Of a DNA stretch of 64,000 nt, positions 1 through 64,000 are shown piece by piece. Origin of the DNA: Artemia franciscana. Taxonomy: Eukaryota; Arthropoda; Branchiopoda; Anostraca; Artemiidae. Position numbers and translations under genes: made by a program. Location of the stretch: the NCBI RefSeq assembly GCF_032884065.1, contig NC_088883.1, positions 21,095,393 through 21,159,392 on the forward strand. Direction: 5' to 3'. Under the pieces are notes generated by a model. That model saw nothing but the letters and a program-made list of their open reading frames with translations, searched no databases and was not told the DNA's origin. Position 1 is the stretch's first letter; each line of letters opens with the position of its first letter.

Positions 1-449
1 CTGCCTTATGGTTACCTATTATACCCGAGTAGCTTGGAATATACTGGAGATGAGTTAAAATACCTCTTGAAGCGAGAATATCAATAGACAAAGAATACCA
101 GACAATAATACAGTAAACAATAGACAAAAGACAATAAACAATAGACAAAAAGACAATAAACAATAGACAAGAATACCTAGGACAAAGAAATGTTTGTTCT
201 TTGATGCTGAGTTCTTGAGTTGATGAGAGTTCTTTGATGGTGAATGTTCTTGGTTTTTCCTTTTCTTCTTTTGTATTTCTTCGCTTTTCTCTTTTTGTAT
301 GAGCGGGCAAAAATAAAGTTATTATTATTATTATAAAAGAGGCAAATTTTATCTGTATCTCTTATATTTGCATGAACATATCACTTCTAGTGAGTAGTAC
401 TGTGCTTAAAAATGAAAATAGGAATCGGACTTAATCATTTTTTTTTATG
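1..449. repeat. Short tandem repeat and (ATT)n-tailed repeat end
   Basis: At 84-180 a ~19-21-bp unit built on CAATAGACAAAAGACAATAA repeats four to five times. At 300-340 an AATAAAG followed by (TTA)n resembles the 3' tail of a LINE. No exon of SMU1 is visible here, so the missing upstream exons lie outside the window. Confidence 0.5.
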
Positions 450-628
450 TTTGGTCTGGCTGCTATAGCAGATTGACAGTTACTTTTTATTTGGTTTATC
501 TTTTTATTAGTTTACTTCTTTACTTCTTTTTATTAGTTTACCTTTAATTTATTTTTTATTAAAGGTTGTATTAGAACTGATTGAGTTGAGAGAAATTGGA
601 GCAGCCAAATCATTACTAAGACAAACTG
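450..628 (+). pseudogene. Duplicated 5' part of SMU1 exon with its acceptor
   Basis: A 179-bp copy of intron end plus the first 64 bases of the next exon (565-628). It lies directly before the functional copy at 629-788. The two differ by a few bases and a ~19-bp intronic insertion. The copy keeps the AG acceptor but has lost the rest of the exon and its donor. If spliced in, it would run into intron sequence. I read it as a local tandem duplication. Confidence 0.85.
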
Positions 629-724
629 TTTGGTCCGGCTGCTATAGCAGGTTGACAGTTACTTTTTATTTGGTTTATCTTTTTATTAGTTTACTTCTAC
701 CTTTAATTTTTTTTTTTATTAAAG

Positions 725-839
725 GTTGTATTAGAACTGATTGAGTTGAGAGAAATTGGAGCAGCCAAATCATTACTAAGACAAACTGACCCAATGCTGA
801 TGTTGAAGCAACTTGAAGCAGATAGATATCTTCATTTAG
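725..839 (+). CDS. SMU1: SMU1 exon (CTLH region)
   Basis: Encodes [20 protein letters not shown] and continues to DRYLHLE, matching the CTLH-region tail of SMU1, a helical segment used in dimerisation and partner binding. The acceptor AG is at 723-724 and the donor GT at 840-841. It starts in phase 0 and ends with one base of a Glu codon, completed by the exon at 6354. The exon immediately upstream is outside the window. Confidence 0.93.
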
Positions 840-1366
840 GTAAATTTTTTTACCTAAAAAATTCATTTCGAGTGAATTTTGGATAAAGTTTTTCCACGTG
901 AATGACGTTATATTCATATGTATTTTAAGAGCACAAAATGATAAATGATGGTATTGCAATGTCATCATGTACTAATATAAAAGGCTGCATGAATGTTACA
1001 GCTGTAAATGACATCAAATTGAAAAATCACATAATTATATTTACAATTACGTCATTCACTGTATAAAACGTGCTGTATAGAGACAATATTTAATAGTATA
1101 AACTGAAAAGGTGTTGACACATATTTTCACCTGCGAATGCTGGAGAGTCTTTGGAGCAACTAGAAGAAATTTTTGTCCAAGAAATAACTGACACTGTAAA
1201 AAAAAGTTTTTACTTTGTGATAGGCTAGTTGTTGCAGAAATATTGTATCTAAAAAAAAATTTTTAAATTGACTCCAATATACTTTATCCAGTATTGGCTG
1301 CATGGAGAGAAGGCACCATGTTGTAAAGACATATTTCTTCATAATAGGGTTAAAACCCTGTATGTA

Positions 1367-2346
1367 CAGGGTGACCCAAAAAGATCCGTACCCATATTTT
1401 ATTTGATAAAAAATCCATTTTTTTACAAATATCCTTTCTGTTGCAGGACATGAAAGGTGAACCTTTGGATGATCGTTTGCAGCTATAGTTACCCCAAAAA
1501 TGTCTTGGACCAATCAGCACGAGATGTTCTCCCTGGAGATCTATTTTGCGATAAAATCATACCAGAGTGTACAAATTCAGTTTCGAAAACTTCCATTGTC
1601 GCAACTTTCCATCAAAATCACGATTGTTACTTGGGTTACGAAATTCAGTGAACATGGGACGGTAGTGGACTTATTTCTAAAGACGCAGGGGGAATTTATT
1701 CAGGCAGGAAAGAGAGTGCAAGGAAAGGAGAAAACATTGCTGTAGTGAGGGACTGCACTGTCCAATTAAACGTGAGAACATGCCACAGTGACTCCCTTGT
1801 CATTCCGAGTTCTTGGCTGTGTCTACGTACTGATTTTCTAGGGCTGTGTCCTACTGAGTCCCTTACTGCAGCAATTTTTTCTTCTGTCCTTGCATTCCTT
1901 GCATGTCCTTGCACTCCTTTGTCATTCCGAGTTCTTGGCTGCGTCTATGCACTGATTTCCTAGGGTTGCATCTTGCATCCTACTGAGTCCCTAACTGCAG
2001 CATTATTTTCCTCTTTTTCCAGCCTGAATAAGTCTCCCCTGTGGCTTTAGAACCTAAGTCCACAACTATTTTGGAAAAATTCGTCCAAAATAGGTCGCAA
2101 AATAAGTTGCGACAATTGAAAAGTTTTCGAAACTGAATTTGTACACTCTGGTATGATTTTGTCACAAAATAAGTCTCCAGGGAGAATATCTTCTGCTGAT
2201 TGGTCCAAGACATGTTTGGGGCAACTATAGCTGCAAACGATCATCCAAAGGTTCACCTTTTACGTCCTGCAACAGAAAGGATATTTGTTAAAAAATGGAT
2301 TTTTTATCGAATAAAATATGGGTACGAATCTTTTTGGGTCACCCTG
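1367..2346. mobile_element. Non-autonomous mariner element with ~240-bp TIRs
   Basis: The ends are CAGGGTGACCCAAAAAGAT and its inverse, flanked by TA at 1365-1366 and 2347-2348. The terminal inverted repeats run about 240 bp (1367-1605 and 2106-2346). On the minus strand, 1914-1760 still reads EEKIAAVRDSVGHSPRKSVR and RHSQELGMTRESLW, which fits the DNA-binding N-terminus of a mariner transposase. The catalytic domain is absent. Inside, a ~110-bp stretch around ATTCCGAGTTCTTGGCTG is duplicated. Confidence 0.85.
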
Positions 2347-2348
2347 TA

Positions 2349-4021
2349 ATTGAGCACAATTATGTAAAACTAAAACCCTCACACTTTGTTACCAAAAGGG
2401 AATTAAGAAGAATTGTATAGCCTATACCAACGAATTGCTAAAATTCTGATAAGTGCATCAAAATGGTTATTGTTCAAATTAGGCTATTTCAGGTTGAACA
2501 CTTGAAATTGCTAGTTTATTGAATTAGTCTATAGGATACCACCAGATGGCTAATAGAAAATAGGCTAACAGCAACTTCTGGAGCAACTGATGTTAGTCGA
2601 CAAGACAACAGCTGCTACAATATCAGACTTACACATACAGGTAGAGGTACAGGTAACTTACCAGAGTTACTGGTAAGTTATTTGTCTGCATACAGGTTTT
2701 ATTAATTTTAAAGGTGTAGAAAGAGTGGTTGAACTCTCAGTGGTTGAAGAGTGGTGAAGTGGTTGAACCTCTTGACAGTAAATCATTAATAAAAGTAATG
2801 TGTCCAATCAGGAAGAGGATTGTTGACGACATAAACTAGTTCTGTATACACCAAGTGGTACTCTTGTTGTACTGTTTACTCCAAAATGGTGGCCCCATAG
2901 TCTTTGAATAAATGATAAATGGCGTTGCAAAATAGAGCATTTACAAGTAATTTGTCCGTCATCTCCTAACAATGGAGTAGTGAGAACGACTGTAGGAGAT
3001 TTAAATAAAAAAAATTCTGAGAAAATTAGATTTACATAAGTTGAAAAGTCTAAAAATCAATAATCCCATTGAATCAGACAGAACATGAAGAGCCTCTGGG
3101 GGCGAACCAAATGCAAATCCAAAGACTATAGATGATCCAACCAATACTCTGACATGTAATTCCTCTTGTAAAAAAATAGAACAGGACGATACCAATTGTA
3201 CCAGACCTCAAGCACCAACCGTACCACCTCGAAACGAAGCAGCTCTAAAGGCACAAATAAAAGTTACCATTGAAACAGGCCAAAATTTGCCCACTAGAGA
3301 CAGCTTTAAAGGCACAATTAAAAGTTACCATTGACACAGGCCAAAATTTGAGATATCGTTAGATGATGTGGTTGAATCCACTCCATCAGAGTTGCTACCA
3401 AGTCTACAAGAATCTTCTGAATTCATAGTTCTTCTTGAATTCTTCTTGTTCTTCTGAATTCATAGAGCCAACACAAGAAACTCTCCAGCCCAACCCAATG
3501 CAGCTCCCTCAGAATCAATTTTCTGAAATGCATTGACCGTCAGCGTCAGTCCAGCCACCGCAATCGTCATGCAGAGAGGCAACACAATCAGCCTTCAACT
3601 CAAAAATGGAAGCCTTATTCATATAACTCTGTTTCTGATTGTAATTACTAGTGCAAGCTTGTTCATTGTAGTAACTGATTATGGAATTAACCAATTTGAA
3701 AAGGTATTTTCAATTGTCATTGTTTATGTAATCTTATTCATGGGAGTAACATGTGAAGGAAGTAACCACTTTGGAATAATTGGAGCTGTGGAAAGTAAAA
3801 TGGGGAGAGCTTGGTTTAAGGAACAGAGAGGGGAAACAAATTATTTGTGAATGATCCGAAAAGCTATTTATTTTTTGTGTACGAAAATGCTAGTTTCAAT
3901 TATATTATTTTAGTAACATTACTGATGACGTTCGCTGTATATGTGGTCGAAATATCTGGACTTTTGTATATTTTTTTTCACTGTCTATTGGATATATATA
4001 TATAAACAACATCTGGAGACT
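2349..4021. other. Intron stretch, mostly unassigned
   Basis: A perfect 11-bp hairpin lies at 2654-2680 (TAACTTACCAG / CTGGTAAGTTA). At 3240-3340 a ~60-bp unit around AAGGCACAA and AAAGTTACCATTGA is repeated twice. The reading frame at 3533-3850 has no family I recognise, and I do not call it a gene. Confidence 0.4.
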
Positions 4022-4361
4022 GTCGAATTCACCGCCGGTCCTCGGCACGGCTACGTGGATGGTGTTTAAGTATTATTCTTATTGTCGCTTGTGTTCTAAC
4101 CAAGGCCGTCGAATTCACCACCGGTCTCGGCACGGCTACGTGCATGGTGTTTAAGTATTATTCTTATTGTCGCTTGTGTTCTAACCAAGGCCGTCGAATT
4201 CACCACCGGTCTCGGCACGGCTACGTGCATGGTGTTTAAGTATTATTCTTATTGTCGCTTGTGTTCTAACCAAGGCCGTCGAATTCACCGCCGGTCCTCG
4301 GCACGGCTACGTGGATGGTGTTTAAGTATTATTCTTATTGTCGCTTGTGTTCTAACCAAGG
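4022..4361 (+). repeat. 85-bp tandem repeat, four near-identical units
   Basis: Units start at 4022, 4108, 4193 and 4278 with GTCGAATTCACC and end CTAACCAAGGC. They differ at only a handful of positions, so the expansion is recent. Each contains GGCACGGCTACGTG. Confidence 0.95.
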
Positions 4362-6353
4362 CTGTTGCCCTAGGGAATCAGTGGGTTGATTTACATCATC
4401 CTTCATTTCTCGCATTTTCAAGTGACCTTCGATATAGTTTTTCCTGTCTCACAATATTTCTTCCAAGATATTTATTAGGTTACAAGATATTCCACAATTG
4501 AAAGGGCGTGTAGGGCGTTCTTCAACAGCTTTATCGTGTCTAAAAAGTGCATTGGGCTAGATGAAGCTGGTTCTAAATCATCTTCAGGTATTTGCGATGG
4601 ATGTGTCACTGCATTGATTTTGCGATATTTAGAGTCGTTGTAGATTTTGCTACCACTTATCTTTTAGCAGTGTATCTCTTTGTTCTTCACTCTCGTTTTT
4701 GAATCATTGACATTATCTTTTTCACAATTATTCTAACTGCGATTTATTTTTCCAATATTTTGACTTTTTTTATATTTAAATTTTTTATTATTTATTAAAT
4801 TATTAAATATTATTATTAAATTATAAAAATTTAATTTATTATAATTAAAAATTAATTAATTAATTTATATAATTTATTAATAATTTTTTAATTTAAAATA
4901 ATTTTAATTTTAAAATAATTACTTTAAAAACAGTTTTTTAATTTAATTAATTTATATATTATTATAAATTATAATATTTAATAAATCACTATTAAATTAT
5001 TATTAAATATTTATTATATTTTCAGATTTTACGATCTTAGCCAAGTCTGCTTGAATGTCTTAGCTGTTTTCCATGCTCTCATTCATATAAACCCAATTTA
5101 CAGTAACTTAAAATTAAAGGATTCAGATAACATTTTTCTTCAGTTTAAATTAAGATCACCTGACCAGACTTTTAATGAAAGTTAGGTCAATAGACAAGCT
5201 AAGTCAATCACTAAGCAGTGGAGTCTTGCCCAATGCAATTGATGAATAATCTGTCATTTATTCTGGCTTGATTTTTTGGTTTGTTTGATTCAGTCTTTTT
5301 TTCAGCTCAGTTAGAGTTAATTCCAAAGGTTAGTTTTCTTCTTTTTTTTTATGAACACTGTAAGACAGCTGGCGCGGAATTCCCTAACGATATATCTACC
5401 TCTATCATTTTCGATTCTTTTTTCCACTGGCTGACATTACCCTTATTTTTCTTGGCTATTTGGTTTTATAATTTGTTTTCTTGTTTGTAATATGTCAATC
5501 TGGCTTGTATCCCTTTCTGTCTTTAACAATTCACAGAACTAATGTAATTTATTTGACCTAATATTTCGCCATTTTAAAATTGTAGCTACCTGTGCTATAA
5601 TAATATACTTTATCTTTCTGATAACAAGAGACCAAAGTCAGAACTTTTAAGCCGGGAAACGCAACTGTTCACGAAACAAAACTATTCAGTCCTTTTTCTG
5701 CCAGCCTCTTTGTGCTTTTGTGCTCTGAAAATTGCAAGGCGTTGTAAAATATGTCAGTAAAATATGTTAAAAAAAAACCGGTAAAATGCGTAAAATACCA
5801 CATTTTACCGTGACCAATTTTACCAGTTACAACACTACCATTAGGTTAAAAGTGCTTCAGGGACATTTGATGTAATTGTTGTGTGACATGAGGCTCGTCG
5901 TTACTTGGCAAGTCCGTATTTAATTTAATCCCCATTTTTTTTACCAAGCTTGAACCACCTTCCCCCTCCCGGAAATTGTGTCCGGATCATAAAAAAACAA
6001 CAAAATTGCAGTCAATGTTTTTAAGTTTTTTTTTTGCAACTGCCTCCCTTCGAAAAAAGTCCTGGATACGTTACTGTACAATGACAAAGACAGCAATGCT
6101 TCTAGTGTATTTTGTAACTAGATATATGGAAGGTAGAGGGGGGGGGGGATTTGAATGTTACCCAGGATTGGTCTGAGGATCTTTCTCAGAGCCATGATGG
6201 AAAAAACTTTCTGGAAACACTTGTGAACTGGATATCTAAGTTTAAGTTTCTTGTGACAGCATACTTTTGGCATAATTCTCTGCCCTTTCCTCTCCTTCCT
6301 CCCAAAAAAGTTTTTCAAAACAATTGATCTGTTTTGCTGTTTTTTCTTTGCAG
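4362..6353. repeat. Diverged dispersed repeat and AT-only tract in intron
   Basis: 4361-4675 is a diverged relative of 40,092-40,410 in the same orientation (shared TATTTCTTCCRAGA, GTCTAAAAAGT and ATCATCTTCAGG). 4770-5015 is almost pure A/T. 5040-5300 shares ACCCAATTT, CTTCAGTTTAAA and a closing TTTTTTCAGC pattern with 12,800-13,080, suggesting another old dispersed family. No coding sequence recognised. Confidence 0.5.
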
Positions 6354-6542
6354 AAAACTTGTTAGCAAGATCTTATTTTGATCCTCGGGAAGCCTATCCA
6401 GATGGTGGGAGTAAGGAAAAGCGAAGAGCAGCGATTGCGCAGGCTTTAAGTGGCGAAGTTTCTGTAGCACCACCGTCTAGGCTTTTGGCACTGCTTGGGC
6501 AGGCTCTGAAATGGCAACAGCACCAAGGACTCCTCCCACCAG
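6354..6542 (+). CDS. SMU1: SMU1 exon (linker, [12 protein letters not shown])
   Basis: Encodes [18 protein letters not shown], then [18 protein letters not shown], then [16 protein letters not shown]. This is the most conserved part of SMU1 between CTLH and the propeller. The acceptor is CAG at 6351-6353 and the donor GT at 6543-6544. The last base is the first base of the Gly codon completed at 12049. Length is 189 bases. Confidence 0.96.
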
Positions 6543-8219
6543 GTTCTATTTATGTTTTTTTCTCTGGTCTCCCCTTGCCTTCTAATCTGTTTTATTTATT
6601 TTTTGCTCTGTGTATCAGAAATAATATTTTCTCATGCTAAACAAATATATGGTTTTGACATAAATTTATAACATTACTACAAAAAAGTAAAAAATAAACT
6701 ACATTTTTTATATTAATCCGCTTGATTGTGAAATAATGTATTACAGCTAAATTTTTTGCTTTTAAATGCTACGTTAAAAGCACCAAACAATGGACTTTTA
6801 AGATTTGAAAAACAAGGGCTGACAGGGATATGGCTCATAGAGCCGATTCCTCCGCTCTATCCTCCCTGTGTTCTTCTATAATTGAAAATATCATTTTAAG
6901 TTTAATAATTTACGATTTACTTAATTCAGAGTAAAAATTATAATTTAATTGACTGTTCGGTTTTAATTTAATCTTTAATTCAAATTCAGGTTATATGTCA
7001 ATATTTTAATTCAAGCAATAAAATATGGACTTTTCAAATAAGTTCGGAGACTAAACTGGTTAAACGTTAAGTGAGGCTGGAGAAAAAAGACAAGGAACCA
7101 AGGATGTGTTTTCAGCAGGAAAAGGACTTACTTTCAGCAGGAAAAGACTTTGTTTTCAACAGGAAAATAGGAAAAGTTGTTTTGATAAATGCCCCAGCTA
7201 AGTTGTCTTTAATGCGAAAAGAAGCTTGAAAACGATAAGAATAAAATGATGAGAGGAAAATAAAATTCTGGAAAAAGAAGAACAAAAAAACCATGAAAAT
7301 TAAAATAAAATGAGTAAAAATGATCAAAATCTTCGAATGAACTTGGATAAATCGAAATTTAAAAATTATTACCATTCTATGTGGAAAACAAGCACGAAAA
7401 GAGAAAAACCGATAGGAGGGGGAATTGGTCATATGGAAGTAAAATCTAGGAATCAGGAAGTGTAAAGGAAACACACAAAAAGAAAATAATTATAGCTCAA
7501 ACTGGGAAGATAAAGAAAAAAAACGGAAATTCTCAAAATCAAACCTTGGCATGAAATTTAAAAATATAACCTTTTCCCGAAAGTAGCCTCAAAGCCATCA
7601 GTTTATTGTGTACATTAGGGGAGGGAAGACTGGATATTGTTTGAGGATCAGTGTAATCTACCAATCAATTTGTCAACAGGTTTATAAAGACTTTGTTTTT
7701 TTGTTGATGCTGAAAGCGTTAACAAGTGTTTTTGTATTTGTACTGCTCTTCTGTTTGCTTTTCTTAATAAGGCTTGTTATTCTCTGTTTCAGCATAACTT
7801 AAGAAAAAGAATGAATTTGTTAAATTTTTTAGCCATAATTGACTGAGACTGCTATCTATTTAGTTATGAAAAGATGGTATTCTGGAATGTACAACAAGTC
7901 TCGCTGAAGGCCCATTCACAATAAGATTTTACTAACTAGCGCTAATTTGAGTTAATCTGAACTTCTAAAATTTTTCAACCAATCAGAAAATTCTATGAGA
8001 AATCTGATTGGCTCGAATTTATACTAGATAAATCTTGGTATTAGTTAAATTTCATAGTGAATAAGCTATTAGGATGGTCTTTTTACGCTGTTTTTCACGA
8101 TGTTTTTCCTGAGTTGTCAGTTAAAATCCGAGAAAGAGTAAACTTCTGAGTTGTCAGAAGTTTTTTGTTGATTTTGTAGCTTGTTAGTTTTCTTTTATTT
8201 TGTTATTTTTAATGCAAGT
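6543..8219. other. Intron stretch with no recognised element
   Basis: Purine-rich sequence at 7080-7560 includes a short tandem of TTTCAGCAGGAAAA (7110-7175). 8100-8165 repeats CTGAGTTGTCAG. The frames here read as shadows of low-complexity DNA. Confidence 0.4.
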
Positions 8220-8841
8220 CTATGGTCTTCCAAAGTATTTATTGGTAAATATATAATAACTCACTGCAACACAAAGCCGCCTGAGGCCAACACAGCTACA
8301 CACGCTCCTCCTCCAACCTAATCTGTTCAAGGACTCCCTCTTTACTCCCCCCCAGGAAGTTCCCATTTCCTTTAAATCTTTATTTATGACATCCTCCCAA
8401 CCAAGACAAGGACAACCTGCTTTCCGTATAGCCCCATGCGGTTGGTCAAAAAGGACAATCTTTGGCAATCTGTCATCCTTCATCCGCAGAATGTGGCCTA
8501 GCCATCTCAACCTTTCTTTCATTATAGCACTAGAAAGCAGGATTGAATCACATTTTTCGTACAACCTACTATCTGAAATACGGTCAGTCAGCCGGGTACC
8601 CAGAACAATCCGTAGGCAATTTCTCTGGAATACATCTAGTAAATTTTCATCTGCTTTTCGGAGCGCCCATGCTTCAGAGCCATATTTGACCACTGTCATC
8701 ACTGTAGCTTCCAATATTCTAATCTTGGTTTGCAGACTTATCTTTCTATTCTCCCAAACTTTTTTTTAACTGTGAAAAAACACCCTGAGCCTTAGCTATT
8801 CTACTTTTAACATCTTCACTGCTCCCACCGTCTTTACTGAT
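8220..8841 (-). pseudogene. LINE reverse-transcriptase C-terminal part
   Basis: Reads VKYGSEAWALRK, then FQRNCLRIVLGTRLTDRISD and ERLRWLGHILRMKDDRLPK. This is the typical region after the fingers/palm in RTE/BovB- and Jockey-like non-LTR elements. Upstream, 8841-8765 reads ISKDGGSSEDVKSRIAKAQG before a one-base frameshift in an A-run near 8765. It continues the LINE at 10,486-11,613, from which it is separated by an inserted element. Confidence 0.85.
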
Positions 8842-10485
8842 AATTAAATATAAAAAAAACGAGTTTTTAAAAAATGAAAGTAAGGAGCGACATTAAAACT
8901 TAAAACGAACAGAAATTACTCCGTATATGAAAGGGGCTGTTCCCTCTTCAACACCCCATTCTTTACGCTAAAGTTTGACTCTTTCTCTCAACTCTACTTT
9001 TTAAAACAGTAAAAACTTTAGCGTAAAGATCTGGGCATTGAAGAAGGAACAGTCCCTTTCATATACGGGTTAGTTTCTGTTCGTTATAAGTTTTAATGTC
9101 GCTCCTTACTTTCAGTTAAAAAAACTTGTTTTTTTTTTTATTTAATTTCTGAACGTTTTTTAGTTAATCCTTGTTTTGATTTCGGTTCTCTGCAGATGAA
9201 TAACTAAAGTGAAATTTGCATATTTATTTATTTGGCTAAATGGCTTTCCCATAGTTTTGATCGAATGATTATGAGAAAAAAGTAAGGGGGAAGAGGCCCA
9301 GTTGCCCTCCAGTTTTTGGGGTACTTAAAAAGGCAACTAGAACTTTTAGTTTTTTACGAACATTTTCATTAGTAAAAGATATATGTAACTTACGTAACAA
9401 ACTTCTATATTCGTATGTTTTTATTGCGTATATGAGAGGGTTCACCCACTCGTCAATTCCTCGCTCTTTACACTAAAGCTTAAATTTAATCCCCTGAATC
9501 AGAAAGGCCGTAGAATAAATAGTTGAAATTACTAAAAATACTTTAGTGTAAAGAGTGAGGTATTAGCAGGAGGTGAACCCCTTATATGTGGAATATTTTC
9601 TGTTCGTTTTTAGTTTTAATGCTACTCCTTACTTTCAGTTGAAAAAACTTTTTCATTTTTTTTTTTAAATAATGCTAGAAAATGCTGCGCCCCCTTCATA
9701 GAAATGTTCTTCCCCATGATAAATTCCTCCATGGAAAGTTTACCCCATATAACACGCTCTTCTCAACTCCTCCTCCCAACCAAAAAATCCCCCTGAAAAC
9801 GTCTCCACGCTTCCCAATAACCATTACTATATGCAAACACTGGTCAAAGCTTATAACTTGTAGCCCCCCCTCCCACGGGGACTGTGGGGGAGTAAGTCGT
9901 CCCCAAAGACATAGTTGTAAGGTTTTTCGACTATGCTGAATGAAATGGCAATCTCAGAATTTTCATCCGACGACTTTTGGAAAAACCTGAGCGTGGGAGG
10001 GGGCTTAGGTGCCCTCCAATGTTTTGGTCACTTAAAAAGGGCACTAGAAGTTTTCATTTCCGTTCGAATGAGCCCTCTCGCAAAATTTTAGGACCACTGG
10101 GTCGATACGATCACCCCTGAAAAAAAAACACGCATCCGTGATTTGTCTTCTTGCAAAAAATACAAAATTCCACATTTCTGTAGATAGGAGCTTGGAACTT
10201 GTACAGTAGGGTTCTCTGATACGCCGAATCTGATTGTGTGATTTTCGTTAAGATTCTATGACTTTTAGGGGCTGTTTCCCCCTATTTTGGAAAATAGGGC
10301 AAATTTTCTCAGGCTCGTAACTTTTGATGGGTAAAATTAAACTTGATGAAACTTATATATTTAAAATCAGCATTAAAATGCGATTCTTTTGATGTAACTA
10401 TTTGTATCAAAATTTCGTTTTTTAGAGTTTTGATTACTATTGAGCCGGGTCACTCCTTACTACAGTTCGTTACCACGAACTGTTT
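8842..10485 (-). mobile_element. Hairpin-ended element X inserted in a LINE
   Basis: Removing this 1,644-bp block restores the LINE reading YIGSI|ISKDGG exactly. The boundaries are therefore known: host ACTGAT|TATACTACC, a T|T site with no target duplication. The right end carries a perfect hairpin CAGTTCGT-TACC-ACGAACTG (10463-10482) followed by TTT. It contains two long-inverted-repeat modules (8876-9113 and about 9429-9592) and no transposase. The T|T insertion and subterminal hairpin resemble Helentron-associated (HINE) elements, which is an inference. Related truncated copies lie near 41,590-42,755 and 62,280-63,490 in the opposite orientation. Confidence 0.7.
8876..9113. repeat. Long inverted repeat, ~101-bp arms, ~36-nt loop
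   Basis: The left arm begins GAAAGTAAGGAGCGACATTA and ends CTTTACGCTAAAGTTT at 8976. The right arm is its near-perfect complement from AAACTTTAGCGTAAAG (9013) to the final CTTTC at 9113. It lies in the SMU1 intron, so it would be transcribed in SMU1 pre-mRNA. Confidence 0.9.
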
Positions 10486-11602
10486 TATACTACCAATGTA
10501 AGTGAAGCTGCCAACCTGATCAATCTTTTCGTTACCCAACGTCACCTTTTCATCTTCACTTATTCCTAGCCTTAGTGACTTAGTCTTCTTCACATTAATT
10601 TTCAAGCCTATTGTAGCACCCTGAACTCTCAAAACCTCTAAAAATTCATTCATTTTGCTCACACTTTCATCTAATATACTTAAATCATCAGCATAATCTA
10701 AGTCCAGGAAGGTTTTTCCTTTCCATTTGATTCCGTGGTCCCCAATTGCCTTTCCTGTGCTCCTTAAGACGAAGTCCATAAAAATGATCCACATAAAGGG
10801 GGATAGAACACAACCCTGCTAAACTCCTGATTTAATACGAAACCAGTTGCTAACCTCATTTCCTACCTTAACCGCAGCAGCATTATTCTCGTACATAGCA
10901 CAAATCACTTCAATGTATTTTTCTAATATACCATATAACGATAAGACCTTTGTTAACGCTGTTCTATCAACAGAATCGAAAGCTTGCTCATAATCGATAA
11001 AACTGAGGACCAAAGGTGTTTGACAACGAAGGGACTTCTCAATTATTAACCTAAGAGTGAAAACTTGGTCGACACATCGTCTACCTTTTCTAAAACCGCA
11101 CTGTTCTTCCCTTAAAACTGTGTCTACAGCATCTCTCTGTCTAAAAAGTATCATATTACTCAGTAATTTGCTACCTACAGAGACCAGACTAATACTTCCA
11201 TAATTACGACACTCAATCTTGTCACCTATCTTGTACAGTGGTTTAATTAAGGTTTTCCTAAAATTATTAGGTACTTCCCCTTTTTCAAAAATCATGTTCT
11301 TAATCTTCAGTAGCTTATTTCTAACCTCAGAGCCGCCATATTTAAGAAACTCATTTATCACTCTATCAGTACCTGGAGCCTTATTATTGTTTAATCCTTT
11401 TAGTACTGTCGCTAATTCTTCCTCGCTAAACAAATCTTCCTTCACATCCAAGGTATCACAAATTTTTTCATTTTCATCTATATCTTTTCTTGCAACTGTA
11501 TCTCGGTTTAGCAGATTCTCAAAATGTTCCACCCATCTTTCTTTAACCTCTTTAAGATGGTTAGTTTGGCTAAAGCTAACCAAAAGATGGTTAGTTTGGT
11601 CG

Positions 11603-11613
<11 letters not shown>
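10450..11613 (-). pseudogene. LINE reverse transcriptase with one in-frame stop
   Basis: The frame holds RT blocks in order: NNNKAPGTDRVINEFLKYGG, then a palm block (FIDYEQAFDSVDR), then RIKSGV, a TAG stop at 10819-10821, QGCVLSPFMW and the catalytic LDYADDLSIL. The stop stands where related elements have Arg or Gln (GV-x-QGC), so one transition broke it. The element is 5'-truncated against a (TA)n tract at 11,614 and is cut at 10,486 by element X, beyond which it continues at 8841. No endonuclease domain is present. It is a dead non-LTR retrotransposon of unassigned clade. Confidence 0.85.

Positions 11614-11683
<70 letters not shown>
11610..11683. repeat. (TA)n microsatellite
   Basis: An uninterrupted CACACA-(TA)n tract at the 5' truncation point of the LINE. 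Just before it, AGATGGTTAGTTTGG is duplicated. Confidence 0.95.
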
Positions 11684-11955
11684 CTACAATTCTCTGTGAT
11701 AAGTGATATATGAGTTATAGGGGTTATAGTTGAAGAAATAAGACTGGGAATTATTTATCAGATTGGAAAAAAAATGGATTTTTTGAAAAAAATTATTATC
11801 AATATTTGTAAACCAAAATGTTTAATCTGTTTTATTTGTATCTAAAAAGTAAGTTTTGCTCCTTTGCATTGGTACTTTTCAAAATGTTTTTTTTTCTATG
11901 TTTTATTTTTATCAAGTGGGAAACAAAACAATCACAACGTAATCTTTGCACCTTT

Positions 11956-12013
<58 letters not shown>

Positions 12014-12048
12014 TTAATTTTCCCGATCAACATTTTCAATATTTTAAG
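11684..12048. other. Intron end with ~50-nt poly-T before SMU1 acceptor
   Basis: A T-run at 11958-12008 lies about 40 bases before the acceptor AG at 12047-12048. It acts as, or has inflated, the polypyrimidine tract of this exon. Nothing else recognised. Confidence 0.6.
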
Positions 12049-12278
12049 GAACACAAATTGATTTATTCCGCGGAAAAGCTGCTATTAAAGAGCAAGAAGA
12101 AGAACAACCTCCAACACAAATATTGAGGCAAATTAAATTTGGTTTGAAATCTCACGTTGAGTGTGCTCGATTTTCACCAGATGGACAGTTCCTTGTGACG
12201 GGCTCTGTTGATGGTTTTATTGAAGTTTGGAATTTCACTACCGGAAAAATTCGAAAGGATCTGAAGTATCAAGCACAG
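12049..12278 (+). CDS. SMU1: SMU1 exon (first WD40 repeat)
   Basis: Encodes [20 protein letters not shown], then [20 protein letters not shown] and [20 protein letters not shown]. The last two blocks form a canonical WD40 blade. The acceptor AG at 12047-12048 follows an extreme poly-T tract. The donor is GTAAGC after 12278. The acidic EQEEEQP stretch matches a variable acidic linker in vertebrate SMU1. Confidence 0.96.
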
Positions 12279-13490
12279 GTAAGCAAAAGAAACTGCATTT
12301 GAGTGGGAGGCTGATGAGCTCCCTCTTTCTCTGATTTTGTCGAACGTTAGGAAACTTGGTGAACTGCCTCTCAATTCTGTTGGGCTGTGTAAACTGTAGA
12401 GAATGTGGAGACTATTTGATCGAAGTCCTTCTTCCCAAAACGTAAACTCATACTAATATTAATTTTATATTTTTGTAATGGCTATTAAAGACATATCTTT
12501 GATTTTTATTGTCCTTCCCATTTTCCGGCGGATTCTTAGGTCTTACGTCAAGGGGATTCTTAGGTCACATTTGTCTTAGTCTATATTTGTCTGCAGGGTT
12601 TTGGTATATTTTTGGTCTATATTGGGCTTATTCTATATTCGCCTGCTGTATTTGCCGCTTGGGACGCTTCTAGAAACTTTGAATCTCTGAGTTTTTTTTT
12701 AGTTTTTCATTGCATTCTAATGTGTTTTTTTTTTCTTTTCTGAGGTCAGTGGCAACAAAGGTGACGGATAATTTACCACAATCTTTCAAGAGCATAATTG
12801 AAATCTAAACCTTGCTTTAAATAGGGATAACAGAGGCATTCCTATAAACCCAATTTGAGATAATTTAATACTAAGGGAATCAAGTAATATTCTTCTTCAG
12901 TTTAAACCAACATCCTTTGAATGTATTAGTAAAAATTAGTTTATTAGAGAGGCAAAGTTAATCCCTAGGGACAGATTTATTGACCAATCTGATTTAGGGA
13001 TATTCTTCCATTTGTTTTGACCTTTTTTTCAGCATGTCTTCTGTTTTGGTAGGCTTCACCTCCAAGTTTGTTCTTTTTTATTTTTTTTATTTTTGTTTTG
13101 TATGCTGAAAAAGGCTTGTCAGAGATCCTTGCCAAAATATCTGTTGTGTTTTTTTTAATTCTCGCTTCATTTGTTAAACTGGTCTAAAATCACCCTGGTC
13201 CTCTTGGTTGTCTTTTTATTTTCTTTTTTTTCTCAGGATTTTCAAATTTGAGGAGGGATTAAATCAAAAATTAGGCATATTATAGCAAATTGAATGACAA
13301 ATTTCCTCACTGTAGGGGTGGGGATGACAAGGTCAAAAGCCATCATTTGGTTTTTATCTATCAAGGTGAGCTTCTTTTTTTTATTTATTATTACGAATAG
13401 CGGTAAGCATAAATGCTTGTCGCAAAAACACAAAATCATAATACTAATCTAAAGTAAATTGGCAACAAAACTAAACAGCAAAAACTTCTA
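12279..13490. other. Intron with old dispersed repeat
   Basis: 12,800-13,080 resembles 5,040-5,300. 12,540-12,640 repeats TTCTTAGGTC and TCTATATT motifs. No coding sequence. Confidence 0.35.
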
Positions 13491-13502
13491 AATAAAACGA
13501 CA

Positions 13503-14757
13503 TTACACAACAAAAGCGTCTAAATAAAAAGGCGTATTTACTAATGCACTCTTAAAATTTCGAACACTCTCTGCCTCGACAACCTCCAAAGGCAAACCAT
13601 TCCATGGTCCGGCAACCCTACTAACAAAAGATAATTGACCAATTTTTTTCAGTGGTTTTGGGGGATATAATTTATAATCATGCTGACGAGTAGAGTGATA
13701 ATGGCTAAATTTAAAAAATAAATTTGGATCAACATCATCCACTCCTTTAATTATACGAAACACATTTACAAGGTCATTGCGACGTCTACGAAACTTCAAC
13801 GACGGGAGTTGAAGCCTAGAAAGTCTCTGCGGATAAGAAAGGCGCTGAAGGTATGGGACCAATCTAGTGGCCCTTCTCTGAACCTTTTCTATCCTATGCT
13901 CATCCGTTAGACTTAATGGAAACCAAACAGAAGTATTATACTCAAGAAGAGGGCGGACCATTGATTTGTATAGTAGTAAGAAATTACGAAGGTTAAACCT
14001 ACTAAAGCTTCTCCTTATAGACGATAAACGATAATTCGCATTCCTTACAATTTCCGAAACATGCTATCAAATTTCAATTGGGTATCGAAGTAAACACCAA
14101 GGTCACGCACTATTTCGTTAGAAGGGTTTCGTATGCCAGACAGCTGATAAGTATGCACAGGTGGGAGTTTACGAGCATAGTGTAGAACAACACTCTTGAA
14201 GGGTTTATGAACATGGAATTAGATTCGCACCAATAAGTTATAGAGTCAAGATCCTCCTGTAAAAGTTGCACATCGTTTTGGTCTCGTACTGGTAGATAAA
14301 GTTTTACATCATCCGCGAACATCTTGACAGTAGAATGCTGAACAGAGGAAGGCAGATCATTAATAAATAAACAAAATAAAATTGGACCCAGGCAGCTATC
14401 CTGGGGGACTCCGCTTAAAACATCAATTGAGGATGACCTAGCTCCACCAATGACAACCTGCTGAGTTCGTCCGTTTAGATAATCAGCAATAAATGCAATT
14501 GTTTTTTTACCCAATTTATAAGCTGCACATTTTTTAAGAAGGGTGGGTATTGAGACTTTGTCGAATGCCTTCGAGAAGTCGATGTAAATGCAGTCAAAGG
14601 GTATAGCTAAATCGGCAAAACGTTGAAAATCCAAAGTAACCTCAAGAAGCTGAGTATTACAAGACCTATTTTTTCGGAAACCATGCTGAGCAGGATTCCA
14701 AAGATGATTTCCGTCAAAATACTTTTGAACGCGTGAAACAATCAACTTTTCCATCAC
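13503..14757 (-). pseudogene. CR1-like LINE: reverse transcriptase and C-terminus
   Basis: 14757-14110 holds the RT core: HGFRKNRSCNTQLLE, IYIDFSKAFDKVSIPTLLKK, NGRTQQVVIGG, GVPQDSCLGPILF and the active-site FADDVKLYLP. The usual GVPQGS is changed to GVPQDS. A frameshift region (14,110-13,961) follows, then 13961-13503 gives the C-terminal block RPLLEYNTSVWFP, KVQRRATRLVPYL and RVAGPWNGLPLEVV. This pattern is typical of CR1/L2-type elements without RNase H. Confidence 0.88.
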
Positions 14758-16187
14758 TCGGCAAAAATAGACGTGATTGAAATTGGCCGATAGTTTTTAA
14801 AATCTGACCTGGAGCCACTTTTATGAAGCGGCTTTACCAAGGCCTTCTTCCACCCTGACGGACACAGTCCATGCGCCAAAGATAAGTTAAATATATAGGT
14901 AAGTGGTTCTGCAATTTCATGAGCAATTTGTCTTATCATTATGTTCGGGAAACTGTCTATATCCGGCGCTTTAGACGTATCCAATTTTATAAGAATAGTA
15001 TAAACTTCAGTCAATGAGAAACCTGAATCATCAAATGGAACAAGAATGTCCGGCGACGCAATCGACTCTACTTGAGATGCAAAATTAGCTTCATTTGAAT
15101 GAATTGGCTGTGTTTTAACAAAAACTGAAGAAAAAATTTGGTTAAAAATAAGAGCATTCTCAGAATCACTATCAATCTTTTGGTGTGTATCCGGATGTGT
15201 GAACGTAGATATAGATGGTGCAAGGTTAGGTTTATTCCTATTTACATATTTCCAAAATATTTTAGGTGATACGGTGCTTGAGTGAATAATACGCGACTCA
15301 AGCTCTTCACGATTAGCCCTAAGAAGCCGAGTGACCTTGTTTCTCGCTAGTGAATACGCATGCCATTCACCTGAATTCTCTTGCAACTGAGTATCCAAAT
15401 GCTTTTGTCTGACTGCTTTACTATGTCGTGACTCAATATAAGACCGCCAAAGACTATTTTTTTCGCGTATTGCTTGGAGTATGTGTCTCGGAAGTTTAAG
15501 ATTATTTCTGCGACCGGAAAAATTCCTCGCCAAAGGAACAAATTTATCCCTACATTCCCTCAACACTTTTTTTACAAAATCAAACGCGGTGTCTGGAGAA
15601 ACATGATTATTTTTTAGTTCATACATGATATTAATAGACGAAATAAATTGTCGCATTGATTCATAATCGGCTTTAGCATAATCATGCCGATAAAACTCAA
15701 AACCTCTCTGTTGAGCATCAATATTCATGTAAATATCTAACACAACATGATCACTTTTACCTAAAGGCGGACGGAAATCTACACTCAAAATATCATCGAT
15801 TGACTTGGTAATAACCAGATCTAAAATCGATGGAGTAGCATCATTCCTGGCTCGAGTTGGCCTAACAATATGTTGGTATAAGTACAGATAATCCAATCTA
15901 TCTAAAAATTGCTGCTCATACGATGAAGTGGACAAACTCGTACTATGCGCACTCCAATCTATCAAAGGTAAATTGAAGTCACCTAGAATAAGGAACTTTG
16001 AACTACGACCAACAAGACGAGAAATACACGCTAGAATATTGGCATTATTAACTGGACTCGATAAATTCACAGTAGGACTACGATAAAAAGCTGCAATACA
16101 CATGTAAGTACTATGATAAGTACTCAGACACTTCAACTTTTTTAGGGAGTCACTCTTCGATGCTCGCGTAGCTATTTGGGGTTTCAC
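14754..16187 (-). pseudogene. CR1-like LINE: endonuclease remainder and RT N-part
   Basis: Contains the second half of an AP-type endonuclease: GDFNLPLIDW, then DLVITKSIDDILSVDF and the catalytic SDHVVL. An RT thumb/finger lead follows (SKAPDIDSFPN, WKKALVKPLHKSGSRSDFKN, YRPISITSIF). The endonuclease N-terminus, with the NxRS and ExW motifs, is missing. The frame starts just after ORF1, so about 100 codons appear deleted. The frame overlaps the next one at 14,754-14,757. Confidence 0.88.
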
Positions 16188-16851
16188 GAAAAGAGTTATT
16201 ATTCACGAGGGTTAGTCCGTTTTTGCTACGTTTTATTTTCCAGTTAGTTTTGCCAGCGTCCAATTTCGATTTCAGCTCCTGTTTCAGGGCATCGTACTTC
16301 TTTTTTTCCAACAGTTCAATCGTAGTACGATCATGAGAGACTTTGAACAAGGGGTAAGTAGCTTTGATACTAACAGTCTCGGACATCAGAAAGAAACAAG
16401 CTGTATCACGTTCTACCGGTGTCTTAAACATCAACTTAATAGGCCTGATCTTACCAGGCGTATGTTTACCAAGTCTAACTGAGTAGCTACATTTCGCAGG
16501 ACAAAGTACAAGTAGCTTGTCGTTGAAAAATTTGCAATCGGTCTCGTTTTGTTGTCTACGAGATGACAAAGTAGCGTCTTCAGCTAAACCAAATACAATC
16601 AGGTTTTTTTGTTTTTCCACAAAATCTGACACATAAAATGAACTTAAGTTCGAGCTACTGACACTAATTTCCTCGTCCTTTTTCACAAATTTTTCAGTTA
16701 GGTTTTTTTCCAAGCTCTGACACTTCACTCCTATTAGGTTCTCGGTAAAATACTGGACGTCGGAAAGTGTGCACTTATTTTTCAGGTCATTCTCGATTTC
16801 AGCTACTTTCCGTTGGATAGGCTCTAATAAAACGCAAAACTTATCCTCCAT
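16150..16851 (-). pseudogene. CR1-like LINE ORF1 second part (RRM-like)
   Basis: A coiled-coil-like N-part (IQRKVAEIENDLKNK) is followed by KQKNLIVFGLAED, IRPIKLMFKTPVERD and KKYDALKQELKSKLDAGKTN. These are typical of the RNA-binding ORF1p region of CR1-superfamily LINEs. It lies between the PHD-finger frame and the endonuclease frame on the same strand. It may once have been continuous with the PHD frame. Confidence 0.8.
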
Positions 16852-16866
16852 CGCCTTAAATGACGT

Positions 16867-17219
16867 TTAAATTTGACCCCTCAAAATATATTCAATGTCT
16901 GCAGATGTCAGCCCTTCGTTGATCGTGTTTTTCTTTTGTTTACATACGGGGCAGAACCAAAGTGACCCGAGCCTCCGAGTCATTTTTGTGAATAAGTTGT
17001 ATTCCGGCTCTGTCATTTCCAAGCATACGATGCATACCCAGGATTCGCACGAGTCGCAAAGCAATGCAAAATCGTCATCTTGCAATTTGGAGTCACAACA
17101 TTTGCACTCATCAACACCTTTTTTGGGCGAATGTCTTGGTCTTTTTTGGGCAACTGTGTTAGACGATCCTTTATTTTTCTCCATAACTCTATCGTTCTAA
17201 TAGTGACAACAGTGCGCAC
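16867..17219 (-). pseudogene. CR1-like LINE ORF1 PHD finger
   Basis: Shows a complete Cys/His spacing of a PHD finger: CKCCDSKLQDDDFALLCDSC, ESWVCIVC, then LWFCPVCKQ. PHD fingers in ORF1 are known in CR1-type retrotransposons. An alternative frame at 17219-17013 is a shadow. The 5' end of the element is probably near 17,220-17,300. Confidence 0.85.
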
Positions 17220-17299
17220 GCGCTAATTTTGAAACCAAGCGTACACGTGGGCTAATTAAAACAAGGTCAAATAAAATAGTCCTTAAATAACAAGATTGA

Positions 17300-17900
17300 C
17301 CTTAAAAATGCGAGTTAGGGTAATACACCACTCTATAGGGTCACTTATTAGAAAAGCAGGTAAGCAGATTGATACTTATTTCCTCTGATTTTTGAAGATT
17401 TTTGGATTACACTTAGATAAGACAAGAAAACAGCGTTGCCAATCAACAATTCTATTGCCAGTCTGTTGGGGTCGCAAGGGTTTGTTTTGTTTTATGACAA
17501 GGGCTTGGTTGTCTTTTAGTTACTTTTATATTTTTTCGCTTTTATCGATTTTCAAGAATGCTAAAATTCCAATTTCAGAGACTCCTTAAAAGCTTTTTAA
17601 GCGTGAGAGGCTGATACAGCATTCTAAAATTAGACTAAAATTAATTTTCGAGCCCCAGACCAATCTGAAAAAAATATAAAAGTTTGTATTGAGTTTAATT
17701 TTTTTATTTTGCTAATACGATAAGTCAGGCTAAAGACAGATTGAAATCAGTATCGTATAATATTTAGTATGTTTTTTTTTTTGGAATTTATGCCATATAT
17801 TCTCTAAATAATGGATTTGATTTATACAGGTACTTTTTTGCAAATTTATTTTTATTCTATAAAAGCATTATTTATTTTATATTTAAAATAATATTTATTT
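17300..17900. other. Intron stretch with nothing recognised
   Basis: AT-rich unique-looking sequence. No repeat partner in the window and no coding pattern seen. Confidence 0.3.
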
Positions 17901-17929
17901 ATTTTATTTACTTTTCTATCAAAAAAGGG

Positions 17930-18145
17930 TTTCGAGTCCTTGTGGCGCTGGTTATTTGGCTTTGAAAGGATATCAGTCGTGTGAATCTGTAAGATTAGCC
18001 AGAGTTCACCCACCTCTAAATGGGTACCTGGAGAAATGTACGGGAAAACGCGAGAAGCGCCGGAGAGTTTTCCCCCAATCACGTATTGCACTCTTCGTCG
18101 GACACAGGGAATCAGGAGATTGATACCTGCGTGTCGCAGACCAGT
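17930..18145. repeat. Possible tRNA-derived SINE
   Basis: GTGGCGCTGGTTATTTGG at ~17,941 resembles an RNA polymerase III box A, and AGAGTTCACCCACC ~60 bases on resembles a loose box B. ACCTCTAAATGGGTACCTGG follows, a block I associate with SINE bodies. No tail or target duplication was resolved. Confidence 0.4.
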
Positions 18146-18524
18146 GGTCAGCACGCGAAAATATTTTTGTGTCAAAAGTGTCAAACCTATTTCTAGCAAA
18201 AAGAATGCTTGTCCCCTTACTGCTAAAATCGGAAGCTGTGGTTTTTTATTTAATTTAAATTTTTCTGAAAACTCTGAAGATAAAAATGGAAACCCTAGGA
18301 ATAAAAGAAATAGGAAATGTGGACGAATCAAATGTTAAGAGCGAAAAAATAAACCATAGAATAAAAATCGAAAATACATGATTGTAATGCAATTGTCGAA
18401 AGTTACGTGGCTTATAAAAAAAGTGCTCTAAATGTATATTTTTATTACTTTACATCGTATAATTAATATGTTTTTTAAAATCTTTACTTATGACAGTTGT
18501 GTCAGAAAACCAGGGAGGCAGCTC

Positions 18525-19205
18525 CCCCCTCTGCCTGCGCTTAGAGTAGCCACTGACATATGATGAGATTGTTTATTCATAAGTGCATAAAAAATAGCCA
18601 TAAAAACATAATGACCATTAAAACATAATAACAATAACGGAAAATAAAACTCCCAACTTGGGTTCCGTCCTGTCCAGGGATGTGGCACTTCTTTCTAATG
18701 AAGGTTCTTGTCTTGAGCAGTGGAAGGACCACTTCTGTTCGCTCCTCAACAATACTAGACCATCTATGCCTCCTAATAACAGTCCCTGCCAACCTTGCAG
18801 TCAAAGAACTGAAGCAGATGCTCCTCCAGACGAGCCTTTCAGCCCCTCAGAAATCGGACTGGCAGTAAAAAGGCTCAAGAATAATGAAGCTGCTGGTATC
18901 TGCGGCTTAAGCTCAGAGCTGCTAAAATACGGTGGTCCTCAGGGTGTTTCTCCACACCCTGTTCTCTACAATCTGGCAAATGGAGATAATTCGCGGGGAT
19001 TGGCGGAAGGGTGTCGACATCCCCTTATGGAAGAGGAAAGACTCAAGAAGTGACTACTCCAACTAAGGGGAAACTTCCCTACTGTCTGTCCCTGGCAAAC
19101 TGTTTTCAATGATCCTCTTCCCCCCCCCCCTCCTCTGCCTAGGTCTAGAATAGCCACTGAAATATGATGAGATGGTTTATTCATAAGTGCATCAAAAATG
19201 CCCAA
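18525..19205 (+). mobile_element. LINE fragment between ~80-bp direct repeats
   Basis: 18,658-19,053 reads CLEQWKDHFCSLLNN, then FSPSEIGLAVKRLKNNEAAG and GLSSELLKYGG, the lead-in to a LINE reverse transcriptase. It breaks off after about 130 codons. Two similar ~80-bp blocks (18,525-18,605 and 19,128-19,205) flank it in the same orientation, each containing GAGTAGCCACTGA/GAATAGCCACTGA and GTTTATTCATAAGTGCAT. Their role is unclear. Confidence 0.65.
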
Positions 19206-19415
19206 GAAATTAATTTCATTTTATATTCAGACCATAGGGTGTCTACCTAAGACCTGTGTTAGACTAACAATCTGTTTTGCGGTCTATGACAGTAACTTCT
19301 GTGCATGGCAATCTTTCGCCAGACCCAGTGGTGACCACAAAACAAACTACTAACACAAAAGATTGCTAAATTTCTATTTTCTGGCTGTTTTTCAGCTATT
19401 TTTTTTCTATTTTAG

Positions 19416-19505
19416 GACAACTTTATGATGATGGAGGAGGCAGTACTTTGTCTTGCATTTAGTCGGGATTCAGAAATGCTCGCTTCTGGAGGTCAGGATG
19501 GAAAG
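19416..19505 (+). CDS. SMU1: SMU1 exon (30 codons, WD40)
   Basis: A 90-base, phase-0 exon encoding [20 protein letters not shown] followed by [10 protein letters not shown]. The acceptor TTTAG ends at 19415 and the donor GT is at 19506-19507. It forms the strands of the second blade. It is too short to appear as a long reading frame and was found by continuity with the flanking exons. Confidence 0.93.
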
Positions 19506-20768
19506 GTATTAACATATATTCTTGTCATTTGTCACTAACATGTAATTCCCTTTTTCATTTTATATTTAATATATATTAACATTTATTTTTAATTAAATGC
19601 ATAATTACAAATATTAAAGCATGAAACTTTGCAAGTTTCAATATAGAATGGATCCATCTCTTCTGCTTTCTTGCAAAAAGTTGTTTAAAACCAGAGTCTT
19701 TAGAAATTTCTTCTAATCTCCTCCCTCACTTCTAATCAATAAGATTCCTGGACTTCAGTCTGCCAATTGGCCTTTTTAATCATTTTCTTGGTGTGATTTG
19801 GTTCCAATACGGGCCATGTCCTAGTTTTTCACTTGCAGGAATAGTAGTAAGCAATGTCTTTGGTACCAAATTTTTCTTCTCGAGCCTCGAAGAAATGAAA
19901 AAAGTTTGTTGAAAAATCCTTTGACTTTCCTCCCTGTTAATTTTTTTTGTTATATTAAATGTTTAAAATTTCTTAAGTACAGATTTTGATCGTAAGACGC
20001 AAATGATTTATTTGCGGTAATAATAAATTATGATTAATTAATAATTATTATTAATAAATAGTTAATAATTAATAAAAAAAATTTAATTGGTGGGTATCCA
20101 TAACTTCCAACCAATCAGTAACCTTCAGATCCGAAAATAGTCGTATGACGCAATGCAATGGGCACATGAAACTATAGGAAATATGCAATTAAGATTTGCA
20201 ATCATCCCTTTGATAACTGAGGACTTTGTTATACTAACATGAGATCGATTTAATATAAAATCGCGCTTGTGTTTTGTCAATAATGCTCTCCATAATCTCC
20301 TAACAAATTTGGTTGTCCTTATTCATCTACCCCCTGATTGACTCCCTCATTCTGCCTCCACTAAATTCTCCATTTATACCACAATGAAATTTTCCATATA
20401 AAGAGAACGAAGGTTTTCTTCCTCCCTCAATATGATTGAAATTTCAATAAGTAAATCCACTCCCCATCCTTTCTTTCTTTCACACCCTGTTGGGTAAAAT
20501 ATTCTACTAATTTCTTTAAAATTGAACTGTTTTTTATTTGACAGCTTAATGGGATCGACGCTTTGTTTTTAATTAGTGAAAAATCAATTAAAATTATTTC
20601 TTGTCGTTTTTTTTTCTGTGGACTTAGGTCCACGCAAAGTGAATTTAGCTCTCTTAGAGCGTATGAGGATAGTCTTTTTGACATAATTATTATCTTAAAT
20701 AGCTTTTAAGAAGCAAATCTGGCCAAATCCATTTTTGCTTCTTTTTTTTATCCTGCTGTCATAAGAAT

Positions 20769-21165
20769 TTGATGCAGGAACTAGAGTCGGTCCAAAAACG
20801 GGCAACCAGGATCATCCTAGGTAATAGAAATATTTCCTGTAACAACGCCCTAGCAACCCTTGAACTCCAAATTCTTGAACTTCCTTTGGGTGACCTTGTT
20901 CTGAGGTTTGGCAAAATGCTGCTGTCTAGCCCTGCTCACCGTGACATTTTACTCCCAGAAACCCTGATAGTCAGCCGTACGAGACAGAAAGTAAAACTTT
21001 TGCCTGTGTGTGCTCGGACAAACCGCTACCAGAACTCTTTCGTCCCTTTTTTACGTCAATAGAAAATAGTGCATAATAACATGTTTTGTATTTCAACGTC
21101 AAATGAGTCATTTGAGCTACAATTTTTGTTTTAAATAAACCTTTCTCTCTCTCTCTTTATTACAA
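20769..21165 (+). pseudogene. LINE C-terminal fragment and 3' tail
   Basis: Reads MQELESVQKRATRIILGNRN, then LETLIVSRTRQ-like sequence and RTNRYQNSFVPFLRQ before a stop. This is the C-terminal end of a CR1/L2-type LINE protein. The following AATAAA and (CT)n tract is probably the element's own 3' end. The paralogue is 45,890-46,290. Confidence 0.75.
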
Positions 21166-21587
21166 CCCTAAACTTTGTAAGTGTTAATACAAAAAGTATA
21201 AGTGCAGGAAAATTTATTACCAAAAAAAGTTGCCCTTCATGCGTGGCCGTATCCAGGATTATTTTTCAGGGGGTGTTTTACGCAAGGATTTTTCGGGGGG
21301 GGGGTCTACACAAAATAAAACTCAAGAATCGCATAATCCTATTGGAATATAGTTGAAAACTTGCCTCGTGAATTTATTATTTTACTTCATATCAGTTTTT
21401 GCTTTGGAATTTGGTTTAGCTTTTGAAGTAATTTTTCTTTTAACTACCAACTAGTACATCAATTGTATTTTTATTGGGTTTTCCTTCGATTAACTAGTAC
21501 CAAGGCTACCTCTTTTTTGACGAAGCCAAGTGGAATTTTAATACCATTAACTCAATGGTATAATCTACTATAGTTTGTAGTGCAACC

Positions 21588-21680
21588 CAGTGGTTCTAAT
21601 ACTTTTCGGGTCAACCAGCCTTCCCCCTCCCCCACTTTGTTCGACCCCAGAAGTGAGCCCCCCTAATAAATTAATTGTAA
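21588..21680. repeat. Possible hAT-like terminus
   Basis: CCAGTGGTTCTAATACTTTT and the C-rich sequence after it resemble hAT termini of the CAGTGGTTCTCAA type. The partner end was not found. Present in both duplication copies (46,732 in copy 2). Confidence 0.35.
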
Positions 21681-22656
21681 TAGTCATGTTTAGAGTACCA
21701 AAAAGCTAAAAAAGAAAACAAACATAACCTAATTTTGATATTTACTTTACAAATGTCTTTTAAACTAAAATATTTTTTTTTTTCCAGACAGTTTGGTGAA
21801 GTGAGGACAGATATTTGATAAAGCTTTTCTCAATTTTTTGCTGACATCTAGTCTTCCACGGTATTTAGGCTTCATTGATGCTAGGGCCGAAAATCCTTGG
21901 TGAACAAGTTACAAGTTGTATTGTAACTTGGGCCACACTGTATTTTTGGGAGCCCAATCCAAAAGGATTAGGGTTTGACGGTTGAATAGCCCTCCGGAGG
22001 GGCGCTCCGGATGTTTCTTATGGGATGTTTAAAACTGTTTTTAGGGTTGCTAAAACTGCGACCCTATAGTATCGTGTTTTTTCAGTTTTACGAGGAATTC
22101 AGTATTTTATATTTAATGTTTAGTGTTATTAATGTATTAACGACAAAATGATAGCTTAAGAAGCCTTCAGTTTTATTGGCTGTTATGTTTCTGTTTTCAA
22201 ATGCAAATTTCTTTCGGCCAAAAACTTAAAAAAATGTTCATATTATTCAACTCTTACAAATTATAAGCTTCAGCCTAATTTATGTGTTTTATGAATCCTG
22301 AACAAAAGAACAGATAGATAAATTAAAGATCAGTTTCGCCATTCAATTAGTTATTAAAAATTAGTTAAAAGAATAAAATTTATTCTAAAAGATATTGTGG
22401 AAAAAAACTTTGTTCCTTGATAACTTACGGTATTAAAAACCTTTATAAAGAAAAATTTTCATTGTGGCTTATCTTCATTTACTCTACTCTCTATTTCTAT
22501 CTGTCTATATATATAAAAATAAGTTGTCTGTCTGTGGATCAGGTGACGTCATGTTTCTGTGTTGACTGACGTCATGAAATTAGTTGTCGTCATTTTTGCT
22601 TTGACGGTGAAGTCATTTAAGATATTTAAGACATATGTTCACGTAGAAATCTATTA

Positions 22657-23430
22657 ATGTTTAAGTTTACAATGACTGATGAACTTACCATGGCAAAAGC
22701 CGATGAAGATGCTCAAAGAGTCTATGCCAAAAAACTTGCTGCTGATAGAGAAAGTCAGAAAAGAAAGCGTGCCGAGGAATCAAAAGAACAGCAAGGAAAC
22801 AGGCTTGAGGCTGATAGAGAAAGAAAGAACAGAAAGCGTGCCGAGGAATCAAAAGAACAGCAAGGAAACAGGCTTGAGGCTGATAGAGAAAGAAAGAACA
22901 GAAAGCGTGCCGAGGAATCAAAAGAACAGCAAGGAAACAGGCTTGAGGCTGATAGAGAAAAAAAGAACAGAAAGCGTGCCGAGGAACTACCAGAGCAACG
23001 CGGAAGCAGACTTGCTGCTAAAAGAGAAAGTGAAAAAAGAAGGCGTGCCGAGGAATTACAAGAACAGCAAGAAATCAAGCTTGCTGCTGATAGAGAAAGT
23101 AAGAAAAGAAAGCGTGCCGAGGAATCACAAGAACAGCAAGAAATCAGGCTTGCTGCTGATAGAGAAAGTAAGAAAAGAAAGCGTGCCGAGGAATCAGAGC
23201 AACCTGAAAGTTATCGCCTGGCATTCAGGTACAACCCAGTCGATGATTATAGCTTGAGTAGATGTGTTCAAATCGGGACAATGTCTAAAATTTGTCCCTA
23301 TTGCAAGGCCTTGAAATTCAATGGTGAAACAATGGGAATGTGTTGCGCCTCAGGAAAAGTTAAACTTCCTCTATTGGCTGCACCACCAGAGCCATTGAAG
23401 ACGAATGAATGCTTGCCTGAAAAATTCTAA
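22657..23430 (+). pseudogene. Helitron Rep N-terminal region with RAEES repeats
   Basis: The first ~170 residues are tandem ~23-residue repeats rich in Lys/Arg/Glu (DRESKKRKRAEES variants). CVQIGTMSKICPYCKALKFN and GMCCASGKVKLPLLAAPPEP follow, the Cys-containing block that precedes the nuclease domain in Helitron Rep/Hel proteins. The frame ends soon after, at the deletion joint (TNECLPEKF), so the nuclease is lost. The repeats extend over 22,760-23,200 in the DNA. Confidence 0.85.
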
Positions 23431-24286
23431 TTTATGGGCACACGTAAAAATATTAAAATTAACTACAAATATGCGTGTCCGATTGCAAAACGATGACTCT
23501 GGTCAAACATTTTCAGATCAATTGCTGACAATTGGAAACGGAAAGCTCCCAGTAGACTCAATTTCAGGACGTATACAACTACCTGCTGATTTCTGTAATT
23601 TAGTGACGTCCAAAAATGAATTGATTGAAAAAGTATTTCCGAATATTCTAAAAAATTATAAAAATAATAAATGGCTAAGTGAAAGAGCGATTCTCGCACC
23701 CAAAAATATAGACGTCCACGAGATCAACAATATTGTTTTGACCAAGATTCGAGACCAGGCAGTCCTTTACAAGTCAGTCGACACAGTTTTGGAACCAAAT
23801 GAAGCGGTTAATTATCCATCTGAATTTTTAAATTCCATAGATCTTTCAGGGTTTCCACCACACGTGCTACAACTAAAAATAGGCGTACCAATAATACTTT
23901 TAAGAAATATAAACCCACCAAAGCTTTGCAATGGCACTCGACTTGCCGTAAAAAAAACAATGGAAAACCTAATAGAGGCCACAATCTTGACAGGGCCTTT
24001 TGAGGGTGAGGCTGTTCTTATTCCTCGCATTCCCATGATTCCAACGGATCTGCCTTTTCAATTTAAAAGATTGCAATTCCCAATTCGATTAGCATTTGCA
24101 ATCACCATTAACAAAGCTCAAGGTCAATCATTAGAAAAATGTGGTATAGATCTTAATACTGATTGTTTTTCCCATGGACAATTGTACGTTGCATGTTCGA
24201 GGGTCGGTAAACCTGACAATCTATTTATATGCAGCGACAATTGGACAGCGAAGAATGTTGTATATTCGCAAGTTTTACGCAGTTAA
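23405..24286 (+). pseudogene. Helitron helicase C-terminus, copy A
   Basis: Reads LWAHVKILKLTTNMRVRLQN, GVPIILLRNINPPKLCNGTR, then motif V/VI-like AFAITINKAQGQSLEKC and GQLYVACSRVGKPDNLFICS. This matches the last third of a PIF1-type helicase as fused in Helitron transposases. The Walker A and B motifs are missing. Its start overlaps the preceding frame out of phase at the joint GAATGCTTGCCT. Confidence 0.88.
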
Positions 24287-24480
24287 TTTGTATTGTATCT
24301 ATCTATCTATCTATCTATATAAAAACGAGTTGTGTGTATGCATGTTTGTTTGTTTGTAAAAAGAGCGTTTGCATATGATGTCATTATTAGTACATACGGC
24401 TTTGTATATGCAGAGACAATGGGAAAGCCAAGAATGTTGTATATTCGCAATTTTTACGTAGTTTAACTCCTGCAGACGAA

Positions 24481-25321
24481 ATGAATGCTTGCCTAAAAAA
24501 TTCTAATTTATGGGCACACGTAAAAATATTAAAATTAACTACAAATATGCGTGTCCGATTGCAAAACGATGACTCTGGTCAAACAGTAGACTCAATTTCA
24601 GGACGTTTACAACTACCTGCTGATTTCTGTAATTTAGTGACGTCCAAAAATGAATTGATTGAAAAAGTATTTCCGAATATTCTAAAAAATTATAAAAATT
24701 ATAAATGGCTAAGTAAAAGAGCGATTCTCGCACCCAAAAATATAGACGTCCACGAAATCAACAATATTGTTTTGACCAAGATTCGAGACCAGGCAGTCCT
24801 TTACAAGTCAGTCGACACAGTTTTGGAACCAAATGAAGCGGTTAATTATCCATCTGAATTTTTAAATTCCGTAGATCCTTCAGGGTTTCCACCACACGTG
24901 CTACAACTAAAAATAGGCGTACCAATAATACTTTTAAGAAATATCAACCCACCAAAGCTTTGCAATGGCACGCGACTTGCCGTAAAAAAAAACAATGGAA
25001 AACCTAATAGAGGCCACAATCTTGACAGGGCCTTATGAGGGTGAGGCTGTTCTTATTCCTCGCATTCCCATGATTCCAACGGATCTGCTTTTTCAATTTA
25101 AAAGATTGCAATTCCCAATTCGATTAGTATTTGCAATCACCATTAACAAAGCTCAAGGTCAATCATTAGAAAAATGTGGTATAGATCTTAATACTGATTG
25201 TTTTTCCCATGGACAATTGTACGTTGCATGTTCGAGGGTCGGTAAACCTGACAATGTATTTATATGCAGCGACAATTGGACAGCGAAGAATGTTGTATAT
25301 TCGCAAGTTTTACGCAGTTAA
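24481..25321 (+). pseudogene. Helitron helicase C-terminus, copy B
   Basis: A tandem near-copy of 23,405-24,286 beginning at the same joint. It has a ~42-bp deletion (lacking the IGNGKLP region) and a one-base insertion in an A-run near 24,985 that splits it into frames 24,481-25,038 and 24,995-25,321. The helicase end and the following (TCTA)n tract are otherwise nearly identical to copy A, so the duplication is recent. Confidence 0.88.
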
Positions 25322-25957
25322 TTTGTATTGTATCTATCTATCTATCTATCTATATAAAAACGAGTTGTGTGGATGCATGTTTGTTTGTTTGTAAAAAGAG
25401 CGTTTGCATATGACGTCATTATTAGTACATACGGCTTTGTATATGCACAGACAATGGGAAAGCCAAGAATGTTGTTTATTCGCAATTTTTACGTAGTTTG
25501 AAACACATATATAAATCTATCTATATTCACAGGTGGGACACAGGGACACAACTACAATGGCGCATAACTAATATGGCGCGTAACGACTTACGCGCGCGGG
25601 GGGGCTTGGGGGGGCGCGAAGCGACCCACCAACTAGGTGTTGGGGTGGCGCGAAGCGCCACCCCAACAGCTAGTATATTTTTATTTTAATTCTTTTCTTG
25701 GATTTTTATTTATTATCTATTTTTATTTAGTTCTTTTAAGATGCTTCGCAAGACATAAGCTTTGAAAGGTGTAACTTACTTACAAGCTATAAAATTTTTT
25801 TTACTGAGTTCGTTTTCCTTGATATTACACAGTGTGATAAAATTAATAAATGAAATGAACTAATTAATTCCTGTTTTTCTTTCCTATAAAGTTTAAGTTA
25901 TCCTATTATGTTTTTTTTTGTTCTTGTAATTAATGTGTGATCTATGTTCTTTCACAG

Positions 25958-26193
25958 GTGAAAGTTTGGAAAATTACCACGGGTCAGTGTTTAAGAAGAT
26001 TTGAGAAAGCCCATTCGAAAGGTGTCACCAGTATTCATTTTGGAAAGGACAATTCGCAAATATTGACGTCTTCATTTGACATGACTATTCGTATTCATGG
26101 ACTTAAATCTGGCAAAACACTGAAGGAGTTTCGAGGGCACTCGTCATTTGTTAATGAAGCAATTTTTTCATCAGATAACCATTACATTATCAG
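25958..26193 (+). CDS. SMU1: SMU1 exon (WD40 blades 2-4)
   Basis: Encodes [20 protein letters not shown], then [20 protein letters not shown], and ends NHYII plus two bases of a Ser codon. The acceptor is TTTCACAG and the donor GTACAT. Length is 236 bases. A second copy with the same length and splice signals lies at 47883-48118. This one is the functional copy by order, and its residues agree better with the SMU1 consensus as I recall it. Confidence 0.96.
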
Positions 26194-26369
26194 GTACATC
26201 GTTGTTTTTCGAACAGATGATATTAAATTGATAATAATAACACAAATTAATAAATTGTTAACGATAAATAAAAAGTAAACAGATAATTAATTGAAAATAA
26301 AATTTAAAAAAATTAAATTTTAAATAACATGATTATGCTTTATAAAATAAATTAGATTAAATAGAATAA

Positions 26370-26995
26370 CACATACATTTTGCATGTGGACCAATAGTCC
26401 ACATAGCGCAGTTGACTAGTCGGGAGCGCTGTGAGGAGTTCATATAACCATTACATTATCAAGTACATCGTTTTTTTTCCCACAAATGATATTAAATTGG
26501 TAATAATAACACAAATTAATAAATAGTTAATGATAAATAAAAAGTAAATAAATAATTAATTAAAAATAAAATTTAAAAAAGCCTAATAAGCTTTATAAAA
26601 TAAATTAGATTAAATAGAATAACATATTTTGCATATTGACCAATAGTCTGCGTAGCGTAGGTGCCTATTCTGAGCCTTAGGCCGGGAGTGCTGTGTGAAG
26701 TTTGGAGCAGATCATCCGACTTTTCACACTTTCCGTAAAAACCTGCTGAGGTTAGACCCTTAATTCTTTTTAGGAATAAGCTGAAATTGGGGTGCTAGAA
26801 AAAAAAAAACATGACCAAACCAAAGTGTTGCTCTTGCAACACAATTAGATTAAATGGAATAAAACATACATTTCGCAGGTTGATCAGTAGTCCACGTAGC
26901 GCAGGTGACTATTCTAAGCCTTAGGCCGGGAGTGCTGTGCGGGGTTTTGGAGCAGATAGTCCGACACTACCCATGTTGTCCCCCAAGATTTCTCC
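26370..26995. repeat. ~245-bp tandem array, about three units
   Basis: Units are marked by TGACCAATAGTCCRCGTAGCG at ~26,389, 26,638 and 26,879. Each holds TTAGGCCGGGAGTGCTGTG and, in full units, TTTCCGTAAAAACC. The same array has about eight units in the paralogous block. Confidence 0.85.
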
Positions 26996-27079
26996 TAATA
27001 CTTATTTTGTAGCTAGGTCAACTCAGGCTGAGCAACACCAGAGGATAATAGCAACTGTCTTAATGAGTAACACCGCTAA

Positions 27080-27175
27080 TCTGTGTTTCAAATCACCTAA
27101 CCAGCGGTACCGGGATTTGAACTCCTGCCTTAATGTACACAGCAGATCAAGTTTGGCCTGCCATCCACTTGTAAA
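27080..27175 (-). repeat. Possible tRNA-derived SINE block
   Basis: The minus strand reads GGATGGCAGGCCAAAC then ~45 bases later GGAGTTCAAATCCCGG. The latter is a good box B / T-arm motif; the former is a weak box A. Paralogue at 50,410-50,515. It does not fold into a full tRNA as far as I can see. Confidence 0.45.
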
Positions 27176-27477
27176 ATAAATTGAGTATGATGAAATAATA
27201 ACTAATATATATAAAAAAGAATAAGCTAATAAATGACATAGATTGATAGCTTAAACTGTCCTAGAAACCATACCATAGGATAATATGTGGTGTTCATAAT
27301 TAAAGTGGATTCAGTCAGTTTCTTAGCATATCCATGAAACCTATGGTAGCACAGTAGGTTGATTCTCTGCTTGGCTGGAGTTTATTCCCTCTGCCACAAG
27401 GTTGGGCAACAGGGTTGCTACCTGTCCCTTAAAAGAAGACACAGCAACTGAAACGTCGAGTAGCCCGTCGACACCTT

Positions 27478-28200
27478 GTGTGGTGCCATCAAAGGCTCTG
27501 GAGGACCTTCATCTTTTATCCTTTTATACTATTTGATGACACAGAAGGATCTATTGGTGGCACATTATATTCTATTTATGGCACATAAGAGATTGACGGT
27601 AACCTTGCGACACCTTATGTGCCATCTTGGGCCATGGAGGATCTTCATCTTTTATCGTATTATACTATTTGATGACACAGTAGAATCCTATTGGTGGCAC
27701 ATTATATCCTATTTATGGCACATAAGAGATTGACGGTAGCCCTGCGAAACCTTATGTGCCACCATGGGCCATGGAAGATCTTCATCTTTTAGGATCCCAT
27801 TGGTGGCACATTATATCCTATTTATGGCACATTAGACATTGACAGTAGCCTTCCGACACTTTACGTGCCATCAAGGGCCATGAAGGATCTTTATCCTTTT
27901 ATCCTGTTTGATGACATTGACAGTAGCCTTCCGACACTTTACGTGCCATCAAGGGCCATGGAGGATCTTTCTCCTTTTATCCTATTTGATAGCGCAATAG
28001 AACCCTGTTGATGACATAATAATATATATGGAACATTAACCGTCAACAGTATCCTGTCGACACTCTATGTGCCATCACCGGCTCTGGAGGATCTTCATCC
28101 TTATGATGGTATAACAGTATCCTATTGATCAAACACAAGGAGTTGACAGTATCCTTGCGTCGTCTTATGTGCTATAAATGGCTTTGGTGGGTCTGTACCC
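27478..28200. repeat. Degenerate ~75-135-bp tandem array
   Basis: About seven units containing GGCCATGGAGGATCTTCATC, CACATTATATCCTATTTATGG and TTGACAGTAGCCTTGCGACA. Paralogue at 50,790-51,340 with fewer units. The flanking 28,434-30,160 is T-rich and AT-rich with nothing coding. Confidence 0.85.
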
Positions 28201-30361
28201 TTAATTTATCTTGTTCATGTAATTCGGTTGCAGTTTCATAACATGCAATGTCTCTGCCCTTGATTAGACACCACTGCTTGTTCATTTACAACGAAATGGA
28301 AGTTAGAAAATATGGCGTCATTTTCTAGTAGGACGATAAAAATTAGCTGAAGAAACTTTTTTCACTAATAATAATAAAAATCCAAATATTGTTGCCTTGT
28401 ACATTACGATGTGTAAAAAGTTGAATTATCCCAATGGATGTTACTAAGAAGCGTCTTTTTAGTTTTTTTTTTTTATTTTCCCTTTTTCATTTTCCATTTC
28501 ATTTTTTTATTTGTTGTTTTTTCCCTTTTCTTGTTTTCCTTTTTTGTTTGGTCTATTTTAGGTTACATCGTTTTTTTATTTTCTTCTTTTTTCTCGTTGA
28601 TAAAGGCTTCCATACGTGAAGCTGAAATATTCAGAATTTTAGTATATTGGAGAAAAAAGGTTTTTGTTTTTTTCTATTGCCTAGTTAGAAAATTCTGCTA
28701 GTTTTCTATTTTTTCGTTTTTCTTCACTGTGAATAATTTTCCTCTCTAATCACCTACTACCGTACTGATGAAAACCCATAGCCCTTGTAGCCAGCCTTAC
28801 AGTAAGTGGGTATCAGTTCGTATTATTCCACATAATTCTATTCGTTTTACTATTATTTCCTATTTGTTTTCTAGCATTATGTTTCTAGTATTATATGAGG
28901 TCTTACTTCGTTTCAAATTTTGTATTTAAAAATTTTAATAATTCCTGTCTCCTCTCATTTTCATATCCCATCCCATATTAAATTTTGACAATACTATTGA
29001 CCCATTGTTGCTATTTTTAATTTTGCTTATTAATTATTCTTTATTATTAATTATAGTTTATTGTAATAATATTTATTACTTCTTTTTATTGTATAGAATT
29101 GTTTTATGGTATTTAATCGTACTATTACTATATTACTTAATATTTTATATTCTAATTTTATTATTTTATAGTGTTAATTATTTCCTTATTTCTTTATTAT
29201 TAACATTTCTTATTTTTTAGTTCGTTCATAATTTTAGTTATAATTATTGATAATTACGTTACTTGTATGCAATCAATGATTTTTGTAATTCATATTGTTA
29301 AAATTTTAATTTTACAGTGAATCGTTTTACAAGTGAGATAAAATTGTGTTTCACACATTTTTAAGTTTTTGGCGTGAATAGCCAAACAGAAAGTACATAA
29401 AAAAAGAAATATGACTCATTTTTAAACTGAAAATTAGTCAAAAATATTAAAATTTAAAATTTTCGTACGTTTTTTGTAGAATTGTAAAGTTTTCTGTTTA
29501 GAAAATAAACGTTTGGAAATTTTGATTCAACTTGTACTCTCTTTTCAAGTCCCATAATTCTGTCAGGTTGTCATTATTGTGTCAGCGTTTTTCTAATTTG
29601 TTTTCATGAAATTCAAATCGTCATCGTAAACATGGGTGGACAGAGGTCCAGGTTTGGGAAGAAGCAGATGATTTTTACGGAATGTGTTTCTATTGTCAAG
29701 CAGTATGGCGCCTTCTTTTATGCCCGTGCTTTTTTCTTGCCGTGGGCAACTTCTAGACAGCCCAATTTAAAGAAGGAGGTGGTGTTTGCTCGCTAGATCT
29801 TTTGTTAAGTCTATATGTCTTCACTGCCCTTTTAAGAGACCCGTTTCATTAGTCCAAGAGGGATACGCGACCCTTTGTTGACAGGTAATTTATTAGCTTT
29901 TTTTTTTAGAAATTCAAGAAAATTCCAGAGAGAAGGGTCAGAAGTAAAAAAACAAACACACAAATCGTTTTTTTTTTTTTTATATATAATTTTCTTTTAG
30001 GGATCTATTAGGAACATTAAAGGCACTTAATCCTTAATCTGTCTATTTCTGTCATATTATATTTGATCTGTCTTAGTCGCATAGAATGATATAGGGGAGA
30101 GACGATGATGTAGAACGGCCCTTTCCTTCTCAAAAACAGATATTATCTTTTCTGTTGTGTTTTTATCGGCCTTTCTGTACAAAACTGACTTAAGCCACGA
30201 CACTTCTTACCCTTGTGATTTTAATTTATATATTTTCTTATTGATAAACTTGTCAAATCATAAAATGTAGTCTGAAGATCTGAAACCCTCTGCCTATTTC
30301 ATATACCATTAGTTTTTATCCGTAGTCGCATAGAATTGTAGCAAAACACTTTTTCTTCTAG

Positions 30362-30554
30362 TGCTTCCAGTGACGGAACAGTGAAACTTTGGAGTCTCAA
30401 GTCTGGTGAATGTACGGCCACTTTTAAGACATTGGGTGGAGGCACAGTATTAGATGTCACTGTCAACAGTATAATTCCACTGCCGAAGAACCCTGAACAA
30501 TTTGTTGTCTGCAACAAAACTAGTACAGTTGTTATTATGAATATGCAAGGACAG
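30362..30554 (+). CDS. SMU1: SMU1 exon (WD40 blades 4-5)
   Basis: Its first base completes the Ser codon left open at 26193. It then encodes [20 protein letters not shown] and, further on, [20 protein letters not shown], ending GQ. The acceptor AG is at 30360-30361 and the donor GT at 30555-30556. Two decayed copies of its 3' edge follow in the intron. Confidence 0.95.
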
Positions 30555-32070
30555 GTACACTTCCTTTTTAAAACAGATTAAATAATTTACTTTAATCGTT
30601 ATATTTAGATTAGCTCAGTAATTTAACTAAATCCAATTAAGTATGTTCATTATCATTGGAATTATTTAATTATTACTGACAGCAATTTGTTGTGTGCAAA
30701 AATATAGTACAATTGTTATTATGAGTATGCGAGGACAGGCACGTTTTATTTTTTTAATTTATTTTAAATTACTTATTGCAGACTACAATTAGATGTCTAA
30801 AATAAAACTAATGCAGTTGTGTGCAAGGACAGGTGCATTTCCTTCTAAAATCTAATTAAATTAATTAACTTAATCATTCAAGGAAAAGAAAGAGTATCCT
30901 CTTTTGTGAGGAATGGAGAGAGAAAAAAAATTCATGAAAATTTCAGTTCAGTCTCCCCAGCTATGAGACAAAACAATATAGGCTTACCAAAATGTTGATA
31001 TAACAGACAAGTACCGATTATTCATTTTAATTTTTGTTCGTTTCTGTTTCATTTGTTCATTGACAGCAATTTCTGTTCGTTTTTAGTTTGAAAACGAACC
31101 AATTTACCATTTAAACCAATGAGTATGAGTGAGAGTGCGTTATTAAGCATATTGTCAACTAATTTCAGTATTTCAAAAGCTCAATTAGTAGCCAAACTAA
31201 TTTAGTAGTCACTTCCTATCTATTTAAATATACCAAAGAATATTAAATCTTAATCTAGATTTACTTTGAATTATTAGGCTTATAATGCTAAAATTATTAT
31301 TAGGCTTGAATTATTAGGCTAGATTACTTTAAATAATGCAGGCTTACCAATTTAGGCAAATTATATTCTGAACTAGTACCTGACCTTGGTGGACAACAGG
31401 AAAAGAAAGTCAAACCTCAGAGTATCCTCTTTTGCGAGAAATGGAAAGACAAATATAATTTTGATTCGTAGCTGGTTTAATTTTGAATTACTAAATTTAC
31501 GAATTGTTTTAGTTGGTTGTTAAGTGATGTTGATTGACAATAACTTAATAAGATTGATTGACGCAATGAAATTGATTTAATTTGATCTCCAAATGAGAAA
31601 TGCTCATTTGACTCTTTTAGCTCCCAATTCGGAATGGCATGTGATTATTTTCAGCTAAAGATTAGTGAGTGGCTGGGCGTTATTGACATAGGCAATTATT
31701 TAGGAATGCTAGTTTGCTCTGACTGATCTCGGTTTTCAAAACTTTTTTTCTTTCTTTTTTTTAGGAGTTAATTTAGACCGTTTTTTGAGGTTTTCACAAG
31801 AGATTGCTTCTTTGGTTTAAGTAAGACCCACTAGAAAAGGAAAAAAAAAAAATCTAAAATACCATAAAATTGTAAACACAAGTTTTGTGCAAGAACCTTA
31901 TCTCGCAGAAAAGTTGCTAGAACACCTGATACAAGGTCGCTGTATTACTAGGACATTCAAACTAAAGAGGGCACTTGTATGATATACTCCTTACCGCTCA
32001 AGAAGTGAAGATAGGTTGATCCTAATAAAATATACCCAAGTATGATAAAATTATTATACTTTAGAGACAG
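30555..32070. repeat. Intron with decayed copies of SMU1 exon edge
   Basis: 30,681-30,745 repeats the last ~50 bases of the exon plus donor (CAATTTGTTGTGTGC, ATGAGTATGCGAGGACAGGC). 30,803-30,845 repeats it in shorter form. 30,880-30,970 and 31,400-31,450 share AGAGTATCCTCTTTTG. No new coding sequence. Confidence 0.75.
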
Positions 32071-32074
32071 TTTA

Positions 32075-32239
32075 GGGCTATATATTTGCACATTAAGGGA
32101 TGGGGGGTGTAAAGTACAGTGAGTCTGCATGAAAAATGTGTTAGCTAGACTTATTCTGATATTATGAAATAAGAATTGTTTTCTGAAAACACACTGTCCA
32201 GATACTTTACCCCTACTTAATGTGCAAATATATAACCCA
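32075..32239. mobile_element. Small foldback MITE-like element
   Basis: GGGCTATATATTTGCACATT at the left and AATGTGCAAATATATAACCC at the right are inverted repeats. The inner sequence also pairs partly (GTAAAGTA/TACTTTAC and AACACACTG/CAGTGAG). Size is about 165 bp with no coding capacity. Confidence 0.75.
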
Positions 32240-32349
32240 AATTGTATATTTCTCATCTATTCTGTCACTTTTCTTTGTCTTTCCTCATGCTAAGTTTAAA
32301 GAAACTAGCAGAAGAATCGGTTTACAGTGCGTCAATGCATGAACAACTT

Positions 32350-32690
32350 CATGCAGCTCCTGTATCATGTATATAGTTTTTTTTCACCGAGGGATTAGAA
32401 TGCCAAAAGAAGAAACTCCCTTTGAATTTGTGAAATTTCTCTCCTTTAAGACCTGAAATTATGCTCCTTTTCTTTCTTTTTTAAATAGTTAATTGAGATT
32501 ATTTTTCATAATTTTTATGAAAGAGACACAGGGCATGTCCATACCAAAAACAAAAGTAGTTTATGGAGCTCCCATCTCATGCGTATGATTCTATTTTTAT
32601 TGAGACACCAGGGGATTAATGCCAAAAGAAGAAACACCATTTGGATTTGTGCAAGTTTGCTCTGTCAAATTTGAAATATCACTAATTGAA
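32350..32690. repeat. ~220-bp tandem duplication
   Basis: ATGCCAAAAGAAGAAAC and the following TTTGRATTTGTG occur at ~32,400 and ~32,619. GCAGCTCCTGTATCATG/GGAGCTCCCATCTCATG precede each. Confidence 0.7.
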
Positions 32691-32848
32691 TTTATTTATA
32701 ACCCGTTATAATACATATGAAAAACGGAGTATAATGTGAAGAAAAGAAAAGAGGAAAAAGAAAAAGAAAATGACCTAAAAAACTAAACAAAAACTTTGCA
32801 ACACTTCACCTTACTTAAAAACACTTAAAACATACAAAAGCAAAACAT

Positions 32849-34365
32849 TCATTGAATCAAAATAGCGCTCCATGGGTGCCGACCAATTCTACTATTATAA
32901 GCTTCTATGCTTTTTCTGATAGAAGCATTCGGGTCTATGATGCCGTATCTTTTAATGACCCAGGAGTTGCTTGACCATGGTTGAAGGGCAAGCAGGTATT
33001 TGGCATGCTGGAAATAGATTCGCCGAAGCTCCTTCGTCTCGGTTATCGTAAACGTACGCCAAAAAGGTGCAAGGTATAGGAAATTTGGGAGCGCAGAAGT
33101 ATTGTAAAGTTTCGCTAGCAGTTTGCGGTTGAGTCGAAGTTTGTTTGCTACCAACCTTCCGTATGCAGTTGCTGTTCGACGTTGGAAATGAAGGATCAAG
33201 AGCCTTCTAGTTGCTTTAAGAGTGTCACCGATAGGAAGCCCTAAATATTTCATTTGTGATTTTGGGGAAACTTGCGCGCCGTCGAGATTAATAGTAAATC
33301 CTGCTCGAGTTTCAACCCAGTTGAACAGAGCCACGTCCGATTTTTCTCTATTGAATGTAGGGTTAATCTTAGCATATTCTTTACTTAAAATAGCAAAATT
33401 TCTTTCGAACGACTGTACTGTTCGACTGGGGTTAAAAATATCATCTGTATAAGTGATAAGTGACACAATCCCTTTTAAAATACACGAAGGAACTGCGCTG
33501 GATTGAGCGTTCAGGATACAGTTATTAAAGGTAACTGGTTAGGTAAGGGCACCCTTTCTGACGCCTCGATGGACTGGAATAACGAAAAGTGTTATGGTCC
33601 CATCAGGTAGCCTGATTACAACAGCAAGATGGTTATGCATATCATACAAATCGCAAATGGCAGACGTGTCAACTCCCCGTTTATATAGCTCAAGGAGAAT
33701 TTGTGCGTGAATCAGAGAGTCGAAAGCATGGCTTACATCATGACTCCCTAGGACGAGCGAATCACCAGACTTATCAGCATCTATAAGTATTGACGATAGT
33801 GCAGTAAGTGCGTGGGCACACCCTAGGCCTTTTTGGAAGCCAAACTGATATGGCGGCATCTAGCATTTATCTGTAAGTTCTGGCATTACGAGTGTTTCAA
33901 AAATCTTACAGAAAGCAGTAGCAACTGTAATAGGGCGATATGAAGAACACTCATTCAGCGATTTTTTTTTTTGGAACAGGAGTTAGGCGACCAGAAGAGA
34001 ACGAGGTTGGACCTATTCCAGTTGTGAACACCATTTGGAACATGAGATCAAGGTGACAAAATAGTAGGGGACTTCCAAGAAGAATGTGTTTTGCAAAAAT
34101 ATTATCTGTACCCTCGAAAAAGGTTTCTTAATTTTTGTGCAGAATTCATACTATCAGACAGTGAACCAATAAACGTGGGTACAGTATTTTTTGACAGTAT
34201 CCGATTGAGATCACATTTAAGGGGATATTCTACTTTGGAATCAGGTTCTGAAAACTCTTTCAAAAAATGCTGTTGCCAGGCCTCAGCAGAGATATGAGCT
34301 GACAGAGCGTTTCTTTCACTCTGGTTGCGGGTCAAACTTTTCCACAGAAGCGTCGGATTACTCAT
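32849..34365 (-). pseudogene. Broken LINE reverse transcriptase
   Basis: Three minus-strand pieces in order. 34365-34102 is an RT lead-in (AEAWQQHFLKEFSEPDS). 33859-33539 is the palm: PPYQFGFQKGLGCAHALTAL, then SHDVSHAFDSLI and VHRGVRKGALT. 33466-32849 reads SLITYTDDIFNP, the catalytic box with Thr in place of the usual Ala, then KSDVALFNW and MKYLGLPIGDT, and ends HPWSAILIQ. Frame breaks near 33,500 and 33,870-34,100 make it a pseudogene. No endonuclease is seen. Clade not assigned. Confidence 0.8.
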
Positions 34366-34369
34366 TATC

Positions 34370-34550
34370 TTTTCTGAAAAATCAGAACGAATAGCGGATC
34401 TATAATATGATCTCTAAAATTGCACGGATCATTTTTGGATATGGGGGATTTTTGCGTCGAAAGTATTAGTACGGTTCGGCTCATTAAGAATGAGTCTCTT
34501 TCCGTATAAGTAAATACTCTTTTTATAGAAGAATTACAGAAAAGGGCATC

Positions 34551-34585
<35 letters not shown>

Positions 34586-34787
34586 CAAACAAGTTTGACT
34601 AATAGTCAAGTGCACTCAAGTTTTTTTTTTTAATTATATTGTTGATTGTTTTCTTATTTCTAGATTTAATTGATTTGACTTCTGAGTCGTTCCTTGCTGA
34701 ATTTATTGGCTGACAGAAATCAGTTAATGTTAGATTTGATGTACAATTTTTCCATTTTTAAAGCATATTTTCATTTTATTTTTTTAG
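34370..34787. other. Intron end with poly-T
   Basis: A ~30-nt T-run (34,553-34,582) and further T-rich DNA lead to the acceptor at 34,786-34,787. Nothing else recognised. Confidence 0.4.
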
Positions 34788-34940
34788 ATAGTGAGGTCTT
34801 TCACGTCAGGTAAAAGAGAAGGTGGTGATTTCGTTGCGTGCGTTGTGTCACCCCGGGGAGAGTGGATCTATTGCGTTGGAGAAGATCATGTGCTGTATTG
34901 TTTTTCAACTCTTACTGGAAAGTTGGAAAAAACTTTGGAG
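34788..34940 (+). CDS. SMU1: SMU1 exon (WD40 blade 6)
   Basis: A 51-codon, phase-0 exon encoding [20 protein letters not shown], then [20 protein letters not shown] and [11 protein letters not shown]. The acceptor is TTTTTAG and the donor GTATTT. Two decayed copies of its last ~30 bases plus the start of the intron occur downstream (35043 and 37975). Confidence 0.95.
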
Positions 34941-35139
34941 GTATTTAATTCCCTCTTACTGTGTTTGTCAATGTATTAAGTTCACCTTGGGTCTTAATTA
35001 GGCTTAACATATTAACAAAATCTTATTTCCATTTTTTTTCATTGTTTTCCAACTCTTATTGAAAAGTAGGAAAAGAAACTTTGGAGTTATTTAATTCCTT
35101 CCTACTGTGTTTATAAATGTATTGATTTCAGCTAGTGTT

Positions 35140-37747
35140 GGGCGATAATGGATATCGATATTGCGGACCACATATCGATATTAAATATCAAAACGTAAAA
35201 ATCGAAAACGATATTCGGGTGTTTTCAGCTTTTTCTGGTGTCTACCGGTGAACGTCCAGTAGAAGAGATCCAACGTAGAAAATTGTGTCACAAATGGTCG
35301 AGAAGAAGAAGAATTTCTTCAATATATTGACTCATACATGCTGATACACAGCATACTTAGCTGTAGCCATTGACATAGCCATTTCTCAAGCCGAAACTAC
35401 GTTTACTGAGGATGCAATCTCAAATGTTGCTGAGGACCTCCAAAGGCTTGGCTAGATAAAATGCCTTCTAGGCTTGGAGGGCCTTTTCACATCGCACTCG
35501 TCAATATTACCACATAATTGGATCCACGTTTCAAAAAGTTGCATATTCCTCATTTGGTTTCGGTCTTGTTGGAATGAGTGTTAACAGATGCAAATGCCGT
35601 TACAGTTCCTTCGATTCAGCCACTTCAGAATCAAGCCAGTTTGTGGGGGGTGAAATTTCACTTGAGAATGCAAGGCCTTCACCATATTTTGACCTCTGGC
35701 ACCTTCTTGTAGCTCAATGCAAGGCCTTCAACAATGCCACTTCACCATCAATATCATCGGTCATACTTTTCCAGATTTTCAGTAGGGAGTCTTAGTTACC
35801 AGAGAAACTGATCTAATCAAGTCGTCAAAGTCTCGTAATATTAGTCTCAAAAAGACCTATGTGAAGTAGTCATAAACTTGATGTCCCTGTCTGTCGCCAG
35901 TGAGCCTTTTGAGAGTGGATTCAAAGTCTGATCAGTTAATCAAACAGATTGTGGTACTAAGTAAGGAGCGACTTGATCCAATAGAATTTTCCACAAGATA
36001 TACTTTCTATTGGAAAAATGGGAGGGGTGAATTTACAGGAAAAATTTTCCACAGAGGGGGGATTTCCGACATGGTTTGAAAAATGATTAGAAATTAAAAG
36101 AAAAGCAAGTCTTTCAAATAAAAGCAGGCTAAAAAGAATGTATTAGGTGGAATTATCCGCAAGAAATTTTTTTGGGGTGATTTTCAGCGGGGATAGAATT
36201 TTGTGGGGGGAAGGGAGACATTACGCGGGAAAAACTTTTCAAGGAGGTATTTTTGTAGGGCTATAGGTGGCGGGGGAAGAGGGATATTGCACGGGAGGAA
36301 CTTTTCAAGGAGGAATTTTCATGGAGATGGGATTTTCTATGGAGGGAAGAGGCAGATTTGCCAGCATTATTTGAAAATTGAAAAAAAAAACATTTTTCAG
36401 TTTAAATTAAAGAGCAACATTGAAACTTAAAACGAAAAGAAATTATTATATATATATGAGGGGGGATGCCCTGTAGTCAAAACCTCTATCTTTGCGCTAA
36501 ATTTCGACTGTTTGTCCGAATTATTCAAGAATTGTATTTGTTTTTGGGAAGAACAGACATTTATCGGGGAGATTTTCTATGGAAGGGTAGTCTCCGGATG
36601 GCAATTTATAAATGGAAACTATAGGCTAGGGAATTTATCAGAAAATTATTTGACTAACTATCTCTTTGCCAATCCAATCTCGCCTGCGGAGATATTCCGG
36701 AGAAATCATCCGGGGAAAATTTTCAAAGAGGTACAAATTATCTGAGGGATTTTTTATGGGGGGATTTTCTGCAGGAGAAATTTTCCATGAGGAGTTCTCC
36801 AGGGGAGAATCTTCCCATTTGACATTGAGAGGGGAAAGTTTCTAGGAGAAAAAATCCACAGATATTCGTCTTTCTTTCAAATTAAAGGTGGCTAAAAGAA
36901 TTTTCCAGGTGGTATTGTCCTCAAAACATTTTTTGGGGAAATTTTCAGCAGGTATGGAATTTTCTTGGGGAAGGAGGATCTTACGTGGGGGAAACTTTAA
37001 AAAGAGTAATTTTCGTAGGGATGTTATTTTCTATAGAGGAAGAGGCGGATTTTCTGGCATTATTTGAAGAACGATCAGAAATTGGAAAAGACAACAATTT
37101 TTTTCAAGTAAGAATGAGAAGCAATATTAAAACTTAGAACGGATAGAAATTTCCCCCTATATGAAGGGGGACGTCCGTTCCTCAATACCTCACTCTTTAC
37201 GCTAATTTTTTACTTTTGCCCCAATTTTTTAAGAATGACTCCTGAAAGACAAGGGCCGTTTATTTAGAGCAAAAACTTTTTTTAAGTACAAAAGACTTTG
37301 GGATGAATAGCGAAGTATTGAGGAGGGGTTACCCCCTCATATACAGAATAATTTTGTTTTCTTAAGTTTTAATTTTGCTCCCTTCTTTCCCTTGTTATTT
37401 AGTCACTGGAAGGCAGAACCAATTTTCAGGGGAAAATATTGACATGTTACTGATTTTCAATAACCAATAATAGCCAGTAGTTTTATTTTTCCTTATCCCG
37501 AGCCGGAATAGTTCCAAATCTGGGTTTTTATGACATTGATTCATGAAGCCTAGTCGCAGTTTTTTTCGTATTTTAATATACTTAAAAAAAATTGTGCAAA
37601 ATACTGTTTAATTACAATTTTGGCAATTGAACTTTTGCAAAACCACGAGTAAATCTGAGCAAAAAAGTGATCGGAAATATCGAAATCGATATATCGATTA
37701 TCGAATATCGGAAGTAAAAATATTGATGTATAAGCAAATTATTGCCC
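35140..37747. mobile_element. Degenerate hAT transposon with nested repeats
   Basis: Ends GGGCGATAAT and ATTATTGCCC, flanked by CTAGTGTT (35132) and ATAGTGTT (37748), an 8-bp target duplication with one mismatch. ATCGAT-rich subterminal blocks lie at both ends. Transposase relics on the plus strand are LDPRFKKLHIP at 35,518-35,550 and a decayed C-terminal dimerisation block near 35,885-35,930. 35,955-37,390 is later material containing two long-inverted-repeat-family segments and G-rich repeats. Confidence 0.75.
36415..37390. repeat. Long-inverted-repeat family segments inside hAT
   Basis: AACTTAAAACGAAAAGAAATT at ~36,424, CTTTGCGCTAAA at ~36,490, AACTTAGAACGGATAGAAAT at ~37,132 and CTCACTCTTTACGCTAA at ~37,187 match the 8,876-9,113 module family. 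The right half at 37,310-37,380 is complementary to the left. Between them, many copies of GGGGAAATTTTC/GGAGGATTTTC-type motifs occur. Confidence 0.75.
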
Positions 37748-37898
37748 ATAGTGTTTGAATTAGGTTTAATATATTAACAATATTTTTCTTTTTTTTGTGT
37801 AAAGATGGCTCACTGAAAAAAAAAACTAAAAATTTATATAATTTTGTCACCTGAACATTATTGCTTTGAAAATTGCATATTTTTATAGATGGGGTCTG

Positions 37899-37943
<45 letters not shown>

Positions 37944-38639
37944 AAGAGTTTCAGTATTGATATTATAGCCTGTATGCTGTATACTTACTGGAAATTTTGA
38001 GAAATTTTCGGTGGTATTTGTTTAATTCTCTCTTACTTTGTTTGTAAGTGTATTAATGTCAGGAAGTGTCTCTGTTAGGGTTAGTGTTTGAATAACATTT
38101 TTTTTCCCTTTTAGTATGAAAATGGCTCATCTAAGAAAAAAAAAATAGGCTTAGGCTCGACTGGAGGGAGAAAAGTTTCCACTTTTCTAAGTAGGTTTTG
38201 GCACCTGAATATCAGTTTTTAAATTTGCGTATTTTTATTGATGAAATTCTTAGATTTTAAATACTACTATACGCATTTTTGAATGTGTCAAGACCACCAA
38301 GAAAAGGTAATCACTACTAATCCCTATAGACAGAGTTAAATAATTATAATCGGATGAAACGAATATTTTGAGAATAAAATATAATCAAAAATCAAACTAA
38401 GGACAACATTTTAGTTCGGTGACAAACTTGTGGTAACGATATGAGACTTGTTGTTTCCTCAGTTATAGATCATATTCGATAGAATAAGGAAAGTGACACA
38501 GTTGAGTAGCTAGATAATGATTGTGCAGTTATCTATGTGAACCGATTATTATTATTATTTTTAATATTACCATAGACAAAACGAACAAATAAAAAAGGGT
38601 GTTTTCAAAATCTGTAAATAAACGAAAATGGGTGCAATG

Positions 38640-39505
38640 AAAATGATGACATACTTGTATGTAATTTATGGACGTATTTTATGGGGTTTACTGACGTGTC
38701 ATAAATTGATTACGCAGATGATATTTTCCTTATCATTAGATGCAAATCTTCTCAGTCCCGCACAGCTAAAAGGGTTAAAAAAAAAATTCCTTGATATTGG
38801 ACTTGATCTGAATCTTGAAAAATGCGAGTATATTTGTTTTAACTGTACCTTGCCAAATACTCATCTTCAGATTAAAAATACATCCATTCCCTCTGTTGAA
38901 ACTTTTCGGTGGCTTGGTTTTACAACTTGTAAAAATATTTTATCCCTCCGCCAGACTGCAATATCTGAAGCTTGTAAAAAAAAAAAAAAAAATAGATTTG
39001 AATACTTAAGATTGTGTCAAACCGGTCTTAATATAATCGAAAGGTTTTTGTTTCTTCATATTCAGTTTTTTTACATCATTCTGTACTTTGTCTTTCTGGA
39101 CCCTTCATTCTACTGAAAAAGAATGATTTATGTAAACTAAGTAGATGTTAATATAAATACTATAAATACCGCCTTTATCTACCTCTATCGTATACGATAT
39201 TGTATTGGAGAATAATCCGAAAATACCAAGCTCCCGATATAACTGCAGGAGCTTCATGATAAGTTATCGGCACAAGCATATGGACGGCTTACCCTATATC
39301 ACAGGCTCGGTCGTTTGTTCTGCTAACTTTTTTCCTTGTTGATTATGTTGTACTTGTTTTGTTGTACCTTTGTACGTTTGTTCTCATCCGTTTGTTCTGT
39401 TGATTTCGTTTTCTGATGTTTATTTTTTTTTTTTCTTTTTACTCCACTATCCTCACATTGTTTTGTGAAATGGCATATAAATGAATTATTATTATTATTA
39501 TTAAT
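38640..39505 (+). pseudogene. LINE RT 3' fragment with (ATT)n tail
   Basis: DYADDIFLI at 38,707-38,733 is the RT active site. After a frameshift it continues LKKKFLDIGLDLNLEKCEYI, then FRWLGFTT, which is the usual downstream context. An A-run near 38,975 breaks it again. The tail ends TAAATGAATTATTATTATTA, typical of a LINE 3' end. Confidence 0.75.
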
Positions 39506-39829
39506 ATGTGGATATAATTACCGCTAGGACCTGCAATATTCAGCGACATTTTTCCTGAAAACATTAAAGTGTGAGTGAAATGAGGAGTCAAAATAAATGT
39601 GAATTCATTGCTAAATCATTGTTTTAGCGCCCACTAATGCCTCTAGAGGATCAATGTCCTTTATCTTATTTCCGTAAGGCAGGTTTGGTGGTATGTTAAA
39701 AAAAAAGCTATATCTCATTTTGAGCCAGGAACAGTAATGAAAAGTTTTTTAGTCGCCATGTTTATTGCAAGTAAATATGGTGCCTGTGACTCTTTCTCTG
39801 TGACTTAAGCACAATTGACTTAATTTCAG

Positions 39830-39928
39830 GTCCACGACCAAGACGTCATTGGAATGCACCATCATCCACATCAGAACCTGATCACGACATATTGCGAAGA
39901 TGGGTTGTTGAGACTCTGGAAACCGTGA
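39830..39928 (+). CDS. SMU1: SMU1 last exon with stop codon
   Basis: Encodes [20 protein letters not shown] and [12 protein letters not shown], then TGA. Ending at LWKP is the normal SMU1 C-terminus, so the protein is full length at this end. The acceptor TTTCAG ends at 39829. Confidence 0.95.
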
Positions 39929-40091
39929 AATCTTGGATTGTTCGATATTTATATATTTTGTGAAAAAGGTTCGTTTACTAATACAATTCTTTTATCATTT
40001 TTCAACTTGGTCTTAATGATTGTTTCTGCAAAGGCTATGTTGCGACCATTATGGCGCCCATTATATATATATATATATCAGTTATCTTCTA

Positions 40092-41060
40092 TCAGAGACT
40101 GTTGCCCCAGTGAAGGAAGAGGCATTTAAATCATCCTCCACCACTTGTCCCAGTTTCAGGTAAGCTTTAGCATAGTTGTTTTTGTCTTGCCATATTTCTT
40201 CCGAGAGATTCATTGGGTTACGAGATATCCAAAAATTTAAAGGATAAGGAATGTTTAACAGATTCATCAGGGTCTAAAAAGTATATTTGACCATATGCAT
40301 GTGGTTCAAAATCATCTTCAGGGGGGTTTTTATGGCACTTGGTATTAACCAAGTGACATAGCAATCGCAAATTCTGTCGGAATGTCAGTCCCGGTTTTGC
40401 TACTTTAGGGACTTCCAGGTAAGCTAGGACGATTAAATTTGGTAGGCGGATCAGCGGCCAGACCAGATTAAATTAGAAATAGTCGTTTTCTCGATTTGAC
40501 CATCGGGAGGGGAGTGGGGGGGGCCATTAATTCGGAAAAAATAGAAAAAATGAAGTATTTTTAACTTACGAACGGGTGATGGGATCTTAATGAAATTTAA
40601 TGTTTGGAAGGATATCGTGTCTCAAAGTTGCTATTTTAAATCCCGACCAAATCTCGTGACATTGAGGGGGGAGTTGGGAGGGGGAAACCTAAAATCTTGG
40701 AAAACACTTAGAGTGGAGGGATCGGGATGAAACTTGGTAGGAAAAATAAGCACAAGTCCTAGATAAATGATTGACATACCTGGAACGGATCCACTCTCTT
40801 TGGGGTAGTTGGGAAGGAGGGTTAATTCTGAAACAAACAGGTGATCGAATATCAATGAAATGTGATATTTAGAAGGATATCATGTCTCAAAGCTCTTATT
40901 TTAAATCCCGACCGGATCTGGTGGCATTGGGGGGGGGGGTCTAAAATCATGAAAAATGCTTAGATTTAGGGATCGGGATGAAACTTGGTGGTAAAAACAA
41001 ACAGAAGTCTTAGATACGTGAGTGTTATAATTGGAACGGATCCGCTCTATAGGGTGGTCA
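40092..41060. repeat. Element Y copy (truncated)
   Basis: 40,092-40,325 is shared with 4,361-4,590. At 40,336-40,355 a hairpin CACTTGGT-ATTA-ACCAAGTG starts the part shared, inverted, with 58,400-60,240. About two and a half monomers follow, with GAAGGATATC at ~40,607 and 40,870 and GGGATGAAACTTGG at ~40,727 and 40,974. Confidence 0.8.
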
Positions 41061-41589
41061 GGTTAGTATATCTATTTGGGGGTCAAATATTTGGTCAGTG
41101 CCCCCCCCCCATCAAAACATAAAACATTTCCTTTTATTTATTACATCTTAAATGTTTTTCGACATTTTGGCTTGTACCAAAGCTCATATCCCTCCCTGCA
41201 AAAGAAAAGCCTTCCCACTTGCCTGGTAGATTATTATCTAAATATCACTTTTTACTACAGTATCATTTTCTGGCATATATTTTGTTAATTTTCTCTACCT
41301 TGGGATATACTTCCTCCAAATGGTGTCTCTTGCAAGTTCTGAAAGACTTTGTTAGGGAGCAAGGATGAGTGGTACCCCTCCTTCTAAAAACCTGGCCATC
41401 TCCCCTAACCAAATTCTCCAAAGTAAATTTGAAATTGCCCTGACTGAAGACGGTAAATTTTTATGGACCAATTAATTATTCTTTTCGTTAATTATTAACT
41501 ATTTATTATTAACAATAATGAACTAATTATTATTTATTATTACCGCAAACAAATCATTTGCGTTGTACGACCAAAATCTGTATTGTAAC

Positions 41590-42755
41590 AATTCTGAGAT
41601 AGCCATTTTATTCAGCGTAGTCAAAAACCTTATAACTATGTCTTTGGGGACGACTTACTCCCCCACAGTCCCCGTGGGAGGGGTTACAAGTTCAAAACTT
41701 TGACCAGTGCTTACATATAGTAATGGTTATTGGGAAGTGTACAGGCGTTTTCAGGAGGATTTTTTGGTTGAAGGCAGGGGTTGAGAAGAGGGGGATATGT
41801 TGATTAGGGATGGAACTTTCCATCGAGGAATTTGTCATGGGGGAAGAAAATTTCCATGAAGGGAGCGCAGGATTTACTAGCATTAATTAAAAAAAAACAA
41901 TGAAAAAATAAATATGAAAAGTTTTTTTTTCAGCTGGAAGTAAGCAGCAGCATTAAAACTTAAAACGAACAGAAATTATTACCCATATGAGGGGCTCACC
42001 TCCTCCTAATACCTCACTCTTTGCGCTAAAGTATTTTTAGTAATTTCAACTATTTATTCTGCGGCTTTTGTGAGTCAGGGGTCATTCTTAATGAATTGGG
42101 ACAAAACTTAAGCTTTAGTGTAAAGAGCGAGGTAATGACGAGGGGGCGAACCCCCTCATATATGTAATAAAAACATGAGAATACAAAAGTTCTTTACGTA
42201 AGCTAATTTATAAGTTACGTATATCTTTTACTTATAAAAAGATTCGTAAAAAATTAAAAGTTCTAGTTGCCTTTATAATTAACCGAAAATCGGAGGGCAA
42301 CTAGGCTTCCTCCCCCGCTCTTTTTTTCTCAAAATCATTCGATCAAAATTATGAGAAAGCCATTTAGCCAAAAAAAATAAATATACAAATTTCGTTTAAA
42401 TTATTCCTCTGCGGAGAGCCAAAATCAAAACATGCATTGATTCAAAAACGTTCAGAAATTAAATAAGAAAAACAAGTTTCTTGAATTAAAGTAACGAGCG
42501 ACATTAAAACGTAAAACGAACAGAAATTACTCCGTATTTGAAAGGGGCTTTTCCTTCTCAACGCCCCGCTTTTTATGCTAAAGTTTTTTACTGTTTTAAA
42601 ATGTAGAGTTAAGAGAAAGAGTCAAACTTTAGCGTAAAGAGTGGGCGTTGAGACGGAAAAGCCCCTTTCATATACGGAGTAATTTCTGTTCGTTTTAAGT
42701 TTTAATGTCGCTCATTACTTTCATTTAAAAAACTTGTTTTTTTTTATTTAATATG
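41590..42755 (+). mobile_element. Element X copy, 5'-truncated, with two hairpin modules
   Basis: Opposite orientation to 8,842-10,485. It shares GACTTACTCCCCCACAGTCC, then a module at 41,939-42,174 (CACTCTTTGCGCTAAAG / CTTTAGTGTAAAGAGCG) and a module at 42,486-42,722 with ~100-bp arms. The hairpin end is missing. 41,060-41,590 before it is unassigned. Confidence 0.8.
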
Positions 42756-43092
42756 GATCAAAACCAGTTTATATTGGTTGGTCAATTTACAGAGGATTAT
42801 TGTTTCGATATTTATTTCATTGCGCAACAATTGAAATCGAGTACAATGCTGTATAGTGCTGTGAACAATTTGCTTTCGATAATTGGATAATTAAAATCGT
42901 GTACGCAACTATTGAAGTTGTGTAACGTGCTGTATAGCTCTGTGAACAATTAGCTTTGAATAATTGGATATTTTGGATAATTAAAATTGTGTACGTAACT
43001 TGTGAATATTGCTACCTGATTTGCTATTGCTCTTACTGACAACTACTGTGGCCCCACCCACGAATTTTGATGAAATTTGATTATTTCACCGG

Positions 43093-44300
43093 ATGATGCC
43101 AGGTGAAAGACTTGTCTTGAATCCCGTGTTGAATTTCATTTCGCGGGCTAGAAATGCAGGTTGTTCAGCTGATAATATCGTAAAAATTGCTTGCGATTTT
43201 TTCAAAGGAGAGAAGTTAATTGAAGCAAAGAAAATTTTTTAGGCTGACGCCCCTATTACTAGGGTAACTGAGTGCCCCAAAGCGACTGATAATGTAAGTG
43301 ATATGGTTCGAGCCTTTGATCTTTGTGACGAGAAAAAGATCAGCCTACCTCAGTATCTGATTTTCGAGCCAGATCAGGTCCCATGTGTGCCAGGGGAGAC
43401 AACAGCTACGTTAACTTGAAAGGTTAACGAACTCTACGTGGAATTTAAAAGCTTCGCTGAGCACCATAAAGTAAGGTCAGTCGTGCAAATTATTCCAGAA
43501 ATGAAACCTCCCCCACCCGCAAAACCGTCCTATTCAGTTATTGTGAAAAATCCACCAAAAAACTTGAATAATCCTGACGCTCGAAAAGATTTCCTGGATA
43601 AAGCTTGTGGGGGTGTCAGTTCAAGCATAGTTGTTTTGAGGCCTAGGAGGGATGCATGGCAAGTAGTTCTGTCGGACAAGGGTGCCACCAATAATTTGGC
43701 AGATGCATTAACCAAAGCAGACCAATCCATTAATGATAAAGTGAAGACTCCTGCCTTTTTCGGTATAGTACGCCGAGTGCCTGACGGAACATCTAAAAGT
43801 GACCTATGCGATCTCGCTAATAACTGTACAGAAGTTGTTCAGTTAGGAAGTACGAGGTCTTTTCGATTAAAGTTTGAGTCACGTGACCACCTAAAGTATG
43901 CCACTGAGAATCCCCTTGTTATTGGTTACGAGCGTCTACCCATAACTGAGTACAAGTTCTTGCCTACCCAGTGCTGCAAATGCCAGTGCTATGGCCATAC
44001 TGCAAATAACTGTAAAGGTTCCCCGAGATGCTCTAAATGCGCTGGTGACCACCAGAACTCCAAAGAAAAACCGTGTCAGCTTGTCATGAAATGTGCTCTC
44101 TGTGGCTCCTCCGACCACCCCTGTTATTCGTATAAATGTCCAGAAGCACAGAAACTTCTGCTTAAGAAATGCACAGTCAAACAAACACAAGTACAAGTAC
44201 TGTACAAGATTTTACGTTTCTTACTAATTTATCACTGTGCAATAATATTGTTTTTAATTATTACGATAACCAAAATAACCTGTCCACCAACACCTTAGCT
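43093..44300 (+). pseudogene. LINE ORF1 with CCHC zinc knuckles, two stops
   Basis: One frame from ATG at 43,093 runs through MMPGERLVLNPVLNFISRAR, a TAG at 43,240 and a TGA at 43,417, to VKNPPKNLNN and CCKCQCYGHTANNC. The last is a CX2CX4HX4C knuckle. Two further Cys-rich knuckles follow (CSKCAGDHQN, CALCGSSDHPCYSYKC). This gag-like architecture is typical of Jockey/I-type LINE ORF1. 42,756-43,092 is probably 5' untranslated sequence of this element or flank. Confidence 0.85.
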
Positions 44301-45032
44301 AGCCCCGATAGCCCTTTAAACCAAATTAATTGTAAATATCTCGACACTTTTGATTTTGTGAAAAATGTGAAACCTAAGCTAATGGAAGAGACCAAACTTA
44401 ATGTAATTTGCTTTAATATTAGAAGTATACGGGGTAAGTGGGCTAATTTTAAAGATTTAATTTTAAAATATGGTTACTGCCCTTTCGACGTAATTGGAAT
44501 AACGGAGACGTGGCTTTCAGAAATTGATGATACTAATGAATTTCCCCTCACTGGCTTTCAAGCTATTCACATTGAAAGAAAATTAACCAAGTCCTCTGGT
44601 GGCATTTCTCTTTACATCTGATCAAGTCTAAAATTCACCAGACTATTAGACTGTGAATTCTTGTTCTCGAAACCTATAAATAATAAATGCATTTATTCAA
44701 TAATCGTCGACATAAGTGTAGACGAGAATTCTTTCATTTTTTCGTTATTTTATAAACCACCCTCATTTCCGACACCTTTCTTTTGTAATCTGTTTGATGA
44801 TTTTTCTAGTTTTATTAATTTACCACAAAAGAAGGCAATAGTTTTTGGAGACTTCAATTGTAATTTATTAAATGTTAGCAATAACAATGATTGTGATACC
44901 TTCTTTGAAACATTTACCTCAAGTGGTCTTCTTCCCACAACCCTTCTTCCCACAATCCTTTTTGCACATGAGATACCATATAGCCCATGTTCGCTGCTTA
45001 AAGCACGGATGCTTAAAGCCGTGAATGGTTAG
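44169..45032 (+). pseudogene. LINE endonuclease domain, truncated
   Basis: 44,169-44,621 reads LNVICFNIRSIRGKWANFKD, FDVIGITETWLSE and KSSGGISLYI, the start of an AP-type endonuclease with NxRS and TETW motifs. A stop follows. 44,661-45,032 resumes with IFSLFYKPPS and KKAIVFGDFNCNLL. The SDH motif and all of the RT are missing. The frame overlaps ORF1 by ~130 bases in another frame, as is common in two-ORF LINEs. Confidence 0.85.
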
Positions 45033-45375
45033 ACTGTTGCTTCAGCGGTATCCATGCCCAACACACAAACCAATGTTTTGCAAATTCTTTAAGTTAATTA
45101 ATAAATACCAGACAGTCAGACCGTCATCCATATAGCCTAAGCCCACCGCTTAAAGTATGGATGTTTAAAGTCGTTGAATGGTAAGACTATTTCTCTGGCA
45201 GTAATCAATCGCTAAACATGTACCAACAATTTAGTCCTTTCTCATGCCGATATTCACCGCTTAAAGCACGGATGCATTCAACCGTGACTAGTTGCAAATA
45301 TATTTGCAACTGACTAGTTGCAAATATATTTGCAACTAGTCAATATAATTGCAACTAGTCAATATAATTGCAAAT
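44975..45375. repeat. Degenerate tandem repeat ending in palindromes
   Basis: CGCTTAAAGCACGGATGC and relatives recur at ~45,000, 45,150 and 45,262. 45,287-45,374 contains GACTAGTTGCAAATATATTTGCAAC-like palindromes repeated head to tail, with TTGCAAATATATTTGCAA perfectly self-complementary. Confidence 0.8.
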
Positions 45376-45889
45376 TTGCTCCCCTAGCGTGAATTACCCG
45401 GTTAGAACCTTGATAGCTTGACTTTAGTTTGGCATTGTGGAGTGACATGCATGAGAGGAAAATTTTGAGGTATAGTCAAAAATTTGAGTATAGCCCAAAA
45501 AACCGCTGAGAAATAGTCTCTCCATATAGAGAGAACGAAGGTTTTCTTCCTCCCTTCAATATGATTTAAGTTTGAATAAGTAAATCCACTATCTCTTCAT
45601 TCTTGTTTTCACACTTTATTGGGTGAAATATTCTACTAATTTCTTTTAAATTGAACATTTTTTTATTTGAACGCTTAATGTGGACCGACGCTTTGTTTTT
45701 AATTAATGAAAGATCAATTAAGATTATTTCTTCTTGTTTTTTTTTTGCTGTGAACGTAAGAAGTGAATTTAGCTCTCTTAGAGCGTATGAGGATAGTCTT
45801 TTTGAAATAGATATTATCTTAAGCTTTTCAGAAGCAAATCTAACCAAATCCATTTTTGCTTTCTTTTTTTATCCTGCTGTCATAAGAAT

Positions 45890-46290
45890 TTGATGCAGGA
45901 ACTAGAGTCAGTCCAAAAACGGGCAACCAGGATCATCCTAGGTAATAGAAATATTTCCTATAACAATGCCCTAGCAACCCTTGAGCTCCAAATTCTTCAA
46001 CTCCGTTTAGCTGAATTTATCCTCAGGTTTGGCAAAATGCTGCTGTCTAACCGGGCTCATCGTGAAATTTTACTCCCAGAAACCCTGATAGTCAGCCGTA
46101 CGAGACAGAAACTAAAACTTGGGCCTGTGTGTGCTCGGACAAACCGCTACTAGAACTTTTCGTCCCTTTTTTTACGTCAATATATAATAGTGCATAATAA
46201 AATGTTTTATATTGCAACTTCAAATTAGCCATGTGAGCTACAATTTTCTTTTTAAATAAAACTTTCTCTCTCTCTCTCTCTATTACATCC
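45890..46290 (+). pseudogene. LINE C-terminal fragment (paralogue)
   Basis: Reads MQELESVQKRATRIILGNRN and continues to VCARTNRY, where TAG replaces the Gln codon present at 21,031-21,033. The same AATAAA and (CT)n tail follows. Confidence 0.75.
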
Positions 46291-47882
46291 CTAAACTTTG
46301 TAAATGTGTTTATGCAAAAAGTATAAATGCAGAAAATGTATTTAAAAAAAAGTTGCCCTTTATGCAGGGCCGTATCCAGGACAATTTTTTCTGGGGTGTT
46401 TTACACAACGATTTTTTTCGGGGGGAGGAGGGAGGGGTGATCTATACAACAAAATCCTCAAGAAACGCATAAGCCTATAGGCATATGGTTGAAAACTTGT
46501 CTCGTGAATTTATTATTTTAGTTCATTTCAATTTTTGCTTGAGAATTTGGTTTACCTTTTGAAGTCAATTTTTTTTCTTTTTGAAACTGCCAACTATTAT
46601 ACTAATATTATTTTTAATGGGTTTTCCTTTGATTAACTAATACCAAGTTTACCTCTTTTTTGACGAAGCCAAGTGGGATTTTAATACCCTTAACTTAATG
46701 GTATATTCTATTATAGTTTGTAGTACAACACAGTGGTTCTAATACTTTTCAGATAAACCAGCCCCCCCCCCCCACTTTTTTCAACCCCAACCGTGAGCCC
46801 CCCTAATAAAAGTTATTGTAATAGTCATGTTTAGAGTACGAAAAGGCTAAAAAGGAAAACAAACATAACCAAATTTTGATATATACATTACAAATATGTT
46901 TTAACCTAAAATACATTTTTTTTTCAGACAGTTTGGTGAAGTGAGGGGAGATATTTGATAAAGCTGCTCTCAATTTATTGCTGACATCTAGGTATTAGGC
47001 TTTATTATCTTCCATGGTATTTAGGCTTCATTGATGCTAGGGCCGAAAATCCTGGGTTACATTGTAACTTGTGAAGAAGTAACAATTCGCAGTGTGACAT
47101 GGGCGACACTGTATTTTTGGGAGCCCAATCCAAAAGGATTTTGGTTTAAAGGTTGAATAAGCCTCCGGAGGGCCGCTAAATACCTGTTTTTAGGCCCGCT
47201 AAAACTGCTTTTAGGGTCGTTTCTTATGGGCCGTTAGAAACTGTTTTAAGGGTCACTAAAACTGCGTTTTTACTTTAGTCTTAGAGGAATTCAATATTTT
47301 ACATTTAATGCTTAGCGTTATTAATGAATTAAAGACAAAATGATAGCTCAAGAGGCCTTCAGTTTTATTGGCTGTAATGTTTCTGTTTTCAAGTGCAAAT
47401 TTCTACCTGCCAAAAAATTAAAAAAATTGATTTACTTCAACTCTTAGAACTTATAAGCTTCAGCCTAATTTATGTATTTATGAATTCTCAGCAAACAAAC
47501 AGATAAGTAAATTCAAAATAAGTTTCTTTATAAAACCTTTATAAATAAAAATTTTCATTATGGCTTATCTTCATTTACTCTACTCTCTAGTTCTTTATAT
47601 TTTCATTTTAATTATTTTCTTGGATTCTTATTTATTATCTATTTTTATTTAGTTCTTTTAAGATACTTCGCAAGAAACAAGCTTTGAAAGACGTTAGTCC
47701 TACTTACAAGCTATCCAAAAAATTTCTGACTTCGGTTCCCTTGATATTACACAGTGTGATAAAATTAATAAATAAAATTAACCAATTAATTTCGGTTTTT
47801 CTTTCCAATAAAGTTCAAGCTATCCTATTACGTTTTTCTTTTTTGTTCTTCTAATTAATGTGTGATCAATATTCTTTCACAG

Positions 47883-48118
47883 GTGAAAGTTTGGAAAATT
47901 ACCACGGGTCAGTGTTTAAGAAGATTTGAGAAAGCCCATTCGAAAGGTGTCACCAGTATTCATTTTGGAAAGGACAATTCGCATATTTTGACGTCTTCAT
48001 TTGACATGACTATTCGTATTCATGGATTTAAATCTGGCAAAACACTAAAGGAGTTTCGAGGTCACTCTTCATTTGTTAATGAAGCGATTTTTTCATCTGA
48101 TAACCATTACAGTATTAG
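47883..48118 (+). pseudogene. Duplicate SMU1 exon downstream of SMU1
   Basis: Same 236-base length, acceptor CAG and donor GT as 25,958-26,193. Ten substitutions, all in the last ~135 bases: seven synonymous and three changing Q to H, L to F and I to S at positions where copy 1 keeps the SMU1 consensus as I recall it. It lies 8 kb after the SMU1 stop with no other SMU1 exon following, so it is likely a relic. Confidence 0.85.
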
Positions 48119-48284
48119 GTATATCGCTGTTTCTTCGGACAAATGATATTAAATTGATAATAATAACACAAATTAATAGATAGTTAATGATAAATAAAAA
48201 GTGAATAGATAATTAATTGAAAATAAAATTAAAGAAAATAAAATTTAAAATACTCTGATACGCTTTATAAAATAAATTAGAGAC

Positions 48285-48425
48285 CTTGTGTCCTGTGGTG
48301 GCGCAGTGGGTTTGACCTTAGCTTGGTATTACAGGACCAAGAGATCGACGCATGCTGCAGGAATGCACTGCAGGGCCGACGCAGGGACCTTAGTAGTCAA
48401 GAAGCGTCGTTAATCAGATATAATA
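48285..48425 (+). mobile_element. tRNA-derived SINE-like insertion
   Basis: GTGGTGGCGCAGTGGGTTTG fits a Pol III box A (TGGCGCAGTGG) and GAGATCGACGC ~45 bases later fits box B. The block is absent from the matching place in copy 1 (~26,345), so it is a post-duplication insertion or loss. Confidence 0.65.
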
Positions 48426-48439
48426 CAAAATGAATTCGA

Positions 48440-50310
48440 TTATATAGAATAACATATACATTTTGCATGTTGACCAATAGTCCGTGTAGCGCAAATGACT
48501 ATTCTAAGCCATGGGCTGGGAGTGCTGTGCGGGGTTAAGATAGCCATTACATTATCAGGCACATCCCTGTTTTTTGGACGAATGATATTAGACTGATAAT
48601 AATAACACAAATTAATAAATAGTTAATGATAATAAAAAGTAAATTAATAATTCATTAAAAATAAAATTAAAAAAATAGAATTTAAAATAACCCGATTTGC
48701 TTTATGAATAAATTAGACTAAATAGAATAACACATACATTTTACATGTTGACCAATACTTTGCGTAGCCCAGGTGACTATTCTAAGCCATGGGCTGGGAG
48801 TGCTGTGCGGGGTTCAGATAACCATTACATTATCAGATGCATCGCTGTTTTTTTTTCCGATAAATGATATTAAATTCATAATAATAACACAAGTTAATAA
48901 ATAGTTATTGATAATTAAAAAGTAAATAAATAATTAATTTAATTTTTTTAAATAACCTAATACGCTTTATAAAATAAATTAAATTAAATAGAATAATACA
49001 TTTTGCATGTTGACCAATAGTCCGTGTAGCGCAGGTGCCTTTTCCAAGCCTTAGACCGGGAGTTCTGTGTAGCGTTCGGAGCTGATCATCCGACTTTTCA
49101 CTCTTTCCGTAAAAACCACCGAGATTAGACCCTTTATACTTTCTAGGAATAAGCTGAAAGCTGGGTGCTAGGAAAAAAAATACGAAAAAATTAAAGTGTT
49201 GCTCTCGCAACACAATTAGATTAAACAGAATAACACATACATTTCTCATGTTGATCAATAGTGCGCATTGCGCAGGTGCTTAATCCAAGCTTTAGACCGG
49301 GAGTGCTTTGTGGGGCTTGGAGCAGATCATCCGGCTTTTCAGACTTTCCGTAAAAACCGCAGAGGTTAGACCCTTAACGTTATCTAGGAATAAGGTAAAA
49401 TCTGGGTGCTCGGAAAAAAAACACGACAAAACCAAAGTGCTGCTCTCGCAACACAATTAGATTAAATAGAATAACACATACACTTCTCATGTTGATCAAT
49501 AGTGCGCGTTGCGCAGGTGCCTATTCCAAGCTTTAGACCGGGAGTGATGTGTGGGGTTCGGAGCAGATCATCCGACTTTTCACACTTTTCGTAAAAACCG
49601 CAGAGGTTAGACCCTTGACACTTTCTAGGAATAAGCTGAAATTTGGGAGCTAGAAAAAACAAAAACATGACAAAACTAAAGTGTTGCTCTTGCAACACAA
49701 TTTTGATTAAATAGAATAACACATACATTTTGCATGTTGACCAATAGTCCGCGCTGCGCAGGTGCCTATTCCAAGCCTTATACCGGGAGTGCTTTGTGGG
49801 GCTTGGAGCAGATCATCCGGCTTTTCACACTTTCCGTAAAAACCGCAGAGGTTAGACCCTTAACGTTATCTAGGAATAAGCTAAAATCTGGGTGCTAGGA
49901 AAAAAAAACACGAGAAAACCAAAGTGTTGTTCTCGCAACACAATTAGATTAAATAGAATATCACATACATTTCGCACGTTGACCAATAGTCTGCGTTGCG
50001 CAGGTGCCTATTCCAAGCTTTAGACTGGGAGTGCTGTGCGTGGTTTGAAGCAGACGATCCAACTTTTCACACTTTCCGTAAAAACCGCAGAGGTTAGACC
50101 CTTAATATTATCTAGGAATAAGCTGAAATCTGAGTGATAGGAAAAAAAAAAAAAAAACACGACAAAACCAAAGGGTTGTTCTCGCAACACTATTAGATTA
50201 AATAGAATAACACATACGTTTCGCATGTTGACTAATAGTCCGCGTTGCGCAGGTGCCCATTCCAAGCTTTAGATCGGGAGTGCTGTGCGGGGTTTTGGAG
50301 CAGATCATTC
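48440..50310. repeat. ~245-bp tandem array, about eight units
   Basis: Marker GTTGACCAATAGTCCG or its variant recurs at ~48,469, 48,749, 49,011, 49,251, 49,493, 49,738, 49,980 and 50,229, a period of 240-280 bp. Each full unit includes ACTTTCCGTAAAAACCGCAG and TGTTGCTCTCGCAACACAAT. The latter is a short hairpin (GTTGC..GCAAC). Confidence 0.92.
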
Positions 50311-50409
50311 GAAGCTACCCATGCTGTCACCCAAGATCTCTCCTAATACATACTTTGAAGCTAGGTCAACTCGGGCTGAGCTTACCCGCTAATACCGCTA
50401 TATGAGCTT

Positions 50410-50515
50410 ATACCGCTAACCCGCGTTTCAAATCACCTAACCAGCGGTACCGGGATTTGAACTCCTGCCCTAATGTACACAGCAGCTCAGGTTTGGCCTG
50501 CCATCCACTTGTAAA
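50410..50515 (-). repeat. Possible tRNA-derived SINE block (paralogue)
   Basis: The minus strand carries GGAGTTCAAATCCCGGTACC, a box B-like motif, as at 27,080-27,175. Confidence 0.45.
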
Positions 50516-50789
50516 ATAAATTAAGGAAGATAAAACAATAAATAATATATAAAAAAGACTAAGCTAATAAATAACATAGGTTGATAGCTTAAACTTTCCT
50601 AAAAACCATACCATAAGATAATCTGTGGGGTTCATAATTAAAGTGGATTCAGTCAGTTTTATAGCATATCCATGAAACCTGTGGTAGCACAGTAGATTGA
50701 TTCTCTGCTTTGATTCCCTCTGCCACGAGGTTTGGCAACAGGCTTGCTACCTGTCCTTTAATAGAAGACCCAGCGACTGAAACGTCGAG

Positions 50790-53316
50790 TAACCCGTCGA
50801 CATCTTGCGCAGTGCCATCAAAGGGTTTGGAGGATCTTCATCTCTTATCATTTTATTCTATTTGATGAGACAGTAGGATCCTATTGGTGGCACACTATAT
50901 CCTATTTATGGCACATGAGAGATTGACGGTAGCCTTGCGACACCTTACGTGCCATCATGGGCCATGGAGGATCTTCATCTTTTATCTTTTTATACTATTT
51001 GATGACACAGTAGGACCCTATTGGTGGCACATTATATCCTATTTATGGCACATTAGTCATTGACAGTACCCTTGCGACGCTTTATCTGCCATCATGGGCC
51101 ATGGAGGATCTTTATCCTTTTATCCTATTGATGGCTTAATAGGACCCTGTTGATGACGTAATAATATATATGGAACATTAAGCGTCAACAGTGTCCTGTC
51201 GACACTCTATGTGCCATCACCGGCTCTGGAGAATCTTCATCCTTTTATTCTGTTTGATGGTATAATAGTATCCTATTGATCAAACACAAGGAGTTGACAG
51301 TATCCTTCCGTCGTCTTATGTGCTATAAATGGCTTTGGTGGGTCTTTACCCTTAATTTATATTGTTCATGTAATTCGGTTGCAGTTTCATACCATGCAAT
51401 GTCTCTGCCCTTGAATAGACACCACTGCTTGTTCATTTACAACGAAATGGAAATTAGAAAATATGGCGTCATTTTCCAGTAGGACGATAAAAATTAGCTG
51501 AAGAAACTTTTTTTCACCAATAATAATAAAAATCCAAACATTGTTGCCTTGTACATCACGATGTGTAAAAAGTAGAATTATCCCCATGGATGTTACTAAG
51601 AAACAGCTTTTTAGTATTTGTTTATATTTTCCCTTTTTCATTTTTCCCCACTTTCATTTCCCATTTAATTTTTTTATTTGTGGTTTTTTCCCTTTTCTTG
51701 TTTTCCTTTTTCTGTTTGGTCTATTTTGGGTTACTTTGTTTTTCCCTTTTCTTCTTTTCTTTCTCGTTGATAAAGGCTTCCAAACGTGAAGCTGAAATAT
51801 TCAGAATTTTATTATATTGGAGAAAAAAAGTTTTTGTTTTTTTCCATTACCTTATTGGAAAATTTTACCAGTTTTTCTATATTTTCGCTTCTCTTCACTG
51901 TGAATAATTTTCCTCTCTTATCACCTACTTCCGTACTGATGAAAGTCCATATCCCTTGTAGCCAGCTTTACAGTAAGTGGGTGTCAGTTCGTATTATTCC
52001 ACATTATTTCATTCGTTATTCCACGTATTCCACATAAGTTTATACGTTTTACTATTATTTCCTATATGTTTTCTGGTATTATGTCATATGAGGTCTTGTA
52101 TCGTTTCAAATTTTGTATTTAAAAATTTTAATAATTCCTGTCTCCTCTCATTTTCATATCACATCCCATATTAAATTTTGACAATACTGTTGACCCAATG
52201 TTACTATTTCTAATTTTGCTTGTTAAATATTCTTCATTATTAATTATAGTTTATTATAATAATAATAATTACTTCTTGTATTATATAGAATTGTTTTATG
52301 TTACATTATCGGACTATTACTATATTACTTAATAATTATATTCAATTTTTTTTATTTTATAGTGTTAATTATTTCTTATTTCTTTATTATTAACATTTCT
52401 TGTTTTTTAGTTCTATCATAACCTTAGTTTTAATCATTGATAATTATGTTACTTGTATGCAATCAATGGTATCTGTAATTCATATTGTTAAAATTCTAAT
52501 TTTACAGTGATGTAAAATTTGATTTAAAAGTGATGTACTTTTTTGATTAAAAGTGATGTACTCTAATTTGATGTAAAAGTGAAATAAAATTGTGTTTCGC
52601 ATATTTCTAAGTTTTTGGCGTAAATAGCCAAACAGAAAGTACACAAAAAAAGAAATATGACCCATTTTTAAACTGAAAATTAGTCAAAAAATTAAAATTT
52701 TAATTTTTCGTACGTTGTTTGTAGAATTGTAAAGTTTTCTGTTTAGAAACTAAACGTTTGGAAATTTTGATTCAACTTGTACTCTCTTTTCAAGTCCCAT
52801 TATTGTGTCAGTATTTTTCTAAATTTTTTTCATAAAATTCAAATCGTCCTCGTAAACATGGGTGGACAGAGGTCTAGCTTTAAGAAGAAGCAAATAATTT
52901 TTACAAAATGTGTTTTTGTGGTCAAGCAGTAAGGTGCCTTCTTTTATGTTCGCGCTTTTTTCTTGCCCTGGGCAACTTTCAGACAGCCCAATTTAAAGAA
53001 GTAGGTGGTGTTAGCTCGCGAGTTTTTTTTTTTAAGTCTATATGTCTTCACTGCCCTTTTAGGAGATCCGTTTGATAAGTCCAAGAGGGATAAGCGAACC
53101 CTTTGTTGACAGGCAATTTATTAGCTTTTCTTTAGAAATTCAAGAAAATTCCAGGAGGGAGGGGTCAGAAGCATAAAAACAAACACACAAATCTTATTTT
53201 TTTAAATAATTTTCTTTTAGGGATCTCTTAGTCGCATAGAATGATACAGGGGAGAGACGATGATGATGAACAGCCCTTCCCTTCTCAAAAACAAATATTA
53301 TCTTATCTGTTGTGTT
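50790..53316. other. Paralogue of 27,478-30,161, non-coding
   Basis: Shorter tandem array (GGCCATGGAGGATCTTCATC units) followed by T-rich and AT-rich DNA matching copy 1. No coding sequence. Confidence 0.7.
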
Positions 53317-53416
53317 NNNNNNNNNNNNNNNNNNNNNNNNNNNNNNNNNNNNNNNNNNNNNNNNNNNNNNNNNNNNNNNNNNNNNNNNNNNNNNNNNNNN
53401 NNNNNNNNNNNNNNNN
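53317..53416. other. Assembly gap, 100 N
   Basis: Exactly 100 unknown bases, the conventional size for a scaffold gap of unknown length. Order and distance across it are uncertain. Confidence 0.99.
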
Positions 53417-53790
53417 CGTACCCAAGCTATCTTGACGTGCTTTTTTCATTTATATCTTAATGTTACCAGGGAAACGGGATTCATTTATAAAACGTACCCA
53501 AGCTATCTTGACGTGCTTTTTTCATTTATATCTTAACGTTACCAGGGAAACGGGATTCATTTATAAAACGTACCCAAGCTATTTGACGTGCTTTTTTCAT
53601 TTATATCTTAATGTTACCAGGACAATGGGATTCATTTATAAGATGTACTCAAGCCATATTGACGTTCTTTTTTTCATTTATATCTTTACGTTACCAGGAA
53701 AACAGGATTCATTTATAAAACGTACCCAAGCCTTGGTGTTCTTTTTTTATTTATATCTTAACGTTACCAGGATTAAGGGGATGGACTAAT
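53417..53790 (+). repeat. 76-bp tandem repeat, about five units
   Basis: Units start at 53,417, 53,493, 53,569, ~53,644 and 53,721 with CGTACCCAAGC and contain CATTTATATCTTAA and GTTACCAGGG. The array probably continues into the gap and may be why assembly stopped. Confidence 0.92.
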
Positions 53791-54040
53791 GTTTTTATTT
53801 GTATAGCTTCTTGTTTAACTTCTTATACAACAAGCGTTGGAGAGAAAAAATAAGCCTGTCCAATTGGCTTGAAAAATTTTCAAGTAGAAACTTTGAGAAT
53901 TTTAAGACTGTGGGTGAATTTGTCCGTGTGGGCATGGTAAATGAAGAATCCTTTTTTGATGAACTGTAAATATATTAAGGTTAGTGAGGTTTTTATTGTG
54001 TTTCTCAAATTCTCATAAAGATCTAAGTTTCCATTCTGTT

Positions 54041-54650
54041 ACTGAAAACATGTAAATTATTTTCACATCTAACTCCAATCTTAATCCGATATTTGAATCA
54101 AACACATATTTGGAGTCAGTACAAAAACAAAATAATTTCTCCTATAAGCTCTTACAAAAGTTGGTGTTTCTAGGGATGAAAAAAATTGAACCGAATGGAA
54201 ATGGCGGCACTGAATCTTAGAACGAACAGAAACTAAGCCATAGATAAAGTCCAACTTAAGACACACAGAAATTACCATAAATGGGGGTGCGCTGTTGGTA
54301 GCCTCTCCACCTAAAAGTCTAGACTGTCATTTGCACTTTACTGAAAACATGTAAATTATTTTCACATCTAACTCCAATCTTAATCCGATATTTGAATCAA
54401 ATACATATTTAGAGTTAGTACAAAAAACTAAATCTTTTTTCCTACAAGCTCTTGAACGAGTTGGTGTTTCTACGGATGAAAAAAAAAAATTAAACAGAAT
54501 GAAACGGGCAGCAGTGAAACTTAGAGCGAACAGAAACTAAGTAATAATTGAAGTCCAACTTACAACAAACACAAATTACCATAAATGGGTGCGCTGTTGG
54601 TACCCTTCCCACCCCAAGGTCTAGACTGTCATTTGCGCTTTACCGAAATC
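54041..54650 (+). repeat. ~299-bp tandem duplication
   Basis: CTGAAAACATGTAAATTATT begins both units (54,041 and ~54,340). Each runs through AGTTGGTGTTTCTA, GAACAGAAACTAAG and GTGCGCTGTTGGTA. Confidence 0.88.
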
Positions 54651-54659
54651 TGTCAAACT

Positions 54660-56840
54660 GAAAGCTTTACTTAGCTAATATATCTTCTATAAAAGTGGAC
54701 GGAATAGATTTAATAGGAAAAAAGAGATGAAAACTAATCAAAATTGGTACAATGGTAGACTATAAAAAGTAATTTGCTAGTATTATTACATTATAGTAAT
54801 ATATTTTCAAGAGTTGGATTTCTTTACAAAACCTACAATTAAAAAATGAAACTATTCAAAACAGCTCCTCGTTTAGTGTAAATGTTTGGTTTCACTTCTT
54901 CATTCGCAGAAATTTCAGTTCATTTTAAGTTAGACTTCTTATACGAATTAACTTATGCTTGTTTTAAGTTTCAATGTCAGTCTTCACATTTTGTTGCAAT
55001 ACTTTCTTTTTAACAACTTAGTTTCTGTCTGTTTTTTATTCGTAAAATTAATTTATGCATGTATTATGCGTGTCACAAAATCAATAAATACAAAAAAATT
55101 ATCATGTTCCATGCTCAAGTATTAAGGTTAGCCACCATTCAGATGCTAGTTCATTCAGATCAGTTCTTTGTGCCATTGTTTGGAGATGAGACTTGCAGAA
55201 CTTTTATCTTATATTTTTGAAAAGCTAGTTGCTGCACTTTGTTGCATTCTCAATCTGGCATAGGTAAGAGAGAGAGTATGTCAAACAGGCTATTTTTTCA
55301 CTACCAATTCCTTTGCCTTAAATTTGTTATATGAACAGCAAAAATATTCAAGTACTCCAATAAATAGAGAAACAGAAGAATAAGATTTAGTAGGCCTATA
55401 TATATGGTGCTAGGCGTATTATCCCGCGGCAAATCCCCCGCCGAAAAAAATTCTTGTGATAGAAGTGCACAAAGGTAACAGGCTGGGACTAAGAAGTGCT
55501 AGCAATTACTTCCCATGGACTTGGCCTGGTACAGAGAACTATAGTACATGATGCCACTTCACCCCTTATCATCGTGAGCGCGTCCACTGGGCATACATCA
55601 GAAGGTACTGTATCTCTGAAGTATCTTTAAGGGAATTAAAAAAAAAAAATGAAATTTAAATAACATGGAGTCAAACTCTAAGTTAGAACCAAGTAAATTA
55701 TAAACTGACAGAACTAATTATTCCAAATAAGAAAGCCAAACAGTTTAATCAAAGAAAGTTTAGTCTTTAAAATAAAGAAAGAAATAAGTAAATAAGCGTA
55801 AGAAGCAAGAAAATAAGTAGAGTAAAGAAAGAAAAGTAAAGAAAGAAATAAGAGAAGCTTACTATACCAATACAAAGACCCCTTTCTTTCAGCAGTCGTG
55901 CTTTCGAAATCAAATTTGTAATGAATTTACTCAACAAACAAATTCCAAGGAAGAGGCAAAAAACAAATTTTGTGCAAAAACATCGCTATTTTGTATCTTA
56001 ACACATCTATCTTGGGCCATCTATAGTGAGTTCATAAAAATTGAATTTGAAGTTATGCTATAAAGTAGCTACAGGGAGCTAATTCTTGACGGTTATATAT
56101 CAACAATTATATTATGTCCTACTCGGGTAGCTATTTCTTGTCATTCTAAGGGTAACCAGTTTGATCGTTGTAAGGGTAGTGGTTTTCTAAGGGTAGCGGT
56201 AGCGGTTTGATTCTAAGGGTAGCGGTTTGATCGTTGTAAAATCTATCTTATTGTGAAATTCCACAACAATACACTATAAAATAATATTATGTATAATACT
56301 ATGTATATATAATATCCACAATAATAATACAATAAATAAACTACTGTCAGTTGTAGTTGAATGCTTCAACTACGACTGACAGTAGTTTTAAATGCTATTA
56401 ATAAATAAACATTAAAATAGATAAACAAAAAATAAAATAAAAGTTGACAAAGCATCATGCTCTGACGAAGCAGGAGGAAAGAATCAAACCAGCAATTAAA
56501 TAGAAACATTCAAGATTTTTAGACTAAAGGTAAAGTGGTATAGTTAAAATACCCAAGAATTTAGCGTAATTAGAGGAGAAATATCACAACACTCAGACCC
56601 TCTATATAAGTGCATATTTATTATTCACTATATATTATTTGTTATTTATTATTTTATATTTATCATTATTTTTAATAATTTATATTTTTTATGTTCGGTT
56701 GTGTGGTGTGTGTTTGTTTCTGTGTTTGTGCTGTTGTATTGGTGATTTCTTTTTTCACTATATAAAACATACAAATAACGAAGCAAACTCAGTTTGAGCC
56801 TATGAAACTCAGTTTAACAGTTCAATTTTCTTATTCTAAT
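54660..56840. other. Non-coding stretch with short repeats
   Basis: 55,640-55,860 is A/G-rich with AAGAAAGAAATAAG motifs. 56,145-56,230 repeats AAGGGTAGCGGTTTGAT. 56,341-56,385 is a hairpin listed separately. No GPX or other exon was recognised. Confidence 0.4.
56341..56385. repeat. 21-bp-stem hairpin, 3-nt loop
   Basis: CTACTGTCAGTTGTAGTTGA and its complement on the other side of TGC pair with a single mismatch over 21 bp. Probably the centre or remnant of a foldback element. Confidence 0.85.
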
Positions 56841-56847
56841 TACTTAC

Positions 56848-57099
56848 CAACAAGGTTTCTAAACGCCGGATGCGATTTATCACCAATGACATCTATCTTC
56901 GAAAACACAGGAGACTCAACACGATAATTTCTGTACACAAAATTCTTGATGTCATAGTTGGTACTTGGCTCCTGCTCACCAAACTGATTACAAGGAAAAG
57001 CCAAAACTTGAAATCTATATTCAAAGCCAAGTATATCTTGCATTCGTTTTAAAGCTTTATAATGAGAATCTGTAAATCCACGTTGACGACTAGCGTCAC
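56848..57099 (-). CDS. GPX7/8-like glutathione peroxidase exon, Cys to Arg
   Basis: An 84-codon internal exon on the minus strand, with acceptor TTTTTTTAG (AG at 57,101-57,100) and donor GTAAGTA (GT at 56,847-56,846). It reads DASRQRGFTDSHYKALKRMQ, then FQVLAFPCNQFGEQEP and PVFSKIDVIGDKSHPAFRNL. FPCNQFG and the PAFRxL ending place it with GPX7/GPX8-type, non-selenium glutathione peroxidases, which reduce peroxides and in vertebrates act in the ER. Related enzymes have C-GFT where this reads R-GFT (CGT codon), so the peroxidatic residue is lost while the second Cys stays. The reading frame is otherwise intact. No other GPX exon was found nearby, so this may be a real gene with large introns or a lone exon relic. 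Confidence 0.8.
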
Positions 57100-57859
57100 C
57101 TAAAAAAAGGATTATTGACAAAGAAATATAACAAGCAAACTTTAAAACGGAGCCATTAAAACTGGAAGAAAAAGAAGAGGAAACGTCAAACGTTAATACT
57201 TCTACTTACTGCAGGTAAATAAACCCCTACCAATAGCAAGATAAGTAATATATGATCATGTTCAGTGAATATTGACCAAATTGACACCCAAGTAAGTTAG
57301 TGATTACATAAGGCTTAGAATAATTGAGTGATACGGATGCATATGACCTGTTGTTAGAACGCTTCAAACCCCGAAAAACAACAACTTACTTCTAGGACCG
57401 ATAACTTCTTCCAGAAGTTTTCTTAAACTTCTTTTTAATTTCTCTCCGTTTGTAAAATAATTTACATCCTATGTCTGCGAATATTTCAATCAAGGAAGTT
57501 AGCACAGTAGAAAACCTCTAAAGATGTGAAATTATACAATGAGACTAATTTTGAGCGAATTATTATTATTTTTTTTTCTAGCAGGTATACTAGAGTATTT
57601 TTAGGGACTGCCCTTTCTTGAACTTCGAAAAAAAAATTCAGCTTCATTCAATACGAAAATTTTTTTTTAATGATGTAAGTTTAATTAAATCTGAATATCT
57701 ATAACTCTAGCACACAACTAGATAGCTAATTTTTTATTTGCAACAATTACATAGATAGATATGACAAACCAGTGCACATGCCTGGAGGCATACTTTCGCA
57801 CTGAAATGTTACACTACAAAAATAAAAACTAGCACTTACAATATTACAATGTTACACTA

Positions 57860-57910
<51 letters not shown>

Positions 57911-58280
57911 TTCTGGGTAGCGAAGTCCTAGCTCAAAGTTCTCCTCTCTTCCCTGCCATGATCTTTTTCAAAGGCCTATTTTGACCTGCCTTGTGCCGTA
58001 ACGAGTTAATTGAAATAGGAATATATAGGAATAAATATGATAAATAGCAATATGATTATTAAATGAAAAAAAATACCGATTAAAAATAGTGAAGTGCAAA
58101 ACGAGCTAGATAAAAGGAAAAGTGAACAAATGAGCCACGTCCAAGCTGCACTTAGTTTTCTCCGTCAAGGGAAGATATTAGAAAAAAATCTTAAGGGGAG
58201 GGGCTCAATATGACATGGGCATCAATAAGCAAAATTTTGGGAGAGGAAGGGGGCGATATAACAAAGGCGTTCATAATTGA
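57100..58280. other. Non-coding stretch with poly-A
   Basis: AATGTTACACTACAAAAA occurs twice (57,806 and 57,848). The second runs into a ~47-nt A-tract (57,862-57,908). No upstream GPX exon was found. Confidence 0.5.
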
Positions 58281-60243
58281 CGCTTGTTCGATAATTGAAC
58301 AAGAGCTTAGATGGCACTTGTGACAAGGTTGGAAGGGCTAAGAGCTCATATGGTATGAGCTCTAGCAAAATTCTAAGAATCAATAGATTGCTTTAAAAGG
58401 AAAATCAGAGGCTTAATCCCGGTCGGGATTTAAAATAAGAGCTCTGAGTCACGAGGTCCTTCTAAATATCAAAATTAATGCAGATCCGATCACCCACTCG
58501 TAAGTTAAAAATACCTCAATTTTCTAACTTTTCTTCTCCCTTCAGCCCCCCAGATGGTTGAATCAGGGAAAACAACTCTTTCAAGTCAATTTGTACAGAT
58601 CCCTTACACGCTTACCAACTTTCATCGTCCAAGCACGTCCAGAAGCACCAATGTCAATAGATCTGGTTTGGATTTGAAATAAGAGCTCTGAGAAATGAGT
58701 TCCTTCTAAATATCAAATTCAAAATATCAAAAGTTATTTTTATTTAAAAATAAAAGTTATTTAAATGTTAAAAATACCTCAATTTTTCCAAACTAACAAC
58801 CCACAGCTCCCCCAAAGAGAACGGATCCATACCAATTATGTCGTTCTCGTATCTATAACTTGTGTTTATTCTTCCCATCAAGTTTTGTCCACATCTCTCC
58901 TCTCTAAACGTTTTCCAAGATTTCTGTTTTCCCCATCCAACCCTCTATGTCCCCGGATCCGATTCGAATTGAAAATGGAGCATCTGACACATAATATTCT
59001 TCTATATATTAAGTTTCCCTAAGATCCGATCACCCATTCGTAAGATACCTCGATTTTCACGTTTTCCATGAGTTCCGGCTTCCCCTCCAACTCCCTTCAA
59101 TGTCACCAGATCTGGTCGGGATTTGAAACAAGAGTTCTAAAGCACAAAATCCTTTTAGATATCAAACTTCATTAAGATCTAATCACCCGTTCGAAAGTTA
59201 CATATACCTCATTTTTTCTAATTTTTCCGTATTACTCCCCCCCCCCCAACTCCACCAAAGAGAGCGGATTCGGTCGGGCTATGTCAGTCACCAATCTTGG
59301 ACTTGTGCTTATTCTTTCCACCAAGTTTAATCCTGATCTCTCCACTTTTAGCGTTTTCCAAGACCCCCTCCGCCTTAATGACACTGGATCTGATCGGGAT
59401 CTAAAATAAGAGATCTGAGTTTCGAGGTCCTTCTAAATATGAAATTTCATTAAAATACGATCCCTCTTTCGTAAGTTTAAAATACCTCATTTTTTCTAAT
59501 TTTTTAGAATAAATCCTGTCCCCCCTCCAACTCCCCTAAAAAGAGCAGATCCGTTCCAGTTATGTGAATCCCATATCTAAGACTTGTGCTTATTTTTCCC
59601 ACCGTGCTTATTATTTGTGCTTATTATTTTCATGAGATTTTAGGTTCCGCTTCTCCCCCAAACTTATCCAAATCCGGTTGGGATTTAATATAAGAGGTCT
59701 GAGACACGATATCCTTCCGAACTTCAAATTTCATAAGGATCTGATCACTGCTTTGTAAGTTAAAAATACCTCATTTTTCAGAATTAACTCCCCCCCTCCA
59801 ACTCTCTCAAACAGAGCAGATCCGTTCCGGTTATGTTAATAACGTATTTAGGACTTGTGCTTATTTTCCCCACCAAGTTTCATCCCGATGCCTCCACTCT
59901 ATGGGTTTTCCAAGATTTTAGGCCCCCCTCCAATGTCACTGGATCTGGTCAGGATTTAAAATAAGAGCTCTGAGACACGATATCCTTCCAAATATCAAAT
60001 TTCATTAAGATCCCATAACCTGTTCGTTAAGTTAAAAATACTTCATTTTTTTTCTATTTTTCCGAATTAGCCGGATCCCAACTCCCCCCCCCCCAATGGT
60101 CAAATCGGTAGAACGACTATTTATAATTTAATCTGGTCCGGTCCCTGATACGCCTGCCAAATTTCAGCTTACCTGGAAGTGCCTAAAGTAGCAAAACCGG
60201 GACATCGCTATATGTCACTTGGTTAATACCAAGTGCCATAAAA
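58280..60243 (-). repeat. Element Y: ~270-280-bp tandem array with end hairpins
   Basis: Monomers are marked by CGGGATTTAAAATAAGAGCT or variants at ~58,422, 58,668, 59,115, 59,394, 59,675 and 59,944, with a divergent one at 58,963. Each has AAATATCAAATTTCATTAAG and a C-rich spacer. Hairpins: AGAGCTCATA-TGG-TATGAGCTCT (58,341-58,363) and CACTTGGT-TAAT-ACCAAGTG (60,216-60,235). Inverted relative to 40,328-41,060. No coding. Confidence 0.85.
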
Positions 60244-60639
60244 AGGGATGGCATATTTGGATACTCCAGCCTTAGATTATACTGTTTTTCTGTGAGGCCC
60301 CTCGTGAAGTCACAAAATCAATTTGTGATTATAATTCGTAACAAGTTTATTAGCACGGGTCACCAGTGGGGTTTTTGGAGCAGTGGCGTCAATGGGGTAT
60401 TATGAGCAGGCCTAGTGGGGTTATACCACTTGCCACCCCCAAAGGCTGGCTCTGCTTAATACTTTCTTATGAAAACAAGATATTCTCAGCAGTTACACAT
60501 ATGACTCAAATCTTACGAATTTATTTTATCAAGCGCCTAAAATTTCACCAATGGCCTTGCGATATAAATGTCTTCAAATCGTCATCGAGGCATGCGGACT
60601 TAAAAACAATAAAATGAAAAACAGTTTTTCCTTTCAACT

Positions 60640-60880
60640 GAAATCAAGGAGTAACATTACAACTTAAAACGAACAGAAATTGCTACGTTTACGAGGGGTC
60701 GCCCCACCTCACTCCCTCACTATTTATGCTAAAGTTTTTGAATTTTTAAAAAGCTAATTGTTCTAATTAAACAGATCTTGTGTTTCAGGAGTCATTCTTA
60801 AGTAATTGGAGCAAAAAGTCAAACTTCGGCGAAAAGAGCAGGGTATTGAGGAGGGGTAGCCCCCTCTAAATCATTCTTTA
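60640..60880. repeat. Long-inverted-repeat module, diverged
   Basis: AACTTAAAACGAACAGAAATT, TTTATGCTAAAGTTTTTGAA and later CAAACTTCGGCGAAAAGAGC with GAGGAGGGGTAGCCCC form a decayed hairpin of the same family as 8,876-9,113. Confidence 0.75.
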
Positions 60881-60959
60881 CAAAACTTTCCACCATAATA
60901 ATTAGCTCCCTATAAAAGGTCTTCAAGATAAATGGGAGCCATGATGCACCCTATCCCCC

Positions 60960-61520
60960 CCCCCCAAAAAAAAAAGCAATTCCGTAAATTCTCCAAACTT
61001 TTATAATTACTCATAAAATACTTTACGTCTCTCCCATATTCCCAACAAAGGGCGCAAGCAGACCAGCCTCCCGGACCATTTTCATCACAAGAATCCAAGT
61101 GTGCCCTAGGCTATGGCATAAAATTAACAAACACCTACAACCAACACCTTAGCACGCTCCACGGTAGGTTCAGTATCAACTAAAACTCCTCTCAATACAT
61201 TACTTTAATCTGGTTATAAAATCATAAGCTACTTTAATCTTCTGGTGGTAAAGAACCAAATCCAACATGCCAAGGAAATCATTAGGTTTGCAATGGGGAC
61301 CCTGATCATTATTTCATGCCCATGAGAAGCCAGCTTCTTCCAGCGTGGCTTTAATCTGTTTTGGCCACCTCGCCTTTTTAGAAGATTTCAACAAGTTATT
61401 GTGAGCCGCCTTCACTAGACGATTATCAGGCAAATGTAATATCTGTAATAAAAATTTGATCATCTTGATAATGCTATTATGACACAATTTTGGTAAACCC
61501 AGGTCACCTTTGAGAGCCAA
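60960..61520 (-). pseudogene. LINE C-terminal remnant
   Basis: 61520-61314 reads ALKGDLGLPKLCHNSIIKMI, then LQILHLPDNRLVKAAHNN, resembling the region after the RT in some LINEs. 61098-60960 reads GWSACALCWEYGRDVKYFMS, like the terminal CxxC...HF...C knuckle but with Tyr at the His position. Frames are interrupted between the two. Confidence 0.55.
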
Positions 61521-61529
61521 ACTGTTTCA

Positions 61530-62275
61530 AGCCCACTACTTTTTTAAAATACATACACTGTAGAGACTTCAATTGTCTCATTGTAGTGGCCCCCCACAAT
61601 AAAATCATGAAGCGCTCCCAAAAACCTAATAGGGTGAAGATAGACTGAAACTGAAAATTGTCAACAAATTGCTTTAAGCCTTAAATATTCTAAAGAAATT
61701 TGGCTCCTCGTTACAAGGAGCATCATTAAATTAAGCTTTTCAATACTTTCATTACAGCTATGGCCAGGTCTCCCTCGTTAACCAGGTATGGGTTGAATGT
61801 TTAGTTTTATCGTTGGACGACTCTAAAGGTTCCAATTTGATCTGTAGTTGGTCTTTATCCCACAAGACCAAGATGTAAGCTGGTACGCGTACACATTCCG
61901 AGGGAGAAGGTTGGGCGGTGCTTTCGGTAGCAATGGCACACCCTATGTGATAGTAAGACTTTATTTGTAGTTTTTCTATTGAACGGCTCTAGTTTAGAAG
62001 AGAAGATTCCCACAATGCATTAGATTTAATTTTATTCATGATAAAAAACAAAAAAGGTACTGATACTGGGTGCTTGTGAAGCGAACATTAAGCCAAATCT
62101 TCCTTTAGTAATGGAGCATTCTGAATAAACTGGAGCATTGCGAATAGAGCATCTGCATGTGATTGTATTTGAATCCAAAGTAGTCTATACTGTTGTCCTG
62201 TGATTGTGTTTAAGCACCATCTATAACTTAAATCACTGGATAACAGTTAATAGACCTGAAAGAAAACAAAAAAAT
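61530..62275. other. Stretch with nothing recognised
   Basis: Mixed-composition DNA without coding pattern or repeat partner visible in the window. Confidence 0.3.
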
Positions 62276-62279
62276 GCCT

Positions 62280-63490
62280 CAATGGTAACCGAAACTCTAA
62301 AAAATGGAATTTAAAAAAAATTTTAAAAATGGAACCTCAAAAGAATTATATTTTTATGCTGATTTTAAATATATAAGTTTCATCAAGTTCAATCTTAGCC
62401 ATCAAAAGTTATGAGCCTGAGAAAATTTGTCTTATTTTAGAAAATAGCAGGGAACATCCCTTAAAAGTCATTAAATGTTAACGAAAATGACACCGTCAAA
62501 TTCAGCGTATCAGAGAACCCTACTGCAGGAGTTTCAAGCTCCTATCTACAAAAATGTGGCCCTAGAATGTCACAGGAGGACTAATTCTAACGGAAATTAA
62601 AATTTATAGTGCCCTTTTTAAGTAACAGAAAATATTAGGTCTAAGTTACAAACTTTGACGATTGTTTACATATAGTAAGGGTTATTGGGAAGTGTACAGT
62701 CGTTTCCAGGGGGAATTTTTTGTGTTGTGGGGGAGGGAGTTAACGTGGGAGGATCTCTGCATGGAAGAGTTTGTCATGAGAGAAGAGAATTTCCATGAAG
62801 GGGCTGCAGGATTTTCTAGCATTAATTAAAAAAAATGACAAAAGAAAATTCAGATGAAAGTAAGGAGCAGCATTAAAACCTAAGAAGTACGGAAATTATT
62901 ATGTAAATAAGGGGGTTCATCTCCTCCATGATACTTTGCTCTTTATGCTAAAGTATTTTTAGTAATTTTAACTATTTATTGTACGGCCTTTGTGATTCAC
63001 GGGTCATTATTAAAGAATTGGGACAACATTTAAGCTTTAGTGAAAAGAGCGAGGTAGTGACGAGGGGGCAAACCCTTCATATTGCAAACCGTTCATATGC
63101 AAACCGTTCATTACACAAGTTAATTCGTAAGTAACGTATATTTTATTACTAACAAAAACGTTCGTAAAAAAAGTTCTAGTTGCCTTTTTAAGTAATCAAA
63201 AATTGGAGGGCAACTAGGCCTCCTCCTCCTCCACCTTTTTTTTTTTTTATCAAAATCGTCTGATCAAAACTGTGAAAAAAACCGTTTAGCAAAAAAACCG
63301 TTTAGCCTCGCTCTTTACGCTAAAGTTTTCTATTGATTTAAAAAGTAGAGTTGTAAGAAAGAGTCAAACTTTAGCGCAAAGAGCCAGGTGTTGAGAAGGG
63401 GACAACCCCTTTCATATATGGAATAATTTCTGATCGTTTAAATGTCGCTCCTTACTTGCAGTTACAAAAACCTGTTTTTTTTAATTTAAT
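62280..63490 (+). mobile_element. Element X copy, 5'-truncated
   Basis: Starts near GGTAACCGAAACTCTAAAAA and shares with 8,842-10,485 (inverted) the block GTTTCATCAAGTTCAATCTT and GCGTATCAGAGAACCCTACT. A module follows at 62,858-63,085, then a half-deleted module at 63,306-63,455. It ends near TTTTTTTTAATTTAATAAAT. The terminal hairpin is missing. Confidence 0.78.
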
Positions 63491-63499
63491 AAATAGCTG

Positions 63500-64000
63500 A
63501 GTCAAACTCAAAACGAGCAAAAATTAAATCTAATAAGCCTAATCTGAGGTTTATACCATAAAATTCCGTAAATTCTGTTCCATAGAAACCTAACATGCCC
63601 CCAAGGCACAACTTACAGCCCTATCCCCAGGAACGCATAGGCTCAGCCTGTGGGGTGGGGGAGGGAGTACAAAAGAACAATTTAAGGCTGGTATTTTTAA
63701 CTTGGGGGGATGGGGCTTCTGTCTGAATCCCTTTCTTCTGTCAAAAGGAACACCCTGCCTCAAAGTTAAAGTGACACCCTCCTGTGGTATACCTGAGGTA
63801 GACAAAGGCTGGGGAAAAACCCAGAATTTGTAGGTGTACCTCAAACGAATCAAATTGTGCATTTTATTTTTTTGCCTTAGGCGTTCGAAAAAAAACAACA
63901 GGAAAAGATCTAAGGGTAGAAGGAATAAAACAAAGTAGATTTTTAGGTCGCTTCCTATCATTTTCAAGGGAGAGGGCTTTTATTTTATTCCCCTCCCACA
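63500..64000. other. Stretch with nothing recognised
   Basis: G-rich and A-rich segments. The minus-strand frame at 63,590-63,967 has no family I can name and looks low-complexity, so it is not called as a gene. Confidence 0.3.

Follow-up and report, generated by a model that had tools for sequence, protein, structure and literature searches.

A dispersed transposon family of Artemia franciscana with a large 5' palindrome and Helitron2-like ends, probably mobilized by rolling-circle transposition

In this work we ask what kind of element interrupts a LINE at one locus of the Artemia franciscana genome, how it was inserted there, and what the long palindrome that forms one of its ends may signify. 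The locus lies in a stretch of 64,000 nucleotides (hereafter the window), in which a first-pass annotation had described a hairpin-ended element without transposase, inserted at a T|T step and taken to fit Helentron-type rolling-circle capture. Here we present evidence that the element belongs to a dispersed family which is likely to represent a rolling-circle transposon of the Helitron superfamily, non-autonomous and with Helitron2-like ends, and in which expansion of the 5' hairpin and capture of a gene are probable. What sets the family apart is a 5' palindrome of ~300 bp in place of the usual short 5' hairpin. The G+C content of the window (35.1%), together with its LINE- and Helitron-bearing content, agrees with the published figures for A. 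franciscana (34.7-34.9% G+C, LINEs 12.75%, Helitrons 8.81%; PMC11492255).

The interrupted LINE lies on the minus strand, with its downstream part at 8220-8843 (DUF6451, E 0.0012, below the cut-off for that family) and its reverse transcriptase part at 10488-11754 (PF00078, RVT_1, E 5.6e-10 for 10819-11508). Once the element is removed the flanks rejoin in frame (YIGSI/ISKDGG), so the insertion into a LINE is real. The empty site is less clear-cut than the "unambiguous" one first reported, given that two joins, GAT|TAT and GATA|ATAC, are equally in frame and both encode Ile-Ile. Because two uninterrupted paralogues of the LINE (located in L029 and L041; the two are 90% and 87% identical to it, reading AATAATACTACC and AATAATATTACC) carry AATAATA at this position, the host base is an A (host reading GATAATACTACC), the limits of the element shift by two bases, from 8842-10485 to 8844-10487, and the T|T junction falls. 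Thus refined, the element (element A, plus strand) reads TTAAAT...CTGTTTTA between host GATAA and TACTACC, on the basis of these empty paralogues, of a 5' start common to A and two other copies in the window (B and C), and of the 3' end of the family; a placement at 8843-10486 is equivalent. The paralogues are uninterrupted at the join and A|T fits them precisely, in keeping with the original observation that no base was lost or duplicated. The rejoined LINE piece across the site matched no Pfam family, and the single LINE relative found (L005; 30% identity over 138 residues, with three gaps, none of them at the join) scored 68.6 bits with the YIGSI/ISKDGG spacing, compared with 63.2 for one residue fewer and 63.9 for one residue more. 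L005, the one relative among GTDB contigs (IMG/VR yielded none and PDB weak matches only), is a contig filed under an Acidobacteria assembly that encodes a LINE-like reverse transcriptase and is probably eukaryotic contamination. Complete open reading frames wholly inside element A do not exceed 86 aa, which bears out both the absence of a transposase and the classification as non-autonomous.

To extend the comparison of empty sites, the joined flanks of 15 full-length loci were compared by Blast with the sequences retrieved for this analysis. Uninterrupted versions were found for three loci (A, L012 and L015) and, among these sequences, for none of the other 12. The empty sequence of L012 reads GCT-A-TATC (one copy, 95 columns, 92%), and that of L015, where the 5' end of the element is one base shorter, reads GAAATTTG and comes from the units of a tandem repeat of ~300 bp. 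Each of the three sites is accounted for by A|T, neither losing nor gaining a base; as one host A is common to both ends, the element may be set before that A, a shift of one base that is formally the same, and T|T fits none of the three under either placement. The proposed T|T insertion, and with it Helentron-type T|T capture, is therefore not borne out. Target-site duplication, which had been named as evidence against the original reading, is absent from all three comparisons, and no matching DDE transposon, named for the same purpose, was encountered in passing.

Both long inverted repeats previously noted within the element are present. The first, LIR1, is a 5' terminal palindrome at 8842-9147, whose arms of 135 nt (8842-8976 and 9013-9147, 36-nt spacer) are 85% complementary, and whose first two bases (8842-8843) belong to the host under the refined boundary; it folds at -167 kcal/mol as RNA (z -25) and at -111 kcal/mol as single-stranded DNA. 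The second, LIR2 (9395-9672; core 9455-9478 / 9541-9564), is weaker (-32.5 kcal/mol as single-stranded DNA), with unequal arms that are more diverged than those of LIR1. Inside LIR1 lies a 5' subterminal inverted repeat, AGTAAGGAGCGAC (8879-8891, plus strand), which pairs at 13/13 positions with its exact partner in the right arm, GTCGCTCCTTACT (9098-9110, plus strand), and a 3' subterminal inverted repeat, GTCACTCCTTACT (10449-10461, plus strand), is found 26 bases from the 3' end. Together AGTAAGGAGCGAC and GTCGCTCCTTACT form a 13-bp inverted repeat that occupies two places, one within the 5' palindrome and one immediately ahead of the 3' hairpin. The 5' and 3' repeats of element A match at 12/13 positions, a level reached by 1 of 400 shuffles, which for this element alone is only moderately unusual; their recurrence across loci is the stronger evidence. 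Since LIR1 is far more stable than the pairing of these two repeats (-111 against -10.5 kcal/mol, as DNA), the published opening of a 5' hairpin cannot work by simple displacement here.

The hairpin reported near one end of the element is confirmed at 10462-10483 (plus strand), with a 9-bp stem (ACAGTTCGT/ACGAACTGT) and a TACC loop, four bases from the 3' end. It folds with a z of -3.7 as DNA (1/200 shuffles fold as well), and shuffling the last 35 bases of element A 5000 times never produced a stem of 9. The window contains 15 places with a stem of 9 or more; what carries weight is therefore the constant location of this hairpin at the end of the element, rather than the existence of the stem. 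A hairpin end, an insertion that duplicates nothing and one fixed host base at the join could also point to a non-autonomous element of a single-strand Y1 transposase (IS200/605-like or Replitron-like), as Y1 and Replitron-like elements are hairpin-ended, make no duplication and lie beside a fixed A. Asymmetric inverted repeats and the capture of foreign DNA (described below) are Helitron traits, however, no enzyme of the Y1 kind was encountered in passing, and we consider a Y1 origin quite improbable.

Elsewhere in the window, two copies share the 5' start ATTAAAT with element A in unrelated flanks. Copy B (41590-42752, minus strand) is 83% identical to A and lacks the 3' part, and copy C (62278-63490, minus strand) lacks the 3' hairpin and has lost most of the right arm of LIR1. 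The sequence that cuts copy B at 41590 (41478-41593) recurs inverted at 19967-20082 and is perhaps another mobile element. A divergent relative, D (35942-37408, minus strand, 5' limit approximate and set by eye), has 3' end motifs in the same order as A and a decayed hairpin; its 3' end alone gives a weak BLAST match to A (E 0.58), and its 3' and 5' alignment scores to A were reached by none of 2000 single-base shuffles. A partial relative at 60604-60866 consists of the LIR module only. Comparison of the LIR1 arms of A and B gave no signal of concerted evolution (3 copy-wise against 4 arm-wise sites), with single changes numbering 17 in the right arms and 6 in the left arms.

The window also contains a canonical Helitron with Pif1 helicase pieces (22500-25673, 5'-TC...CTAG-3', hairpin GTGGCGCGAAGCGCCAC, ends set by eye), which was considered as a partner of the family and rejected as its ends differ. 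Its Pif1 helicase region (23396-25499) is tandemly duplicated inside it, at 94% identity over about 1.07 kb, and the Helitron sits in one copy of a large duplicated region (20393-30011 / 45521-53231, longest pieces 83-90% identical), the other copy of which, near 47597, resembles its A|T empty site. This region holds a fragment of a WD40-repeat gene, which resembles SMU1, and its second copy extends almost as far as an assembly gap (53317-53416). Further repeats comprise arrays of the ~300-bp tandem repeat at 58404-60244 and 40327-41057 (found also at L015, L036 and L044), a long inverted repeat at 1365-1592 / 2121-2348 (228-nt arms, 94% complementary, 528 nt apart), and four tandem copies of an ~85-bp unit at 4017-4365. 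Searches with the element gave no match among phages and plasmids, its exact short motifs were found in neither GTDB contigs nor IMG/VR (perfect matches alone being detectable), and Rfam returned nothing in the window at gathering score. Four IMG/VR contigs that matched the 18-base hairpin core alone were rejected, as all of them carry it in one and the same context, which is unrelated. A literature search joining Helentron with Artemia returned no paper, and searches on Helentron, Helitron2 and HINE and on Helitron palindromes and gene capture revealed no such palindrome family in titles and the beginnings of abstracts.

A search of the species' own genome (1,270,528,402 bases) gave 134 matches from 40 scored of 28,741 first-look candidates, so that the family is dispersed and its copy number large, the figure of 28,741 referring to candidates and not to copies. 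We analyzed the 30 best-scoring loci, a selection biased to long, A-like copies that includes three duplicate pairs (L007/L008, L010/L011 and L009/L013); L009 and L013 at first seemed to have the left flank in common and to differ in the right one, a reading rejected in favor of one duplicated insertion. The 3' end with its hairpin (element position 1644) is reached in 29 of the 30, L024 stopping at 1626, while in the main match several of the remaining 10 scored copies end earlier (1025 to 1623). The 5' start falls at element position 1-5 in 15 loci, at 87-89 in 11, and elsewhere in four (10, 45, 71 and 125). Ends that vary from copy to copy had been cited in advance as an argument against the original reading; this applies in part to the 5' end, which is common to only 15 of the 30 and varies by truncation or replacement with a foreign segment, and not to the constant 3' end.

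The distribution of conserved parts also bears on a fold-back or MITE-like cut-and-paste element, for which the long inverted repeats would be transposase sites. In its favor, the 5' end does consist of LIR1, and LIR modules are met in a number of different settings. Against it, the 3' end, the most constant part of the element, has no such long arm, half of the 30 loci have an altered LIR1, and no duplication accompanies any of the three empty sites. We therefore regard a DDE or MITE-like origin as very unlikely.

In 27 of the 30 best loci the element terminates in CTGTTT followed by GA, giving the end CTGTTTGA; of the exceptions, A has TA, L020 has TGA, and L024 lacks the end. The base that follows CTGTTTGA is T in 18 of these 27 loci (against 32.5%, P 3e-4), A in seven, C in two and G in none, such that the A|T step is not strict, 9/27 loci having A or C at this place. 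Five of the seven loci with A there (L009, L019, L025, L027 and L030) have the flank GAAAG. Among the 15 full-length loci, the 5' repeat AGTAAGGAGCGAC is exact in 11, starting about 27-41 bases in, and in 14 the 3' repeat is recognized immediately ahead of the hairpin, at 24-26 bases from the end; of all 24 loci tested, 20 show it there and 13 have exactly GTCGCTCCTTACT. Both repeats are exact and fully complementary (13/13) in 4/15.

A further, unforeseen finding is a foreign segment, ~690 bp long at most, that 10 of the 30 best loci have at the 5' palindrome or close to it. When nine of the 11 loci starting at 87-89 were extended by ~6 kb upstream (L036-L044), all nine were found to carry the segment upstream, which indicates that loci starting at 87-89 are not all plain truncations. 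The tenth, L031, has its 5' start outside 1-5 and 87-89 and carries the segment inverted; in L019 and L028 the segment was not seen. It is near full length (674-694 aligned columns) in L036, L037, L039, L041, L042, L043 and L044, the copy adjacent to the element is shortened (about 240-550 bp) in L038, L040, L041 and L043, and in L039 it lies ~0.9 kb away from the element. Segments of at least 510 columns (n=11) are 91.7-96.8% identical to one another, without clear sub-structure. Segment-bearing copies have bodies that are 93.2% mutually identical, compared with 91.7% among independent full-length copies, suggesting that this subfamily is at most slightly younger than the other copies.

In three of the nine extended loci (L041, L043 and L044) the segment is present in both orientations. 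In L044, with the element turned to the plus strand, positions 4065-6140 form a single palindrome of 2,076 bp with the foreign segment on both arms. It aligns with its own reverse complement at 93.8% identity across 2,084 columns, and about 17 bases of the family start are missing from its 5' end. The inverted segment pairs of L041 and L043 are 87-90% identical, and in L037 and L042 LIR arms of 92-93% flank one foreign segment. The segment ends in an ATG followed by about 45 codons, which read MNPANIKIGDLFLAKFEGYPLWPIRILEVMTTNTGDCKFALFCYG in L037 and are stopped after 37 residues in L044. Peptides from these two loci match the start of the PWWP domain weakly (E 0.0027 and 0.003; 18.6 and 18.5 bits against a cut-off of 25.6), and peptides assembled by eye from more than one copy likewise stayed below the cut-off (E 0.0014 and 1e-4), so that the gene identity suggested by this match is weak. 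Capture from a host gene appears likely.

Taken together, precise joins without duplication, a fixed hairpin 3' end, asymmetric repeats and foreign DNA argue for rolling-circle transposition with Helitron2-like ends, and the earlier view of a probably rolling-circle element is to this extent upheld. Points against the Helitron2-like part of this reading are the position of the 5' repeat about 27-41 bases in and the small number of loci (4/15) in which both repeats are exact. Under the model that we favor, a RepHel-type enzyme encoded elsewhere would nick at the 5' end (host A | TTAAAT...), peel off one strand and stop at the 3' hairpin (...GTTCGTTACCACGAACTGTTTGA), and the strand would be inserted, with no duplication of the target, at an A|T step or less often at A|A or A|C. 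AGTAAGGAGCGAC and GTCGCTCCTTACT may serve as the end-recognition pair, as described for Helitron2. The usual short 5' hairpin would have become a palindrome of ~300 bp and, in one subfamily, of up to ~2.1 kb with the foreign segment. The inverted duplication would be best explained by snap-back copying, that is, a template switch at the 5' hairpin. A more tentative proposal, which we hold possible if rather doubtful, is that the 5' palindrome acts as a growing capture device, the new strand snapping back at the 5' hairpin in the course of rolling-circle copying, copying itself and fixing flanking or switched-to host DNA as an inverted pair within the end of the element. Such a device would account for LIR1 and for the ~2.1-kb palindrome in L044, as well as for the presence of the segment in both orientations.

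Helitrons are known for capture (PMC4778049), and the experimental case described there involves read-through at the 3' end. The mechanism of gene capture by rolling-circle transposons is still argued, and the many copies with a foreign, gene-like segment inside the 5' palindrome, where it occurs in the two orientations, may provide a sequence record of a different, 5'-end route. On the tentative capture-device proposal, transcription of such copies would yield long double-stranded RNA with the sequence of a host gene, and the end of the transposon would then act as a gene-silencing hairpin as well. Should the parent gene be confirmed, the family could also be a natural source of hairpin RNA directed at that gene.

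The place of the family among known systems was assessed by comparison with published descriptions. Helentron-type capture would make it a HINE, a non-autonomous Helentron inserted at T|T, and with HINE and DINE-1 elements (PMC4067079, PMC7492417) it shares a non-coding body, subterminal inverted repeats, a 3' palindrome, the absence of target duplication and many copies; its 13-bp repeats also fall within the 12-15 bp of HINEs and Helentrons. None of the three empty sites is T|T, however, the repeats lie about 27-41 and 24-26 bases from the ends compared with 2-4 nt (5') and 38-60 bp (3') from the termini in mite HINEs (PMC4067079), and a double LIR body is present here. Because target site and repeat spacing differ, membership fails, in agreement with the initial remark that the layout is not that of a standard HINE, and we judge this alternative unlikely. 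Canonical Helitrons (Helitron1; PMC5148889, PMC4778049) share the 3' hairpin near the end, the capture of foreign DNA and A|T insertion as seen at the three empty sites. Insertion strictly between A and T, the rule for Helitron1, agrees with these three sites, while T follows the 3' end in only 18 of the 27 loci given above. Membership again fails, here because both termini differ (TTAAAT...TTTGA, with no 5'-TC or CTRR-3'); in addition, inverted repeats are present and the hairpin lies four bases from the end rather than about 11. FoHeli1/2 of Fusarium (PMC5148889) resemble the family in their Helitron2-type ends and insertion beside an A/T step (TNAT|T), and differ in their end sequences and short hairpins.

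The closest correspondence in the arrangement of the ends is with Helitron2 (Bao and Jurka 2013, PMC3627910), in which the 3' hairpin is immediately preceded by a 3' ATIR, 20-30 bp from the 3' end, a 5' ATIR is paired in a 5' hairpin, and the 5' end has a T; pairing of the two repeats is proposed to open the 5' hairpin and so to end replication. Likewise, the 3' repeat of our family adjoins the 3' hairpin on its upstream side, at 24-26 bp from the end, the 5' repeat of element A is paired inside its 5' hairpin, no duplication is made, and element A has a 5' T under one of its two equivalent placements. The differences lie in the 5' repeat, which starts about 27-41 bases in, outside 0-4 and outside the 0-2 bp of Helitron2, in the size of the 5' hairpin (~300 bp, and up to 2.1 kb in one copy), and in the target, A|T here and TTTT|T or TTTT|C in Helitron2. 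Judged by its ends, the family falls outside strict Helitron2 membership on the position of the 5' repeat and the target, while appearing to work like Helitron2; Helitron2-like ends at an A|T step further suggest that target site alone may not separate these groups.
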